64,000 bases of DNA, taken from positions 2,588,501 through 2,652,500 of the forward strand of contig NZ_JPON01000001.1 in the NCBI RefSeq assembly GCF_000733935.1, in the 5' to 3' direction. The notes beneath the pieces are model-generated. The model worked only from the letters and a program-made list of their open reading frames with translations. It searched no databases and was not told the DNA's origin. Positions within the stretch are counted from its first letter, which is position 1. Each line of letters starts with the position of its first letter. Position numbers and translations under genes: made by a program. The stretch is from Methylomarinum vadi. Its GTDB lineage: Bacteria > Pseudomonadota > Gammaproteobacteria > Methylococcales > Methylomonadaceae. Shown here piece after piece: positions 1 through 64,000 of this stretch.

Positions 1-87
1 GTCTTTTTGGCATGTCAAACGACAACTGGCATATACCTCAAAAAACTAACGACGCATTCTGTGTTTTACTGCTCGACAATGGACATG

Positions 88-1100
88 CTAAACATGCTCC
101 AAGGCGATATCTCTTTGTAAAAAATCTTCGATTGCATGGGAATCGCTGAAATTACCATAAGCCAACAATAACTTCGCATAAACCGATTCCAAAGACATGT
201 TCCAGAGCATTATCGCCCCCGCGCCAACAATTCTTGCGTACTCCGATAAAGCTCGGGATGCTCCAACGCCGGCGCGAGATAAACGGCTTTTCCCTGCTGG
301 CGACATTTGTCGATAAACTCCGGCAAACTATATCGATTGCCGAAATCTCGGGATGAGCAGGCCGTACCGGAATGATAAAGATCGTGCAGCACCGCAGCGA
401 CTCCGTTTAGGTTAATATGAGAATAATCCAACCCAGGGTAGGGGCGCAACAATATTATCGAACTGGAGAACTTCGCATTCAATGTTATTTTGACGCAATT
501 ACTTCGCTCTATTTCATGTAATTGGGTAAATCGGCCGTGCTCGAATTGCATGAAAGGGCGCGATTGCACACTGACGAAATCGCCGCTTAACTGTAAGGAA
601 GAGGCCAATCTGGTAGCAATGTGAACCCACATGTGCTGTCCCGGATTTTTATAAGGAACCCACACGCCCCTCGGCTGTTGCTGGACGATATACTCCACCG
701 CACAGATAAAATTGTCCAATCCGTTAGCATCGGGATGACCTAAAGGATGATTGCTGGAAACCAGCAGCAGCGGAATTTCCAGACTATTGAAATACAATCC
801 CAAGGCCGCGGCCGTGAAGGCCAATGTATCGGTTCCGTGGGTTACAATGACACCGTCGTACTGATCCGGGTTTTCCGCCTCGATAGCACCGATCAATCTG
901 TTCCATACAGAAGGGTGCAAATTTTCGCTCAACAGCTGCAGCGGCTGCGAAATTTTGAAACTGACTGTGTCTACTCCGATGTAACTCCGTTCGAATGATT
1001 CAATAAGCTTGAAACGCGCTTGATTTGATGTGTCAATCGTACCCTGGTCGCTGCTGGAGCCGATGGTTCCCCCGGTAAAAACAAGCAGAATCTTCTTCAT
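88..1100 (-). pseudogene. ansA: L-asparaginase, type I, C-terminus frameshifted
   Basis: Asparaginase hydrolyses L-asparagine to aspartate and ammonia. From the ATG at 1100 the frame shows the first catalytic-Thr motif FTGGTIGS (residues 8-15) and the second motif VTHGTDTL (about 86-93). The frame stops at 210 just after the conserved ELLARG. The family C-terminus (NMSLESVYAKLLLAYGN) continues in another frame down to a stop at 88. One extra G in the G5 run (C216-220 on the plus strand) restores ARGAIMLWNMSLES and gives about 337 aa, matching the roughly 338 aa of E. coli AnsA. It is therefore either a real frameshift or a homopolymer sequencing error. It is divergent from folA across 49 bp. 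An in-frame extension upstream of 1100 exists but overlaps folA and is not needed. Confidence 0.85.
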
Positions 1101-1149
1101 TATTTTAGGTATGATGTGCAATCGAAATATAAGCATCATAAACGAAAAT

Positions 1150-1674
1150 ATGAAAATATCACTCATCGTCGCGATGGCCAGCAACCGAGTCATCGGCGTG
1201 GACAATAAAATGCCCTGGCATCTATCGGCCGATTTAAAAAAATTCAAACGAATCACCATGGGGTCTCCCATTTTAATGGGCAGAAAGACCTTCGAATCGA
1301 TCGGCCGTCCATTGCCCGGCCGGCGCAATGTCATCATCAGCCGCAATCCCGCTTATCGCCAGGAAGGCTGCGAGGTTTTCAACGATCTGAACCAAGCTCT
1401 TAGCAGTTGCGGCGATGCCGAAGAAATATTTGTCATCGGTGGTGCCAAACTTTACAAAACCTTGTTACCGCGCGCGGACTATTTGTATTTGACCGAAATC
1501 AACCAGGAATTTGCCGGCGACACACTGTTCCCCGAGTTCGATAGACAAGATTGGCGTGAAATTGACAGAGAAGATATCGCCGATGATCCGACGGTGGATT
1601 TTTCCTACAGCTTCATCAAACTGGAAAAAATCGATGTTGGCGAGGAATATGCCTATAAAGACGTTGGCTGTTGA
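1150..1674 (+). CDS. folA: Dihydrofolate reductase
   Basis: Reduces dihydrofolate to tetrahydrofolate with NADPH in the cytoplasm, supplying one-carbon metabolism and thymidylate synthesis; thyA lies at 62.8 kb. The 174-aa protein opens MKISLIVAMASNRVIG and has the substrate-pocket segment MPWHLSADLKKFKRITMG and the cofactor segment MGRKTFESIGRPLPGRRN followed by FVIGGAKLY, all in family order. E. coli FolA is 159 aa, so the length is slightly long. The ATG at 1150 was chosen because homology starts there; the longer frame from 1030 runs antisense through ansA. Divergent from the asparaginase gene. Confidence 0.95.
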   Translation: MKISLIVAMASNRVIGVDNKMPWHLSADLKKFKRITMGSPILMGRKTFESIGRPLPGRRNVIISRNPAYRQEGCEVFNDLNQALSSCGDAEEIFVIGGAKLYKTLLPRADYLYLTEINQEFAGDTLFPEFDRQDWREIDREDIADDPTVDFSYSFIKLEKIDVGEEYAYKDVGC

Positions 1675-1804
1675 AGGTTGGCAACTTGCAAAACATTGCA
1701 ACTTTATGCGGTCGCGATGTTATTGTTTGATCGAGTAAAAAGGAGTATCGTCGAGAAGCTGATAATAAAAATAAAGTGATAATTCTAATAATAGAGGAAG
1801 GATT

Positions 1805-3499
1805 ATGGCTAACTACAATAACTATAACCGACGCCAATTTCTGCAACACTCAGTATTAGGTGTCGCGGCTTCTGTTTTTCCCAACCTATTATGGGCGCAG
1901 GCTGGATATATCAAAACGTCACCGACACCCGGATTTAATCCGGATGTGGAGATTGAATTTACCTCCCGTCTTGCCCATATACAAATACTAAAAACCGGCC
2001 CGACCACTCGGGTACAAAAATATTACGCCAGATTGCTCAAGGGCCCCAAACATACCCTGCAACAACTTCCAGGCAATTACCTGGGCCCGATCTTAAATTT
2101 ACAACAAGGACAAAAAGTTCGGGTTTATTTTCATAACCGTCTCCCCGAACCTTCCATCATCCATTGGCACGGCTTGCACGTGCCGCAAAAAAGCGACGGC
2201 CATCCGATGTATTCGATTCCTTCCGGCGAGGGCTTCGTCTATGAATATGAAGTTTTGAACCGGGCCGGCACCAGTTTTTACCATTCCCATACCCATGAAC
2301 TTACTGCCGAACAAGTCTATAAGGGCTTGGCCGGATTGATCACAGTAACCGACGGAGAAGAACAAAAACTAGACCTGCCTTCGGGTGAATACGATTTACC
2401 GCTGGTCATACAAGATCGGACATTTAATGCCAGAAACCAACTTCGTTATGTCCATGGCATGCATGGCCGCATGATGGGTTTTTTGGGCGATACCATCCTG
2501 GTCAACGGAAAACCCGATGTCGAATTTTCGGTCAAATCGCGCGCTTATCGATTTCGGGCCCTAAATGGTTCCAATTCGCGCATTTATAAATTGGGCTGGG
2601 ACGACGGCACGCCCTTAACGGTCATCGGCACCGATGCCGGCCTACTGGAAAAACCTGAAACCCGGCCGTATATCATGCTGGGTTCGGGTGAACGCGTCGA
2701 TTTATGGCTGGATTTCAGTGGTCGTGAAGTTGGTTCCAAACTGGTGCTATACAGCCTGCCTTTTTCCGGCGCGATGCCGCCGATGGCCGAAAGAATGCGC
2801 AAAGGCCAGAGCAACAATTCTATGGGTATGGGTAGAATGGGCGGTAAAAGAGGCGGCATGATGGGCGGAGGCATGGGCATGATGGTTAGCCGGCTTGCCC
2901 AAGGCGAGAAATTTCCCATTGCCACCTTTAAGATCAGCGAGAAAGTCAGCGATTCGCCGAAACTGCCGGAAAGATTGGTCGCCTTTCAGCGCCTGACCGA
3001 AAAGGATGTCGATAATGCCGATAAACCGATTCCGATCGCCATCTCGATGAAACCGATGGCGCCGCAACTGAACGGCAAATCCTTTTCCTTGGATCAAGTG
3101 ATGGATTTTGAAAAAGTACCGCTGAACTCGATCAAGAAAATCCGCATTTTTCACGACCATGGCATGAACGAAGGCGAACATGAAGCAATGGCTATGGAGG
3201 GAAAAATGAAGAAAGGCGGGGGCATGGGCATGATGTGGTCGATGGCCCATCCCATCCACTTGCACGGCCAGCAATATCAGATTATCTCGAGAAAAATGGA
3301 AGGCATGCGCAAGGAAGAATACGCCACCGTCAAGGACGGCTTCATCGACTCCGGCTGGAAGGATACCGTGCTAATCATGCCCGGCGAGGAAATCGAAATC
3401 ATCAAACCGTTTCAGGACTACAAAGGCTTGTTCCTGTTCCATTGCCATAACCTGGAACATGAGGATTTGGGGATGATGAGGCAGTTTTATATCGGTTAG
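1805..3499 (+). CDS. Tat-exported multicopper oxidase, CueO/CopA-like, Met-rich
   Basis: Likely a periplasmic cuprous oxidase or copper-tolerance enzyme. The 564-aa protein has a Tat signal (NRRQFLQ, residues 8-14, then a hydrophobic stretch ending near AQA). All four copper motifs are present: HWHG (120-123), HSHTHE (160-165), HPIHLHG (482-488) and HCHNLEHEDLGMM (546-558). Two Met/Gly-rich inserts (about 333-361 and 454-480) resemble the methionine-rich substrate helix of CueO that binds Cu(I). The ATG at 1805 follows a strong ribosome site, GAGGAAGG. It stands alone, with folA 130 bp upstream and a convergent pilE downstream. The fold is clear; the exact role (CueO or PcoA/CopA type) is inferred. 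Confidence 0.9.
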   Translation: MANYNNYNRRQFLQHSVLGVAASVFPNLLWAQAGYIKTSPTPGFNPDVEIEFTSRLAHIQILKTGPTTRVQKYYARLLKGPKHTLQQLPGNYLGPILNLQQGQKVRVYFHNRLPEPSIIHWHGLHVPQKSDGHPMYSIPSGEGFVYEYEVLNRAGTSFYHSHTHELTAEQVYKGLAGLITVTDGEEQKLDLPSGEYDLPLVIQDRTFNARNQLRYVHGMHGRMMGFLGDTILVNGKPDVEFSVKSRAYRFRALNGSNSRIYKLGWDDGTPLTVIGTDAGLLEKPETRPYIMLGSGERVDLWLDFSGREVGSKLVLYSLPFSGAMPPMAERMRKGQSNNSMGMGRMGGKRGGMMGGGMGMMVSRLAQGEKFPIATFKISEKVSDSPKLPERLVAFQRLTEKDVDNADKPIPIAISMKPMAPQLNGKSFSLDQVMDFEKVPLNSIKKIRIFHDHGMNEGEHEAMAMEGKMKKGGGMGMMWSMAHPIHLHGQQYQIISRKMEGMRKEEYATVKDGFIDSGWKDTVLIMPGEEIEIIKPFQDYKGLFLFHCHNLEHEDLGMMRQFYIG

Positions 3500-3519
3500 T
3501 TATATTCAAGATTAGAATG

Positions 3520-3556
3520 GCCTGGATACGTGATTATAGACCGTATGTATCCAGGC
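3520..3556. terminator. Hairpin between convergent multicopper oxidase and pilE
   Basis: GCCTGGATAC (3520-3529) pairs perfectly with GTATCCAGGC (3547-3556). It lies between two converging genes and may end transcription from both sides, although no clear T-run follows either arm. Confidence 0.5.
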
Positions 3557-3564
3557 AATAAACG

Positions 3565-4035
3565 TTAACGCTCCCAGCACCCTGTTGAAGCATTATCATC
3601 GCTATCGGTCGATGTCTTGCTGCCATTCTGGTCTATAGACAGGGTCTTACAATTAGTGTCTCCCGTCTGGACGCCTTTATAGGTGGCAGTTAAAGTATAG
3701 TTAGCCCCGTCAGCTCCAGAAATACTCAAATCGTAATTATTATCTGGAGAAGCAGTGCTATGCTCCACTGTGTAAGTTGGGGTCGCTGTATCACACACCG
3801 AATCATTAACGCCATCATTATCGTCGGCGACAATATTATCCGCGTATTCAATACAATTTGCCCTGAATTTTTCTTGCGCTTGCTGCAAAGCCAATAAGCC
3901 TGCCTTGGCATCCGCCCGTCTCGCCCTCATGACATAGTCCTGGTAGGCAGGATAGGCTATCGTGGCCAAAATAGTCAGAACAACAACGACTATCATCAGT
4001 TCAATCAACGTAAAACCTTGATTTTTTTTCTGCAT
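3565..4035 (-). CDS. pilE: Type IV pilin, PilE-like
   Basis: Pilin or minor pilin of the type IV pilus. The prepilin signature is intact: a short basic leader, then GFTLIELMIVVVVLTILA with cleavage before Phe and the conserved Glu at mature position 5. The globular domain has paired cysteines, including one near the C-terminus (STGCWER), as expected for a disulphide-closed D-region. The 156-aa product starts at the ATG at 4035, which has AAGGAA five bases upstream; the upstream ATG at 4053 lacks such a site. It is transcribed away from the fimT operon, so it is probably regulated separately from it. Confidence 0.88.
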   Translation of the reverse strand: MQKKNQGFTLIELMIVVVVLTILATIAYPAYQDYVMRARRADAKAGLLALQQAQEKFRANCIEYADNIVADDNDGVNDSVCDTATPTYTVEHSTASPDNNYDLSISGADGANYTLTATYKGVQTGDTNCKTLSIDQNGSKTSTDSDDNASTGCWER

Positions 4036-4053
4036 AGTTATTCCTTGAGCCAT

Positions 4054-4351
4054 TAACTATTAATTACTAACAACATTTCTAAATCAGCCGATGTTATCGA
4101 CATATTCGCTTTAATTACAACATGCCCTGGTCGATAGACATATCCCTTATCGTCGGCATTTATCTAAGATAAATTATCGAAACCATTTTTACTTTATGCC
4201 AGGGGTTTATGGTTTAACTACTATCAGCATAGTATAAAACCTATTGATATTATGAAAGTTTTACGTCAATCAAAAAATGACAACAGCGTAGCAAAAAATA
4301 AAAATCGATAGCCTATAATGAATGGAACATTGGAGAAAATCATGATTTGTT
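4054..4351. other. Divergent control region between pilE and fimT
   Basis: About 300 bp with no gene. It is A+T-rich and carries the promoters for pilE (leftward) and the fimT operon (rightward). A TATAAT is visible at 4314-4319, but no good -35 partner accompanies it. I found no convincing sigma-54 element for pilE. Confidence 0.5.
4314..4319 (+). promoter_or_regulatory. Possible -10 box of the fimT-pilW-pilX-pilV operon
   Basis: Perfect TATAAT placed 33 bp before the fimT start. No recognisable TTGACA lies 16-18 bp upstream, so this is suggestive only. Confidence 0.3.
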
Positions 4352-4873
4352 ATGAATAAGCAAAAAAATGCTGGGTTCACGCTACTGGAAGCAATCATTG
4401 TAGTTGCAATCATCAGTATTGTTGCCGTGTTCGCAATTCCGGCATATCAAAATACTGTCGAACGTAACAGATTAAAACAGGCGGTGGAATCGTTTAAATC
4501 GGATTTACAACTGGCTCGCACCAAAGCAATCAAACGCAGCCAGAATATTTTGATTACTCGCACAGCAGGTAATGCTGGCGCATGGTGCTACGGCCTAACG
4601 GCGAAAGCAGCTTGTGATTGCACGCAGACGAACGCGAGCGCGGCTGATTTTTGTGAAATAAAACGCGTTTCTGGTAACGATTTCGATTCCACCAACCTGA
4701 TTTCAGCTTCGGGTAATAGCAGTTTTGATTTCCGGCGCGGAACAATTGGGGCGAATGGCGTCAGCTTCAGCACGGATAACTACACGGCCAGGGTGGTTTT
4801 CAGCTCTGTGGGCAGAGTAAGAATATGTACACCCGCCGGAACTACCGGCTTACCTACTTATCCAGGTTGTTAA
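4352..4873 (+). CDS. fimT: Minor pseudopilin, GspH/FimT family
   Basis: First gene of a minor-pilin operon whose products prime type IV pilus assembly at the inner membrane. The 173-aa product has a short leader, prepilin site AGFTLLEAIIVVAIISIVAV with Glu5, and the N-terminal helix segment PAYQNTVERNRLKQAVESF typical of FimT/FimU. Several cysteines in the C-terminal half, including one next to the end (YPGC), suggest disulphides. It is 19 bp upstream of pilW. FimT and FimU cannot be told apart by eye, so the symbol indicates the family. Confidence 0.85.
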   Translation: MNKQKNAGFTLLEAIIVVAIISIVAVFAIPAYQNTVERNRLKQAVESFKSDLQLARTKAIKRSQNILITRTAGNAGAWCYGLTAKAACDCTQTNASAADFCEIKRVSGNDFDSTNLISASGNSSFDFRRGTIGANGVSFSTDNYTARVVFSSVGRVRICTPAGTTGLPTYPGC

Positions 4874-4892
4874 TTTAGGGCGAGGATTCTAT

Positions 4893-5657
4893 ATGAACAA
4901 AAACTCCGGTTTAACCCTAATTGAAATTTTGATCGCTCTAGTGTTGGGTTTGTTAGTGATTGGTACGACGATTACCCTTTATATCATGACCGTCAAAAGC
5001 AGTAATGACACCCTACAATCCACTCGTCTGAATCATGACCTGGATTCCGTGTTGAGTCTAATGATGAACGATATTAAACGGGCCGGATATTGGGGAAATG
5101 CAGTGATTAATGCAGACAGCAGGAATAATCCCTTCACTGTCAATCCAACAACCGACATTCAAATCCGTAACCTGGCAGCTCCTACTACAGTTGCCGACCC
5201 GGGAAACTGCATACTCTACAGTTATGACGCAAACGACGACGGAGTGGTTGATAATAACGAGCATTACGGTTTCAGACTAAGCAACAACAGTATTGACATT
5301 CGCAAATCAGGAGTCACAAACGACAATTGCAATGATGCTGGCAATGATGATTGGGAAGAGATTGTCGTAGGAGATGAATTGAATATAACCAATCTTCAGT
5401 TCAGTATGTTGCCGCTCGGCGCTCTGAATGCCACGACCCGGTGTATGAACTTTTCTCCCGATCCCTCGACCTCATTTAATACGACCTGTGACGTTGCTGA
5501 TAACACCGCCGGAAATATTAACTCCGGAGATACTGTCGTTGAAAAGCGGATTGTCAATATTAGTGTAACAGGCACTCTGGACAATGATGCGGCCGTGACA
5601 AAAACTCTTACCGGTACAGTGCAAGTTCGCAATGAACGAATATTTACCCAGCCGTAA
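4893..5657 (+). CDS. pilW: Type IV pilus minor pilin PilW
   Basis: Second gene of the minor-pilin operon, 254 aa. The N-terminus SGLTLIEILIALVLGLLVIG is a class III signal with Glu5, here with Leu instead of Phe at +1. It is followed by the PilW-type helix with DLDSVLSLMMNDIKRAGYWGNA, the conserved R-A-G-Y/F-W motif of this family. The C-terminal portion ends in a beta-rich segment with a T-x-T-x-x-V-Q-V-R-N pattern common to PilW. Spacing to pilX is 15 bp with GAGAGAGG as ribosome site, so the genes are co-transcribed. Confidence 0.88.
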   Translation: MNKNSGLTLIEILIALVLGLLVIGTTITLYIMTVKSSNDTLQSTRLNHDLDSVLSLMMNDIKRAGYWGNAVINADSRNNPFTVNPTTDIQIRNLAAPTTVADPGNCILYSYDANDDGVVDNNEHYGFRLSNNSIDIRKSGVTNDNCNDAGNDDWEEIVVGDELNITNLQFSMLPLGALNATTRCMNFSPDPSTSFNTTCDVADNTAGNINSGDTVVEKRIVNISVTGTLDNDAAVTKTLTGTVQVRNERIFTQP

Positions 5658-5672
5658 GAGAGAGGAATATCG

Positions 5673-6911
5673 ATGAAGTCAATCAAAAAAAGATTAAACA
5701 AACAACATGGTGCGGCTGCTTTATTAACTTCAGTGGTGCTATTGATCTGTATCACCCTTGTTATTCTGCTTACGGCTAAAACTGTTTTGGTGGAAACCCA
5801 GATCACATCCGACAATTACCGAACCAGTCAGGCTGCATCTGCGGCGAGTGCGGCCATGAACCATGGAATCGCCTATTTCATGGAGGATGGATTGGATCAT
5901 GATGGCGATGACGCCGTCGATTTCACTATTGGCTCGCGGTTTAATCTCACCCTCAATTCCGGTGGACAACAAACCACAGCCCAATTTTATTACGACAATA
6001 ATCCGGGAAACGCATGCGATTGCCCACCACCCGGTTGCATGGCTACAACGAACATGACCGAAGCGATGATCATTGCACGGGGATGGAGCGATGATGGAGT
6101 CGCCACCAGGACAATATCGCAGTGCTTAACAACCTTCGATATTTTTGACGGAGGCGAAGGCCCTAAGCAACCCTTTGTGAGCCGCCAATCGGTCGGCGTT
6201 GCCGGTAATGCCAGAATTATCAACCGCTACACTAACAGTAGTGTTTGGTCGGGCGGCAGTATCGGCATACTCGGTGCTTCATTCGGTACTTATTTACGAC
6301 CATCCAATACTCTACGCACTGATTATACCAAGGCTGAGCTTGACGATGAGGACGAAACAGTCAACACCCAACGGGTATCGGACAGAGACTCTGGCGTTGG
6401 CATCGACGTGATTACCAATGATCCCACGCTGGGTAATAAAACGCCCGATCAATTGTTCGATATGTTCTTTACAACCACCAAGACCAAAATCATGAATCTG
6501 GCTGATAGCGTTGACCAAAAATTCGCTGTCGGTGTAGATCTTGATGCTGTCACTCCAGCCGTCTCAGGGGTCGTCTGGGTGGGCGATAACAGTGCCACGC
6601 CATCCACGACAGATACCACCATTAGTACCGGCGATGTCATTGGTTCACCCGATAAGCCGGTGATATTGATCATTAATGGGGACTTAAAAATGACCGGGGG
6701 TACCGTCCATGGCGTCATCTATGTGATGGGGGAGCTAACTGTTACAGGTAACCCAATTATGAAGGGTTCCTTGATTAGTGAGAGCGGTAACAGTAGTGGA
6801 ACAGGAACATTGAACTTGGTTTACGTACCTTATGGCGAAGAGGGCGATCCCAACCCTGCTTTTATTAAAGGAACGGGGGCGGTTGTGAGCGGCTCCTGGA
6901 CGGATTGGTGA
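5673..6911 (+). CDS. pilX: PilX-like minor pilin
   Basis: 412-aa member of the minor-pilin operon. It has a basic start and GAAALLTSVVLLICITLVIL as membrane segment (residues about 13-34), without the classic F-T-L-x-E. This matches the PilX N-terminal domain, which reads Q-x-G-A-A-L-hydrophobic. The middle holds a Cys pair region (CDCPPPGC), and the C-terminal third is a Gly/Thr-rich beta stretch (GGTVHGVIYVMGELTVTG) that looks like a short beta-helix or bactofilin-like fold. That is longer than a usual PilX of about 170-200 aa. Assignment rests on operon position and N-terminus. Confidence 0.78.
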   Translation: MKSIKKRLNKQHGAAALLTSVVLLICITLVILLTAKTVLVETQITSDNYRTSQAASAASAAMNHGIAYFMEDGLDHDGDDAVDFTIGSRFNLTLNSGGQQTTAQFYYDNNPGNACDCPPPGCMATTNMTEAMIIARGWSDDGVATRTISQCLTTFDIFDGGEGPKQPFVSRQSVGVAGNARIINRYTNSSVWSGGSIGILGASFGTYLRPSNTLRTDYTKAELDDEDETVNTQRVSDRDSGVGIDVITNDPTLGNKTPDQLFDMFFTTTKTKIMNLADSVDQKFAVGVDLDAVTPAVSGVVWVGDNSATPSTTDTTISTGDVIGSPDKPVILIINGDLKMTGGTVHGVIYVMGELTVTGNPIMKGSLISESGNSSGTGTLNLVYVPYGEEGDPNPAFIKGTGAVVSGSWTDW

Positions 6912-6935
6912 TTTATAAAATAAAAGGTGTTTGCG

Positions 6936-9305
6936 ATGCACAAATTGAGTAACAGAAGTCATAGGGGTATCGGCCTCATTGAAGTGCTGATCACTACTGT
7001 CGTGATCGCGGTCGGCTTATTGGCGGTCGCTTCCTTACAAAGCGGCTTAACCAGCGAAAGCGGTCTGAATAAGACGCGTTCGGAAGCAAAAACTTTATGC
7101 GATAACAGGATAGAGCAACTCCGGGATGCGTTAAGTGAGGCGGGGTATAATGCCATAGCCAGCTCGACCGCAGATGAAACAATCACCGGTACCAATGAGG
7201 TATTTACCCGCAGCTGGTCCGTCGATGATTTACCGGACGCCGGAGCAACCGATCCTGCCGATCAGGTTGGCCCCGAGCGCAAGCGCATCAGCGTTACTTG
7301 TAGCTGGGGCGCCGGCGGTGCGAATGAACGAGTCGTAGTGCAAAGCGTTATCAGCTACGAAGATTTGGGCGCCGCCGCACTAGCCGCTATTACCTCCGGG
7401 CTGGGCGGATTAAATATCAACGACCCAAGCACGAACGCCAACTCTTCCGATGAAATCATTGATGCAACGGATGTTCCCATTCCCGAGGATGCGGTAGCCG
7501 GCGACAATGGCCTTTACAGCCTTCCCGGACTCGAAGAGGGCCAATACGTCAAGGACAACGGTGATGGAACTGGAACAATAGTTTATTTATGTAGTAGCTT
7601 AATTCCCTTTGAAAACGGGTTGTATACCCGTCGGGTACACTATAAACCGGCAACCACCGATTTCAAGGAAGCGATCGAATTATTCGAAGATAATGAAGAT
7701 GCTTTCGGCAGTTGCACCCGCCGCATTCGTTTTAACGGCGGCATTATTTTACCGATCAAGGGAGTCGTGTATTCTAGGGCGACCACGGGAAATGGAGCTA
7801 ACGTTACTTTGCTGGAATTGAGGGACGCCTCCAATACGCAGCTTTTCACCTTTAATGCGACGGAAAGCGGCAGTTATTGCGTGTTTAACCCCGAAGAAAG
7901 TAGCACTAGTGCTCCCTATATTTGCTATGTGGGCGGAAACTGCGTCAATGGACCTGTAGGAACCACGGCAACTACGGATGGAATCAACTTTTCCAACGCA
8001 GGTGTCGGCGATAATACAGTAGTGACTCAATGTCCGGCGCCGGTTGCCAACCCATCTCCAACACCGCCTTATCCAACTGGAGTCTATCAGGAAGTTGGGC
8101 CTGGCGGTTGGCGTGGCAAAGTGGGATTGTTAGGTATTCCGGAAAGTAGTAAGAATGTATGCTTTGCAGAAGAATTAATCGAGATTCAGCAACAGCAAGC
8201 CGACCAACATACGTTAGATACAGCCAGGAACTATTTCACCCGCAGAGTCAACAACGGGGTCGAAAGCAACGAAGGTATCAACCGACCTTATAACTGTCAT
8301 GACATGGTCATTATCAATGGCCAATCTACTACCGTTCAGGTCCATGACGAATGTATTCAGGAATCAGCAAGCATCGTTGGTTTGGCTTTGGCATCAAAAA
8401 ATATTCAGCGCAATTTGACTGGATCTACGATAAACAGCGTTATCTTAACGCCGGATATTACCTTTTGCACGAATGATACACCTACCGAATACACGATTGC
8501 GGGAACTGTCACCAATGCCGCCAGTGTTCCGGTTATCACTATCAATGATGGTTCCAACAGCGCTAATTGTACGGCCACCATTTCCAGTTATTCTTGTACG
8601 ATCAGCACAACTGCCAATGCGGTCACAATCACCGGCACAGACAGCAATGGAACAAGCAGTTGTTTTATGACTCCACCGGACTCACCAGCATGTGAACTCA
8701 AATTCACTCAAATCGAGGGCCAAAGAACCATAACAGCAGCGATCATAAAAACTGGCAACGGCACTTTATCCAACATTACTGTTAGCGGTACCGATGCCAC
8801 CTGTGTCGGAACCGAATGTACGGTGGCCAACGACTGGACTGGAACATTGACGGCTACGGCGACCTGTAGCGGTACTCCAACATCGGTTAGCGCTACTAGC
8901 GCAACGATCGCTGCGGATGCCGTCACAACCAGTATCACGATGCCTGAATGTACCGATACAGTCGTCAATCGGACGATTAGCGGAAGCATTTCGATATCGA
9001 ATCAGGTGGACAATTTGGAATCGATCAGCGTAAATCTCAATGGCAGCGTATGCGGTGGCTCGTTATCTAAATTATCCAACAGCACAGGAAGTTACAGCTG
9101 CACTGTTCCAGATGCCACTAATGTCACCATTGAGATCACCATATATCCGGTATGTAGTAACAAACAATACACGATTTACGCGAATACTCCTTCCGGACAA
9201 TTTAGCTCTACTGGTGATGGCGTGTTGACTATTAATCTTGGAACCATTAGTAGCGACTTAGTTATCGATGGATCTGTTACCCGTTCTAACTTAAATTGTA
9301 ATTAG
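6936..9305 (+). CDS. pilV: Giant PilV-like minor pilin with repeated Cys-rich tail
   Basis: Last gene of the pilus operon. The N-terminus RGIGLIEVLITTVVIAVGLL is a PilV-type prepilin signal (Glu5), and the helix that follows, with QSGLTSESGLNKTRSEA, is PilV-like. Normal PilV is roughly 150-190 aa, but this protein is 789 aa. After about residue 190 come a carboxypeptidase-regulatory-like segment (GVVYSRATTGNGANVTLLEL) and then three tandem domains of about 80 aa. These start near residues 517, 596 and 678 at YTIAGTVTN, RTITAAIIK and RTISGSISI, each with cysteines and Thr/Ser/Asn richness. The ATG at 6936 has AAGGTG seven bases upstream. The extension may replace a tip adhesin; that is inference. 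Confidence 0.8.
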   Translation: MHKLSNRSHRGIGLIEVLITTVVIAVGLLAVASLQSGLTSESGLNKTRSEAKTLCDNRIEQLRDALSEAGYNAIASSTADETITGTNEVFTRSWSVDDLPDAGATDPADQVGPERKRISVTCSWGAGGANERVVVQSVISYEDLGAAALAAITSGLGGLNINDPSTNANSSDEIIDATDVPIPEDAVAGDNGLYSLPGLEEGQYVKDNGDGTGTIVYLCSSLIPFENGLYTRRVHYKPATTDFKEAIELFEDNEDAFGSCTRRIRFNGGIILPIKGVVYSRATTGNGANVTLLELRDASNTQLFTFNATESGSYCVFNPEESSTSAPYICYVGGNCVNGPVGTTATTDGINFSNAGVGDNTVVTQCPAPVANPSPTPPYPTGVYQEVGPGGWRGKVGLLGIPESSKNVCFAEELIEIQQQQADQHTLDTARNYFTRRVNNGVESNEGINRPYNCHDMVIINGQSTTVQVHDECIQESASIVGLALASKNIQRNLTGSTINSVILTPDITFCTNDTPTEYTIAGTVTNAASVPVITINDGSNSANCTATISSYSCTISTTANAVTITGTDSNGTSSCFMTPPDSPACELKFTQIEGQRTITAAIIKTGNGTLSNITVSGTDATCVGTECTVANDWTGTLTATATCSGTPTSVSATSATIAADAVTTSITMPECTDTVVNRTISGSISISNQVDNLESISVNLNGSVCGGSLSKLSNSTGSYSCTVPDATNVTIEITIYPVCSNKQYTIYANTPSGQFSSTGDGVLTINLGTISSDLVIDGSVTRSNLNCN

Positions 9306-9344
9306 ACATATTAAATATGCATTTCAAACTCGATAAATGGGACT

Positions 9345-9380
9345 CCTTTCGTTCTACTCACTCGAAAATAGAACGGAAGG
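9345..9380 (+). terminator. Hairpin after the pilus operon
   Basis: CCTTTCGTTCTA (9345-9356) pairs with TAGAACGGAAGG (9369-9380) with one G-T pair. It begins 40 bp after the pilV stop. There is no T-run, so it may be a Rho-assisted or mRNA-stabilising hairpin. Confidence 0.45.
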
Positions 9381-9460
9381 TGCTTCAAAACGGTAATCCT
9401 AACGATCATGGCGCTTGGGCGCCACCCCAGCCAATGAAAGTGTCAAACGCCTGATCGTTC

Positions 9461-9492
9461 CCTCTCCCCAGCCCTCTCCCAGAGGGCGAGGA
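9461..9492. repeat. REP-like hairpin
   Basis: The stem GCCCTCT (9471-9477) / AGAGGGC (9481-9487) has a 3-base loop and is preceded by a CCCTCTCCCC stretch. It resembles the short extragenic palindromes that recur in many gammaproteobacterial genomes, but only one copy was noticed in this window. Confidence 0.4.
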
Positions 9493-9586
9493 GATTAAGG
9501 TACACTTCGCGACTTTCATCGTAAAAAGAACATTACTATTCAGTGTAATTTAGGTTAATCTAAAAAATCTGAAATGCTTTACAGTA

Positions 9587-10002
9587 TTAAGCTCGGTAGC
9601 TTACCGCAAACAGCAAGAAAGGAGCTGAGTAATAAAGGCCCGTTGTTTTTCGGCAGGTTGACAAATAACTATGCTGACGACAGAAGATATCTGCGCCGTC
9701 TTGAGACCGAAAGCAGCCGGATATCTTCTGATAAGCTTTAGTCATGCTAAGAGCGTTTCCCCTGGTTATGGGTATAAGGCACAATATTGGTAATCATGAA
9801 ACGCAATACGCCCCGTTCATAAAGATGCAGGCGTCCGATAAGTAATGCGCTTTGCTGTGTGCGCTTGCGCCGGACTTTTTTGACCGGGCCTAGGGGTTTC
9901 TTCTTTCGGTGCCGAGCATTCCAATTCGGCTTGTTTCAGTAAGGTACGGTATCGCGTCTTGTGATCCTCGGCCAAGGCTTCAGGCAAGCTCAAATTCGTA
10001 TT
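9587..10002 (-). pseudogene. Decayed IS66-family transposase, C-terminal part
   Basis: Three consecutive minus-strand frames read as the C-terminal half of an IS66 transposase. About 10002-9890 encodes LPEALAEDHKTRYRTLLKQ. About 9900-9750 encodes RRKRTQQSALLIGRLHLYER then [19 protein letters not shown], matching the family's LLxRLxxYxxxVLRFMxxxxVPFTNNQAER. About 9755-9600 encodes [20 protein letters not shown] then [16 protein letters not shown], matching [33 protein letters not shown]. At least two frameshifts and the absence of the N-terminal half make it non-functional. It lies just outside the left end of the proposed island. Confidence 0.8.
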
Positions 10003-10183
10003 TAATCAGCAAACCGAAGGTGAGGATCGTAAAACTTTCATATCCGGTTCGCATAAAAGATAACAACAAGGTTTCAGGACGGTATTCTTTCTAAACTTTA
10101 TTCGGTCAAAAGTCTTTCTTGTATTACCCTGGCGCAACCCAGAAAATAAATACCTTTGATTTATCGTAACCCATTGAATTTTA

Positions 10184-10205
10184 TGGAGCCAATGGCAGAG
10201 TCGAA
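10184..10205 (+). repeat. Partial copy of tRNA-Thr 3' end (putative att site)
   Basis: TGGAGCCAATGGC (10184-10196) is identical to 26140-26152 at the tRNA-Thr 3' end including the CCA complement. It is followed by A plus GAGTCGAA where the tRNA has GG plus GAGTCGAA. This is what a tRNA-targeting integration leaves at the far end of an island. It sits in an otherwise gene-free stretch, 10003-10318. Confidence 0.6.
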
Positions 10206-10318
10206 TGAATTTCTCAAGCCATTGAAATTATTACAAATAGAACCAACTAACCAATTAAATAATCACAAATTAAACTGTAATAATTAAAGGAAATCAGACG
10301 AGTATGAGGTAGAGTCCA

Positions 10319-10987
10319 TTAATCTCCACCGCATCCTCCATCACAGCCTCCACCGCTATCACCATCGGACCAATCGCCAAAGCCGTCGGGAGAACCGCCG
10401 AAATCTCCACTAGAAAAATCACCACCGCAATAGGGAGTGGCACCTTGGCTGTCGTTTCGGACAGCCCGGCAATCCGGGACGTAAACAAAACCATCCGCGA
10501 TATTGAGTCTTTTGTCGATGTCGAATAACAACGGCAATCTGCTGGGTTTGCGCGGGTCTATATTTTCCTCTCGGCAAGTTTGCCACCAGACACGCCGCAA
10601 ACCGGTGTTGTTTTGCCTGTTTTTGCCTAGCACTATGGCTGGCGTGTGGTGTAGAAACCGTCCGAACGCTCTCTTGCAGAATGCATCATAGTGGCGAGTA
10701 TACAGAATTAGCTCATGCCAAAGGTCGTCGACAACTTGCGAGGGCATCGATACAAATCGGCAACCGCCCTTCAAATAGGCCAGGAAAAATTGCCGTAACG
10801 CTCGGCCAACCAATTGACAGTCCTTCGGCGACAATTCCGGCCGGCGCTTTTGCAACTTGTCATATAAACCTGGCGGGAAAGTATAGGTGCGAATAAAGTC
10901 GACCCTGTACCGCATCCGTCGCCGGTGCACGACGACCACCAAAAATATCAATAATGTGACAACCACTCCTATAACAACGATGCTCAT
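10319..10987 (-). CDS. Membrane-anchored protein with Gly/Cys-rich tail
   Basis: Function unknown. The 222-aa protein has one N-terminal membrane segment (SIVVIGVVVTLLIFLVVVVH, residues 2-21) and a basic stop-transfer. A soluble domain follows with VVDDLWHELILYTRHYDAFC and FGRFLHHTP, a His-containing motif that recalls the D-x-x-W-H-x-x-x-L signature of glycine-rich-domain (DUF1399-type) proteins. The last 45 residues are Gly/Asp/Ser-rich and end GGGCDGGCGGD. The start at 10987 has GGAAAAG just upstream; a longer frame begins at 11029. It is divergent from the membrane protein at 11159 and lies inside the proposed island. Confidence 0.65.
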   Translation of the reverse strand: MSIVVIGVVVTLLIFLVVVVHRRRMRYRVDFIRTYTFPPGLYDKLQKRRPELSPKDCQLVGRALRQFFLAYLKGGCRFVSMPSQVVDDLWHELILYTRHYDAFCKRAFGRFLHHTPAIVLGKNRQNNTGLRRVWWQTCREENIDPRKPSRLPLLFDIDKRLNIADGFVYVPDCRAVRNDSQGATPYCGGDFSSGDFGGSPDGFGDWSDGDSGGGCDGGCGGD

Positions 10988-11158
10988 GAACTTTTCCGAT
11001 TGAAAACATGGGTTATAACTATAGATCAAATGAATAAGCCATTAATCATCGGGCGACAGAGCTCAATTCAAAAGTAGAGTGATTTGCTGCTTTAATGTAT
11101 AAGGAAAGCAGACCAAGATAATAAAAAGTCCGGCTCACTAAAAACGAGGAACATCATT

Positions 11159-11635
11159 ATGGCAACCGATTTTAACAGATTGAAGTCAGTCATCAGACGT
11201 TGGACCTTAATTTTAGGAGTTAGCCAAATCACTGTCGGTTGCTTGATTGGGTTCATTCCTCCTGATGCCGTGTTATGGTTTCGCGGAATTGTAATGGCGC
11301 ATATCGAATTTACCATCAATGGAATTCTGATGATCGTATTCGGTTTTTTGCTCAATGAGCTGCATCTAAACCATATTTCGCTTAAGGGGTGGTTTACGGC
11401 TTTACAAATCGGCACTTGGACAAATGGAATGGCAGGACTGATCGGCGCCTTTATTGGTGCTTCGACACCGCTCATGCCGACAATCAACGAAAAATTCCCT
11501 CCTCCTAATGGCACCGATAACACGATTGTGACAGGTTTTCTTATACTCTGTAGCGTGGCCATCGTGACAGCACTACTGCTCACGCTTTACGGCCTGATTC
11601 GATCTAGCACAATTGACGAGAATCAGAATGTCTAA
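11159..11635 (+). CDS. Four-helix membrane protein, hydroxylaminobenzene-mutase-like
   Basis: 158-aa integral membrane protein with four hydrophobic segments (about 17-35, 43-64, 75-97 and 120-145). The segment VMAHIEFTINGILMIVFGF followed by W-F-T-A-L-Q-I-G-T-W-T-N-G resembles the H-x-E-G-x-x-N-G and W-x-N pattern of the small HabA/HabB hydroxylaminobenzene mutase family, but I cannot confirm the enzyme activity. The Ile-Asp-Glu-rich C-terminus is probably cytoplasmic. It is preceded by GAGGAA at 11145-11150. It stands alone and is divergent from the Gly-rich protein gene. Confidence 0.6.
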   Translation: MATDFNRLKSVIRRWTLILGVSQITVGCLIGFIPPDAVLWFRGIVMAHIEFTINGILMIVFGFLLNELHLNHISLKGWFTALQIGTWTNGMAGLIGAFIGASTPLMPTINEKFPPPNGTDNTIVTGFLILCSVAIVTALLLTLYGLIRSSTIDENQNV

Positions 11636-11640
11636 CAACG

Positions 11641-11769
11641 TTTTGGGAAGTATTCCACATCTTGGCGGATGTGTTTATCGATGGCGAAAGCCTGGCAGCG
11701 AGTTTGATCAGCAATGGGCTTGCCAGGGAATATCACGGCGGGAAGAGATTGGGGTGGTGTTCTAATTAG
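11641..11769 (+). pseudogene. Thermonuclease (SNase-like) C-terminal fragment
   Basis: A 42-codon frame ending at TAG 11767-11769 reads ILADVFIDGESLAASLISNG followed by LAREYHGGKRLGWCSN. This matches the C-terminal end of staphylococcal-nuclease-type proteins (V-x-A-x-V-x-V-D-G-x-x-L-x-x-x-L-I-x-x-G-L-A-R-x-Y-x-G-G-K-R-x-x-W-C). No start codon or N-terminal OB-fold is present; the fragment abuts the stop of the preceding membrane-protein gene. It is a decayed remnant within the proposed island. Confidence 0.6.
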
Positions 11770-11918
11770 TTTTAAAACACCTAAGTTTGGTATTCGAAAG
11801 GTTCCAATTGAATACACTAATGATGTGACAGGTTTCTTATTATCAAAGTAGGAAGCAGTTAACATTCTCTATACTCAATTATTAATGCGATGCTCTCAGC
11901 AGTAGTTGAGTGATAAAG

Positions 11919-12020
11919 ATGAAAGAATCAGCCTGGAAACGGCCAGCATGGATTACCGCGATAATAGGAGTTGTCAGTGCTTTCCTGACGATTGCTGATA
12001 TTATTGGAAATTATATTTAA
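11919..12020 (+). CDS. Possible 33-aa single-pass membrane peptide
   Basis: ATG at 11919 opens a 33-codon frame, MKESAWKRPAWITAIIG then VVSAFLTIADIIGNYI. It has a basic N-terminus, a tryptophan at the membrane edge and one hydrophobic helix, a typical small membrane protein layout. A weak purine stretch (GATAAAG) precedes it. It is isolated in a 540-bp gap before the PerM-type gene, and expression is unproven. Confidence 0.4.
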   Translation: MKESAWKRPAWITAIIGVVSAFLTIADIIGNYI

Positions 12021-12178
12021 CGAATTTTATTGCCTTAAAGATTTGATTCGATTCCACCAATACAGATTTGTTTCTGAATTCGGCCTTTGCCGTGATCTAA
12101 ACAGTGCAATTTCTCCGCGCACTCTTGATAATATAAAGTCCTTAGCTATTATCCTTAGAATGATTAGGATGGAAAGTT

Positions 12179-13237
12179 GTGCGAGCGTTCAATGTATCAG
12201 GCTTATATTTCGCCGTCGTATTGCTGTTTTTGCTTTATCTGTTATGGATGATGATACAGCCATTTTTAGCGGCCATCATCTTTGCTTCAATCATTACGGG
12301 TAGTGTCTATCCGTTCTATAAGATACTGCTAGATAAAACAAAATTAACGCGACAGCTTGCCGCCATCGTCATTTGTTTTTTGATCATCGTTGTCGTTTTT
12401 TTTCCGACCATCTATCTTTCCTTCGTGCTTTCTAAGGAAGCCGTGACCTTATATGAAGATTTGGTTCTGCCTCTCAGCAGCGAGTCGATAAAAGATTTTT
12501 TCATGGGCAACGGCCATGTTGCCAGAGCATTGCAAAAATTGAACACGATGCTCGAAGTCGAGGTACATTTCGATAATTTAATTAATGAGATCGTTAGCCA
12601 GGTTAGAAATATTTCCGCTCTGGTGATCGTGACGATAAACAATATCGTTGAAAATATCATCAATTTCTTATTCAACTTCATGATCATGATCCTGGTCATT
12701 TATGCATTATTGACCGAGGGCATTCCGCTGAAAAAATTTATGTTAAAGCTTTCTCCGCTGCCAGATGATCAGGAAGAATTGATTATCGAGAAATTCAATC
12801 AAATGAATTTCGTAACTCTCGTTTGTAATGGAGTCGGCGGATTGATACAAGGTATTTTGGCAGGAATCGGTTTTTGGTTGGCCGGAATCAATCTAGTGGT
12901 GTTATGGACGACTATCATGATTATATTGGCGTTCATTCCGTTGTTGGGAATCTCGATAGTCTATATTCCGGCCTGTATCTATCTGGCCAGTAAAGGTCAG
13001 ATTGTTTCCAGCATCATGCTGTTTATCTATTGTTCTGTGGTGGCGTTTGTCACGGAAAACTGGTTCAAACCCATCTTTATTGGCAATAGAATTCAGATCA
13101 ATTCGCTGTTTGTGTTGTTCACCATTATCGGTGGGATGACGGTTTTTGGCTTAGGCGGGATTTTCTATGGCCCGATCATTGCGATTCTTTTTTTGACGAT
13201 GGTCGATTTGTACCATAAATTTTATTCAAGCCAGTGA
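12179..13237 (+). CDS. AI-2E/PerM-family membrane transporter
   Basis: 352-aa polytopic membrane protein with about eight hydrophobic segments. The family layout is clear: two helices at the N-terminus, a central extramembrane helical region (about 85-150), then FNFMIMILVIYALLTEGIPL, the GVGGLIQGILAGIGFWLAGI segment and the C-terminal GGMTVFGLGGIFYGPIIAIL signature. The family is named for autoinducer-2 export (TqsA) but members have diverse substrates, so the cargo is not known. The start is a GTG at 12179 with AGGA eight bases upstream. It is monocistronic and lies in the island. Confidence 0.82.
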   Translation: MRAFNVSGLYFAVVLLFLLYLLWMMIQPFLAAIIFASIITGSVYPFYKILLDKTKLTRQLAAIVICFLIIVVVFFPTIYLSFVLSKEAVTLYEDLVLPLSSESIKDFFMGNGHVARALQKLNTMLEVEVHFDNLINEIVSQVRNISALVIVTINNIVENIINFLFNFMIMILVIYALLTEGIPLKKFMLKLSPLPDDQEELIIEKFNQMNFVTLVCNGVGGLIQGILAGIGFWLAGINLVVLWTTIMIILAFIPLLGISIVYIPACIYLASKGQIVSSIMLFIYCSVVAFVTENWFKPIFIGNRIQINSLFVLFTIIGGMTVFGLGGIFYGPIIAILFLTMVDLYHKFYSSQ

Positions 13238-13870
13238 TGACAGAGCGATGACGGCGTTAATTCTCAAAGTCGTCATTGCAAATCCACTGATGATTTGTAA
13301 GCAAGAGAATCGAAACCTATTTTTAATTCTGATCATTGGTCTCTAATGCGGAGTTTTGTCGTCTTTGCCGGATACATCTTCGTGATTGCGGTGACGAATA
13401 CCTGGACCACTATATGATCGAACAACTCGCGGACAGAACCGAAGCGGGAGAATCGGTCGCGGGAGCCTTGTTCATGGGCGGGGCGACTTCTCTGATAGTT
13501 ATACATACAAATTTTGTGAACGTCCTGTTAGTGTCGGTTTTACTCCTTCAATTTTGACTGAGCAAGTTCGGCCAATTGCTGACACAGAACAGACCTTTAT
13601 AAATGGCTGCAAACTGGCTCATTGCCGCCAATGATTTTACTTGGGTCAAAATCAAAGGGTTTTAGCTTCCTTTAGTTGTGGCCCAGCAATTTCTGTATAG
13701 TGCGAATATCTCTTTGGAACCTGTTGGTAAAGTTGGGCGGACCATATATCCCCCCATTTTTTGACCCATGTTGAATGCGTAGAATACAAAATAGACCTAT
13801 TCCTATACGTTAGATTTCAGGTCAGGCTTTTAGTACTTGCTCTAATGCCGGGAGATTCCTGGTTGAACCT
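13238..13870. other. Gene-poor gap with a degenerate repeat
   Basis: About 630 bp without a convincing gene. A 73-codon frame at 13336-13557 has no recognisable family and no ribosome site. At 13541-13583 lies a 43-bp segment about 79% identical to 17840-17882, so part of this gap is repeat-derived. The rest shows nothing I can name. Confidence 0.5.
13541..13583 (+). repeat. Degenerate dispersed repeat, copy 1
   Basis: A 43-bp stretch centred on TTCAATTTTGAC, aligned without gaps to 17840-17882 with nine mismatches. Both copies lie in gene-free gaps of the island about 4.3 kb apart in the same orientation. Confidence 0.4.
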
Positions 13871-14830
13871 TTACTTAGTTGAATCCTGAATCAAGGTTTT
13901 TATGTCTCGTATCGGAGGAGCGCCGAATAAACGATTGTACTCCCGACTGAACTGGGAGGGACTCTCATAGCCAACCTCGAATGCGGCTTGCGAAGCTTCG
14001 AGATGGCTCGTCAACATCAACCGCCGCGCTTCATTCAACCGCATTCTTTTTTGGAATTGAAGCGGACTCATGGCTGTCATGGAACGAAAATGTTTGTGAA
14101 AGGCTGAAACACTCAATCCTGCTTTGCCTGCCAACTCTTCGACTTTTACTGGCTTGCTGAAGTTATCCTTAAGCCAATCGATTACCCGGGCGATTTGATA
14201 GCCATGATTTCCAATGGTGGAAATTTGTCGCAAGCGTGGCCCCTGCTCACCCGTTAGCAGGCGATAAAAGATTTCCTGTTGAATGAGTGGTGCCAGAGCA
14301 GGGATGTCGTCCGGCTGTTCGATAAGGTCGAGCAGCCGATTAAAGGCATCAATCAGAGGGACGGAGACTTCACTGATCGCTATTCCAAGACGGTCTTTTG
14401 TTGGGGCCTGCGATGACATGTCATTGTCCAGCATCAGTTGGCCGATCATGCGAAGGTCCAGTTCCATCGTTAATCCCAAGTAAGGCTTTTCGCCACTGGC
14501 CTCTAGAATTTGCGCGACCACCGGAAGGTCGACGGAGGTAATGAGAAACCTGTGAGCATCGTAGATATAGACGTCCTCGCCAAGAAACAGACGTTTTCGT
14601 CCTTGCCCAATCAGGCAAATGCTTGGAGCGAGCATGTAACTCGTGGGCTCGGTCGGTGCATCCCAACGATGCAGGCTGAGCCCACGAATCGGGGTATCGA
14701 GGCTGTTTTTTCCTTCGGTCCATCGCGCAATCCTTTCCGCCATTCTTGCCGCTCCACTGTTGATTCCACTGGTCTTTTCGTTCTGTGTATTTGAACTATC
14801 GCTAGCCATTGAACTTCCTAGTCTTTGCAT
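13871..14830 (-). CDS. yqhC: AraC-family regulator, YqhC-like
   Basis: 319-aa transcription regulator. The N-terminal AraC_N-type sensing domain (residues about 45-200, with APSICLIGQGRKRLFLGEDV) is followed by a C-terminal double helix-turn-helix: VEELAGKAGLSVSAFHKHFR, then MSPLQFQKRMRLNEARRLML and the signature FEVGYESPSQFSREYNRLFG. It is divergent from a YqhD-type aldehyde reductase, the same arrangement as E. coli yqhC-yqhD, where YqhC activates yqhD in response to toxic aldehydes. The regulatory role here is inferred from that arrangement. The start may be 14830 or the internal ATG at 14809. Confidence 0.85.
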   Translation of the reverse strand: MQRLGSSMASDSSNTQNEKTSGINSGAARMAERIARWTEGKNSLDTPIRGLSLHRWDAPTEPTSYMLAPSICLIGQGRKRLFLGEDVYIYDAHRFLITSVDLPVVAQILEASGEKPYLGLTMELDLRMIGQLMLDNDMSSQAPTKDRLGIAISEVSVPLIDAFNRLLDLIEQPDDIPALAPLIQQEIFYRLLTGEQGPRLRQISTIGNHGYQIARVIDWLKDNFSKPVKVEELAGKAGLSVSAFHKHFRSMTAMSPLQFQKRMRLNEARRLMLTSHLEASQAAFEVGYESPSQFSREYNRLFGAPPIRDIKTLIQDSTK

Positions 14831-15005
14831 TATCGCTATTGATGCCTGCTAACGAGTCTAGCACCGCCATGTTTGATTCGACAACGCCGATATCTCAAGG
14901 CAAATAGAATCAGGCAAGAAAAGAATAGAAACGCGATACCGTGTTTTTTGTTTCACTGCTTAAATGGATGGCGAATCCTATTTAATTGAAAGCGGAGAAC
15001 CAATC

Positions 15006-16196
15006 ATGCAATTTGAATATCAAAATCCGACCCGTCTCGTTTTTGGTGCCGGCTCTCTGCCCCGCTTGGGCGAAATGGCTGGGCAATATGGCAAGCGCGC
15101 ATTGCTGGTGACCGGTGGTGGCAGCGTTAAACGCATCGGTACGTTCGACAGGGCACTCAAGAGCTTGAAAGATGCCGGTATCTCGGTATTTGAGTGTGAG
15201 GGCGTGGAGCCGAATCCCAGAATCTCATCGGTGAAACGCGGCGCGGCAATCGCACGCGCAAACGAATGCGACCTGGTCGTTGCGCTGGGCGGTGGCAGCA
15301 CCATGGACGCCGCCAAGGTCATTGCGGCAGCCGTGTTATATGACGGCGATCCATGGGATATGATTTTCCACGGTCAAGCGGCCCCGCATATTCCAACCCA
15401 AGCGCTCCCGATGATCGCGGTTCCGACCCTGGCAGCCACCGGTTCCGAGATGAACTGCAGCGCAGTGATTTCCAATGAGGAGACGAAGGAGAAATCCTTT
15501 GTCTCGGCAAATTGCCTTTATCCGAAGGTGGCGCTGCTCGACCCCGAATTAACGGTGAGTGTTCCCAAAGACCAAACCGCCTACGGTGTTTGCGACCTGA
15601 TGACGCATATCACCGAGAGCTACTTCAATGGGGTCGGCGATACGCCAATTCAGGACCGTTTTGCGGAAGGCGTCATTTTGACCGCAATGGAATATGGCCC
15701 TAAAGCTATCGCTAACGGCAACGATCTGAATGCGCGTGCGCAGATCCAATGGGCAGCGACCGTCGCATTGAACGGCTGGATTAATTCCGGTAGCGGCGGT
15801 GCGGGGTATCCGGTTCACATGATCGAACACACCGTCTCGGCCTATCACGACATTACCCATGGCGCAGGCCTGGCAATCATCAACCCGGCGTGGATGCGAT
15901 TTGCCGCGCAAATCAACCCGTCTAAGTTTGTTCAGTTTGCCGAACGCATTTTTGGCTTTTCTGCAAACAGCCCGGACGATATAGAGTGCGCTCTCGCCGG
16001 AATAGACCGTTTCGAGTCGTTTCTAAAATCCATCGGTTGTCCGACGCATCTATCCGAAATGGGCATCGATGCACAGTTGATCGAGACCTATGCCAAGGAA
16101 ACCTTGCGGATTATTCATGATGAGAACGGCCGACTGCCGGCCCTTCCGCCAATGACCGAAGCCGATATCGTCTCGGTGTTGCGTGCCGCGGCGTAG
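15006..16196 (+). CDS. yqhD: NADPH-dependent iron-type aldehyde reductase/alcohol dehydrogenase, YqhD-like
   Basis: Group III metal alcohol dehydrogenase that reduces short and reactive aldehydes in the cytoplasm. The 396-aa protein carries the TGGGS turn (residues 36-40) used for NADPH in YqhD, the second nucleotide motif ALGGGSTMD (93-101), and metal ligands at Asp197, His201, His271 and His285 in DLMTH, HMIEH and HDITHGAGL. E. coli YqhD is 387 aa. The start at 15006 has GGAG nine bases upstream; the longer frame from 14964 is less likely. It is divergent from the AraC gene and followed after 59 bp by the cupin/CMD gene, forming a probable aldehyde-response cluster. Confidence 0.88.
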   Translation: MQFEYQNPTRLVFGAGSLPRLGEMAGQYGKRALLVTGGGSVKRIGTFDRALKSLKDAGISVFECEGVEPNPRISSVKRGAAIARANECDLVVALGGGSTMDAAKVIAAAVLYDGDPWDMIFHGQAAPHIPTQALPMIAVPTLAATGSEMNCSAVISNEETKEKSFVSANCLYPKVALLDPELTVSVPKDQTAYGVCDLMTHITESYFNGVGDTPIQDRFAEGVILTAMEYGPKAIANGNDLNARAQIQWAATVALNGWINSGSGGAGYPVHMIEHTVSAYHDITHGAGLAIINPAWMRFAAQINPSKFVQFAERIFGFSANSPDDIECALAGIDRFESFLKSIGCPTHLSEMGIDAQLIETYAKETLRIIHDENGRLPALPPMTEADIVSVLRAAA

Positions 16197-16255
16197 TGAA
16201 CTACCTTGGGAAAAACCCTGTTCTGATTAAACGGTAATCGATAGGAGCTTTTGAT

Positions 16256-17422
16256 ATGCCAACGAAAAAGCGTTTTTTTAGCACGATGATGCTTGCCTTG
16301 ACAGGTTGTGTGACCAAGTTCGGATTGGCGGCCAAAGCGAAGCCTGCTGGCCAAACCTTATATCAAGCCGGCTCGCAAAAGTCTTTCAAAGGACCGGAAG
16401 CCTATTTTACCGGCGAGGTTCGGGTCGACATAATATTTCCCGGCAATGAAACAGCCCACTATTCCGGCGCTTATGTTACCTTTCAGCCCGGCGCCAGAAC
16501 GGCATGGCATCTTCATCCGGCCGGGCAGCATATGGTCGTTACCTCCGGCGTCGCACTTACGGGAACCCGAGACGGCAAAGTCATCGAATTCAACGTAGGC
16601 GATGCCGTTTGGTGTCCGCCGAATATCGATCACTGGCACGGTGCGACGCCGGACGAGCAGATGACCCATCTGGTGATCACAGGTAGCCTGGATGATCAAA
16701 ATGTGGTCTGGAAGGAAAAGGTTAGCGATGCGCAATATTACGCGAGTCGCCAAACGAAGGAGAAGTCCTCGATCAATGTTGATGCTTTGACTGCAAAGCA
16801 GCAGAGCATCGTACCGATTGCAGCCTTTACCGCAAGCGGAGACTTGGAGCGATTGAATAAGGCAATAAAAGCCGGACTGAATGCCGGCCTGAGCGTTAAT
16901 GAAATCAAGGAAATTCAAATTCATCTCTACGCTTACGCCGGATTTCCTCGCGCGTTGAACGGTCTTGCCACGCTGATGACAGTCCTCGACGAGCGAAAAG
17001 CCGAGGGCATTCAGGATGAGGCCGGCAAATCGGCAAGTTCGTTGCTCACGGATAAGAGCAGCACCGAATTGGGCAAGGAAGTACAAACCCGGCTGGTCGG
17101 CAGGCCGGTTTCCGGACCGCTATTCGATTTTGCGCCCGACATCAATCGGCTTCTGCAAAGCCATCTATTTGGCGATCTGTTCACCCGCGGCATTCTGGAT
17201 GATCAGAGCCGGGAAATTGCCACGCTCTCTGCACTGGCAAGCATCGATGGCGTTGATTCTCAGCTCAAGGCACACGTCGGAATCGCATCCAACGTTGGGC
17301 TCACGCAGAACGAGCTAACGGCGCTGGTGACAGTGCTGAAAGAGACGGTGGGGAAACAGGAAGGAGGTCGAGCCGAACAGGCGCTCATGGCAGTTCTATC
17401 CAACCGAAGTAAAAATCCATAA
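16256..17422 (+). CDS. Exported cupin-carboxymuconolactone decarboxylase fusion
   Basis: 388-aa protein. A hydrophobic N-terminal segment with TMMLALTGC (residues 10-18) followed by AAKA could be a signal peptide or lipobox. A cupin domain (about 50-150) has TAWHLHPAGQHMVVTSG and a second metal-type motif PNIDHWHG. Two carboxymuconolactone-decarboxylase-like (AhpD-type) segments follow (about 180-265 and 290-385, with IQIHLYAYAGFPRALNGL and SREIATLSALASIDG). The first repeat lacks the C-x-x-C of AhpD, so a peroxidase role is unlikely. Similar fusions are found beside yqhD-type reductases. The substrate is unknown. GGAGC precedes the start. Confidence 0.78.
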   Translation: MPTKKRFFSTMMLALTGCVTKFGLAAKAKPAGQTLYQAGSQKSFKGPEAYFTGEVRVDIIFPGNETAHYSGAYVTFQPGARTAWHLHPAGQHMVVTSGVALTGTRDGKVIEFNVGDAVWCPPNIDHWHGATPDEQMTHLVITGSLDDQNVVWKEKVSDAQYYASRQTKEKSSINVDALTAKQQSIVPIAAFTASGDLERLNKAIKAGLNAGLSVNEIKEIQIHLYAYAGFPRALNGLATLMTVLDERKAEGIQDEAGKSASSLLTDKSSTELGKEVQTRLVGRPVSGPLFDFAPDINRLLQSHLFGDLFTRGILDDQSREIATLSALASIDGVDSQLKAHVGIASNVGLTQNELTALVTVLKETVGKQEGGRAEQALMAVLSNRSKNP

Positions 17423-18142
17423 TGCAATATATAACGCTATCACTATTCAAGCAGAAAAATTTACTCCATAAGAATAAACTGATTGCGGTGAGAATACGGA
17501 CTTCGACGGGCGAGCGAGCCTCGTCCTCTTGTTTTCACCTAATCAAAGGTTCAACTGCGTTTAGGTGGCCGATTTGGCTACGGTTTCCTTCAGACCCCGC
17601 ATTGGCTCGGCATTATCGTCAACCCCCTTGGAAGCAGTACCAAGTTTCTTGGGAGGGACACCCTTGCCTTTGTATACATCTTAGCTTCTCACAGTGCATT
17701 GGCTGAACTTTCATCACCTATCTGCCATGCCAGCGCACCGCACTAGTTGGTTCACTCGCCATTGAATCTAGGTGTTGAATGGCGGCTCATCGAACCACTG
17801 CCGACATTGAACGCAAATCTTCGAATATCAAATAGGGGTTACACTTTCAATTTTGACAGATCAAATTCTGCCAGTTGGGGACTGCCACGTTGGTAAACAC
17901 TAGTGACAGCAGTTGATTCGTGAGTTGCCTATTAGTTACCGCTATAGATGCTTGATTGTAAGACGTGGTAGCGTTTTCACAAAAAATATATGCTATTTGA
18001 CTTCGAATATTCGTCGATCTTCAGGAATAGGTTATTACACGCAATACGAGATCAGTCCCAGTGAGATTTACTTTCCATTGTTACCAACAATCGCCTCTTT
18101 TTGCTTTTCTATCCATCGTTCTGAATGCCAGTTGCGCAAGGC
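17423..18142. other. Gene-free gap with decayed sequence
   Basis: About 720 bp with no intact gene. A stop-free minus-strand segment at 17561-17680 has a protein-like composition (KGKGVPPKKLGTASKGVDDN) but no start and no family I can name. Positions 17840-17882 are the second copy of a degenerate repeat. It probably marks a junction between acquired modules. Confidence 0.45.
17840..17882 (+). repeat. Degenerate dispersed repeat, copy 2
   Basis: Aligns without gaps to 13541-13583, 34 of 43 positions identical by eye. It lies in the gap before the hydrolase gene. Confidence 0.4.
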
Positions 18143-20176
18143 TCACAGGTAATACCGTGGAATTGTGATGTCCCAGTTCCGGGAAAAAACCCGTTTTTCT
18201 CCCTCCCAGGCATCCAGCTCCGCCCAGATGTAAAAATTGTCGGCGTCTGCGGTCAATATCGTATGGGTAGTTGTCTCTACCTGCCAGTCGCCGCGACGGA
18301 AAACGCGTTTTGTTTTCGTCTCGCCTTTCGGTGAAGTGAAGTCATCGTCCTGATAGGTATACCAATTACGCGTTGAATTGATGATCTCGAGATCGATTTC
18401 ACTGATGAAAATACGTCCCTGATCCTGAATGACTTCGAGTATCGAACGATCGTCGGCCAGGTCGCGATGCACCAACCAGTTATGATTTGGCGGCTCCAGG
18501 TGGGTCATTTCTAGTGGTCGTCCCCCTTCCGGCTGCTCAAATGCAATTGTCTCGTCAATCTCGCTGCACGGCCTAACCGGCAGTCGAAGAGCAGAATCCG
18601 CCGGCTTGATGGTCAATCGCACGGGTTCCGGTGAAGGCCATGCCAGGGCCCAATAGGAGGTGGAAACGCTCACCCGGAGGCGGTGCCCCTTGGGGAAAAC
18701 CTGGGCAATGTGATTCAGCGGTACGGTTACCGGAATAAATTCGCCGGGGGTCAGAGCCTGCGGCCGATCACTTCCGCAGTGGTGGTTGAGGTTGAACAGA
18801 CCATAGGTGACCCTGGTGATCTTGTCGTCGGGTGCGACGTCACAAAGCCGCACCGCCACCATCGCAACGGCCCTGTTGCTGGACACCCGTAGTTCCAATT
18901 CCGGCGCGCCAAGAATCTCAAGATCCTCGGTGAGTGTCCCGCTTTCAAAAACCAACGCACCGCCGTCTTCCTCCCGCTGATCGTGGGGCAGGTCCGGCGC
19001 GGCGGTGTAGGAACACCATTTGCCGGCAAAGAGACCGACGCTCAAGGGTGACTGAATTGACAATTCTCCACCGGCATCTGCCGGTCGGCTCTCATCTTCC
19101 CGCAGTAATCGCCAGGGAGCCAACCGAAATTCGCGGGTTTCTATGCGTGCTGAAGGCCACTCCTGCTCCCCGACCCAACGTCCGGGCCGCTCGTGATAAT
19201 AGCAGGTCGGCGGTACACTATCCTGCATCCAGGCCCGCAGAATCGGCTCCGCCATGATGCCGTTATCACATCCTTTCAGCCAATGGTCAAACCAGCGCAG
19301 GCTCTCCTGCAAAAAACCGATGGCCGGACCGGGAATTCCCTGGTGGGGATATTTGTGACCCCAAGGACCGATCAGTCCCTGTCGCGGCACCTCCAGGTGT
19401 TCCAGCAGGCGGAATATTGCGTTGGTATATCCATCCGCCCAACCTCCCACAGCCATCACTGGGCAGCGGATGGCACCGTAATTCTCACACACGGAGCCGT
19501 GCCGCCAGTACCCATCCCTGGACTGATGCCGAAGCCAGGTCTCCAGCCACAGGCCGCTGCCATCCAACCGTTCCAGCCACATGTCTCGCCACCGCTCGCC
19601 GACAATCTCCGGATCCGGAGGACAACTGTTGACGGAAAACATGGTAGTGGATTCGGAGAGGTTGTCCGTCAGTAGACAGCCGCCCATGTAGTGCATATTG
19701 TCGGCATAGAGATCGTCGGTGGAGCAGGCCGTCACAATTGCTTTGAGCTCTTCGGGCCGACGCGAGGCTATCTGCAGTGCATTGAATCCACCCCATGAGA
19801 TACCCATCATCCCAACGTTACCGTCACACCAGGGTTGCCGGGCCAGCCATTCGATGACCGCGACACCGTCGCTAAGCTCCTGCTCCCGATACTGGTCCAG
19901 CATGACACCGTCGGAATCGCCGCTGCCCCGCAGATCGACACGAATGCAGGCGTAGCCGTGGCCGGCCAGGTATTGATGGTTAACGGCATCCCGGGCCCGG
20001 GTCATATCTCGTTTTCGATAGGGAATATATTCGAAGATGGCGGGCACGGGGCTCTGCTCGGCTTCAGACGGAAGCCATAGCCGGGCTGCCAGCCGTCCAC
20101 CATCCGCCAAGGGTATCCAAAGGTTCTCGATAATATCAACCCGATAGGGTAGATCGGAAGGTTCGCACTGTCGCAT
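18143..20176 (-). CDS. CocE/NonD-family alpha/beta hydrolase (S15 X-Pro peptidase type)
   Basis: 677-aa serine hydrolase. An N-terminal alpha/beta-hydrolase domain has oxyanion-side YIPYRKRD, DLRGSGDSDG (81-90) and the nucleophile elbow MMGISWGGF with Ser127; the Asp is likely in GGWADGYTNA and the His in GPWGHKYPHQG. The C-terminal jelly-roll domain typical of cocaine esterase and PepX begins near residue 380. Family members cleave acyl esters, glutaryl-amides or Xaa-Pro peptides. Only two bases separate it from the upstream ATP-grasp gene, so the two are surely co-translated. There is no signal peptide, so it is cytoplasmic. The pair looks G+C-richer than its surroundings. The substrate is unknown. 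Confidence 0.85.
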   Translation of the reverse strand: MRQCEPSDLPYRVDIIENLWIPLADGGRLAARLWLPSEAEQSPVPAIFEYIPYRKRDMTRARDAVNHQYLAGHGYACIRVDLRGSGDSDGVMLDQYREQELSDGVAVIEWLARQPWCDGNVGMMGISWGGFNALQIASRRPEELKAIVTACSTDDLYADNMHYMGGCLLTDNLSESTTMFSVNSCPPDPEIVGERWRDMWLERLDGSGLWLETWLRHQSRDGYWRHGSVCENYGAIRCPVMAVGGWADGYTNAIFRLLEHLEVPRQGLIGPWGHKYPHQGIPGPAIGFLQESLRWFDHWLKGCDNGIMAEPILRAWMQDSVPPTCYYHERPGRWVGEQEWPSARIETREFRLAPWRLLREDESRPADAGGELSIQSPLSVGLFAGKWCSYTAAPDLPHDQREEDGGALVFESGTLTEDLEILGAPELELRVSSNRAVAMVAVRLCDVAPDDKITRVTYGLFNLNHHCGSDRPQALTPGEFIPVTVPLNHIAQVFPKGHRLRVSVSTSYWALAWPSPEPVRLTIKPADSALRLPVRPCSEIDETIAFEQPEGGRPLEMTHLEPPNHNWLVHRDLADDRSILEVIQDQGRIFISEIDLEIINSTRNWYTYQDDDFTSPKGETKTKRVFRRGDWQVETTTHTILTADADNFYIWAELDAWEGEKRVFSRNWDITIPRYYL

Positions 20177-20178
20177 AG

Positions 20179-21495
20179 CTATTCTTTCCTGCTTCCTTCC
20201 ACCGCGCGAATCTCAAAGGACAGTAACCCCTCCGCCTGGTGGTATTTTGTCAACATCTCATGGTCGGTTTGTCCAGCCACCTCAATTTCCGCCAGCACGT
20301 AGCTGTAGGCGTCTTGGTCTACCAGAGAAGAGAGATACTGCCCCTTATTTACTTTTACCCGTACATCGGTGTCCGGCTGCAATGTTTTCAACTGGTCCAG
20401 TTCCTCATCGAGCGGCACCCGGATCACGACGCCATCCTCCTGGCTGTAATACCGCCGCAGGAATTTTGCCGCGTGCTTATAGGGACCTTTTCCGTGCTGA
20501 AAATGAGGCTGATCGCCAAGGGCTACGTGAACGGCAATCTCGTGGTTCGACATTCCATCAACTTTTTCGAATTGATAGCAGTGGGATTGGGAGATCCGTG
20601 GATTGATTTCGATGATCCACAACTTATCGGTTGCCTTATCCCAGAAAAACTCCATGTTGAAACAGCCATTGTCAAAACCTATCTGCAGCAACACTTTCTC
20701 AGCCACTTCGAGCGCCCTTTGTTGAATAGCGTGGGGAGCCTGCGAGGGGTATTCATAGCGCAGGAAACTCTTGTGATTGTGGTCGCGCACCATATCTACC
20801 ATGCCGTGTGCGTGAAACCGTCCTCGCTGAACGCTGCCTTCAGGCGCAATTTCGAGACCGTGGATCAATTCTTCGGCGATCATACAGTTACCATCGATCC
20901 CTGCCACTTCGGGAGGAAGATCGACCCTCATGAGGAGGGTATTGAACGGATCGCCGATACGCCGAATCTTTTGGCGAACAATCTTTAACGCCCGCTCCAG
21001 ATCACGGGGCCCGTTAATACGGAAGCCCAGCATCGAGCCGTAGCCCTTGATCGGCTTTATCCAGAAAGGGTAATCCAGCGTGACGCTGGCCACCGCGCTT
21101 TCATCAAACGGGTTTAGGGCACAAAAAGCCGGTGTGTTTTCCGGCACAATTTTTTGTTGCTCAATTCGGCTCCAGTATTTGTGGGAGCACTTGAGAACAG
21201 CATGGAGGGAGGGAGAGGGAAGCCCCCATTCCTCGCAAAGTACCGCCGTCATGGAGGTGGCCGGAAAATCCCAGTGACAGACAATGGCGTCCACAGACCC
21301 GCTGAACGAACGCAAAATCCGCCTGGCCTTGTCCAATTTTTTGTCAATCACGTAATTGTGTTGATATACGACCTCGTCAGATCGCAACAGAGGGTGGAAG
21401 TCAAACCGGTCTGCATCGGATATCTGTAATAGATCCGGGGCGTGTCGCTCGTCGTAACCTAGCACAAAGATATTTCTTTTTTGCAATTTTTCCAT
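20179..21495 (-). CDS. ATP-grasp family carboxylate-amine ligase
   Basis: 438-aa ligase of the ATP-grasp fold. Visible parts are an N-terminal pre-ATP-grasp domain (to about 110), the nucleotide-lid segment YPFWIKPIKGYGSMLGFRI, MIAEELIHGLEIAPEGSVQ, and the metal-binding core NMEFFWDKATDKLWIIEINP then RISQSHCYQFEKVDG, with the family Glu and Asn-Pro-Arg. Such enzymes join a carboxylate to an amine or thiol through an acylphosphate. The start is ambiguous between GTG 21498 and ATG 21495; GAGG lies upstream of both. It is first gene of a two-gene operon with the S15-type hydrolase. The product is unknown; a peptide or amide is the natural guess. Confidence 0.82.
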   Translation of the reverse strand: MEKLQKRNIFVLGYDERHAPDLLQISDADRFDFHPLLRSDEVVYQHNYVIDKKLDKARRILRSFSGSVDAIVCHWDFPATSMTAVLCEEWGLPSPSLHAVLKCSHKYWSRIEQQKIVPENTPAFCALNPFDESAVASVTLDYPFWIKPIKGYGSMLGFRINGPRDLERALKIVRQKIRRIGDPFNTLLMRVDLPPEVAGIDGNCMIAEELIHGLEIAPEGSVQRGRFHAHGMVDMVRDHNHKSFLRYEYPSQAPHAIQQRALEVAEKVLLQIGFDNGCFNMEFFWDKATDKLWIIEINPRISQSHCYQFEKVDGMSNHEIAVHVALGDQPHFQHGKGPYKHAAKFLRRYYSQEDGVVIRVPLDEELDQLKTLQPDTDVRVKVNKGQYLSSLVDQDAYSYVLAEIEVAGQTDHEMLTKYHQAEGLLSFEIRAVEGSRKE

Positions 21496-21835
21496 CACCA
21501 ACTGACCTCGCAGGAGTCTTCAAAGAACTCCTCTATTTACCGGGAACCACTCTGGCGCCAATTTGTCTTCCTGATACTATTGATATTGATGATACCCGCC
21601 AGGGGTAACCTGCTCGTCCAAACCACCCTATGCCATGACGTGTTAGACATTATATGTCTCATATGCTTAGTTACGATGGTTTTCAACTTCACCAAGTTAA
21701 TGACTGACTAATTCGTATGTTGGACGAAGCCGCTAACGCGGAGAAAAGCGGCAGTAGCCGGTAATTTATAAAATGTAATCTCACGCCCTCTTTTAAGAGG
21801 GATTATTCCATGACGAATCATGAGGTTACGCGACA
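21496..21835. other. Gap between ligase operon and IS91-like element
   Basis: About 340 bp. A hydrophobic plus-strand frame (21481-21711) overlaps the ligase gene start and has no ribosome site, so I do not call it. Its right part, with CCGCTAACGCGG near 21730, probably holds the left (terIS) end of the IS91-like element, but I cannot fix the base. Confidence 0.4.
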
Positions 21836-22743
21836 ATGACAACATCATTCGAATCCCATTTCAAGCAAAACTATCAAAGCCATCTGAAACACCTCAAACT
21901 TAAAGGGTTGCAGCCCAAGACGATCGAGGCCTATGCCCGTGCGATTCGACGTATCGGCCAGTATTTCAACGAAGACATCAATGCGTTGACCGAACAGCAA
22001 CTGACCGATTATTTCACCGATTTGCTGGAGTCGCATTCTTGGAGTGCGGTCAAGTTGGACCTGTACGGTCTCAAGTTTTATTACACCCATGTACTGCGCA
22101 AGCCTTGGGTCGCGCCGCAGTTGGTCAAGCCGCCGAAGGCGCAACGTTTGCCGGATATCGTCACTGTCGACGAGGCGCGGTGTATCTTCCAGTCCACGCG
22201 TATTCTCAGTTACCGGGTGTTCTTTTTCACGCTCTACAGTCTAGGTTTGCGCCTCGGCGAGGGATTGCGTCTTGAGGTTGGGGATATCGATGCCGGTCGC
22301 CAACGCGTGCATATCCGAGATGCCAAGGGCAATAAGGATAGACTGGTGCCGTTGCCGGCTGCCACCCTGGATTTGCTACGCCGCTTCTGGCAAGTTCACC
22401 GGCATCCGGTCATGTTGTTTCCCAATCGCCATGGCGGTTTGAAGGGCGCGCAGCGCGCGCAGAGCCCTTTGGATCGCGGTGGCGTGCAAAAGGCTCTGCG
22501 CCAAGTCGCGCAAGACTGCGGTTTAAAAAAAAGATTACCCCGCACTGTCTGCGGCATAGCTATGCCACACATTTGATTGAAGCGGGCGTCGATCTACTGG
22601 AAGTGCAGAAAATCCTCGGTCACCACAGTATCCTCACCACTGCCCGCTATACTCACCTGACCGACGGCACGAATCAAAATACCGGCCAGTTGATTAATGC
22701 CTTAATGAATGGCTTCGACATCGACTGGGGGGCGGTCAAATGA
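21836..22743 (+). CDS. IS91-associated tyrosine recombinase, needs -1 frameshift
   Basis: The zero frame from ATG 21836 encodes a SAM-like core-binding domain and the first catalytic Arg (GLRLGE) and Lys (KGNKDR), then stops at 22576. A run of eight A at 22525-22532 lies in the zero frame as TTA AAA AAA AGA. Slipping back one base there gives [17 protein letters not shown] and continues through [20 protein letters not shown] to a stop at 22741-22743, a normal 302-aa recombinase. The HxxR, second His and nucleophile Tyr exist only in the shifted frame. The stop overlaps the transposase start (ATGA). It could be programmed slippage, a disabling mutation or a homopolymer miscall. Confidence 0.8.
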
Positions 22744-23837
22744 TCTTGCTTTCCGCCATCATCCAAACCTTCGAAGCCGAGTTTCTGGTCGCTTACCAGG
22801 GTCGCTTGTCACCCAGTCAGCGTCAGGCGCTGGCCGCGATGAAACACTGCCGCACGTCGCAAGGCCCTGTGATGTTGGCGCAATGCGATGATTGCGATCG
22901 GCAACGCTTGGTGCCGCATTCCTGCGGCCATCGCAGCTGCCCGCATTGCCAGTCGCACGAATCGCAACAATGGCTGGAAAGGCAGTTGCAGAAGCAGGTG
23001 CCGGCCGAATATTTTTTGCTGACGTTTACTTTGCCCAAAGAACTCAGGCCGTTGGCCTGGCAACAGCAACGTACGTTGTATGATCTGCTGATCCGCTGTA
23101 GTTGGGATACCGTCAACACCTTCACCCGCAACGATCAACAGCTTCAGGGCAATGCCGGTGCTATTGCTGTGTTGCATACCCATTCCCGCCGATTGGATTA
23201 CCATCCGCATGTACACTTGGTGATGCCGGCGGCCGCCATCGATCCTGATAAACGACTGTGGCGCACCAAACAGGGTAAAAAGGGCCGGAAAGGCTATTTG
23301 TTCAATCACAAGGCAGTGGCCAAAGTGTTTCGGGCCAAATTGCTTGAAGCGATCTCGCAGGCCGGTTTGACATTGCCTGACTACTATCCGCAACAATGGG
23401 TCGTTGACGTCAAGTCGGTCGGACGCGGCGATAAAGCCTTGGTTTATCTGGGACGTTATCTCTATAAGGGCGTTATCCAGGAAAAGGACATTATTGCCTG
23501 CCGAGATGGCCAAGTAACCTTCCGTTACCAGGACAGCAAAACCAAAAAGTGGCAGACTCGAACACTACCCGGCGTGAAGTTTCTGTGGCTGATGCTCCGC
23601 CATGTTCTGCCCAAAGGCTTTAGGCGGACTCGCAACTTCGGCTTTTTGCACCCCAACAGCAAACGGCTGATTCGTCTGCTGCAAGTCTTGCTCGGCGTCA
23701 ATCCCAATCGTGCTATCGCTTGGCTCAGGCCCCGCCCGAAACTCCAATGCCCATGTTGTGGTGGAACCCTGCAGATTATCAAAACGCGCATTCTCGGTTC
23801 TTCGGCTGTCATGGCATTGAATTCGACCAAAGCGTAG
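22740..23837 (+). CDS. IS91-family transposase
   Basis: 365-aa rolling-circle transposase. The N-terminal zinc-binding region has CDDC (49-52) and [10 protein letters not shown] (61-70), the HUH motif is HPHVHLVMP (155-163), and the catalytic tyrosine segment YLGRYLYKG (236-244) has two candidate Tyr residues. A second zinc-like cluster, CPCCGG, is near the C-terminus. Length and order fit intact family members of about 350-400 aa, so the protein appears complete. It is translationally coupled to the recombinase gene. Confidence 0.92.
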
Positions 23838-24279
23838 AGGCAAAACCGGTTATGTAAGCGGCATTTCTCACTGACCCAAACCGATCATCGGGCATTTTAG
23901 CACCGAGGCTTTCGTTCGGTCTGAATTCAGGGCAAAATGCCGCTAAAATCCGAAATTCCGGGTGTGATGATCAGCATCACGCCCATTTCAGCCCGTTTAT
24001 CGACGTCAACGCTTGAAATGGGCCAACACATCCCCCAATCCTTCGAAAAGCTATTTTCTTATATAACGCTCCCTCCGAATACCGGGCTTGTCCAACAAAC
24101 GGTTCAGATTGTGGCTCGCTCCGCGATTACAATCTAACCTTATTCGTTGTGGCATTTTCTAACCAGAGCCGGATAGGGAAACTCCCCCTAACCCGAATAT
24201 TTCATGAGAGAGGCGGGCATGCTTGTTGATATTTGATAAAATTCAGTTGGTTAGATTGAATTTAACCAACAAGTAGCCC
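23838..24279. other. Putative oriIS end plus left end of IS1380 copy
   Basis: No gene. The left half holds AGCGGCATTT (23857-23866) with its inverse AAATGCCGCT (23935-23944), GTGATG/CATCAC around 23970, and GCCCATTTCA (23981-23990) with TGAAATGGGC (24014-24023). The right half, from the CCCTAACCCGAATATTTC stretch near 24184, probably belongs to the IS1380 element's left end. Confidence 0.45.
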
Positions 24280-24801
24280 ATGACAAATTGTACTCCAGCT
24301 CAAATAGAATTTCCTCCCCTAAAACGCCGTAAAATAGCGGCTCAATTCAGCGGTGGGGCAATCACCAGCGATGGCGGCGTGCTATTGTTAAGAACGGTGG
24401 ATCAACGGTTACGATTAACGGAACGGATTGCCCAACACATTCCGGATTCTCGCGATCCGGCCAAAATCCAACATCCCTCTGTCGACTTGCTACGGCAAAG
24501 AGTTTATGGGTTGGCCTGTGGTTATGAGGATTTGAATGATCACGGCACGCTGAGAAACGATCTGGCCTTACAGACGGCGGTAGAGCAAGACCGGACATTA
24601 AGTAGTCCATCAACTTTGTGCCGGTTCGAACAGCGGGCGGATCGAGGGTTGATGTGGCGGGTTCATGAGGAACTGGTGGCGCAATTCATCGCCTCGTATG
24701 AGACGGCTCCGCGATCCCTGATCCTGGACTTAGACGCCACCGACGATCCGCTGTATCCCCCGTCTATCAAGGGATACGGCGATTTCACGTTTTCAAAGTA
24801 A
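24280..24801 (+). pseudogene. IS1380-family transposase, truncated
   Basis: The first about 155 residues match IS1380 transposases: FSGGAITSDGGVLLLRTVDQ, LLRQRVYGLACGYEDLNDH, TLSSPSTLCRFEQRAD and LILDLDATDDPL, which contains the first catalytic Asp region. The family then continues with H-G-x-Q-E-G and about 280 more residues, but here the frame changes to an unrelated tail (YPPSIKGYGDFTFSK) and stops at 24801. The break is near 24756. The element is therefore dead in cis, probably cut by a later rearrangement. The AbiEi gene begins 127 bp on. Confidence 0.82.
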
Positions 24802-24928
24802 GTTTTTTTATCGTACTCCTAACTACTAGTTACGAAAATACATCTCGTTCATTTTTTACCTATGTACATTTTTAATGAACAAGCTAAAATAATGAACAAG
24901 TACTAATTATAGCAATAGAGATATTAGA

Positions 24929-25972
24929 GTGAAAACGAATGATGTCGGACTAATAGACAAAGCAGTGGAGAGCCTCAGGGAGCAGACAGGCTTTACCATT
25001 GAGGTTGATCGTTATTTCCATAACACCATGGACGCAACAGGTAATTTGAATACCGGCGCTAGAGAAATACCTTTGGCTATCGAATGTAAAAAAAGAGTTA
25101 CTATTCCGATCTTAGCGAATATACGCAATCAGTTTGTTCACTTAATCGAGGCAACTGAAAAAGGGATATTGATAGCCGACTATATAAACCCGGTCATGGC
25201 TGAGCGACTCAAGGCGATGGATATTTGGTTTCTTGACACTGTCGGCAATGCTTATATCAATGCCTTGCCTGTTTATATCTATATCAAAGGCAATAAGTCA
25301 GTCGAAGAACAAACGACTAGTCCAAAAATGAATCGTGCATTCAGCCCGATGGGTTTGAAGGTAGTTTTTGCTCTTCTATGCCACCCGGATCTAGTCAAAG
25401 CGCCCTATCGAGATATTGCGCAAACGGCGGGTGTTGCACTGGGAACAGTCGGCTGGGTATTCAGGGATTTAATCCGATTGGGACATATTATTGAGATGAA
25501 GACTCTCGGGCGCCGCTTGAAAAATCGGAAAAAACTATTGGAACGTTGGCTGGTTGCCTACCCAGAACAACTCAGACCCAAGCTTGTAGTAGGACGATAC
25601 CGAGCACCTGATCCGGACTGGTGGCAAACAGTGGTTTTACATAATCTGTATGCCTATTGGGGCGGCGAAGTGGCCGCAGATAGACTGACTAATTATTTAA
25701 AACCGCAAACGGTTACTATCTATGCCTGGGAAAAGCGGGTCCGTGACCTAACGCGTGATCTAATAAGATGGTACAAACTACGCAGAGACCAAAACGGCGA
25801 TATCGAAATCCTCAAAGCGTTTTGGGATGTCGAACATGAATCTGATCGAACGGATATCGTCAATCCGATACTTATCTATGCGGACTTGATGGCGACCGGC
25901 GACCCGAGAAACATCGAAACAGCACAAATCATTTATGAGCGAGAACTTGCAGAACATTTCCGGGAAAATTAG
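24929..25972 (+). CDS. AbiEi-type antitoxin (type IV TA family)
   Basis: 347-aa protein of the AbiEi antitoxin-like family. The N-terminal part (residues about 40-115, IPLAIECKKRVTIPILANIR and KGILIADYINPVMAERL) looks like a restriction-endonuclease-like fold. The middle is a winged helix (YRDIAQTAGVALGTVGWVFR). The C-terminal domain has WGGEVAADRLTNYLKP and the closing signature VNPILIYADLMATGDPRNIE. Start is GTG 24929. Its last 38 bp overlap a short frame that looks like the N-terminus of the cognate nucleotidyltransferase toxin. Family members repress their own operon; binding sites are not visible. Confidence 0.75.
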   Translation: MKTNDVGLIDKAVESLREQTGFTIEVDRYFHNTMDATGNLNTGAREIPLAIECKKRVTIPILANIRNQFVHLIEATEKGILIADYINPVMAERLKAMDIWFLDTVGNAYINALPVYIYIKGNKSVEEQTTSPKMNRAFSPMGLKVVFALLCHPDLVKAPYRDIAQTAGVALGTVGWVFRDLIRLGHIIEMKTLGRRLKNRKKLLERWLVAYPEQLRPKLVVGRYRAPDPDWWQTVVLHNLYAYWGGEVAADRLTNYLKPQTVTIYAWEKRVRDLTRDLIRWYKLRRDQNGDIEILKAFWDVEHESDRTDIVNPILIYADLMATGDPRNIETAQIIYERELAEHFREN

Positions 25973-26114
25973 CGAAGCGATCGTTTCAATTTACGCGCTG
26001 ATCGCCGACATAGCTGAACAAAATAACTATGTCGACCGTCTTTCCGCGATTCGGGCCGTTGACGATGAGTCGATTGGCTACGATTTAGCTACGGCCAATA
26101 AAAAAGGCTTGTGA
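25935..26114 (+). pseudogene. Truncated AbiEii-like toxin remnant
   Basis: ATG 25935 opens 59 codons, MSENLQNISGKISEAIVSIY then ALIADIAEQNNYV, in the position and 38-bp overlap expected for the nucleotidyltransferase toxin of an AbiEi/AbiEii pair. The N-terminal helix fits (I-S-G-x-hydrophobic helix), but the G-A-x-A-R-D nucleotidyltransferase motif that should follow is absent and the frame stops at 26114, 26 bp before the tRNA gene. It is probably cut at the island border; with so short a match, identity is tentative. Confidence 0.45.
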
Positions 26115-26139
26115 CAAAACCGCTGCAAACCTTGTAATC

Positions 26140-26215
<76 letters not shown>

Positions 26216-26605
26216 TTATTTGTGGTAGATCGCTTTCGGGTCTTTCAGCACCGGTTCTACCGGTTGCCATTGCCCATCTATCAAACTGCGATAGAAACAG
26301 CTTTCCCGACCGGTATGACAAGCGATGCCGCCTTCTTGTTCAATTTTCAACAGGATGACGTCTTCGTCGCAGTCTAATTGTATGTCCAGCACTTTTTGCC
26401 GGTGACCGGATTCTTCGCCTTTGCGCCATAATTTGTGTCGTGAACGCGACCAATAAACAGCGTAGCCTTCCTCAGCGGTCAACTTTAGGGATTCTCTATT
26501 CATCCAGGCGAACATCATGACCCGGCCGCTATCGGCCTGCTGGGCGATGACCGGTACCAGGCCGTCACCGGTCCAGCGGACCTCATCCAGCCAGGAACCG
26601 CTCAT
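26216..26605 (-). CDS. hisI: Phosphoribosyl-AMP cyclohydrolase
   Basis: Opens the purine ring of phosphoribosyl-AMP, the third step of histidine synthesis. The 129-aa protein has the conserved blocks [32 protein letters not shown], the metal-binding [12 protein letters not shown] and [10 protein letters not shown] with the zinc Cys. It is monofunctional; no hisE domain is fused and none is seen nearby. It overlaps hisF by 4 bp (ATGA) and its stop ends one base before tRNA-Thr. Last gene of hisB-H-A-F-I. Confidence 0.96.
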
Positions 26606-27375
26606 AATCTCACCTCGATGCCTCTGGAGCGCATGTGTTTCTTAGCTTGTTCGATACTGTATTCGGCGAAGTGGAAGATGCTGGCGGCCAGCACCGCATC
26701 GGCCTTGCCTTCGATGATACCGTCGGCCAGATGGTCCAAATTGCCGACACCTCCGGAAGCGATTACCGGCACCGATACCGCTTCGCTGATTGCTCTGGTC
26801 AATGCCAGATCGAAACCTTCACGGGTACCGTCGCGGTCCATGCTGGTCAGCAGGATTTCGCCGGCGCCGTAATCGACCATTTTTTTCGCCCATTCGACCG
26901 CATCGATACCGGTCGGCTTGCGACCACCATGGGTAAAGATTTCCCAATGGTCCGGCTCGCCTTCGGCGCTGACTTTTTTGGCGTCGATCGCAACGACGAT
27001 GCACTGCGAACCGAATTTTTGCGCCGCCTCTTTGACGAATTCCGGATTGCGCACCGCCGCACTGTTGATGCCGACCTTGTCGGCACCGGCATTGAGCATG
27101 CGCCGGATATCATCCAGCGTTCTGATGCCGCCGCCTACGGTCAATGGAATGAAGACTTCGCTGGCGACTTGTTCGACAACATGTTCTATGGTGTCCCGGT
27201 CGTCATGAGTCGCAGTGATATCGAGAAAAGTAATTTCATCGGCGCCTTCCCGGTCATAGCGCCGAGCGACCTCGACCGGGTCGCCGGCGTCGCGGATATC
27301 GACAAACTTAACACCTTTAACGACACGGCCGTTATCGACATCCAGACAAGGAATGATACGTTTAGCTAAGCTCAT
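26602..27375 (-). CDS. hisF: Imidazole glycerol phosphate synthase, cyclase subunit
   Basis: TIM-barrel cyclase that uses ammonia from HisH to convert PRFAR into imidazole glycerol phosphate and AICAR. The 257-aa protein shows [18 protein letters not shown] with catalytic Asp12, phosphate loops TVGGGIR and [11 protein letters not shown], and [13 protein letters not shown] with the second Asp. The length is standard. Two bp separate it from hisA and it overlaps hisI by four, so translation is coupled. HisH is two genes upstream. Confidence 0.97.
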
Positions 27376-27377
27376 GA

Positions 27378-28112
27378 TTATGTGTATGATTCGGCCAATT
27401 TTTCGGCTTCGGCGAAGTCCAGCGTGCCTTCATAAATGGCGCGGCCGGTGATCGCCCCCATGATGCCGTCGTCGGCTACCGCGCCCAAGGCGCGAATGTC
27501 ATCCATGTTGGTGATACCGCCGGAGGCAATGACCGGAATGCGGATGGCACGGGCCAATTTGGCCGTCGCTTCGACATTGACGCCAGTCATCATGCCGTCT
27601 CGGGAAATATCGGTATAAATAATGGCTTCGACGCCGTAATCCTCGAATTTCTGCGCCAGATCGATAACGTCGTGACGGGACAATTTCGACCAGCCGTCGA
27701 TCGCCACCTTACCGTCCTTGGCATCCAAGCCGACGATGATATGTCCAGGAAATTCCAACGCCACATCCCTGACGAAATGCGGTTCGCTGACCGCCTTGGT
27801 TCCGATGATGACATATTCCACGCCGGCATCGAGATACCCTTGAATCGTGTCTTCATCACGAATTCCGCCGCCGATTTGCACCGGCACATCCGGAAACGCC
27901 TCAACGATGGCATGGATTACATCGGCGTTTTTCGGTTTGCCGGCAAAAGCGCCGTCCAGATCGACCAAATGGATTCTTTTCGCGCCTGCCTCTACCCATT
28001 TGCCGGCAACCGCCACCGGGTCATCAGAAAATACAGTATTATCCTCCATGCGGCCCTGACGCAAACGGACACATTTCCCCTCTTTCAAATCAATTGCAGG
28101 TATTAGCAACAT
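27378..28112 (-). CDS. hisA: ProFAR isomerase
   Basis: Isomerises ProFAR to PRFAR in histidine synthesis. The 244-aa TIM barrel begins [17 protein letters not shown] with catalytic Asp8, and contains [33 protein letters not shown] with the second Asp, and the phosphate loop [12 protein letters not shown]. Residues are those of HisA and not of TrpF or PriA. It sits between hisH (54 bp away) and hisF (2 bp). Confidence 0.97.
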
Positions 28113-28166
28113 AACAACTTCTCAACAATTAACACACTTACATTAAGGCAGGTCAAAGGAATAGTG

Positions 28167-28808
28167 CTAACACGCACCATCCCAGGTTAAAAAATTTTTC
28201 AATAATAGTAATCCGACCGTCTGGCTTTTTTCCGGATGAAACTGCACCGCGAAGATATTGTCCTTTGCCAGCCCGCAGGTGAATTCATCGGGATATTGGC
28301 TAGTTGCGATGGTGTCTTGGTCATTATCCGGTACGGCATAATAACTGTGAACGAAGTAAAAGCGGCTGTCTTGGGGAATATTATTCCATAATGGATGTGG
28401 TTTTTGTGTCACCTTATTCCACCCCATGTGTGGAATTTTCAGCAACGAACCATCGTTGTCGGTTAAGCCTTCGGCAAAATGCACGACATGGCCGGGAAAA
28501 ATATCCAAACATGCCGTCAATCCGTTTTCCTCGCTATCGGTCAACAATGCTTGCATGCCGAGACAAATGCCTAGAAACGGCTTGCTGTTCGCAACGTCCT
28601 TAATGACCTCGGACAACCCCCTGCTATTCAAGGCATGCATGCAATCGCGGATAGCACCCACGCCGGGAAAAACGACCCGGTCTGCCCGGCGGATCGCCTC
28701 GGCATCGGAGACTATTTGTACATTGACTGATGTGTCGGCATGCTGCAAGGCCTTGGCAATCGAATGCAGATTACCCATTCCGTAATCAATAACGGCAACT
28801 GATGACAT
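28167..28808 (-). CDS. hisH: Imidazole glycerol phosphate synthase, glutaminase subunit
   Basis: Class I glutamine amidotransferase that supplies ammonia to HisF. The 213-aa protein has VIDYGMGNLHS at the start, the nucleophile loop KPFLGICLGMQALL with Cys82, the HisH-specific PGVGAIRDCMHAL, and the His-Glu of the triad in FAVQFHPEKSQ near the end. It lies 26 bp after hisB and 54 bp before hisA, and has the usual length. Confidence 0.97.
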   Translation of the reverse strand: MSSVAVIDYGMGNLHSIAKALQHADTSVNVQIVSDAEAIRRADRVVFPGVGAIRDCMHALNSRGLSEVIKDVANSKPFLGICLGMQALLTDSEENGLTACLDIFPGHVVHFAEGLTDNDGSLLKIPHMGWNKVTQKPHPLWNNIPQDSRFYFVHSYYAVPDNDQDTIATSQYPDEFTCGLAKDNIFAVQFHPEKSQTVGLLLLKNFLTWDGAC

Positions 28809-28834
28809 ATCGATGTGTTAATTGTTGGTTAAGA

Positions 28835-29428
28835 TTATAAGGTACCCTTGGTCGACGGCATGATGCCGGCCATTCTTGGATCCGGTGCGATCGCCATTCT
28901 TATCGCTCTGCCTAGAGCCTTAAAGATGGTTTCGGCGATATGATGCGCATTCCCCCCCTTCAGGTTGTCGATATGCAGCGACACGCCGGCATGGTTGACG
29001 AAGCCCTGGAAAAATTCGCGGAACAAATCCACATCGAAGGAACCGATCATCGCCCGTGGATAGCTAACATCATAAAACAAACCGGGACGGCCGGAAAAAT
29101 CGATCACGACCCGCGAAAGCGATTCGTCCAGCGGCACGTAGGCATGTCCATAACGAAAAATCCCTTTCTTATCGCCCAAGGCTCTGGCAAACGCCTGGCC
29201 CAGGGTTATACCGATATCCTCGACGGTATGGTGGGCGTCGATCTCCAAATCGCCCTTGGCTTCGATATTGATATCGATTAGGCCATGGCGAGCGACTTGA
29301 TCAAGCATGTGATCCAAAAAAGGAACGCCGGTCGCGAAGGAAGCGCTACCGTCACCGTCCAAATTAATTTCGATTTTAATCTGAGTCTCCAGCGTATTAC
29401 GCTCGATTTGGGCCGTACGTTGATTCAT
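28835..29428 (-). CDS. hisB: Imidazoleglycerol-phosphate dehydratase
   Basis: Dehydrates imidazole glycerol phosphate to imidazole acetol phosphate. The 197-aa protein is the monofunctional form without the histidinol-phosphatase domain of E. coli HisB. Metal-binding repeats are visible: [24 protein letters not shown] (65-75) and [18 protein letters not shown]. First gene of the five-gene his operon; the roughly 230 bp upstream must hold its promoter, and I see no leader peptide rich in His codons. Confidence 0.97.
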
Positions 29429-29662
29429 GCCTGAATTCTAGGATACAAATCAGCAATTCTACTACATGCCTAATAACAAACAAACGGGAAATCATACTTT
29501 AATCGATGTTTAAACCATTGTCCGGCTTTATCGAAGGATCGTATATTCAAACAAGCGCTTACCACCTACCATCCATAAGATTGCAAGGCTTTTTAGTTTA
29601 ATGCAGGCAGTTGACTTAAATGAGATTTAACCGCACGATTGCGCTTTTTATGGAGAATTACA

Positions 29663-30004
29663 ATGAAGTTTACTCTTTCCCCGCTGGCCATTGCCCTGAG
29701 CCTATCGCTGATGCTATCGGCCGGATGCGCCTCGATCGGTAGGGAATTTCCCAGCGCCCAAGTGCCGCTGATCCACATCGGCCAAACCACCCAACAGCAA
29801 ATACGTTCGCTGTTCGGCGCCCCATGGCGAGTCGGCATCGAAAACGGTCAACGCACCTGGACTTACGGCCACTATCAATACAGTTTGTTCAGCCAGGGCA
29901 GCACCGAGGATCTGGTCGTGAGATTCGATAACAATGGCGTGGTTGCCTCCTATGTCTTCAACACCACCAAGCATCAGGAAGGCGCTCCGGTCGTGGAAAA
30001 ATAA
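29663..30004 (+). CDS. Small outer-membrane-type lipoprotein, SmpA/OmlA-like
   Basis: 113-aa predicted lipoprotein. The signal peptide ends in the lipobox LSAGC with the acylated Cys near residue 24. The mature part IGQTTQQQIRSLFGAPWRVG followed by W-T-Y-G-H-Y-x-Y has the helix-G-x-P pattern of the SmpA/OmlA (BamE-like) fold, but it is too short a match to call it BamE. The ATG at 29663 follows TGGAG eight bases upstream. It stands alone, convergent with the membrane protein at 30010. Confidence 0.75.
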   Translation: MKFTLSPLAIALSLSLMLSAGCASIGREFPSAQVPLIHIGQTTQQQIRSLFGAPWRVGIENGQRTWTYGHYQYSLFSQGSTEDLVVRFDNNGVVASYVFNTTKHQEGAPVVEK

Positions 30005-30009
30005 AACCG

Positions 30010-30990
30010 TTATCTTTTCTTGTCGATCTGCGCTTCTGTCTTGGACAAAATACTCGGCACCAATTTTTCCGAGAAACCGGCGATGAAGCACCAGATAATC
30101 AAGGTAAAAAAGGTTGCAGAGTTTAGATTGATTTCCTGTTCATTGCCGAAATCCGGGAACAAGGAACCACTCAACAATTCCGCCCTAAAAAAATAATAAC
30201 AAACCAAGGCCGCGCCGACGCCAGTAATGATACGGGTTAAGATAAAATGCAAGCTGTGTTGGTTTTCCAGTTCCTGCAGGGTAATTGTCTCGACCCGGTT
30301 TTTCAACGAGATCAACATACTGAAACAGGCGCCCATACAGCCAGCCATCAGCGCAGTCACGGCATAATGCAAGTGTATTTTGTCGACGTACTGCGTCGGT
30401 ACTGAATCGGCTGTAGCAGGCGTCGCGGAAAAAAAACGGGCTAAGTATTGGTATATGCCATCCGGGTGCAAGATACCGATCGCCAACAAAAATACGCTGA
30501 ACACGATCGCCAAACTGAAAAAAACACCGATCTTCAGACGCGCCTTATTGGCGTATAAACTGCGCAACTGCCTGTCCTCGTAATATTTGTGCAGACTGGC
30601 GGTCAATTTACTCAATAAGGCGCGCTTTCTTTCGTGAACCGAACCATCCTGCTTGATGCTTTCGAATTCCTGGCGAAAAAAATCATATTCCTGACTGTTT
30701 AGCAAGGTGCTCGCTTTGTGTAATTGATAATGTAATTCGATATCCAGATCGCATTCGCCAAGCAACGGGATCAACAACAATTCGATCGATTTGACGGTAT
30801 TCCAGTCCGGATCGTTTCTTAGTTTTTCCAGCTGTTCTTCGATATAAGGTATGGTCGGACCCTTCTTTTCGATATTTTGAAAGCTGGTCGACAAGCGAAT
30901 ATAACTTTGCTGATTGATTTGATCCAGACTGGAGGCATAAAACCATTTGCTGAATTTGTCCCACCAACATCGAACCATCGACTTCATCAT
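30010..30990 (-). CDS. Four-TM membrane protein of unknown function
   Basis: 326-aa protein, not recognised. The soluble N-terminal 150 residues are charged and helical. Four hydrophobic segments follow at about 154-174, 209-228, 249-268 and 293-306. The C-terminus carries FIAGFSEKLVPSILSKTE, a G-F-S-E-K-x-V-P motif seen in several uncharacterised bacterial membrane proteins. It overlaps the end of nudE by 4 bp, so it is translated with nudE. No function can be assigned. Confidence 0.75.
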   Translation of the reverse strand: MMKSMVRCWWDKFSKWFYASSLDQINQQSYIRLSTSFQNIEKKGPTIPYIEEQLEKLRNDPDWNTVKSIELLLIPLLGECDLDIELHYQLHKASTLLNSQEYDFFRQEFESIKQDGSVHERKRALLSKLTASLHKYYEDRQLRSLYANKARLKIGVFFSLAIVFSVFLLAIGILHPDGIYQYLARFFSATPATADSVPTQYVDKIHLHYAVTALMAGCMGACFSMLISLKNRVETITLQELENQHSLHFILTRIITGVGAALVCYYFFRAELLSGSLFPDFGNEQEINLNSATFFTLIIWCFIAGFSEKLVPSILSKTEAQIDKKR

Positions 30991-31535
30991 TGTTTCCCAA
31001 GATAATCACGCGTCAAATATAGTGCCGCGATAGAGCGGGCCTCGCTGCATTCGCCGCTAGCCAGCAAACCGGGAATATCGGCAATGTTCCACGGCACCAC
31101 CTGCAATTCCTCCGGTTCGTCGCCGGGCAGTTTTTCCTGGTATAAATCCATCGCGATAATCACATCGATACTGTGCTCCATGTAGGAAGGCGCCAACGAT
31201 AGCTTCATCAAGTGCTGCAAACGGTTGGCGCCATAACCCACTTCTTCCTTCAATTCACGATTAGCGGCGGCAAAGCGGTCTTCGCCGGGATCAATTTTGC
31301 CTTTCGGCAAACCTAATTCATAACGATCAAGACCGGCGGCGTATTCCCTGACCAGCAACACGGTGTCGTTGTCCAGCATCGGCACAATCAAAACCGCGCC
31401 GCAGCCGGGTCCCCGAATCAGGCGTTCGTAGTTGCGCTGAACGCCATTGCTGAATTCAAGCTCCAGTGTTTCAATATGGAACAGCCGACTTTTGGCGACC
31501 GTCTCCTTGGTAATTATTTTCGGTTTTTGCTGCAT
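30987..31535 (-). CDS. nudE: ADP compounds hydrolase NudE
   Basis: Nudix hydrolase acting on ADP-ribose, NADH and Ap3A-type substrates. The Nudix box is complete: GKIDPGEDRFAAANRELKEE followed by VGYG. The flanking FSNGVQRNYERL and LSLAPSYMEHSIDVIIAMDL agree with E. coli NudE. 182 aa from ATG 31535; a GTG at 31559 is an alternative. It is divergent from yrfG, as in E. coli, and overlaps the downstream membrane-protein gene by ATGA. Confidence 0.92.
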   Translation of the reverse strand: MQQKPKIITKETVAKSRLFHIETLELEFSNGVQRNYERLIRGPGCGAVLIVPMLDNDTVLLVREYAAGLDRYELGLPKGKIDPGEDRFAAANRELKEEVGYGANRLQHLMKLSLAPSYMEHSIDVIIAMDLYQEKLPGDEPEELQVVPWNIADIPGLLASGECSEARSIAALYLTRDYLGKQ

Positions 31536-31630
31536 CTTTAGACTGGAATTCAAATCCACTACTGCGGATGAAATAAAATATCAGGCGATCGTTTATGATC
31601 GCGCCGTTAACCAAAATATAACTCACTCTT

Positions 31631-32287
31631 ATGTTGAATTGGAAAAAAATCGATACTGTTCTGCTGGACATGGACGGCACGTTATTGGATTTGAATTTCG
31701 ATAACCATTTCTGGAATGAATTCGTGCCGCAAAAATACGCGGAAAACAACGGTCTGAGCGTAGCCGAAGCCAAACAACTGCTGGCGCCCCGTTTCAAGGC
31801 CCTGGAAGGCAAATTGGAATGGTATTGCCTGGATTATTGGAGCCAGACGCTGGATCTCGACATTGCCGGTCTGAAGCTGGAAATCGCCGGCCTGATCAGC
31901 GTTCTGCCTCACGTGACGGAATTCCTCGACGCGGTGAAAAGTTCGCCCCGTCAACTCTTATTGGTGACCAATGCCCACCGCGACAGCCTGCGGCTGAAAA
32001 TGGATAAAACCAGCCTGAACGTGTTTTTCGACCAAATCATCTGCTCGCATGATTTCGGCATGGCCAAGGAACAACAAGGCTTCTGGCGGACTTTACAGGA
32101 ACGGCATGTGTTCGAGAAACAACGCACCTTGCTGGTCGACGATAGTCTGGCGGTATTGAATGCCGCCAAGGAATTCGGCATCGGCCATCTGATCTCGATC
32201 AGCAAACCGGATAGTCGAGCCGAAAAACGAACGATTACGCAGTTTCCGGCGATCGAGGATTTTCGGGAGTTGATGCCGATTCGCTAG
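31631..32287 (+). CDS. yrfG: GMP/IMP nucleotidase YrfG (HAD family)
   Basis: 218-aa HAD-superfamily phosphatase. Motif I DTVLLDMDGTLLDLNFDNHF carries the nucleophile Asp and acid Asp, motif II is LLLVTNAHRDSL, and motif III/IV is KEQQGFWRTL then TLLVDDSLAVLNAA. E. coli YrfG dephosphorylates GMP and IMP, and the linkage to nudE is conserved. The 3' end overlaps the convergent rhlB gene by 53 bp (32235-32287), so the two transcripts are antisense at their ends. Confidence 0.9.
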   Translation: MLNWKKIDTVLLDMDGTLLDLNFDNHFWNEFVPQKYAENNGLSVAEAKQLLAPRFKALEGKLEWYCLDYWSQTLDLDIAGLKLEIAGLISVLPHVTEFLDAVKSSPRQLLLVTNAHRDSLRLKMDKTSLNVFFDQIICSHDFGMAKEQQGFWRTLQERHVFEKQRTLLVDDSLAVLNAAKEFGIGHLISISKPDSRAEKRTITQFPAIEDFRELMPIR

Positions 32288-33551
32288 CGGATTTTTTCGC
32301 CTTGCCATGCTCATAGCGGCGGGGTTTTGCGCTACGCTTGTCTGGCGAGGGTTTGCGTCGCGGCTTTCTTTCCGGTTGCTTGATATCGTCTGCCAGCAAT
32401 TCGTCGGAAATCGCTTGCACCGGAATTTTTTCGCCGATGTAGTCCTCGATATCCGGCATCGAATAGGCGTATTCCTCGCAAATAAAATTGATCGCTTCGC
32501 CGCTGGCTCCGAAACGCGCGGTTCTGCCGATCCGATGAACATAATCCTCGACATCCTGGGGCAGGTCGTAATTGAAGACATGGGAAACATCGGGGATATG
32601 CAGGCCGCGGGCGGCGACATCGGTCGCGATCATCAGTGTGACCTTGCTTTCCTGAAAATCGGCAAGCAGACGTTGCCGTTTTTCCTGAGGCACGTCGCCA
32701 CTCAACAAAGCGGTTTTATAGCCGTTGGCTTGCAGATAACTGTTCAACTCCTCGGCGCTCCGCTTGGTGTTGACGAAGACGATGCTGCGTTGCGGATGAT
32801 GTTTCTTTAGCAGGCCCAGCAACAACGGAATTTTTTGTTCATTGGCCGGACAGTATGCAACTTGATTGATGGCCTTGGAGGTCACCTCTTCCGTTTCTAT
32901 CTTGACCACCACCGGATTGTTCATGTGCTCGTAAGCCAACTCGGTGACCTTGTACGACATGGTCGCCGAAAACAACATATTCAGGCGTTTTTCCGGTGGC
33001 GGCATGCGTCTTAAGAGATAACGGATATCCTTGATGAACCCCAGGTCGAACATACGATCAGCCTCATCCAGCACCATAACCTGTATGTTGTTCAGAGTGA
33101 AGGCGTTTTGTTTATAAAAGTCGATGATGCGGCCCGGCGTGCCGATGATGACATCGACGTTGGATTTTATCCTATCGAGTTGTTTTTTGTAATCGGTGCC
33201 CCCATATATTAAAGCGAACTTCAGATTTAGATAAGAGCTCAATTGAATCGCGTCTTTATGAATCTGGATCGCCAATTCACGGGTCGGAGCCAAAATCAAC
33301 GCACGGGGGTTTTTTATTTGCTCGCTTTCATCATTGATCAATCGTTGAAAGGTGGCCAGTAGAAAAGTAGCGGTTTTACCGGTACCGGTCTGGGCCTGGC
33401 CGGCTATATCCTTATCCCTAAGCAGCAAAGGCAAAGCTCTGTCCTGAATCGGCGTACAATTGATAAAGCTTGCTTCCTTTAAGCCTTTTATGATGGAGTC
33501 GGAAAGCTCCAAATTACTGAAGCGTGTTTCGGTCAAATGTGATTGTTTCAT
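32235..33551 (-). CDS. rhlB: DEAD-box RNA helicase RhlB
   Basis: ATP-dependent RNA helicase, in enterics the helicase of the degradosome. The 438-aa protein has Q-motif FINCTPIQDRALP, Walker A AGQAQTGTGKTATF, Ia APTRELAIQI, DEAD box VMVLDEADRMFDLGF, SATMS and VI YVHRIGRTARFG. A basic, Lys/Arg/Pro-rich tail (about 400-438) probably binds RNA. The N-terminus MKQSHLTETRFSNLELSD matches RhlB rather than RhlE or SrmB. Divergent from trxA; E. coli also has rhlB next to trxA and rho. Confidence 0.95.
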   Translation of the reverse strand: MKQSHLTETRFSNLELSDSIIKGLKEASFINCTPIQDRALPLLLRDKDIAGQAQTGTGKTATFLLATFQRLINDESEQIKNPRALILAPTRELAIQIHKDAIQLSSYLNLKFALIYGGTDYKKQLDRIKSNVDVIIGTPGRIIDFYKQNAFTLNNIQVMVLDEADRMFDLGFIKDIRYLLRRMPPPEKRLNMLFSATMSYKVTELAYEHMNNPVVVKIETEEVTSKAINQVAYCPANEQKIPLLLGLLKKHHPQRSIVFVNTKRSAEELNSYLQANGYKTALLSGDVPQEKRQRLLADFQESKVTLMIATDVAARGLHIPDVSHVFNYDLPQDVEDYVHRIGRTARFGASGEAINFICEEYAYSMPDIEDYIGEKIPVQAISDELLADDIKQPERKPRRKPSPDKRSAKPRRYEHGKAKKSASESASTPENPRSPETA

Positions 33552-33591
33552 GGCAATAGAATAACGTAAAAATTAATTTCTCTGAAATTGA

Positions 33592-33621
33592 TTGACAAAT
33601 TATCATTGCCCCCCCTATAGT
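33592..33621 (+). promoter_or_regulatory. Sigma-70 type promoter of trxA
   Basis: Perfect TTGACA (33592-33597), 18-bp spacer, then TATAGT (33616-33621), 30 bp before the trxA start. The spacer holds a run of C residues. Confidence 0.65.
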
Positions 33622-33650
33622 CTTAAATTTGAAAAATATTGGAGAATAGC

Positions 33651-33977
33651 GTGAGTGACTTAGTCCTTCATGTATCAGATGCGGAATTTAATGAAAAGGT
33701 GTTAAAGTCAAGCGTCCCAGTGCTTGTTGACTACTGGGCCGAATGGTGTGGGCCCTGTAAAATGATTGCGCCTGTACTGGATGAGGTTGCTGCTGAATAC
33801 GAGGGTAAACTGACAGTAGCAAAATTGAATATCGACGAAAATCCGGAAGCACCTCAGCATTATGGCGTACGCGGCATTCCGACTTTGATGATTTTCAAGG
33901 ATGGCGAAGTGGAAGCTACTAAAGTTGGCGCATTGACCAAATCGCAATTAACCGATTTTATCGACGGCAATATTTGA
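33651..33977 (+). CDS. trxA: Thioredoxin 1
   Basis: Small cytoplasmic disulphide reductase. 108 aa with active site [13 protein letters not shown] (Cys33, Cys36), buried Asp in LVDYWAEW and cis-Pro in [13 protein letters not shown]. coli TrxA has 109 aa. The start is GTG 33651 with GGAG six bases upstream; the in-frame TTG at 33639 would overlap that site. Preceded by a good promoter and followed by rho, the order rhlB / trxA-rho known from enterics. Confidence 0.97.
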
Positions 33978-33997
33978 TCGACTAGGTTAATTTTTTG

Positions 33998-34026
33998 GGG
34001 CCCGACAAATTATTTTGGACGGGCCC
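33998..34026. promoter_or_regulatory. Inverted repeat GGGCCCG/CGGGCCC between trxA and rho
   Basis: GGGCCCG at 33998-34004 and CGGGCCC at 34020-34026 with a 15-base A+T-rich loop. It could end trxA transcription (a T-run precedes rather than follows) or act at the rho promoter whose -35 box lies in the loop. Confidence 0.35.
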
Positions 34027-34044
34027 GCTCTATTGCGTTATACT
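34015..34044 (+). promoter_or_regulatory. Candidate rho promoter
   Basis: TTGGAC (34015-34020), 18-bp spacer, TATACT (34039-34044), giving a leader of about 110 nt before rho. The right arm of the GGGCCC inverted repeat starts inside the -35 box. Long leaders are usual for rho autoregulation. Confidence 0.45.
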
Positions 34045-34157
34045 CTTCGGGTGCTTAATCGGCGCGCCCAAAATTCGCCTTATTTTTCTCATTAATTAAC
34101 CATTCTGTACGGTTACGGCTTTCTGCCGTAATTCATTTCTTTAACACTCATTACAAT

Positions 34158-35414
34158 ATGAATCTTACCGAGTTAAAACTTAAACCAATTAATGAAATCA
34201 TTTCCATTGCCGAAGACCTAGGTCTAGAAAATATCGCCAGAGCCCGAAAGCAGGAATTAATTTTTGCCATTCTTAAAAGCCAGGCAAAAAGCGGCGAAGA
34301 TATTTTTGGCGACGGCGTACTGGAAATACTGCAGGATGGTTTCGGTTTCTTGAGAACGCCGGGAAGCTCTTATCTAGCCGGTCCCGACGATATTTATGTT
34401 TCCCCCAGCCAGATCCGGCGATTCGGGTTACGTACCGGCGACACCATCAGCGGCAAAATAAGGCCACCGAAGGACAACGAACGTTACTTCGCGATGCTAA
34501 AGGTCGAAAGCATCAACTTCGAGGCTCCGGAACACGCCAAGCACAAAATTCTTTTCTCCAACCTGACTCCTTTATTTCCCAATCAACGCTTCCGACTCGA
34601 ACAGGGTAACGGTACCAGCGAAGACCTGACCGGGCGCATCATCGACTTAGTCGCGCCTATCGGCAAGGGGCAACGCGGTCTGATCGTTTCACCGCCGAAG
34701 GCCGGTAAAACCATGATCATGCAGAACATCGCTCATGCGATTGCGGAGAACAATCCCGAATGTTACCTGATCGTGCTGTTGATCGACGAACGCCCGGAAG
34801 AGGTCACGGAAATGGAACGCTGTGTTCGCGGCGAAGTCGTTTCCAGTACGTTCGACGAACCGGCTACCCGGCATGTGCAAGTCGCCGAAATGGTCATCGA
34901 AAAAGCCCGTCGCCTGGTCGAACACAAACACGATGTAGTCATCCTGCTAGACTCGATCACCCGCTTGGCCCGTGCCTACAATATGGTCGTGCCATCCTCG
35001 GGTAAACTTTTATCGGGTGGTGTCGACGCCAATGCCCTGGAAAAACCGAAACGTTTCTTCGGCGCGGCGAGAAATATCGAGGAGGGCGGCAGCTTGACCA
35101 TTATCGCGACGGCGCTGGTCGATACCGGTTCGCGCATGGACGAAGTTATTTACGAGGAATTCAAAGGCACCGGTAACATGGAATTGCATTTGGAACGCAA
35201 GATCGCGGAAAAACGCGTCTATCCGGCCATCAACATCAACCGTTCCGGTACGCGCCGCGAAGAATATCTGGTCGATCCGGACGAATTGCAAAAAACCTGG
35301 ATTCTGCGCAAGATTCTTCAACCCATGGACGAAATGGCGGCATCCGAATTTTTGTTGGGTAAACTGAAAGACTTTAAAACCAACGAAGAATTTTTCGAGT
35401 CGATGAAACGATAA
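34158..35414 (+). CDS. rho: Transcription termination factor Rho
   Basis: Hexameric ATP-dependent RNA translocase. 418 aa, one less than E. coli. The N-terminal helix bundle [20 protein letters not shown] and OB domain [20 protein letters not shown] with RNA-binding aromatics are followed by Walker A SPPKAGKT (178-185), [18 protein letters not shown], the Q/R-loops ([20 protein letters not shown]) and [16 protein letters not shown]. It is complete, with a leader that may carry autoregulatory sequence. Confidence 0.98.
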
Positions 35415-35425
35415 ATTTGGATCAA

Positions 35426-35458
35426 AGGTTCAAGGGTCAAAATATGTCCCTTGAACCT
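35426..35458. terminator. Bidirectional hairpin between rho and yggX
   Basis: AGGTTCAAGGG (35426-35436) pairs perfectly with CCCTTGAACCT (35448-35458) across an 11-base loop. It lies in the 61-bp gap between converging rho and yggX and serves both plausibly. Confidence 0.6.
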
Positions 35459-35475
35459 CAGTCATCGTTTATTTA

Positions 35476-35748
35476 TCAGTCTTTTTGCGGCACGTAGCCC
35501 TCAGGCATTTCAAAGCCACCGGAAAACAAAAACTTTTCCCGCTCCTCTTCCAGAATTTTCTTTGAGGCTGGGTCGAAACTGGCCAGACGCCTTTCGTTAA
35601 TGATCATCGTCTGCATGCTCAGCCATTCCTTCCAGGCCTGCTTCGACACATGGTCGAAAATATATTGTCCTTTCGGACCGGGAAAAGGCGGTTGCTCCAG
35701 TCCTTCCGCTTCGATTCCTAGTTTCACGCATTTAACCATTCTCGTCAT
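35476..35748 (-). CDS. yggX: Fe(II)-trafficking/oxidative damage protection protein
   Basis: 90-aa protein of the YggX family, linked to iron handling and protection of Fe-S clusters. It has V-K-C near the start (the family Cys), the PFPGPKGQYIFDHVSKQAW core and QTMIINERRL then FLFSGGFEMPEGYVP. The 5' end overlaps the end of mutY by 17 bp, the conserved mutY-yggX operon of gammaproteobacteria, which links DNA repair with iron control. Confidence 0.95.
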   Translation of the reverse strand: MTRMVKCVKLGIEAEGLEQPPFPGPKGQYIFDHVSKQAWKEWLSMQTMIINERRLASFDPASKKILEEEREKFLFSGGFEMPEGYVPQKD

Positions 35749-36799
35749 CGTTTTCCTCTATATATTGTTCCTGCAATAAACGTTTAATCGGCGCAGGTAA
35801 ACCTAATGATTCAATTTGACTGGTTTTATACCAGACTGTGGCGCTTGCTTCCATCACACAATTATTGCGGTTTTCACAGTTCGCGATCACTGCGGTATAG
35901 TCGAGATGATAGTGGGAAAACGTGTGGCGTTGGCCGGGCAACTTACGCATAGACCCTGTCGCAAAGCCGCGTTCTTGACACCATCGCCGTAGTTCGTCAA
36001 GATTTTCAAATTCCGGCAAGCTCCACAGCCCACCCCATATTCCCGCTGGCGGCCTTTTTTCCAGCAAGATTTGATTATTCTCGTTTCGCAGCAACAACCA
36101 AAAACTTTGCTTGACCGGTATTATTTTGCGGGGTTTAGGCGACGGTAGTTCAGCGACCTTATCTTCGCGCCAAGCATAACAGGCGGAATTCAGCGGACAG
36201 CACTCGCATTTGGGTTTCGTCCTGGTACATAGCGTCGCCCCCATATCCATCATGGCCTGGGTATAGTCGGCCGTGCGCTGTAGTGGCGTTAAACGGGCAC
36301 TGATCTCCCAAAGCCGTTTGTTGATTTTACTGTCGCCGCTCCACCCATGAACGCCATGAAAGCGCGCCAGGACGCGCTTGACGTTACCGTCCAAGATCGG
36401 ATGGCTTTGCCGGCAGGCGATGCTCAATATCGCACCGGCGGTGGACCGACCAATTCCGGGCAAGGCTTGCACTGTTTCGATGGTTGTCGGAAACTTTCCG
36501 CCGTTTTCGATTATCGTCCGCGCGGCGCGATGCAGGTTTCTGGCACGGGCATAGTATCCGAGCCCGGACCAATACTGCAAAACCTCGTCTATCGGCGCAT
36601 CGGCCAGGCTCGCCACATTCGGAAAACGTGCCATGAAGCGGTTGAAATAAGGAATCACCGTGGCAACCTGGGTTTGTTGCAGCATGATCTCCGATATCCA
36701 GACCCGATAAGGATTGATATCTCGCTGCCAGGGCAGGTCTTTGCGTCCGTGTTGATCGAACCAGTCGAGTATGTGCTGTTGAAAAATTTCCGGCGTCAT
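35732..36799 (-). CDS. mutY: A/G-specific adenine DNA glycosylase
   Basis: Removes adenine mispaired with 8-oxoguanine. 355 aa from ATG 36799. The helix-hairpin-helix LPGIGRSTAGAILSIA and catalytic Asp in HPILDGNVKRVLAR are clear, the 4Fe-4S cluster has spacing C-x6-C-x2-C-x5-C (CTRTKPKCECCPLNSAC), and the C-terminal Nudix-like 8-oxoG recognition domain starts near 230 (GIWGGLWSLPEF). A TTG start 33 bp upstream is possible but a hairpin sits there. Overlaps yggX. Confidence 0.96.
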   Translation of the reverse strand: MTPEIFQQHILDWFDQHGRKDLPWQRDINPYRVWISEIMLQQTQVATVIPYFNRFMARFPNVASLADAPIDEVLQYWSGLGYYARARNLHRAARTIIENGGKFPTTIETVQALPGIGRSTAGAILSIACRQSHPILDGNVKRVLARFHGVHGWSGDSKINKRLWEISARLTPLQRTADYTQAMMDMGATLCTRTKPKCECCPLNSACYAWREDKVAELPSPKPRKIIPVKQSFWLLLRNENNQILLEKRPPAGIWGGLWSLPEFENLDELRRWCQERGFATGSMRKLPGQRHTFSHYHLDYTAVIANCENRNNCVMEASATVWYKTSQIESLGLPAPIKRLLQEQYIEENDDENG

Positions 36800-36808
36800 G
36801 GCATCAGG

Positions 36809-36829
36809 CCGGGGTCGGTAAAACCCCGG
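36809..36829. other. Perfect hairpin just before mutY
   Basis: CCGGGGT (36809-36815) and ACCCCGG (36823-36829) enclose a 7-base loop, ending 10 bp from the mutY start codon. It may mark the end of the asmA transcript or influence mutY translation; no T-run follows. Confidence 0.45.
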
Positions 36830-36856
36830 CAAATAATCGCATAAAATAACCGCGTT

Positions 36857-38992
36857 TTATTTGAAAAAGCCCTTCAGCATGTCGCCGACACCGGGACCCA
36901 GTTTCTCGTCCAGTTTTTGCAGCACTTCCTCTTTTTTCTTTTCGATTTTGTCCTTGTTTTTTTCCAATAACATGGCCGGAATATCAAGAGTGTATGAAGG
37001 CTTGCTGAAATTACCGCCAATTTTCAGAATCAACGGAATGGCTTTTACTTTCTCCGGCTGATCCTGCGTAGCTTTTTTGATCAGCTTGGCATTGATTTTA
37101 TAATCCAATTGCTCGGTGACCAAATTGGCGCTGCCATTACCGTCAACCCGCAAACGAGAAGAAAGCGCTTGCAGATCGTCGTTTCTCACCAAGCCATTGT
37201 TGATGTTCGCCGAACCGCTGATCTCGGAAAAAACCGTTTGATCATTTTTGTTTTCCGACGGCAACGGCGAGCCTTCGATCAGCGCCTTGGTGTTATCGAT
37301 CATTTTCTGCAGGTTAAACCCTCTGACGACGCCATCACTGAATTTAAAATCGATATTTCCATTCAACGTTGACTTGATTGCCGCGGTACTGTTGCCATAA
37401 GCCTGCAGCTTGGCATTAGCGTTAACCACGCCGGTCATTCTAACGTCTCCGCCTTGCTGTAAATCCTGCAACAATGGCTCGACCTGAACATTATTGAGCT
37501 TCTCGTTCAAGTCGATGGCAGGTTGTTTACCCTTTACATTGATGGTGGTTTGGCCCGAATAACCCCCTTGATAAAACTGACTGATCGACTGTTGCGTTTT
37601 GAGTAAGCCGTTCGCCGCATTCAATTTCAGCTTGATATCCTGCATTTTCAGATTGTTGATTTTCAGACGGCCAATTGTCAGTTCGCCGTTGGCATTCAAG
37701 CCACGTAAGGTTTCAACCGGTAATAACGCGGCTCCTGCCGCCGCTGCTGCTGCCGGAGTCGACGCCGGCTTAGCGGATTTATCCGCTTGCTTCTCTTGTT
37801 TCGAGGGCAGATAACGGTCGGCATCGATGGCATCCAGATTCAGATTGAAGGCGAGCGCCGATGAAGCAAAATTATTGATGTCGACGAAACCTTTTAGGGT
37901 GCTATCATCCAGTTTGACCAACAACTCACGGATCGCTGCCGAATTTTTCGTGGCCTGCAGATTGAAATCCACTTTCAATCTACTTAAGGCATTACTATCC
38001 TGCATGGCGGGAAGCGCAATATCCATTTTCCGCAAAAATTCCGCCAAATTTAATTCGCTGATACTGACAGGTCCGGAAAAAACCGGTTTGTCTTTGATAT
38101 TGGTCCCTTTGATATCGGCATTGACAGTTAAAGCCCCACTTCTCAGTCTCAATTGCATCACGTCCAGAGTCTGTGCAGCCAGATCCAATGCCACATCGGA
38201 GCGCAGATTGGCTTGCAATGTGCCGCCAGGAATGCTTTTACCGCTAGATTCACTGTCCAACTTCAGGTTATTGAGTTTAATATTATTCAGTTTTTCATTG
38301 ATGACGAGATCGGTAATGAAAGCGATGTTCTCGGTCAATTGCGGTTCTTTGTTAATCAACGTCAAAGACAGATCTATTGTCATCGGCTCGTCGAAAGCCA
38401 GTTCGTCGGTTTCCAGATTGAAATCCTTGATTTCGACATGCTTCGCGGCCTGTTGATCATCCCAAACAATGCTGGCGTTTTCGACCGATAGTCCTCCGAT
38501 CGCCAACGCGGCCAAGGCATCGCTCGGCGCGGCTTCGGCTTCTTTTTCCTTGGCTGGCTGCTCAGCCTTTTCGCTTTTCCCGTCTTTTGCCGACACCAAA
38601 TCGTCCCAGTTGCTGACGCCTTGTTTGTTTTTGGCCAAATTGAGAGCCAGACCTTTTAACACGATACGGCTGACTTCCACTTTCTTAGACAACAAAGGTA
38701 ATAACTTGACCTTGATATCACTCGCTTCAATTAACGCAAATGGTTTGCCGTCGAATCCCGGCGCATTACTTAACGATAGTTTTCCGGTCGATACCCCGAT
38801 CCAGGGAAAAACGGACAAGTCCAAATTACCCTCGATGTTCAATTCACGGCCGGTATTGTCTTTAACGACCGTTTGAATTTGCGGTTTGAAATCGTTCGGA
38901 TCGATGACTAACGGCAAAACGACGGCCGCCACGATAATAAGCAAAATGAATGATGCAATGACTGTGAACAGGACTTTCAGCAGTTTGCCCAT
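36857..38992 (-). CDS. asmA: AsmA-family inner-membrane/periplasmic protein
   Basis: 711-aa AsmA-type protein implicated in lipid transport to the outer membrane. One N-terminal membrane anchor (LFTVIASFILLIIVAAVVLP, residues 8-27) is followed by DPNDFKPQIQTVVKDNTGRE, the AsmA hallmark, then long beta-rich repeats and the C-terminal AsmA_2 region (GNIDFKFSDGVVRGFNLQKM). A low-complexity Lys/Glu/Ala linker is at about 140-160 and an Ala-rich one near 410. It is 58 bp upstream of mutY on the same strand. Confidence 0.92.
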   Translation of the reverse strand: MGKLLKVLFTVIASFILLIIVAAVVLPLVIDPNDFKPQIQTVVKDNTGRELNIEGNLDLSVFPWIGVSTGKLSLSNAPGFDGKPFALIEASDIKVKLLPLLSKKVEVSRIVLKGLALNLAKNKQGVSNWDDLVSAKDGKSEKAEQPAKEKEAEAAPSDALAALAIGGLSVENASIVWDDQQAAKHVEIKDFNLETDELAFDEPMTIDLSLTLINKEPQLTENIAFITDLVINEKLNNIKLNNLKLDSESSGKSIPGGTLQANLRSDVALDLAAQTLDVMQLRLRSGALTVNADIKGTNIKDKPVFSGPVSISELNLAEFLRKMDIALPAMQDSNALSRLKVDFNLQATKNSAAIRELLVKLDDSTLKGFVDINNFASSALAFNLNLDAIDADRYLPSKQEKQADKSAKPASTPAAAAAAGAALLPVETLRGLNANGELTIGRLKINNLKMQDIKLKLNAANGLLKTQQSISQFYQGGYSGQTTINVKGKQPAIDLNEKLNNVQVEPLLQDLQQGGDVRMTGVVNANAKLQAYGNSTAAIKSTLNGNIDFKFSDGVVRGFNLQKMIDNTKALIEGSPLPSENKNDQTVFSEISGSANINNGLVRNDDLQALSSRLRVDGNGSANLVTEQLDYKINAKLIKKATQDQPEKVKAIPLILKIGGNFSKPSYTLDIPAMLLEKNKDKIEKKKEEVLQKLDEKLGPGVGDMLKGFFK

Positions 38993-39140
38993 GGCAATCT
39001 CCGTATTGATAAAAAGATGTAATGAGTCAGGATATCGAATATGATTGTTCGTCTATCACAGAATATTGCTACAGATTCTAACCTTATTGGAATCTAAATC
39101 AATCAATGTGGGCTTTTTCAATCATAACGAGGGTATATGC

Positions 39141-39452
39141 ATGTTACTTCTTGCTAAAGCTGCCGGAATTCTGGTGTTGGTTTGGTTTTATCTGAGCGGA
39201 AAAAAAGTGGGGGAACCAGCGGTCAAATGGGCGATTATCGGCTTGGTAGGTTACTGGATTTCCTGGTGGTTGGCTAACAAATTGATTTTGGCATCATTAA
39301 CCGGAATGTTCGCCAAGAGTTCGGTCACCGTATTTCTGGTTACCCAGATACCGGTAGTGATCGCCGTAACCGCCGTTTTTTTTATCAGAAAAAAGCTGCT
39401 TAGCGGCGTTAGCGAAACGGCGAAACTGTCCTCTGAAAATAGCGAAAACTGA
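39141..39452 (+). CDS. Small three-helix membrane protein
   Basis: 103-aa hydrophobic protein with three probable helices (about 3-18, 29-50 and 60-84) and a charged tail rich in Ser/Glu. The ATG at 39141 has CGAGGG seven bases upstream; the longer frame from 39045 lacks a ribosome site. Conserved-looking features include YLSGKKVGEPAVKWAIIGL. I do not recognise the family. It is followed by a strong terminator shared with the convergent peroxiredoxin gene. Confidence 0.65.
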   Translation: MLLLAKAAGILVLVWFYLSGKKVGEPAVKWAIIGLVGYWISWWLANKLILASLTGMFAKSSVTVFLVTQIPVVIAVTAVFFIRKKLLSGVSETAKLSSENSEN

Positions 39453-39465
39453 TTTTTGAAAAAAT

Positions 39466-39500
39466 AAAAAAGGCGCATCGTTTGCACAATGCGCCTTTTT
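39466..39500. terminator. Strong bidirectional intrinsic terminator
   Basis: AAAAAA, GGCGCAT (39472-39478), 10-base loop, ATGCGCC (39489-39495), TTTTT. With an A-run before and a T-run after, it works for both strands, between the small membrane protein and the peroxiredoxin. Confidence 0.9.
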
Positions 39501-39527
39501 GCTTAACAAGCCGAGCCAGTAAAATTC

Positions 39528-40133
39528 TTACAATTTGTCGGCATTTTCACCCAGATATTTTGCAACGCCTGCAGGGCTAGCATCCATACCGGCATCACCT
39601 TTGTTCCAGCCAGCCGGACAAACCTCGCCATGCTCTTCATGGAACTGCAGCGCATCCACCATGCGTACCAATTCATCGATATTACGTCCTAGCGGCAGAT
39701 CATTGACGATTTGGTGACGAACCATGCCGCTTTGATCGATCAGGAAAGCACCGCGATAAGCTACAGCAGGGCCTTCAGCCTCGACATCGTAATCTTTGCA
39801 GATGGAATGGGCGATGTCGGCAGCCATCGTATAACGGACCGGACCAATACCGCCTTCATTAACCGGCGTGTTACGCCATGCATTATGCGTGAAGTGCGAA
39901 TCGACGGAAACCGCGACCACCTCTACACCACGGCTTTTGAATTCATCGATGCGGTGATCCAACGCGATCAATTCACTTGGGCAGACGAAAGTGAAGTCCA
40001 ACGGATAGAAAAAAACCACCGCATATTTTCCTCGGGTGGCCTCAGAAAAGTTGAAAGAATCAACAATTTGACCGTCACCTAAGACCGCAGGAACAGTAAA
40101 ATCAGGTGCTTGTTTACCTACTAATACGCTCAT
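39528..40133 (-). CDS. Typical 2-Cys peroxiredoxin
   Basis: Thiol peroxidase of the AhpC/Prx1 type, reducing H2O2 and organic peroxides. The 201-aa protein has peroxidatic Cys51 in YPLDFTFVCPSE, the Arg in the active site region, and resolving Cys172 in GEVCPAGW. The C-terminal extension PAGVAKYLGENADKL forms the family tail. It stands alone, so thioredoxin (trxA nearby) rather than AhpF is the likely reductant. About 250 bp separate it from the divergent AP2 gene; no clear OxyR site was identified. Confidence 0.94.
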   Translation of the reverse strand: MSVLVGKQAPDFTVPAVLGDGQIVDSFNFSEATRGKYAVVFFYPLDFTFVCPSELIALDHRIDEFKSRGVEVVAVSVDSHFTHNAWRNTPVNEGGIGPVRYTMAADIAHSICKDYDVEAEGPAVAYRGAFLIDQSGMVRHQIVNDLPLGRNIDELVRMVDALQFHEEHGEVCPAGWNKGDAGMDASPAGVAKYLGENADKL

Positions 40134-40389
40134 CGTTTTTCTCCAAAAAAATAATTACAAAACAAAAGGTTATACAAACAATTTATGCAACCTAGTTGTG
40201 CATCCGAGCTATTCTACACCAATTTACTGGGGAATAGTGGACTAATTCTAACATTTCTTCTTGCTTTATTTGATTCTTTATAGATAATTTGTAATCATAG
40301 AACTACAAAAATAACAAGGAAAGTAAGTTTCCATTCGTGTTTCAATACTATCCGTTGCGGTAGTCACTAGATGCAGGTTTATAGAGATT

Positions 40390-40902
40390 ATGGCAAAAGT
40401 AAAACATATCACCGAACCCGATGCCTTCGGATATCAAGTGCGCATCGTACGACGCGGCAAAGAAACTAGCCGATATTTTTCCCATAAGCTGTGGGGCAAC
40501 AGAAACAAGTCGTTACAAGCGGCCATCACCTGGCGCGATCAGATGTTGGTGGTGCTGAAAGGCAGTAAGACGCGTTTTCTTAAACCGCCTAAGAATAAGA
40601 CTACAACCGGCGTGACCGGCGTTTCCAGAACGATCAAATACGATCACCGGAAAGACAAAAGTTATCTGTGCTACACGGTTTTCTGGGTCAAAGACGGTAA
40701 ATCCCGCAATAAGACCTTCCAGGTTGGCAATGTCGAAACCGTCACCGCCGATGACGAATTACATGCTTTCAGAACCGCCCGATTATTTCGCAGCTGTTAC
40801 GAACATGCCATCGACAACGACATTTATTTCGACGACAGCAAATTTGCGGGATGGAAGAAAAAGCGGCTGTATGAAGACCCGGATTTGAATGCAGCGATTT
40901 GA
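40390..40902 (+). CDS. AP2-domain protein with two AP2-like repeats
   Basis: 170-aa basic protein, likely DNA-binding. Two segments resemble the three-strand-plus-helix AP2/ERF fold: residues 14-52 (GYQVRIVRRGKETSRYFSHK, then AAITWRDQM) and 73-140 (TGVTGVSRTIKYDHRKDKSY, then an Arg-rich helix FRTARLFRSCYEHA). Bacterial AP2 domains usually accompany homing endonucleases or integrases, but here no nuclease or recombinase domain is attached. It is divergent from peroxiredoxin. The role is unknown; a stand-alone regulator is a guess. Confidence 0.65.
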   Translation: MAKVKHITEPDAFGYQVRIVRRGKETSRYFSHKLWGNRNKSLQAAITWRDQMLVVLKGSKTRFLKPPKNKTTTGVTGVSRTIKYDHRKDKSYLCYTVFWVKDGKSRNKTFQVGNVETVTADDELHAFRTARLFRSCYEHAIDNDIYFDDSKFAGWKKKRLYEDPDLNAAI

Positions 40903-40923
40903 TTACCAATATCCGACAAACAC

Positions 40924-41001
40924 CGACACGGGTGTAGTCCTTTTATCTGGAAACTACAGCTAGGTTAATCATTGAATTAGCAGAGCGCTACACCTGTGTA
41001 G
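40924..41001. repeat. Two related palindromic 14-mers
   Basis: CGACACGGGTGTAG at 40924-40937 and CTACACCTGTGTAG at 40988-41001; the second is a palindrome with a 2-base centre, and its inverse matches the first at 12 of 14 positions. They lie between the convergent AP2 and TPR genes and could form a large hairpin. Confidence 0.4.
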
Positions 41002-41027
41002 TAACGAAAAAAATCACGCAGCAACTC

Positions 41028-42227
41028 TTAACTGGCGTTATCGAGATAGTCCAGCCATTGCAAGGCGGCCTTTTTCTGCTTGCCGTATTTTTTGGCCGTG
41101 TTGAAGGCTGAGCGTGCCTGTTTGACATTATGTAACTCATAGTGGCTCATCCCCAGCAAAAGGTAAACCGAGCCGGCATGCTTCAATCCACCTTTGGCGA
41201 TAGCCTTGTTGAAGGCCTGCACGGCTTTGTCCCAGTGTTCCTGTTCGACATAGATCTGTCCCAATTGCTGATACAGAACGCCCTTGTCGTTTAAACTTGA
41301 CGCCTTTTCCAACGCATCGATCGCCTTATCCAGCTCCCTAGCTTGTTGCCAGGCATTGGCCAGGGTTTCCCAATTGCGGGAATTACCACGTACCTGCCGA
41401 TTGGCCAATGCATCGCTTAATAACTTCGCTCCCCTATAGGGAGAACCGGTGTACAAAAAAAGATTGGTCAAAGCCAAAATTTCCTTTTCACTGTTCAACA
41501 AGCCTTTTTTATAAGCCAAGTGCTGAATAGTGACGGCTTTTTTGAATTGTTTTAGTTGTTGGTAGACGGAAGACAACTGCTCCCAATATTCTTTTTTATT
41601 GGGATATTGCTGTATCAACTGTCTTAATAATTTTGCCGCCGCGGCATACTCATTTAATTCATAATGCAGAGCCAGTTCCAACTGGTACCAAGACTCTACC
41701 GGTTTTTTACTCGTCGCGATAGCCCTTTTGATATGCGGTAAAGCCTGGCGATATTTTTTCAGCTGGGCATAAGCATTAGCCAACAAGGCGCTCAGTTCCG
41801 CATCCAGCTTCGGATTTTTAGCCAGCCAGGGTTGCAGTGTCTCAACGGCGCGCCGATATTGTTCGGTCGCCATATAGAGCTGGCCAAGGTTCAAAATACT
41901 TTGTTGCTGCTGTTGTTCCGGCAATACCTTTAGCGCCAGACATTGTTCCAGCAATTCTGCCGCTTTTCGGTAATGGCCTTGCAAGGCCTGGACCGAGGAT
42001 AGCGAACGTAATACCGTGGCATGCTCGTAGCCACCCTGGTCGACTTTCTTGAGCAGGGAATACAAATTTTTCTCGGCCGCTTGATACGACTTTTCGGCAA
42101 TCAGTTTTTCCGTCTTGGTCAGTTTTTTATATAACCAAGGAGAAACGGTAGCCGGTTTATCGTTATCTGCCGCATAACCAATCTGGACGATGCAACAAAA
42201 TACTATGAGAGATAAAAAACGCTTCAT
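41028..42227 (-). CDS. Periplasmic TPR protein of the TonB operon
   Basis: 399-aa protein with a signal peptide (LSLIVFCCIVQIGYAA, residues 4-19) and tetratricopeptide-type repeats over most of its length (for example LRSLSSVQALQGHYRKAAEL and LGQIYVEQEHWDKAVQAFNK). It is last of six coupled genes and its ATG overlaps the tonB stop (ATGA, 42224-42227). TPR proteins occur in the same place in TonB2-type systems of marine gammaproteobacteria, where they are required for transport. The role is inferred from context. Confidence 0.85.
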   Translation of the reverse strand: MKRFLSLIVFCCIVQIGYAADNDKPATVSPWLYKKLTKTEKLIAEKSYQAAEKNLYSLLKKVDQGGYEHATVLRSLSSVQALQGHYRKAAELLEQCLALKVLPEQQQQQSILNLGQLYMATEQYRRAVETLQPWLAKNPKLDAELSALLANAYAQLKKYRQALPHIKRAIATSKKPVESWYQLELALHYELNEYAAAAKLLRQLIQQYPNKKEYWEQLSSVYQQLKQFKKAVTIQHLAYKKGLLNSEKEILALTNLFLYTGSPYRGAKLLSDALANRQVRGNSRNWETLANAWQQARELDKAIDALEKASSLNDKGVLYQQLGQIYVEQEHWDKAVQAFNKAIAKGGLKHAGSVYLLLGMSHYELHNVKQARSAFNTAKKYGKQKKAALQWLDYLDNAS

Positions 42228-42856
42228 TTCGACAATTTGAATTGCAATATCTGAACGGCTCGTTGCTCGAAAGTTTCGCCATCGATCACCTTGGGCTTGA
42301 ATTTCCATTTAGCGATTGCACGTAATGCCGCTTGATCGAAAACATCCGCCGGTTGCGCTTCGACGACAACGGCATCTTTGACCGTACCTTCCTCGGTAAT
42401 AGTAAATTCGACTTTCACCCAACCTTCGATTCTGCGCCGTGCCGCACGCATCGGATAGCGCGGCGGAATGCGCACCAACGGAATGACATTGGTGCTGATT
42501 TTTCCTCTGCCCATTTGCACACCACTGATCGCGGAACCTGCAAAACGGCTGCTCTGCAAGGGAATATCCAGATTCGGGACAGCCATGTCCGGCAATGCTT
42601 CCTGGATTGTTTGCGTCCGTTCCATTTGCATCTTAGGGGGAGGGGGCGGTTGTTTCTCCGGCTTAGGTTCTTCCGGTATTTTTCGTTCCCTCGTTTTCAA
42701 CTTGGTTTCTCTTTTCAAGCGGACGAATTCGGTCATCTGCAGAGTTTCGTTTTTTTTGAAACTCTGTTGATTATTGCTGATCATGAATTGCATCAACCAG
42801 AATAACGCCAGCGATACCAACAGACCGCTTAACAGCGCGAGACCTAAGCGCATCAC
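42224..42856 (-). CDS. tonB: TonB-family energy transducer
   Basis: Links inner-membrane proton flow to outer-membrane receptors. 210 aa, with one N-terminal membrane anchor (LGLALLSGLLVSLALFWLM), a periplasmic Pro-rich linker (PKPEKQPPPPPK) and the C-terminal TonB domain RIPPRYPMRAARRRIEGWVK then VVEAQPADVFDQAALRAIAK. The YP...A....EG signature is intact. It overlaps exbD by 4 bp at its start and the TPR gene by 4 bp at its end. Confidence 0.92.
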   Translation of the reverse strand: MMRLGLALLSGLLVSLALFWLMQFMISNNQQSFKKNETLQMTEFVRLKRETKLKTRERKIPEEPKPEKQPPPPPKMQMERTQTIQEALPDMAVPNLDIPLQSSRFAGSAISGVQMGRGKISTNVIPLVRIPPRYPMRAARRRIEGWVKVEFTITEEGTVKDAVVVEAQPADVFDQAALRAIAKWKFKPKVIDGETFEQRAVQILQFKLSK

Positions 42857-43266
42857 TGCGTATCACTCACGGTAGCGATGGAGGCATTGGTAATACCGGC
42901 CAAACGGATCTGGTCCATCACCTGGGTCAGTACCTTCACCTTGGTGTCGCGATCGGCGGCGATGACTACCGAACCTAGCGGCTGTTCGGCATGCAATCTG
43001 GCTACATTGGCCCGTACCGCGCGTATGTCGACTTCCCGTTTATCGATCCAGATTTCGCCATTGGACTTGATGCCCACGATAATATTGCCTTGTTCCTTGC
43101 GTGTCGCTGTCTGAGCGGTGGGCCGATTGACGTCGATACCGGATTCTTTGACAAAGGAAGTGGTTACGATAAAAAATATCAACATGATAAACACGATATC
43201 CAACATCGGTGTCATATCGATATCGGAGCCTTGTTCCGTATTTGAGCGATTGGATCTACGACGCAT
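42853..43266 (-). CDS. exbD: ExbD/TolR-family proton channel subunit
   Basis: 137 aa. The cytoplasmic N-terminus is basic (MRRRSNRSN), and the membrane helix DIDMTPMLDIVFIMLIFFIV carries the essential proton-carrying Asp. A periplasmic domain follows. It overlaps tonB by 4 bp and is 12 bp downstream of the small exbB-type gene. Together with that protein it forms the motor that energises TonB. Confidence 0.94.
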   Translation of the reverse strand: MRRRSNRSNTEQGSDIDMTPMLDIVFIMLIFFIVTTSFVKESGIDVNRPTAQTATRKEQGNIIVGIKSNGEIWIDKREVDIRAVRANVARLHAEQPLGSVVIAADRDTKVKVLTQVMDQIRLAGITNASIATVSDTQ

Positions 43267-43278
43267 AAGCAGCTTGAA

Positions 43279-43803
43279 TTAATGATTTTGCAATAAGTCG
43301 GTCAAATGATGGGTTTCATCACTGACGCGTTCTTCGATGAGTTTGCTGAAATACAAACCGGCGATGGCGATTACCATGCCGGCCATCGTCGGTATGGTGG
43401 CCTGGGACACTCCGTCGGCCATGGCTCTTGCATTGCCGCTGCCGGTCACCGCCATCACATCGAACACATGGATCATGCCGTTGACGGTTCCGAGCAAACC
43501 CAGCAATGGGCAGATATTGACCAACATTTTGATAATCGGCACGGTTTTGTTCATCGTGATTTTGGCTTCGGAAATAATACCGCTACGAATGTGGCGAGCG
43601 TGCAGGGAGCATTTGTCGGCACGCTGTTGCCATTGTTCCAACCAGGCCCGACGCAACGCCGGATAAGAAAGGCGGAAAAACAGCAGGCGTTCGATGATCA
43701 AACACCACAGGCAAATCGAAACCAACAATATAAAGGATAAGACCGGACCTCCCGCGGCCAGGAATTGCTCGACAGCATTGATTTGCGTGCTGAGAAACTC
43801 CAT
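43279..43803 (-). CDS. exbB: ExbB/TolQ-family protein (short)
   Basis: 174-aa MotA/TolQ/ExbB proton-channel protein with three membrane helices (about 18-38, 92-112 and 136-156). The family core LVNICPLLGLLGTVNGMIHV then SQATIPTMAGMVIAIAGLYF is present. The start at 43803 overlaps the stop of the long ExbB-type gene by one base (TAATG-type junction); a longer frame upstream lies within that gene. It is the likely ExbB partner of the adjacent ExbD. Confidence 0.93.
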   Translation of the reverse strand: MEFLSTQINAVEQFLAAGGPVLSFILLVSICLWCLIIERLLFFRLSYPALRRAWLEQWQQRADKCSLHARHIRSGIISEAKITMNKTVPIIKMLVNICPLLGLLGTVNGMIHVFDVMAVTGSGNARAMADGVSQATIPTMAGMVIAIAGLYFSKLIEERVSDETHHLTDLLQNH

Positions 43804-45128
43804 TATTTTCCGGCGCGTCGACTGACGATACCCGCACTTTGTTCGTCCAAAATCTGTACCAGCATGCGGCTGCGCGAGGCGACCAGGCTGTGCAGAAACA
43901 ATAAAGGGATAGCCACGCACAACCCCAGCATGGTGGTGACCAGAGCCTGAGATATGCCGCTGGCCATCAATTTCGGATCTCCCGTTCCGAACAAACTGAT
44001 CGATTGAAAGGTTGCGATCATGCCGGTCACCGTACCCAGCAGTCCCAACAGTGGCGCGACAGCCGCCAGTAACTTGATCATCGACACCCCTTTTTCCAGA
44101 GCCGGCACCTCTCGGGTAATCGCTTCATCCAGCAACAATTCCAAGGTTTCGGTATCTTCATTGCTCGATTTCTCGCCGGCCGCAATAACCCGGCCCAATG
44201 GATTGTCGGTCGCGACCTTATCGGAATTGATTTGTTGCTGCATTTTACGTCCAACCACGGTCAAATAAATCAACCTGGCCAATGCATAAACCAGGCCGAA
44301 AGCACCCAACAATAAAATGATATAACCGATGACACCGCCTTGATCGATCCGTTCCACGGTATTCGGCGTTTGAATCAGCATACTCAATATCACGCCCCGA
44401 GTCGGGTCGATACCGACGGCGACAGGCCCTTTCTTGGAGTTCGTCAAATTTTCCGCCAACTTTAAATATTTATCTTCCGGCTGCCTCGCCAATTCGGACA
44501 GTTTGCCGGTTTCCGATAAATAGCGTAGATAATGGCCGTCGGCCAAGGCATTGAAAGTGCCGATACGGATTACCTTGGCTTCACGCGGTTCGCCCGACGC
44601 GGTCTGGATCTGACTATCGAAACTGACCACCTTGGCCGATTCGGTCATTTCCTGCTGCAGAGTAAACCATAAAGTTTCCAATTGCTCGATGGTCGGCAAC
44701 GCCTTGCTGTTAGCGATTTCATCGAGTTGTTGCAAGCGTCCCGGAAATTGGGCGGATATGATCGAATTAGTCAAATCCGCCTTTAAATCACCGGCCGCCT
44801 GACGGGCAACGCCGAACAGTTCGCCCAGCTCACCGCTACGGTTCTTCAGCTCGCCCTCCAATTCGAGCAATTGTTGTTCGTTCGCCTCAAGCTTCGCTTT
44901 CAATTGTTTACTCAATTGCTGTTGTCTACTCAAAGCCGACTGAGCATCCTGCAATAATTGCTGTTGCTTGACTTTTTCCGCCAAAAATTCAGCCTCCCTG
45001 GCCCGGTTGATTTTAGCTTCCACACCCTGGCTTTTTTTGACTTCGCGCAACAATTGGTCCAAATCCAGATGTTCGGCTAACGCGGTTTGAACAATAAAAC
45101 AAAGAGAAATCAGAATAAACTTTTTCAT
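43803..45128 (-). CDS. Long MotA/TolQ/ExbB protein with periplasmic coiled coil (TtpC-like)
   Basis: 441 aa. A signal peptide (ILISLCFIVQTALA) is followed by a long Gln/Leu/Lys-rich coiled coil (about 25-110) and a further periplasmic domain to about 260. A C-terminal ExbB-type channel domain has IKLLAAVAPLLGLLGTVTGM and SGISQALVTTMLGLCVAIPL. This is the architecture of TtpC, the extra proton-channel component of TonB2 systems in Vibrio and relatives. It overlaps DUF3450 by 4 bp and the short ExbB gene by one base. Confidence 0.9.
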   Translation of the reverse strand: MKKFILISLCFIVQTALAEHLDLDQLLREVKKSQGVEAKINRAREAEFLAEKVKQQQLLQDAQSALSRQQQLSKQLKAKLEANEQQLLELEGELKNRSGELGELFGVARQAAGDLKADLTNSIISAQFPGRLQQLDEIANSKALPTIEQLETLWFTLQQEMTESAKVVSFDSQIQTASGEPREAKVIRIGTFNALADGHYLRYLSETGKLSELARQPEDKYLKLAENLTNSKKGPVAVGIDPTRGVILSMLIQTPNTVERIDQGGVIGYIILLLGAFGLVYALARLIYLTVVGRKMQQQINSDKVATDNPLGRVIAAGEKSSNEDTETLELLLDEAITREVPALEKGVSMIKLLAAVAPLLGLLGTVTGMIATFQSISLFGTGDPKLMASGISQALVTTMLGLCVAIPLLFLHSLVASRSRMLVQILDEQSAGIVSRRAGK

Positions 45129-45898
45129 TGGCCCGCCTCCACTGCAGGAATAGGAAGGGTTAATAAATCCGGCGCCGCTTCTTTTCTGGCGATACGCAAG
45201 CCATTACGGATGGCGTTGCGATAATCCGATGGCAACACTTGCCATTGTTTCGTTTCCTTATTCCAATACCCGGTCTCGCTACCGTCCAGACGCTGGTAAT
45301 ACAATGCGATACGACCGAGGCGGAGAAAATCCACCGAACTTTTTACGCCATTTAATTCCAGGTCGCCGCGGTAAGCCTCGATCGTTTTACCGTAATCGTT
45401 TTCGATTTGATAGGCTTCCAAAATGCGGCGAAACTTTTCGGCATTGGTCACATCCGCCCTTACCACCATGGCTTTTAAATTAGCCAGCCGTTGTTGTCTT
45501 TCTTCCGCTAAAAAAGGGACATCCAATTGAATGAATTTATCCAAACTATCAAGCATACGGAGCAGCAACGGAACAATATCACGCTGTGTCGTTTCGATGT
45601 CTTGCAATTGCTGCTGCAAGGATTCTTTTTCTTGTTGCTGTGAATTCAACAAATCCTTTAAATGCTTGTTATAGGTTTGAAGACTCTTGGTCTGGTGGAT
45701 CGCTGAACGGTATTGCTCCAACATCTGGCGAGTCTTCTCGCTCAATGCATCGATTTTTTTTTGCGACCGAATAGCCGCTTCATTTGTGGCGGCCTCCACT
45801 TTAATGGCCTGGCTAAGAGGTTCTGAATGCAATGGAGAAGAAGCAAACACACTGATCACCGACATGATCAACAGAGACTTCATGTTTGAAAAAGTCAT
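45125..45898 (-). CDS. DUF3450 periplasmic coiled-coil protein
   Basis: 257 aa. A signal peptide ends near LHSEP and a coiled coil with LSEKTRQMLEQYRSAIHQTK and many Gln follows. The C-terminal DUF3450 part has IENDYGKTIEAYRGDLELNG and FLRLGRIALYYQRLDGSETG, the family signature. DUF3450 genes regularly open TtpC-ExbB-ExbD-TonB operons, as here. ATG 45898 was chosen (GGAA nine bases upstream); 45883 is possible. First gene of the six-gene operon. Molecular role unknown. Confidence 0.9.
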   Translation of the reverse strand: MTFSNMKSLLIMSVISVFASSPLHSEPLSQAIKVEAATNEAAIRSQKKIDALSEKTRQMLEQYRSAIHQTKSLQTYNKHLKDLLNSQQQEKESLQQQLQDIETTQRDIVPLLLRMLDSLDKFIQLDVPFLAEERQQRLANLKAMVVRADVTNAEKFRRILEAYQIENDYGKTIEAYRGDLELNGVKSSVDFLRLGRIALYYQRLDGSETGYWNKETKQWQVLPSDYRNAIRNGLRIARKEAAPDLLTLPIPAVEAGQ

Positions 45899-46107
45899 AA
45901 ATGATTCCAAATGTACGCAAATTAAATCCGAATCGAACCCATAATCTTAAACGGGGGTATGGTTTTTGACAAATCAGGCGAACTTTATCACAGCTAATAT
46001 CCGCTTAATAATTTAAGCGCTTATTTGAGTAACATAACTCGACTAAAACAGTTAAAATAAACGGTTTAGAATAGATTCAGCAAACCATTTCGCTTACCTA
46101 ATAAAAC

Positions 46108-47178
46108 ATGTTAAGTAAATACACAACCGATGATTTAAGAATTAGCGAGACAAAGGAAGTCGTTCCGCCGGTACAAGTCCACGATGAAATACCGATGACC
46201 GACGAGGCGGCCCAAACTACGCTGGAAGCACGTCAGGCCATACATAACATCTTGACTGGCGATGATGATCGTTTGCTGGTTGTGATCGGTCCCTGCTCGA
46301 TTCACGACACCAAGGCAGCCTTGGAATACGCGCAACGTCTGAAAGTAATCAAAGATCGTCTACAAGACGATCTGCTGATTGTCATGCGGGTTTATTTTGA
46401 AAAACCGCGCACCACTGTCGGCTGGAAAGGCCTGATAAACGACCCGGAACTAAATTCCAGTTTCAATATCAATAAAGGTTTGCGCATCGCCAGACAATTG
46501 TTGTTGGATGTCAACAATATAGGCATGCCGGCGGCGACTGAATACCTGGATTTGATTACACCGCAATATGTTTCCGATCTGATCGCCTGGGGTGCTATCG
46601 GAGCCCGGACCACGGAAAGCCAGGTTCACCGCGAACTGTCATCCGGTTTATCTTGCCCGGTGGGTTTTAAGAATGCCACCGATGGCTCATTTAAAATTGC
46701 CATCGATGCGATCCGCGCGGCCATGAGCCCGCATCACTTCCTATCGGTCACCAAGGAAGGGCGTTCGGCGATTTTTTCGACCAAAGGTAACGAAGATGCT
46801 CATATCATCTTACGAGGAGGCAATAATGCCCCCAATTACGATGCCATCCACGTCGAACAAGTCGCGGAAGGTTTGCAAGAAGCCGGCTTACGGCCCAATA
46901 TCATGATCGATTTCAGCCATGCCAACAGCCTGAAACAATTTCAGCGGCAATTGGTGGTAGCCGAAGACGTCGGTCAACAAATCGCTCAAGGCGACAGCCG
47001 CATTATCGGCGCGATGGTCGAAAGCCATCTCAAGGCCGGCCGCCAGGATGTCGTCGAAGGCAAGCCACTGGTTTACGGGCAAAGTATTACCGACGGCTGC
47101 CTGGGCTGGAACGATACCGAGAAATTATTGACCAATCTCGCCGAAGCCGTGCAACAGCGGCGTACTGTAGAAAAATAG
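46108..47178 (+). CDS. aroG: DAHP synthase, class I (AroF/G/H type)
   Basis: Condenses phosphoenolpyruvate and erythrose-4-phosphate, the first committed step of aromatic amino acid synthesis. 356 aa with VVIGPCSIHD (metal Cys63), the PEP/E4P-binding RVYFEKPRTTVGWKGLINDP, GARTTESQVHRELSSGL, GFKNATDGSFKIA and the metal-binding IMIDFSHANS. The N-terminal regulatory extension is present, so feedback inhibition is likely; which amino acid inhibits cannot be read from sequence. It is 13 bp upstream of the ThiS-ThiG gene, so probably co-transcribed with it. Confidence 0.95.
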   Translation: MLSKYTTDDLRISETKEVVPPVQVHDEIPMTDEAAQTTLEARQAIHNILTGDDDRLLVVIGPCSIHDTKAALEYAQRLKVIKDRLQDDLLIVMRVYFEKPRTTVGWKGLINDPELNSSFNINKGLRIARQLLLDVNNIGMPAATEYLDLITPQYVSDLIAWGAIGARTTESQVHRELSSGLSCPVGFKNATDGSFKIAIDAIRAAMSPHHFLSVTKEGRSAIFSTKGNEDAHIILRGGNNAPNYDAIHVEQVAEGLQEAGLRPNIMIDFSHANSLKQFQRQLVVAEDVGQQIAQGDSRIIGAMVESHLKAGRQDVVEGKPLVYGQSITDGCLGWNDTEKLLTNLAEAVQQRRTVEK

Positions 47179-47191
47179 TTAGAGTTAAGTT

Positions 47192-48169
47192 ATGAAAATA
47201 TCCGTAAATGGGGAGACCAAAGAATACGCCGAATCAACATCAGTCGCCGATGTCGTGGCTGATCTGGGTTTGACCGGCAAACGTATCGCCGTGGAGTTGA
47301 ACAAGGAAATCCTACCTTTCGATCAATACAATGCCAAATCCTTGCAAGACAACGACCGTTTGGAAATCGTCCAGGCGATCGGCGGGGGCCAGGATGATTC
47401 ATTTACCATTGCCGGCCATCGTTATAAATCGAGATTATTGGTCGGTACCGGTAAATACAAAGACCTGGAAGAAACCCGTTTGGCGATCGAAGCCAGTGGC
47501 GCCGAAATCGTCACTGTAGCGATTCGCCGCACCAATATCGGCCAAAATCCCGATGAGCCGAATCTGCTGGATGTGGTTTCTCCGGATAAATATACCATCC
47601 TGCCCAATACCGCCGGTTGTTTTACCGCCGAAGATGCCGTTAGGACTTGTCGATTGGCTCGGGAACTGCTGGGCGGGCATAAATTGGTCAAGCTGGAAGT
47701 GCTGGCCGATCAACAAACCCTGTTTCCCGATGTCGCCGAAACCTATGTCGCCGCCGAGTTGTTGGTCAAGGAGGGTTTCGATGTAATGGTTTACACGAAT
47801 GACGATCCCATCGCCGCGAAAAGACTGGAAGAAATCGGCTGTGTCGCCGTCATGCCGTTGGCGGCGCCAATCGGATCGGGATTGGGGATTCGCAACCCCT
47901 ATAATATATTGACCATCGTCGAAAACGCCAATGTGCCCATTCTGGTCGATGCCGGCGTCGGCACCGCTTCCGATGCGGCGATCGCGATGGAACTAGGCTG
48001 CGATGGCGTCCTGATGAATACCGCCATCGCCGCGGCAAAAAATCCGGTACTGATGGCATCGGCGATGAAAAAAGGTATCGAAGCGGGCAGAGAAGCTTAT
48101 TTGGCCGGTCGCATGCCGAGAAAACGCTTTGCTTCGGCTTCATCCCCTATCGATGGATTGTTTCTTTAA
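47192..48169 (+). CDS. thiG: ThiS-ThiG fusion: sulfur carrier plus thiazole synthase
   Basis: 325-aa protein made of two normally separate parts. Residues 1-67 are ThiS, opening [20 protein letters not shown] and ending in the double-Gly VQAIGGG that is normally the free C-terminus carrying the thiocarboxylate. From about residue 69 ([20 protein letters not shown]) it is ThiG, a TIM barrel with [20 protein letters not shown], the VTVAIRRTN segment, KLEVLADQ and [15 protein letters not shown]. One continuous frame spans the junction. The fused ThiS must be cut after Gly-Gly, or work without release, to donate sulfur. No TPP riboswitch fits in the 13-bp gap upstream. Confidence 0.93.
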
Positions 48170-48181
48170 GTAAATATCGGC

Positions 48182-48203
48182 CGGGTTGCCGTTCGGCAAC
48201 CCG
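48182..48203 (+). terminator. GC-rich hairpin after thiS-thiG
   Basis: CGGGTTGCCG (48182-48191), TT, CGGCAACCCG (48194-48203), followed by CCTTCTC. It starts 12 bp after the ThiS-ThiG stop and ends 22 bp before trmB, so it may attenuate read-through. Confidence 0.55.
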
Positions 48204-48225
48204 CCTTCTCAGCCAGTTTCTTGAC

Positions 48226-48915
48226 ATGATCAATCCGCAGCGAATCGACCCCGCCCGCATCCGTAGTTATATTCGTCGTCAAGGTCGTACCACCGTCGGC
48301 CAGCAAATGGCATTGGACAATTATTGGGATAAATATTGTCTGGACCCAGCCTTGAATCATGATTTCTCCCAGGTTTTCACCCGTCGAGCGCCGTTAATCG
48401 TCGAGATTGGTTTCGGCAATGGTGAAAGCTTGGCGGCGATGGCGGAAAACAATCCCGACTTTAACTATTTGGGAATCGAAGTACATCGTCCTGGCGTCGG
48501 CCATTTGATGTTGCTGCTCGAGCAAAAACAATTAAGCAATGTCAAAATTTATCATCACGATGCGATCGAAATCCTGGAACATAAAATCCCCGATCACTAT
48601 TTGGCTGGGGTCCATTTATTTTTTCCAGACCCTTGGCATAAAAGAAAACATCATAAACGCAGGATCGTACGCCCTGCCTTTGTCGAGTTATTAAACAAAA
48701 AACTACAACCGGGCGGCTATTTTCACGCGGCGACGGATTGGCAAGATTACGCCAAAGACATGCTGTCCATTCTTAATACCGATAACGGCCTGAAGAATAC
48801 CAGTCCGACTGGTGATTTTTGTCCACGCCCGGATTACCGGCCGTTAACTAAGTTTGAACACCGAGGATTGCGTTTAGGGCACGGTGTTTGGGATTTGATA
48901 TTCAAGAAAATCTGA
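48226..48915 (+). CDS. trmB: tRNA (guanine-N7-)-methyltransferase
   Basis: Makes m7G46 in tRNAs. The 229-aa protein has the SAM site LIVEIGFGNGESLAAMAENN, FNYLGIEVHRPGVGHL, the catalytic-region FFPDPWHKRKHHKRRIVRP and the C-terminal T-K-F-E-H-R-G-L-R-L-G-H-G. The N-terminus RIRSYIRRQGRTTVGQQMAL is standard for TrmB. The length is slightly below E. coli (239). It follows the ThiS-ThiG gene by 56 bp on the same strand. Confidence 0.96.
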   Translation: MINPQRIDPARIRSYIRRQGRTTVGQQMALDNYWDKYCLDPALNHDFSQVFTRRAPLIVEIGFGNGESLAAMAENNPDFNYLGIEVHRPGVGHLMLLLEQKQLSNVKIYHHDAIEILEHKIPDHYLAGVHLFFPDPWHKRKHHKRRIVRPAFVELLNKKLQPGGYFHAATDWQDYAKDMLSILNTDNGLKNTSPTGDFCPRPDYRPLTKFEHRGLRLGHGVWDLIFKKI

Positions 48916-49062
48916 TTGGCTGGCATGCCTTGAAAAGCATATCCTTTACGTTTCGGTAACAGCCAAGTATGACGAATTCGTTGTTAACGTTTACAAATAA
49001 AAAGCATTCAGCACGAAATATTGTTAAACACTGAATGCTAATTTAATATTTGGGGTAATTTT

Positions 49063-51027
49063 TCAGGAAACGGCTTCCAACGGCTCTTCTTCCAGCTGAG
49101 TATTGTATGCTTCGAAATGCATTGCTTTGATAATCGTCATCAATTCCTTGCGTTGCATACGAAGCTGTTCCAATTCACCCTCGAGGTGGCTGATATTTTC
49201 CGCCACGCTGCCTTTTGAATCGCTGATCTTGCGCAGCATTTGCAACCGGCTTTCAATCTGTTTTTTATGATCCTTGATCTGATGCATTAATGGCGTCAGC
49301 ACGCTATTACTCCAGGTGGTGGCATCCTTATGCGCCTGTTGCATAATCGAACGGGCTTTGGCTATCAATGTACTGTAAAGCTTATTGATGACAATGCTTT
49401 GTTCAGTCATCGTTGTTTTAGCACTGGTGCGGAAGGATTCCCCCTCCTCGAAAATTTGCTCCAATTCGAACTGGTATTGTTTGATGGAAAACAATTGCGG
49501 TTCTATTTCCTTGAATCCGTATTCGTCCTGGAATTTTTTATGGATGGCCTTGACCAGACGACGGGTTTCATTCGTGATATCGACCGAATCCTGCAACAAG
49601 TCGCGCAACTCATCGAATAACTTGCGAATGTTCTGCTTCATGCCATAAGTGGTGAGGCTTTTACTCATGTCATGACGGGTGGCCTTGATGATTTCATCGA
49701 TTCTTTCCTTGGCGAATGAATCGATCAACATTTTCGCCTGTACCGTAAAAACCTTGCGACTGGCCTGGAAGTTTTCTACATTGGCCATGTAGGCATTTTG
49801 CCGATCACGCGTCTCGGCCATCAGCTTGCCGGTCATTTCCTCGTTTTCGAAATCGATTTGCTTGAATTCCTCCAATTGCTTGGTGGCATTTCTGATCTTG
49901 GTATTGATCAAATTAGAGGATTCGCTCACCAGAAAACCGATGTCCTTGACCACGGCATCCATCAACAATTGGCGCCGTTGCTGAAGAATGTCGTCGGATA
50001 AATAACTTTCCAATTTATCGAGACGGCTTTTTGTCAACAGTTCCTCGTCGGATTTGACCTTAGCCAATAACGCTTGCTTGGCCGATACCGGAAAAATAAC
50101 CTCTTTATCCAAGCCTAATATGGAGGCGGATGTTTCGATCTGTTTCTTGATCGCTTCTTCATATCCTTGTTCACCGGCGAGATCGTCCCACATCGAATCG
50201 ATTTTATTCATCACGACGGCAAGACCTTGCTTGCTATGTCCTCTGGAACCGCAAACGTGATTTTTCCACATCTCAAGATCGCTTTTGGTCACGCCGGTAT
50301 CGGCAGCCAAGACAAAAATAATGGCTTGGGCGCTCGGCAACATGCTCAAGGTCAACTCGGGCTCGGTTCCCAATGCATTTAGCCCCGGTGTATCGAGAAT
50401 ACACAAACCTTGTTTCAATAAATCATGAGGAAAGCTGATCAGGGCATGTCGCCAACAGGGAATCTCGACAGTCTCCGGATTAATGATTCCTTGCTCGGCT
50501 GCCTCCCGTTCATTCCATAACCCCAATTTGTCGGCCGTTTCCCTGGGTACTTTCTTGGTCGCGACCAATTCCTTGAAGGCTTCCTGCATTTGGCTGGGAG
50601 AATCGCAATTAAGATCGATCTGCGTCCAGCGTTCCGGATTGCGTTTGTATTCGACTAAGGAAAGATCCTCTAAACGACTTTCGATATTGAGCAAACGGAT
50701 ATAGCTGCCGCCTTCTTCGTCCCAGAATAATTCGGTAGGCGACATCGTCGTCCTGCCGGGAGAGGACGGCAGTAATCTAACACCGGTTTCGGCAAAGAAC
50801 AGCGAATTGATCAGTTCGGTCTTGCCGCGCGAGAATTCTGCCGCGAATGCTAATGTCACACGATCGGATTGCAAGCCATTGACTATTTTCAGCAGAGTAT
50901 CGGTGCTATGAGGATCACTGTATTTATAGCGACTGCGCCATTCTGTGTACATTTCGATGGCTTGAACCAATTGATCGCGCCATTGCGAATATTCATGCAG
51001 TTGATCTTTAAATTCCAGATTCCTCAT
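49063..51027 (-). CDS. Bacterial dynamin-like GTPase
   Basis: 654-aa large GTPase. G1 is AAEFSRGKTELINSLF (residues 62-77) where the first Gly of GxxxxGK[ST] is Ala; G2 Thr lies in SSPGRTTMSPTE, G3 is ILDTPGLNALG and G4 MNKIDSMWDD. After residue about 340 the protein is almost entirely helical coiled coil, as in dynamin stalks. No clear membrane helix or paddle is visible. Such proteins remodel membranes or respond to membrane stress, but no function is proven for this group. Monocistronic, next to pyrE. Confidence 0.82.
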   Translation of the reverse strand: MRNLEFKDQLHEYSQWRDQLVQAIEMYTEWRSRYKYSDPHSTDTLLKIVNGLQSDRVTLAFAAEFSRGKTELINSLFFAETGVRLLPSSPGRTTMSPTELFWDEEGGSYIRLLNIESRLEDLSLVEYKRNPERWTQIDLNCDSPSQMQEAFKELVATKKVPRETADKLGLWNEREAAEQGIINPETVEIPCWRHALISFPHDLLKQGLCILDTPGLNALGTEPELTLSMLPSAQAIIFVLAADTGVTKSDLEMWKNHVCGSRGHSKQGLAVVMNKIDSMWDDLAGEQGYEEAIKKQIETSASILGLDKEVIFPVSAKQALLAKVKSDEELLTKSRLDKLESYLSDDILQQRRQLLMDAVVKDIGFLVSESSNLINTKIRNATKQLEEFKQIDFENEEMTGKLMAETRDRQNAYMANVENFQASRKVFTVQAKMLIDSFAKERIDEIIKATRHDMSKSLTTYGMKQNIRKLFDELRDLLQDSVDITNETRRLVKAIHKKFQDEYGFKEIEPQLFSIKQYQFELEQIFEEGESFRTSAKTTMTEQSIVINKLYSTLIAKARSIMQQAHKDATTWSNSVLTPLMHQIKDHKKQIESRLQMLRKISDSKGSVAENISHLEGELEQLRMQRKELMTIIKAMHFEAYNTQLEEEPLEAVS

Positions 51028-51149
51028 GGCAAGCCTTTTTCTGATGACTGTACTGGGTAAAATTTATTCGGTTTGTTAGCAAAATTGCCTGTTTTTATGT
51101 CCAATAATTGTAGACTAAATATCCAGAACTGTTAGTGTTGCGTGGATTT

Positions 51150-51788
51150 TTATATGCCATAGTGTTGACGATATTCACGAATTATTTTCAACTGCAGGTC
51201 CGAATTGTCGTCCAGTTCAAGAAATTCGATAATATCCGCCAACGATATGATAGCCAGGACCGGTATATTATAATTATCGCTCACTTCTTGAACCGCCGAT
51301 TTTTCATTTTGGCCTTTTTCCTGCCGATCCAGCGCAATCAACACGCCGGCCGGTTCCGCCCCATTCCGCCTTATGATGTCAACCGACTCGCGCACCGAGG
51401 TTCCAGCAGTGATCACGTCATCCAGAATCAAAACCTTCCCTTGCAGCGGCGATCCGACAATGACTCCTCCCTCGCCGTGGTCTTTGGCTTCCTTGCGGTT
51501 GAACGCAAATGGAATATCCTGCCTGATCCTTGAATAGGCGATAGCGGTGGCACTGACCAATGGAATCCCTTTGTAGGCGGGCCCATAGAGCACGTCGACC
51601 GGCAGACCCGACTCCACCAAGGCCTGGGAATAAAATTGACCCAATTTATCCAACTGAGCGCCCGTATTGAACAAGCCGGTATTAAAAAAGTAAGGACTGG
51701 TACGGCCGGATTTCAGTTGAAACTGACCGAATTTCAGGACGCCGCAATCCAATGCGTATTGAATGAATTCTTTCTGGTAATCAAGCAT
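51150..51788 (-). CDS. pyrE: Orotate phosphoribosyltransferase
   Basis: Adds ribose-5-phosphate from PRPP to orotate in pyrimidine synthesis. The 212-aa protein opens MLDYQKEFIQYALDCGVLKF, has the flexible-loop NRKEAKDHGEGG and the PRPP motif VLILDDVITAGTSVRES. It is nearly identical in length to E. coli PyrE (213). It is monocistronic between the dynamin-like gene and hemW; no attenuator hairpin was noticed upstream. Confidence 0.97.
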   Translation of the reverse strand: MLDYQKEFIQYALDCGVLKFGQFQLKSGRTSPYFFNTGLFNTGAQLDKLGQFYSQALVESGLPVDVLYGPAYKGIPLVSATAIAYSRIRQDIPFAFNRKEAKDHGEGGVIVGSPLQGKVLILDDVITAGTSVRESVDIIRRNGAEPAGVLIALDRQEKGQNEKSAVQEVSDNYNIPVLAIISLADIIEFLELDDNSDLQLKIIREYRQHYGI

Positions 51789-51888
51789 GTTATTAACAAA
51801 TCAGTAGATAATTAATATAAGAGTGCCTGGGCAATCGCTGGCATCGTTTAATAAATAGCCGCGATGCAAAGACGCGGAATAATTATAC

Positions 51889-53043
51889 TCAGGCGATGAA
51901 TTTTTCCAGAATACTATCGAGAAAATTCCAGCCACGTTCGCTGCAACGGTAAATTTCGTTATCGTAAATCAGCAACCCGGCGTTAACACATTCCGATAAC
52001 GCCGGTTCCAATGTCTCCATGCCCAAGCCGGTGACCGCCCGATAATGTTTCGCGGTAAATCCGCTTTTCAGACGCAAGTGATTCATGACGAATTCCAACG
52101 GCAATTGTGCGATATCGATCTTGACACTGCTTTTCGAATCCTGTTGTTGCAGATAGTGTTCAGGTCTTTTACTTTTCATCGTCCGAATAATGTTATCCGG
52201 CAAGGCAAGGCTGATTTTACCGTGGGCACCGGCACCGATTCCCAAATAATCGCCGAAGCGCCAATAATTCTGATTGTGCCGGCATATTTTTCCTTGTTGC
52301 GCATAGGCCGATATTTCATATTGTCGATAACCCTGTTCGGACAATAATCGCTGACCTGCTTGCTGGAAACGATAAATATCTTCATCTTGCGGCAAGCTAG
52401 GCGGAAATTTATGAAACCAGGTGTTCGGCTCCAGCGTCAATTGATAATAGGAAATGTGTGCTGGCGACAGCTTAACGGCCGTTTCAACATCTTCGATCGC
52501 CTCGTGCAAGGACTGGCCAGGAAGACCGAACATTAAATCCAGATTGATATTGTCGAAACCGGATCGAAAAGCCATCTCGACCGCGCGCATCGCCTCGGCA
52601 GAATTATGCACCCGGCCCAGCGTTTTCAAATGACGGTCATTGAAACTCTGTATACCGATGGATAAGCGGTTAATACCGATCCGGCGAAAATCGGCAAATT
52701 TGTCGCTTTCGAAGGTACCGGGATTCGCCTCCAGCGTAATCTCCAAATTTTCCGCCAATAACGCCTGTTTTTGTATGCCGTTCAGCAATCGCTCCATGGC
52801 TTGGGCAGAAAACAAACTGGGCGTCCCTCCGCCGATAAATATCGTTTCGATCGGCCGATTTATCTCCCATTCTTCGATGTCGCGCTGCAAATCGTTTAAA
52901 AGGGTGTCTATATAAACAGTTTCCGGCAGCGGCTCTTTCATGGCATGGGAATTAAAATCACAATAGGGGCATTTTTGGATACACCAGGGAATGTGAATAT
53001 ATAAGCCCAGAGTTGGCAAAGGTTGGGTTAATAATCTGTTCAT
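51889..53043 (-). CDS. hemW: Radical SAM heme chaperone HemW
   Basis: 384-aa radical-SAM protein related to HemN but acting as a heme chaperone. The cluster motif is IPWCIQKCPYCDFNSH (Cys21, Cys25, Cys28) and the SAM motif is IFIGGGTPSLFS. LSIGIQSFNDRHLKTLGRVH and INLDLMFGLPGQ fit HemW, and the N-terminal extension of true HemN is lacking. It is usually linked to rdgB (XTP pyrophosphatase), which is not seen here. Divergent from the exporter operon. Confidence 0.93.
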   Translation of the reverse strand: MNRLLTQPLPTLGLYIHIPWCIQKCPYCDFNSHAMKEPLPETVYIDTLLNDLQRDIEEWEINRPIETIFIGGGTPSLFSAQAMERLLNGIQKQALLAENLEITLEANPGTFESDKFADFRRIGINRLSIGIQSFNDRHLKTLGRVHNSAEAMRAVEMAFRSGFDNINLDLMFGLPGQSLHEAIEDVETAVKLSPAHISYYQLTLEPNTWFHKFPPSLPQDEDIYRFQQAGQRLLSEQGYRQYEISAYAQQGKICRHNQNYWRFGDYLGIGAGAHGKISLALPDNIIRTMKSKRPEHYLQQQDSKSSVKIDIAQLPLEFVMNHLRLKSGFTAKHYRAVTGLGMETLEPALSECVNAGLLIYDNEIYRCSERGWNFLDSILEKFIA

Positions 53044-53182
53044 TATATAAAGTCTATCATCAGCCTGCTTTTGTTTGGCGGTTTGTGAAAACAGTGCCAG
53101 AATAAAAACTGAGTTGTCCTGGATTTCAATACCGAAATCCAGGACGTATCGCCCATTTGCTTGGGAACAAACCGAGAAGTTA

Positions 53183-54325
53183 ATGATATCCGGAAAACGT
53201 TTCTGGCTACTGTTATTTACCGCGCTACTGATCTTGCTAGCTTATGCCTTTTGGCATAAGCCCAAAGCGGTGGCCGTCAAGATCTATCGCGTCGCGCCGG
53301 GTGAGGTAAAAGAAACCGTGGCCAACACTCGGGTCGGTACCGTCAAGGCCTGCCGCCGCACTTATCTGGCCCCGGCAACGGGCGGCCAGGTTGCGAAACT
53401 GCACGTCCGGGAAGGCGATAAGGTCAAACCGAATCAATTATTACTGGAAGTCTGGAACCAGGATTTGAAGGCTCAGGTTGATTTGCAACAAGCGCAGATC
53501 AAAAGCGCTCGCGCCAATGCCAACCAGGCCTGTGTGTTGGCCGCCGGCGCAAAACGGGAAGCGGTCAGATTGGCCAAACTGCAAAAAATCAATCAACTCG
53601 TCTCTGAAGAGCAAGTAGACCAGGCCGTCACCGATGCGGACGCCAAACGCGCTTTTTGTCATGCCTCAAACATCGAAATCGAGGTCGGCCAAGCAAAATT
53701 AAAGATGGCAGAGGCTGCTGTCGAACGCACGTTGGTAACAGCTCCGTTTGCCGGCGTCGTTGCCGAAATCAATGCCGAACTGGGCGAATTCGTCACGCCT
53801 TCACCGCCCGGCATTCCAACCTTGCCGCCCATCGACCTGCTGGATATCAGCTGTTTGTATGTGTCGGCGCCGATCGATGAAGTCGACGCACCGAAACTGA
53901 AAACCGGTATGCAGGCCTTTGTCTCGTTGGATGCATTTGCCGAAAAACGATGCTCCGGAACGGTAAGCCGAATCGCACCTTACGTTTTGGAAAAGGAAAA
54001 ACAAGCCCGTACCGTGGAAGTGGAAGTCAAACTCACCGACCCCGAGGACCTGGCCGCCTTGCTGCCCGGTTATAGCGCGGATATCGAAGTTTTGTTGGCA
54101 AAAAAGGACAACGCCTTGCGCATTCCCACCGAAGCGGTGTTGGAAAACAATCGAGTATTGCTACTTGACGCCGACGGTCTCCTGGTGGAACGTAGTTTCC
54201 AGCCTGGCCTGGCTAACTGGAGTTTTACCGAAGTGTTATCCGGCCTGCAAAAGGGCGACAAAGTAGTGCTGTCGGTCGGCCGCGAAGGGGTTGCGGCCGG
54301 CGTCCATGCAGTCGAAGAACGATGA
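53183..54325 (+). CDS. Periplasmic adaptor of an ABC exporter (MacA/HlyD-like)
   Basis: 380-aa membrane-fusion protein. It has an N-terminal anchor (FWLLLFTALLILLAYAFW, residues 7-24), a lipoyl half (LAPATGGQVAKLHVREGDKV), an alpha-helical hairpin (about 95-180), a second lipoyl half (ERTLVTAPFAGVVAEINAEL) and a beta-barrel domain. ATG 53183 has GAGAAG upstream. It overlaps the ATPase gene by 4 bp, so the three exporter genes are translationally coupled. The substrate is unknown. Confidence 0.88.
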   Translation: MISGKRFWLLLFTALLILLAYAFWHKPKAVAVKIYRVAPGEVKETVANTRVGTVKACRRTYLAPATGGQVAKLHVREGDKVKPNQLLLEVWNQDLKAQVDLQQAQIKSARANANQACVLAAGAKREAVRLAKLQKINQLVSEEQVDQAVTDADAKRAFCHASNIEIEVGQAKLKMAEAAVERTLVTAPFAGVVAEINAELGEFVTPSPPGIPTLPPIDLLDISCLYVSAPIDEVDAPKLKTGMQAFVSLDAFAEKRCSGTVSRIAPYVLEKEKQARTVEVEVKLTDPEDLAALLPGYSADIEVLLAKKDNALRIPTEAVLENNRVLLLDADGLLVERSFQPGLANWSFTEVLSGLQKGDKVVLSVGREGVAAGVHAVEER

Positions 54326-54981
54326 TCGAACTGGAAAATATCAATCGATTTTTTCAAGTGGGCGAGCAAACCGTGCATGCGCTCGATAACATCAATTTGT
54401 CCATTCAAGACGGCGAATATCTATCGGTCATGGGGCCGTCCGGTTCCGGTAAGTCGACCTTGTTAAATATCATTTCCTTGCTCGACAAACCCTCCTCCGG
54501 CACTTACCGCTTGAATGGACAAAATGTCACCGGTTTTGATGACAATCGTCTGGCTCAGGTAAGGCGGGAAAATATTGGTTTTATCTTTCAGTTTTTTCAT
54601 TTGATCCCCAGGCTCAGTGCCGCTGAAAACATCGAAATGCCGATGATACTGGCCGGTATTCCCAAAAATGAACGCCGACAACGGGTCATCGCCGCGCTTG
54701 ATACCGTGGCATTGAGCGACAGGGCCGAACACCGCCCCGACCAATTGTCCGGCGGACAACGCCAACGTGTCGCCATTGCCCGGGCCACTATCATGAATCC
54801 CTCGATCTTGCTGGCGGATGAACCGACCGGTAACCTGGATACGCATTCCGGTCTGGAAATCATCGAGTTGATGGAACGATTAAACCAACAGGGAGTCACG
54901 TTGCTGGTTATCACGCATGATCCTGCACTAGGAGAACGTGCCGGCAGGCGGATTCGTATCGTCGACGGCCGAATAGTCTAG
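54322..54981 (+). CDS. ABC transporter ATPase, MacB/LolD type
   Basis: 219-aa nucleotide-binding subunit with Walker A MGPSGSGKSTLLNIIS, Q-loop GFIFQFFHLIPRLSA, signature LSGGQRQRVAIARA, Walker B SILLADEPTGNLDTHSG and H-loop VITHDPAL. The FQFFHLIPRLSAAENIEMPM stretch is typical of the MacB/LolD/FtsE group. MacB itself is fused to its permease; here the ATPase is a separate polypeptide. Second gene of the exporter operon, 2 bp before the permease. Confidence 0.93.
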   Translation: MIELENINRFFQVGEQTVHALDNINLSIQDGEYLSVMGPSGSGKSTLLNIISLLDKPSSGTYRLNGQNVTGFDDNRLAQVRRENIGFIFQFFHLIPRLSAAENIEMPMILAGIPKNERRQRVIAALDTVALSDRAEHRPDQLSGGQRQRVAIARATIMNPSILLADEPTGNLDTHSGLEIIELMERLNQQGVTLLVITHDPALGERAGRRIRIVDGRIV

Positions 54982-54983
54982 CC

Positions 54984-56189
54984 GTGTTAGTCAAAGACAT
55001 TTTCTCTCAGGCATTAACCGCTGTCTTGACCCAACCCCTGCGCGCATCGCTGATCGTGCTGGCGATGAGCATCGGCATCAGTTCCGTCACAATCTTAACC
55101 GCGTTAGGCGAAAGCGCGCGGCTTTATGTCGTGAATGAATTCGAATCCCTGGGCACGCATTTGCTGATCATTCTGCCAGGCCGCAACGAAACCACCGGCG
55201 GTCAACCGCCCATCTTCGGCGAAACCCCGAGAGACTTAACCCTGGAAGATGCGGAAGCGGTGGCCGCCAGTCCATATATCGCGGCTACGGCTCCCGTGTC
55301 TGTCGGTTCGGCGCCTGTTTCCATTTTCGGTCTGGAACGGGAAAGCTCAATTTTAGGATCGACAGCGGCACTGCGCAGCGTCAGACATTTGGATATGGCG
55401 CAAGGCCGCTTCCTACCAAAAATCGATATCGACAAAGCCGTACCGGTCTGCGTGATAGGCCAAACCATCAAAGCGGAATTGTTTGCCGGAAAGCAGGTAT
55501 TAGGCCAATGGCTACGCATCAACGACCGACGTTTTCAAATCATCGGTGTATTGGCTGAACAAGGCCAATCGATCGGTGTCGGTTTGGATGAAGTAGTGAT
55601 CGTTCCCGTCGCATCGGCGCAAATACTGTTCAACAATCACTCCCTATTCCGACTGCTCGCGGAGGCGAAATCGAAGCAAGCCATGTATCAAGCGGAAGAG
55701 CATATCCGCAAAATCATCAAACAACGGCACGAGGGCGAAGACGATATCACCATTATCACCCAAGACAGCGTCGTCAGAACTTTCGACGATATCCTGACGG
55801 CATTGACATTGACGGTAACCAGCATCGCCAGTATCAGCCTGTTAGTGGCGGGCGTGTTGGTCATGAATGTGATGTTGGTCAGTGTGACACAACGCACTGC
55901 GGAAATCGGCTTGCTCAAAGCATTAGGAGCAACACGCTCACAACTGCAATGGCTTTTTTTGGCTGAAGCGGCCATTTTATCCCTGGCCGGTGCACTGTTG
56001 GGCATGTTGCTTGGCAAACTCATATTGGTCCTGATCCAAACTGTTTACGCCGACTTCCCGTTGGTCCTGCCGCTCTGGGCGCTCTTCGCGGCTGTTGCCG
56101 TCGCCGTTTTCACCGGAATATTGTTCGGCGTGCTTCCGGCCCGAAAGGCGGCGGATTTAGACCCGATCATGGCGTTGTCTAAACGCTGA
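54984..56189 (+). CDS. ABC transporter permease, MacB/FtsX type
   Basis: 401-aa permease. The first helix is near the N-terminus (ASLIVLAMSIGISSVTILTA, residues 22-41), a large periplasmic domain follows (about 45-270), and three C-terminal helices contain VTQRTAEIGLLKALGATRSQ, the FtsX-family coupling signature. Start is GTG 54984, two bases after the ATPase stop. Ends 350 bp before dnaA, with the origin in between. The topology (one plus three helices) matches MacB permease parts. Confidence 0.9.
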   Translation: MLVKDIFSQALTAVLTQPLRASLIVLAMSIGISSVTILTALGESARLYVVNEFESLGTHLLIILPGRNETTGGQPPIFGETPRDLTLEDAEAVAASPYIAATAPVSVGSAPVSIFGLERESSILGSTAALRSVRHLDMAQGRFLPKIDIDKAVPVCVIGQTIKAELFAGKQVLGQWLRINDRRFQIIGVLAEQGQSIGVGLDEVVIVPVASAQILFNNHSLFRLLAEAKSKQAMYQAEEHIRKIIKQRHEGEDDITIITQDSVVRTFDDILTALTLTVTSIASISLLVAGVLVMNVMLVSVTQRTAEIGLLKALGATRSQLQWLFLAEAAILSLAGALLGMLLGKLILVLIQTVYADFPLVLPLWALFAAVAVAVFTGILFGVLPARKAADLDPIMALSKR

Positions 56190-56543
56190 AAAAGCCGTTC
56201 ATAGCCACAACACATACAATCAACACCCGACTGTTTGTGCAGAAGCTGTTATATTCTGCTCGAAAAAGTTGTGGATAAGTTGTAGTGAAAATCGATGTTT
56301 GAGTTATCCACAACCTAGCCAACAACTTGAACCAGCTTTGATCAACATTGTTTATAACATATCATTTTATTGATTTTATTATTAAAAAAAGAGTTATCCA
56401 CAGAATTTTGGTGACTTAATAACAATAATAAAGTTAAAATATCTATCTTGTTGTTATTAACCGATACAACAAATTCTTGTTAGACCCTATTGGCCATATG
56501 ATGGCTGTCCCCCCGAATCTTACCCATTGAAGCACACTGATAA
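56190..56543. other. oriC: Putative chromosomal origin region, dnaA-proximal
   Basis: No gene. Three perfect DnaA boxes: TGTGGATAA at 56270-56278 and TTATCCACA at 56304-56312 and 56394-56402. A+T-rich stretches follow at about 56340-56395 and 56405-56470 and could unwind. Further relaxed boxes are likely. Position next to dnaA-dnaN-recF-gyrB makes this the leading oriC candidate; the dnaA promoter must also lie here. Confidence 0.75.
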
Positions 56544-57863
56544 ATGAGCGCTATCTGGAATAATTGTCTTGCCAAACTCGAACATGAAATCCCTTCGTCC
56601 GATTTCAGCACCTGGATCAGACCGTTGCAGGCTGTGGAAAGCAATGAAAAGTTAAGATTATTGGCACCGAATCGATTCATCATCGATCATGTCAAACAAC
56701 ATTTTCTTGCCAAGATCGAAGATGCCGTGTATGAGTTTTCCAATGGCACGCTGGTTTTACAATTCGAAATCGGCAGCAAAAAGGCGCCGGCCATTAAACC
56801 TCCACCCAGTGTGGGAAAAACGCCTGCGCAAAAAAAGAAACTGCCTAACTTTTTAAACAAGGCATTCACTTTCGACAGTTTTGTCGAAGGTAAATCGAAT
56901 CAGTTGGCCCGGGCCGCTTCGGTGCAAGTCTCCGAAAATATCGGCAAGGCTTATAATCCCTTGTTTATTTATGGCAGTTCGGGCCTGGGCAAGACCCACT
57001 TGATGCATGCCATCGGTAATGCCGTGTTGGAACAAAACCCGTCGGCTAATGTCGTTTACCTGCATTCGGAAAAGTTCGTCCAGGATATGGTCAGGGCGTT
57101 ACAGCAAAATACCATCAACAGTTTCAAGGATTATTACCGCAGCATCGATATTCTGTTGATCGACGATATTCAGTTTTTGGCGGGTAAAGAGCGTTCCCAG
57201 GAAGAGTTTTTCCACACCTTCAACAACCTGCTGGATAAAAAGCATCAGGTTGTATTGACCTGCGACAAGTACCCAAAAGAGATCGAAGGGCTGGAAGACC
57301 GTTTGAAATCTCGCTTCGGTTGGGGCTTGCCGGTGGCGATCGAGCCGCCGGATCTGGAAACGCGGGCGGCCATTTTGATAAAAAAAGCCAAATTGGTGAA
57401 TGTCGAGCTGGATCAGGATGTCGCTTTTTTTATCGCCAAACGCATTCCTTCCAATGTCAGGGATTTGGAAGGGGCGTTGCGCCGAGTTGTCGCCAATTCG
57501 CAATTCACAGGACGGGAAATTACCATCGATTTTACCAAGGAAGCCTTGCATGATTTGATTTCCCTGCAGGACAAACTGGTCAGTATCGAAAATATCCAGA
57601 AAACGGTGGCCGAATATTTCAAGATCCGCGTGGCCGACTTATCTTCGAAAAACCGCAAACAATCGATCACCCGGCCGAGGCAGATCGCCATGTCGTTAGC
57701 CAGGGAATTGACTTCGCACAGTTATCCTGAAATCGGCGACGCTTTCGGCGGACGGGACCATACGACGGTGATCAATGCGTGCAAACGTATCGATGCGTTG
57801 AAGGAAAGCGATGTCAAAGTGTCGGAAGACTACCAAAACCTGTTGAGAACATTGTCACATTAA
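56544..57863 (+). CDS. dnaA: Chromosomal replication initiator DnaA
   Basis: 439-aa initiator. Domain I is [20 protein letters not shown] onward, then a short Lys/Pro linker (about 80-100). The AAA+ domain has [17 protein letters not shown], Walker A GSSGLGKT (144-151), Walker [16 protein letters not shown] and the arginine-finger helix [11 protein letters not shown]. The DNA-binding domain IV ends with the DnaA signature [15 protein letters not shown]. It is flanked on both sides by DnaA boxes, which allow self-repression and initiation control. Confidence 0.99.
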
Positions 57864-58049
57864 TGGCGAAAAAGTTGTGGATAACTTGTCGTTAAACACA
57901 CAGCTTGACTTATCCACAACTTTGCCAACAATTTACAACGCTATTTGGCAACATCGTTACGAACAAATCAATAATTTGATTTATAATAAATTTTTTAACT
58001 TTTCCACAGGCCGACCGTGGACTAATAACAGTAATAAATAAAATAATCT
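57864..58049. other. dnaA-dnaN spacer with DnaA boxes
   Basis: Perfect boxes TGTGGATAA at 57876-57884 and TTATCCACA at 57910-57918, and a near-box TTTTCCACA at 58000-58008, with an A+T-rich segment (57965-57998) between. This spacer is an alternative or second half of a bipartite origin. Confidence 0.65.
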
Positions 58050-59150
58050 ATGAAATTTATTATTAATAGGGATCAGCTTTTAACGCCGCTGCAGCATATC
58101 GTCAGTGTGATCGAAAAAAGGCAAACCATGCCGATTCTTTCCAATGTGTTAATCAATGCCAACGAAAATCAGTTGGTTTTGACTGGTACCGATCTTGAAA
58201 TCCAGGTGGTCGCCAAAATCGATCTCAATGCCGATCAGCCCGGTTCCGTGACGGTACCGGCACGAAAATTTCTCGATATCTGCCGCTTGCTTCCAAACGA
58301 AGCGGAAATTAAGTTCGAACAGAAAGAAGACAAAGTCAAAGTCACTTCGGGGCGTGGTCGTTTCTCGTTAACGACGTTGCCGGCCGAAAATTATCCCGAA
58401 TTTACCGAATCGGAATTCGATAACACGTTTGTGATCAATGCCGGCAAATTGAAAAAGGCCTTGGATAAGACGATTTTCTGCATGGCAAACCAGGATGTCC
58501 GCTATTATTTGAACGGTCTGTTATTGCATGTCAGCAATAGTCGACTGAAATTAGTCGCCTCGGATGGTCATCGTTTATCCATATACGATGACGATATTGG
58601 CGAAGCCACCGGTTATGAGTCCCGTATCATCGTGCCGAGAAAAGGCGTGCAGGAATTGAGCCGGCTGCTGGACGACTCCGATGCGGAAGCCACTATTCAG
58701 TTCTCCAATAACAATATCCGTATCTTCTATAAAGATCTGATTTTTTCCGCCAAGTTAGTCGATGCCAAATACCCGGATTTTAGCCGTGTGTTCGACCAAC
58801 CGTTTCATAATCCGGTGTTGATACAAAAACAATTGCTGAAGGAAGCATTGACCCGCGTTTCCGTGTTGTCCAACGAAAAATTCAAGGGCGTCACGCTCGA
58901 TATCAGCGATAACTTGATGAAAATCAGCACGCATAATCCGGAATACGATGAAGCCGAAGAAGAATTGGTGATGCAATATCAAGGCGAAAGCTTGTCGATC
59001 TCTTTCAATTCACAATATATGCTAGATGCCGTTTCCAATCTGGATTCCGAAATGGCGGTCATGACTTTCGCCAGCAATGCTAGCAGTTGTTTTATCGAAG
59101 AGCCGGATCAGTCGTTGTTTAAATTCATTGTCATGCCGATGCGTCTCTAA
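58050..59150 (+). CDS. dnaN: DNA polymerase III beta subunit (sliding clamp)
   Basis: 366 aa, the same length as E. coli DnaN. The opening MKFIINRDQLLTPLQHIVSV, the segment KRQTMPILSNVLINA and the C-terminal FIVMPMRL match the three-domain clamp ring. DNA-facing Lys/Arg residues are preserved (for example KVTSGRGRFSLTTLP). It follows dnaA and precedes recF by 7 bp, so dnaN-recF form one unit. Confidence 0.99.
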   Translation: MKFIINRDQLLTPLQHIVSVIEKRQTMPILSNVLINANENQLVLTGTDLEIQVVAKIDLNADQPGSVTVPARKFLDICRLLPNEAEIKFEQKEDKVKVTSGRGRFSLTTLPAENYPEFTESEFDNTFVINAGKLKKALDKTIFCMANQDVRYYLNGLLLHVSNSRLKLVASDGHRLSIYDDDIGEATGYESRIIVPRKGVQELSRLLDDSDAEATIQFSNNNIRIFYKDLIFSAKLVDAKYPDFSRVFDQPFHNPVLIQKQLLKEALTRVSVLSNEKFKGVTLDISDNLMKISTHNPEYDEAEEELVMQYQGESLSISFNSQYMLDAVSNLDSEMAVMTFASNASSCFIEEPDQSLFKFIVMPMRL

Positions 59151-59157
59151 TACATTC

Positions 59158-60231
59158 ATGGCAATCGTGAAACTGGATATTCTGTCGGTCCGGAATATCC
59201 ATAGGGCAACATTGTTGCCTTCCCCTTCCCTTAATCTAATCACCGGCGCCAACGCCAGCGGCAAGAGTTCCTTGCTCGAAGCGATTTTTATCCTGGGCCG
59301 GGCCCGCTCATTCAGGACGGCAAATATCAAACAGGCGATCGAATTCGAACAACCCGACTTAATCGTTTCCGCGCAAATCCAACAAACTGGTGGTCATCTT
59401 GCTCAACTGGGCATACAGATTAACCAGAAACACTGCGATATACACATCAATCGGGAAAGTAAAAAAAAATCCGATCTGGCTTATTCGTTACCCTTACAAT
59501 TGATTCATCCGAAAAGCTATAAACTGCTGGATGCGGGGCCACAAATCCGCCGCGAGTTTATGGACTGGGGGATATTCAATCACAAGCAAAACTTTTTATC
59601 CGATTGGCGTAATTTTAAAAAAGTGTTATTGCAAAGAAACTCCTTGTTAAAGAGCCGGCAATTGAAACAACTGGGGGTATGGAATGGCAAGCTGGTGCAA
59701 TACAGCGAACTCGTTACCACTTATCGCCAAGATTATTTACGCCTGTTGGAACCTGTTTTTCAACAAGTCGCTGAGCATTTTTTGACGAACGTGCAATTGC
59801 AACTTAAGTTTTTACCAGGCTACGATCGAGAGAAAGGGCTTTTGCACTTATTGCAGGGAGATCTTGAAAAAGACCTGCGCTATGGCTATACGCATAGCGG
59901 TCCCCATCGTTCCGATTTTCAATTGCTTTTCAATCAACGCATTGCCAAGGATTTCGTTTCCCGAGGGCAATTGAAATTACTCGTACTCGCGTTAAAGTTG
60001 GCCCAGGTCAAACTACTCAACCAATTCAACAATAACTCGGTTTGTATCTTAATCGACGATCTAACTGCTGAATTGGATACTTTAAACAAGGCAAAATTGT
60101 TAAAATATCTGGCTGGATTGAATTGCCAAGTATTCATGTCTTCTACCGAACTTTCCGATTTCGGTGAGCTTAACGATTCAATCGATTTGAAAGTGTTCCA
60201 CGTGGAACATGGTTGTATTAAATCTTTATGA
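59158..60231 (+). CDS. recF: DNA recombination/repair protein RecF
   Basis: 357-aa SMC-like ATPase that loads RecA at gaps. Walker A is NLITGANASGKSSLLEAIFI, the signature region is DFVSRGQLKLLVLALKLAQV, and Walker B is CILIDDLTAELD, ending in STELSDF. The ATG at 59158 lies 7 bp after the dnaN stop; the longer frame overlaps dnaN. The last 40 bases of the gene contain a parS-like palindrome. Confidence 0.96.
   Translation: MAIVKLDILSVRNIHRATLLPSPSLNLITGANASGKSSLLEAIFILGRARSFRTANIKQAIEFEQPDLIVSAQIQQTGGHLAQLGIQINQKHCDIHINRESKKKSDLAYSLPLQLIHPKSYKLLDAGPQIRREFMDWGIFNHKQNFLSDWRNFKKVLLQRNSLLKSRQLKQLGVWNGKLVQYSELVTTYRQDYLRLLEPVFQQVAEHFLTNVQLQLKFLPGYDREKGLLHLLQGDLEKDLRYGYTHSGPHRSDFQLLFNQRIAKDFVSRGQLKLLVLALKLAQVKLLNQFNNNSVCILIDDLTAELDTLNKAKLLKYLAGLNCQVFMSSTELSDFGELNDSIDLKVFHVEHGCIKSL
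60194..60209. other. parS: parS-like ParB-binding palindrome 1
   Basis: TGTTCCACGTGGAACA, a perfect 16-bp palindrome one change per arm away from consensus TGTTTCACGTGAAACA. It lies inside the 3' end of recF. Confidence 0.75.
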
Positions 60232-60247
60232 TGTTTCACGTGGAACA
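60232..60247. other. parS: parS-like ParB-binding palindrome 2
   Basis: TGTTTCACGTGGAACA, one mismatch from consensus TGTTTCACGTGAAACA, starting directly after the recF stop codon and 22 bp from the first site. Clustered parS near the origin is usual. Confidence 0.85.
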
Positions 60248-60250
60248 TAA

Positions 60251-62725
<2,475 letters not shown>

Positions 62726-62757
62726 TAACAGTCGGATTCAAACATTTTAAATTAAAC

Positions 62758-63591
62758 ATGCAACAATACCTCGATCTACTGGAAAAAATTCTCAACGAAG
62801 GCAATCGGAAAGGCGACCGCACCGGCAGCGGTACCTTGTCGATCTTCGGTCATCAAATGCGCTTCAATCTGCAAGACGGTTTTCCGTTGGTGACGACCAA
62901 GAAGGTACATCTGAAATCGATTATTCATGAATTGCTGTGGTTTTTGAACGGCGATACCAATATCGTCTATTTGAATGAAAACGGCGTCAGTATTTGGGAC
63001 GAATGGGCCGACGAGCGGGGCGAGTTGGGGCCGATCTATGGTTATCAATGGCGTTCGTGGCCCGCGCCTGACGGCGGGCATATCGATCAGATTGCGACCG
63101 TGATCAGGCAATTGCAGGAAACGCCGAATAGCCGGCGCATGATCGTCTCGGCCTGGAATGTGGCCGATCTGCCCGACGAGTCGGTCAGTCCGCAACAGAA
63201 CGTCGCCAATGGCAAGATGGCCCTCGCCGCCTGCCACACCTTGTTTCAGTTTTATGTGGCCGACGGCAAGTTGTCCTGTCAGCTCTATCAGCGCAGCTGC
63301 GATACGTTCTTGGGCTTGCCGTTCAATATTGCCAGTTATGCATTATTGACGCATATGGTGGCTCAGCAGGCGAATTTGCAGGTAGGCGACTTTGTCTGGA
63401 CCGGCGGCGATGTGCATTTATATCTGAATCATCTGGAGCAAGCGAAACTGCAATTGAGCCGAAAACCCTATCCGTTACCTAAATTGGTTATCAAAAGGAA
63501 ACCAAAATCGCTATTCGACTATCGCTACGAGGATTTCGAGGTGGCCGACTATCGGTCTCATGCGCATATCAAGGCGCCGATATCGGTTTAG
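62758..63591 (+). CDS. thyA: Thymidylate synthase
   Basis: Methylates dUMP to dTMP using methylene-tetrahydrofolate, partnered by FolA. 277 aa with [20 protein letters not shown] and [18 protein letters not shown], nucleophile Cys in [20 protein letters not shown] (family usually has Pro before Cys-His, here Ala), [20 protein letters not shown] and the C-terminal APISV. It follows gyrB by 32 bp on the same strand and may be co-transcribed. Confidence 0.98.
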
Positions 63592-63615
63592 TTTGTTCTT
63601 AGGCAACCCCTGCAT

Positions 63616-63648
63616 CACGATTGCCGGTAAAAAGATTCGGCAATCGTG
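63616..63648. terminator. Hairpin between thyA and maeA
   Basis: CACGATTGCCG (63616-63626) pairs perfectly with CGGCAATCGTG (63638-63648) across 11 bases. Located between converging thyA and maeA; a strong stem without a clear T-run. Confidence 0.6.
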
Positions 63649-63662
63649 GTGCTAACGGAAAA

Positions 63663-64000
63663 TCAAAACGACGTGCGCCGGTAATTGCGGTAGACCGGTT
63701 CCCAGAAATTTTTCTCGATTTTTTCCTCCAGCGCCTCTTCGGAAATCAGGAAGGCGACATTATCGTCCATCGCCTGCAGGGCAACGGCTTTGGCGATTTT
63801 TTTACTGACTTCGCGGATATCCGTTAATGATGGCAACAGACTGTCGCCGGTACCGGTGATCAACGGGGAACAGCGCGCCAAGGCTTCGCTCGACGCCATC
63901 ATCATATTGTCGGTGACCCGGGTGGCTTCGGCGGCAATCACTCCCAGGCCGACGCCGGGGAAAATATAACTGTTGTTGCATTGCGAAATGGGGTAGCGCC
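63663..64000 (-). CDS. maeA: NAD-dependent malic enzyme (C-terminal part, runs off the window)
   Basis: Oxidative decarboxylation of malate to pyruvate. Only the last about 112 residues are in the window. They read [20 protein letters not shown] then [20 protein letters not shown] and close with [15 protein letters not shown], closely matching the C-terminus of E. coli MaeA (SfcA). The frame is open through position 64000. Convergent with thyA. Confidence 0.92.

Follow-up and report, generated by a model that had tools for sequence, protein, structure and literature searches.

Probable remnant of an integrative element at the tRNA-Thr(CGT) gene of Methylomarinum vadi

The tRNA-Thr(CGT) gene is the sole tRNA gene detected by ARAGORN in the window (the whole 64,000-nucleotide stretch of the Methylomarinum vadi genome analysed here), and part of its 3' end recurs far to the left, which raises the question of whether the DNA between the two places arrived as one element. 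Our analysis indicates that the interval 10206-26139 very probably derives from an integrative element that used the 3' end of this gene as its insertion site and whose two ends were later crippled. The interval lies between the tRNA gene and the displaced copy of its end, which are given here with the flank of that copy:

10168..10183, plus strand: 16-bp flank of the displaced copy, similar to the tRNA-Thr 3' flank in the congener G002 (sequence match)
10184..10205, plus strand: left attachment remnant, a shortened and displaced repeat of the tRNA-Thr 3' end (alignment, 21/23 columns)
26140..26215, minus strand: tRNA-Thr(CGT), the attachment-site gene, with its 3' end at 26140 (ARAGORN)

The earlier note had described the recurrence of the tRNA 3' end at 10184-10205, in the same orientation, and had judged it unlikely to be fortuitous; both statements hold. 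The alignment of 10184-10205 with 26140-26162 consists of 13 identical bases, one gap, one substitution and 8 identical bases, a direct repeat of the 3' portion of the tRNA that is degenerate and shortened. Coincidence is extremely improbable, even with contiguous identity confined to 13 bases and with the inner half, which the displaced copies of relatives possess, absent from the left copy. Indeed, the match scored 34, against 23 for the best bin touching neither place (overlapping 200-bp bins, both strands), and its first 13 bases, TGGAGCCAATGGC, occur exactly twice in the 4,335,162-bp genome, at the 10184 copy and at the tRNA-Thr end, in the same orientation. Moreover, the similarity extends 16 bp outside the tRNA: 10168-10205 aligns at 87% over 39 columns (E 1.7e-4) with G002:C2:944692-944730, which is the tRNA-Thr 3' end and its 3' flank in this congeneric genome. 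When a profile was made of the 80 bp lying 3' of tRNA-Thr at 66 sites of other genomes, the tRNA itself excluded, and run over both strands of the window, its best match was 26063-26140 and its second best 10110-10183, in register, with weak E-values (5.5 and 9) that are not significant alone; shorter profiles (18, 30 and 45 bp) placed the 10184 flank only third, third and sixth. A second motif resembling the tRNA flank was seen at about 10213-10231, and the best explanation does not account for it. A plasmid search with 10130-10330 gave no match.

At the right end, the sequence next to the tRNA gene retains the following features:

24929..25972, plus strand: AbiEi-type antitoxin gene, open, 347 aa (Pfam PF09952; 81% to G002)
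25935..26027, plus strand: start of the AbiEii gene, which codes for the toxin of a type IV toxin-antitoxin pair; the first 31 codons remain, the rest deleted (alignment to G002, reading frame)
26028..26111, plus strand: 3' end of a tyrosine integrase gene (28 codons), which continues the AbiEii reading frame up to a stop codon at 26112-26114 (alignment)
26077..26093, plus strand: right-end repeat pair, GCTACG-N5-GCTACG with a period of 11, which may serve as arm sites for the integrase (repeat analysis)
26098..26139, plus strand: tRNA terminator-like sequence between the integrase tail and the tRNA (alignment to the integrase element of the same genome; flank list)

From 26028 onward, the window can be aligned with the C-terminal end of an integrase of this genome that is 349 codons long (E 2.6e-12), while the AbiEii start matches G002, and the deletion junction between the two lies at 26027/26028. 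The statement of the earlier note that no dedicated integrase was left is thus wrong in detail, since a 28-codon tail persists, although no integrase gene proper does; its view that the island looks fixed is in line with this reduction. The same integrase family, with complete reading frames, ends 31 bp short of tRNA-Thr in G071, the same spacing as that of the tail in the window, and beside tRNA-Thr in G179. The tyrosine recombinase at 21836-22576 was considered as the integrase of the island and ruled out, as it belongs to a multicopy IS91-type element. No partner of the right-end repeat pair was found close to the left copy (the best candidate in 10206-12100 has 7/17 mismatches) or, at up to 3 mismatches, in the rest of the window, so that the common origin of the two ends is unproven; likewise, no second repeat pair was found at the left ends of the elements with this integrase family in G071 and G179, in the 14-15.5 kb examined. 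With a left copy devoid of its inner half, no repeat partner and an integrase reduced to its tail, the element looks crippled at both ends. Of the seven proteins submitted to PADLOC, six gave no match, the AbiEi of the window among them.

The interval adjoins a gene that is an integration hot spot in relatives. A second copy of the tRNA-Thr end (at most 1 mismatch in 24 nt) was found on the same contig and strand in 13 of the 55 relatives searched, always on the 3' side (13/13) and 5-78 kb away; counted from the tRNA 3' end, identity runs for at least 46 nt in eight of these pairs and for 11-37 nt in the other five. The occurrence of the interval is sporadic: as a unit it was recovered from none of 40 relatives, only in pieces (among the best seven or fewer candidates per genome), and AbiE and other cargo lie elsewhere in the congener G002. 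The claim that acquired DNA sits at tRNA-Thr(CGT) is supported by these observations. No empty site, nor a near relative carrying the interval, was found among the relatives searched. The left flank lay beside the his genes in none of nine relatives (among the best 30 or fewer candidates per genome), its matches being scattered, and that of G002 maps elsewhere in the M. vadi genome; no empty site can therefore be read, which leaves the left edge unproven. The comparison of G+C and codon use with the flanks, suggested in the earlier note as a check, did not set the interval apart: G+C is 49.6% in the island, 46.8% in the left flank and 48.5% in the right flank, and codon scores, for which the right-flank genes themselves served as reference, are low on both sides of 10184, those of the pilin genes at 3565-9305 (0.595-0.616) being as low as in the island. 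This lack of distinction in G+C counts against the best explanation, as do the failure to find an empty site or a near relative with the interval and the lack of a partner for the right-end repeat pair.

The contents agree with the earlier note as regards an IS91-type transposase, an IS1380-type fragment, AbiE remains, an alcohol dehydrogenase cluster and a hydrolase/ATP-grasp pair. Besides AbiE, the cargo between 10206 and 26139 comprises:

10319..11029, minus strand: 236-aa ORF, family unassigned (no Pfam or NCBIfam match)
12179..13237, plus strand: AI-2E-type transporter gene (G002 homology spans 12025-13494, 85%)
13871..17706, no single strand: AraC-type regulator (minus strand), iron alcohol dehydrogenase, cupin/carboxymuconolactone-decarboxylase protein and a small ORF (ORF and profile analysis)
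18124..21628, minus strand: 3.5-kb block with a CocE/S15 hydrolase and an ATP-grasp protein (counterpart at another G002 locus, 93% identity)
21717..24148, plus strand: IS91-type element with a tyrosine recombinase gene (21836-22576) and a Y2 transposase (22740-23837) (profile match, genome copies)
24280..24801, plus strand: shortened IS1380-type transposase, profile positions 2-152 of 435 (profile match)

No relaxase or conjugation gene was detected by Pfam in the 15 ORFs of the interval, the only hint being a TrwC match that fell below the cutoff and lies within the IS91-type transposase. These pieces differ in history, and one may ask whether they ever formed a single island, or whether an unrelated event left the tRNA copy behind and IS elements and rearrangement brought in the genes piecemeal. 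In line with such a piecemeal origin, 18124-21628, 12025-13494 and AbiE match three separate G002 loci at 93%, 85% and 81%, the IS91-type element has six further nearly identical copies in the genome, and gene G+C ranges from 40 to 58% across the interval. However, mosaic cargo is usual in tRNA-integrated elements, and the interval is bracketed, in the expected order and orientation, by the displaced tRNA end and the integrase tail of a tRNA-Thr element family, which makes a piecemeal origin unlikely.

A different proposal, which refines the single-element explanation and is compatible with it, concerns the left edge: at 10184 the present element may abut an older one rather than the chromosome proper. 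In this case, the older element would already have occupied tRNA-Thr when the later one arrived, with its tRNA-side end just left of 10184, and the acquired zone would extend further left, its outer edge being lost. One candidate trace of that end is:

10124..10140, plus strand: possible decayed repeat pair TTACCC-N5-CAACCC, period 11, weak (repeat analysis)

The stretch 10168-10183 indeed matches the flank between G002's own element and its tRNA, the sequence left of 10184 resembles tRNA-side ends in several genera, and the pilin genes have the island-like codon scores given above. Tandem elements are moreover present in G032, where the displaced copy has an integrase tail of the family seen in the window on its outer side and a second integrase on its inner side, and tandem accretion at tRNA genes is documented (PMC4891358). 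Against this, the flank may simply be the native tRNA 3' flank, and the repeat pair left of 10184 has an exact run of only 4, equalled by 3737 of 5000 random 80-mers, with no partner at up to 3 mismatches in the window and 40 kb leftward; neither an integrase nor a further tRNA copy was detected left of 10184. We regard the older element as a realistic possibility, to be held tentatively.

Returning to the integrative element itself, the following history may be proposed. Recombination by a tyrosine integrase near the anticodon loop would have inserted the element at the tRNA-Thr(CGT) 3' end, displacing the old 3' end leftward, while the element supplied a replacement 3' end, the terminator, the repeat pair and the integrase tail, all of which still lie beside the tRNA. 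A deletion at the right end then fused the AbiEii start to the last 28 integrase codons. The left end would have lost, presumably by deletion, the crossover core and the left repeat pair together with the inner half of the displaced tRNA end. The order of these losses is conjectural, as is the derivation of both ends from one element; the displaced copy, the integrase tail, the deletion junction and the hot spot are directly shown. IS elements and accessory genes fill the middle, and the element would no longer be self-mobile.

The island is another case of the already known tRNA-associated genomic islands. The asn-tDNA islands of Klebsiella pneumoniae (PMC4891358) are tRNA-integrated islands with tyrosine integrases, and they share with the M. 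vadi island the tRNA target, a displaced tRNA 3' portion, an integrase at an end, IS elements, islands devoid of their own integrase and tandem accretion. The M. vadi island differs from them in its target, tRNA-Thr(CGT), in its host, a Methylococcales methanotroph, in its shortened left copy and in an integrase of 28 codons fused to AbiEii. Closer at hand, the element G000:C1:1170880-1182379 of the same genome has the same integrase family, the repeat pair and the right-end order integrase, terminator, tRNA-Thr 3' end; unlike the island, it has a full integrase reading frame and a 49-bp tRNA-Thr(TGT) 3' end, and it lies at a non-tRNA site, with 20 bp shared at its left end. By blastn, its alignment to the interval covers only 163 bp. 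Its tRNA-Thr(TGT) fragment, at 1170 kb, had been taken as a simple displaced copy, a reading replaced by that of an element at a non-tRNA site. The G002 island (C2:937250-944707) occupies the same tRNA adjoining hisI, in the same genus, with a displaced copy (46 bp), but its integrase is of another family (409 aa, arm-DNA-binding domain) and lies beside the displaced copy, matching repeat pairs stand at both ends, and AbiE is outside the island, on the far side of the displaced copy.

At tRNA-Thr, a period-11 pair starts 63-77 bp inside the tRNA-side end at 28 of 66 sites, versus 1 of 557 control windows. In all 13 of 13 elements, the tRNA-side repeat is found again at a distance of 153-196 bp, measured from where the displaced copy starts, as clear period-11 pairs in 11, with a sequence that differs between elements. 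Between G031 and G079, the N-terminal third of the integrase (49% identical) and the repeats have been exchanged, the rest being 96% identical, which suggests that the N-terminal domain and the repeats would move as a swappable module. Repeat similarity correlates with integrase identity to a similar degree for the N-terminal third (Spearman 0.44) and the rest (0.37; 55 non-independent pairs), so that it does not by itself point to the N-terminal domain. On balance, we find it plausible that unrelated integrase elements at tRNA-Thr have a common end geometry with differing recognition sequences, the N-terminal domain and repeats forming a putative swappable module. Neither the period-11 pair nor such a swap was found described in a limited search of open-licence papers, PMC4891358 and PMC4482086 included.

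This locus illustrates the fixation of an integrative element, both of whose ends can still be traced once the integrase is gone. In this methanotroph family, tRNA-Thr(CGT) emerges as a place where mobile DNA lands repeatedly. If the proposed end geometry is true, decayed arrays such as the one described here could be sorted into matching ends by their repeat pairs, and an element-specific repeat pair of fixed period and position would offer a practical tool for matching up the two ends of old or nested elements at tRNA genes where the tRNA repeat alone is ambiguous.

The genome of Methylomarinum vadi is a single contig of 4.34 Mb, of which the window represents bases 2588501-2652500, and among named relatives HisF places it closest to methanotrophs of the Methylococcales, for example Methylobacter tundripaludum. 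The displaced tRNA-Thr(CGT) 3' end proposed in the earlier note was borne out. Positions 26140-26162 are indeed repeated at 10184-10205 with 21 of 23 alignment columns identical, and a search of the 4.34-Mb genome found the initial 13 bases of this copy at no third place besides the copy and the tRNA. Compared with the congener G002, positions 10168-10205 are 87% identical over 39 columns, a match which extends 16 bp outside the tRNA. The match at 10184 scores 34, versus 23 for the best other bin of the window, which makes chance a poor explanation of it. The window copy ends after 22 nt; the copies examined in relatives mostly measure 43-58 nt and end at about the anticodon.

The tRNA-Thr(CGT) site is an integration hot spot. 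A 24-nt pattern was searched in 55 genomes with a similar tRNA-Thr gene, the window's own genome included, and a second 3'-end copy (at most 1 mismatch, same contig and strand) was found in 13 of them, in all 13 on the 3' side of the tRNA and at a distance of 5.4-78 kb. The window's own copy escapes this pattern because of its deletion, and hence lies outside this count. Further copies on other contigs were found by the same search in nine additional genomes, among them a decayed one in the relative G071. Tandem elements were also seen at this site (e.g., in the relative G032). Among 60 relatives, a single alignment spanning the tRNA, hisI and hisF was obtained for G002 only. The tRNA lies within 20 nt of hisI in 7 loci (43 of 80 named loci scanned), six of which belong to records named Methylomonas and the seventh to an unclassified Methylococcales bin.

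The interval between copy and tRNA (10206-26139) is a mosaic, present as a unit in none of 40 relatives. A 3.5-kb block with a CocE-type hydrolase and an ATP-grasp gene (18124-21628) has a counterpart with sharp ends and 93% identity at an unrelated G002 locus, above the 84% of the his block. The AI-2E gene has an 85% identical counterpart in another G002 region, whose neighbours are mostly missing here. The IS91-type element (21717-24148), with its associated tyrosine recombinase, occurs six more times in the genome, at 99.9-100% identity, and has therefore moved recently. The 15 ORFs scanned in the interval included no conjugation genes.

At the right end, one feature corrects the earlier statement that no dedicated integrase remains:

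26028-26111, directly left of the tRNA: C-terminal tail of an integrase, encoding YVDRLSAIRAVDDESIGYDLATANKKGL, with its stop at 26112

These 28 codons are the C-terminal end of a tyrosine integrase present in full elsewhere in the same genome. The alignment to the G002 AbiE genes stops at 26027 and the integrase alignment starts at 26028, so the first 31 codons of the toxin gene AbiEii (25935-26027) are fused in frame with the last 28 codons of the integrase. The antitoxin gene AbiEi retains an open reading frame of 347 aa. The window tail and an integrase of G071, the latter 78% identical to the own-genome protein, both end 31 bp short of tRNA-Thr when measured in the same way, and the arrangement in another relative, G179, is as in G071. 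At four other loci (L220, L248, L260, and L266), the integrase frames enter the tRNA terminator, whose hairpin seems to code for their final residues.

The integrase end of the window also contains GCTACG-N5-GCTACG, a repeat of period 11 located 63 bp from the tRNA. In other genomes, 66 sequences flanking tRNA-Thr(CGT) genes or displaced copies were compared for such repeats. Exact repeats of period 11 and at least 7 nt, beginning 63-77 bp from the end of the tRNA, were present in 28 of these flanks, versus 1 of 557 control windows taken at those loci. The repeat sequence varies from element to element. For all 13 elements tested, the right-end sequence has a second, directly oriented occurrence with 0-4 mismatches, 153-196 nt away from where the displaced copy starts. 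Random stretches equalled this in at most 1 of 200 trials for each element; in two of these elements (G033 and G065), the right-end unit forms no clear pair. We read the repeat pairs as putative integrase arm-type sites, by analogy with tyrosine integrases in general.

An 11.5-kb element of the own genome (1170880-1182379; L283, L284) carries a complete integrase frame of the window tail's family and has the repeat pair at either end, with 0 mismatches at one and 1 at the other. One end bears 49 bp of a tRNA-Thr(TGT) 3' end, similarity to this tRNA is limited to 20 bp at the opposite end, and the insertion site is not a tRNA gene. Two relatives, G031 (L126) and G079 (L299), have integrases that are 49% identical in the N-terminal third versus 96% in the C-terminal two thirds. 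The left ends of their islands align at 92% for about 157 nt from the copy start, then yield no blastn alignment over about 310 bp, and align again at 90% beyond. The unalignable block contains the N-terminal domain and the repeat pair, which differs between them (CGTAGCACC versus GTAACCCC). The pattern suggests that the arm-binding domain was exchanged together with its recognition sites. Over 55 pairs, repeat similarity correlated with identity of the N-terminal third at 0.44, only slightly above the 0.37 obtained with the rest.

To the right of the 10184 copy, GCTACG-N5-GCTACG has no partner (the best candidate within 10206-12100 has 7 of 17 positions mismatched), nor was one with at most 3 mismatches found elsewhere in the window or in the 40 kb to its left. 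The tRNA copy also lacks its inner half, and both absences point to a loss of the element's left end. With no repeat partner at the left, the two borders are presumably rather than provably ends of one element. The 16-bp flank left of 10184 resembles what several elements have on their tRNA side, not the terminator-type sequence beside other tRNA-Thr genes; given this flank and the tandem elements known at the tRNA, 10184 may be where an older and a younger element meet. Codon scores of the pilin genes at 3565-9305, as low as those of the island, would fit an older acquired element there, although low scores are also common for pilin-type genes. Neither an integrase nor a further tRNA copy was detected in the left part of the window or 40 kb beyond. 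As a candidate period-11 pair, 10124-10140 is weak, since 3737 of 5000 random 80-mers reach its exact run of 4. A second motif resembling a tRNA-Thr flank lies at 10213-10231, about 48 bp right of the first. The stretch 9396-9525 is a repeat also found at several other places in the own genome and in G002, at up to 94% identity.

The feature is, in our assessment, the remnant of a genomic island at tRNA-Thr, crippled at both ends. The earlier proposal of an acquired island was largely right, with details corrected, among them the integrase tail that remains. Such a remnant is ordinary as a kind; its interest lies in a decay that can still be read and in the geometry of the repeat pairs.
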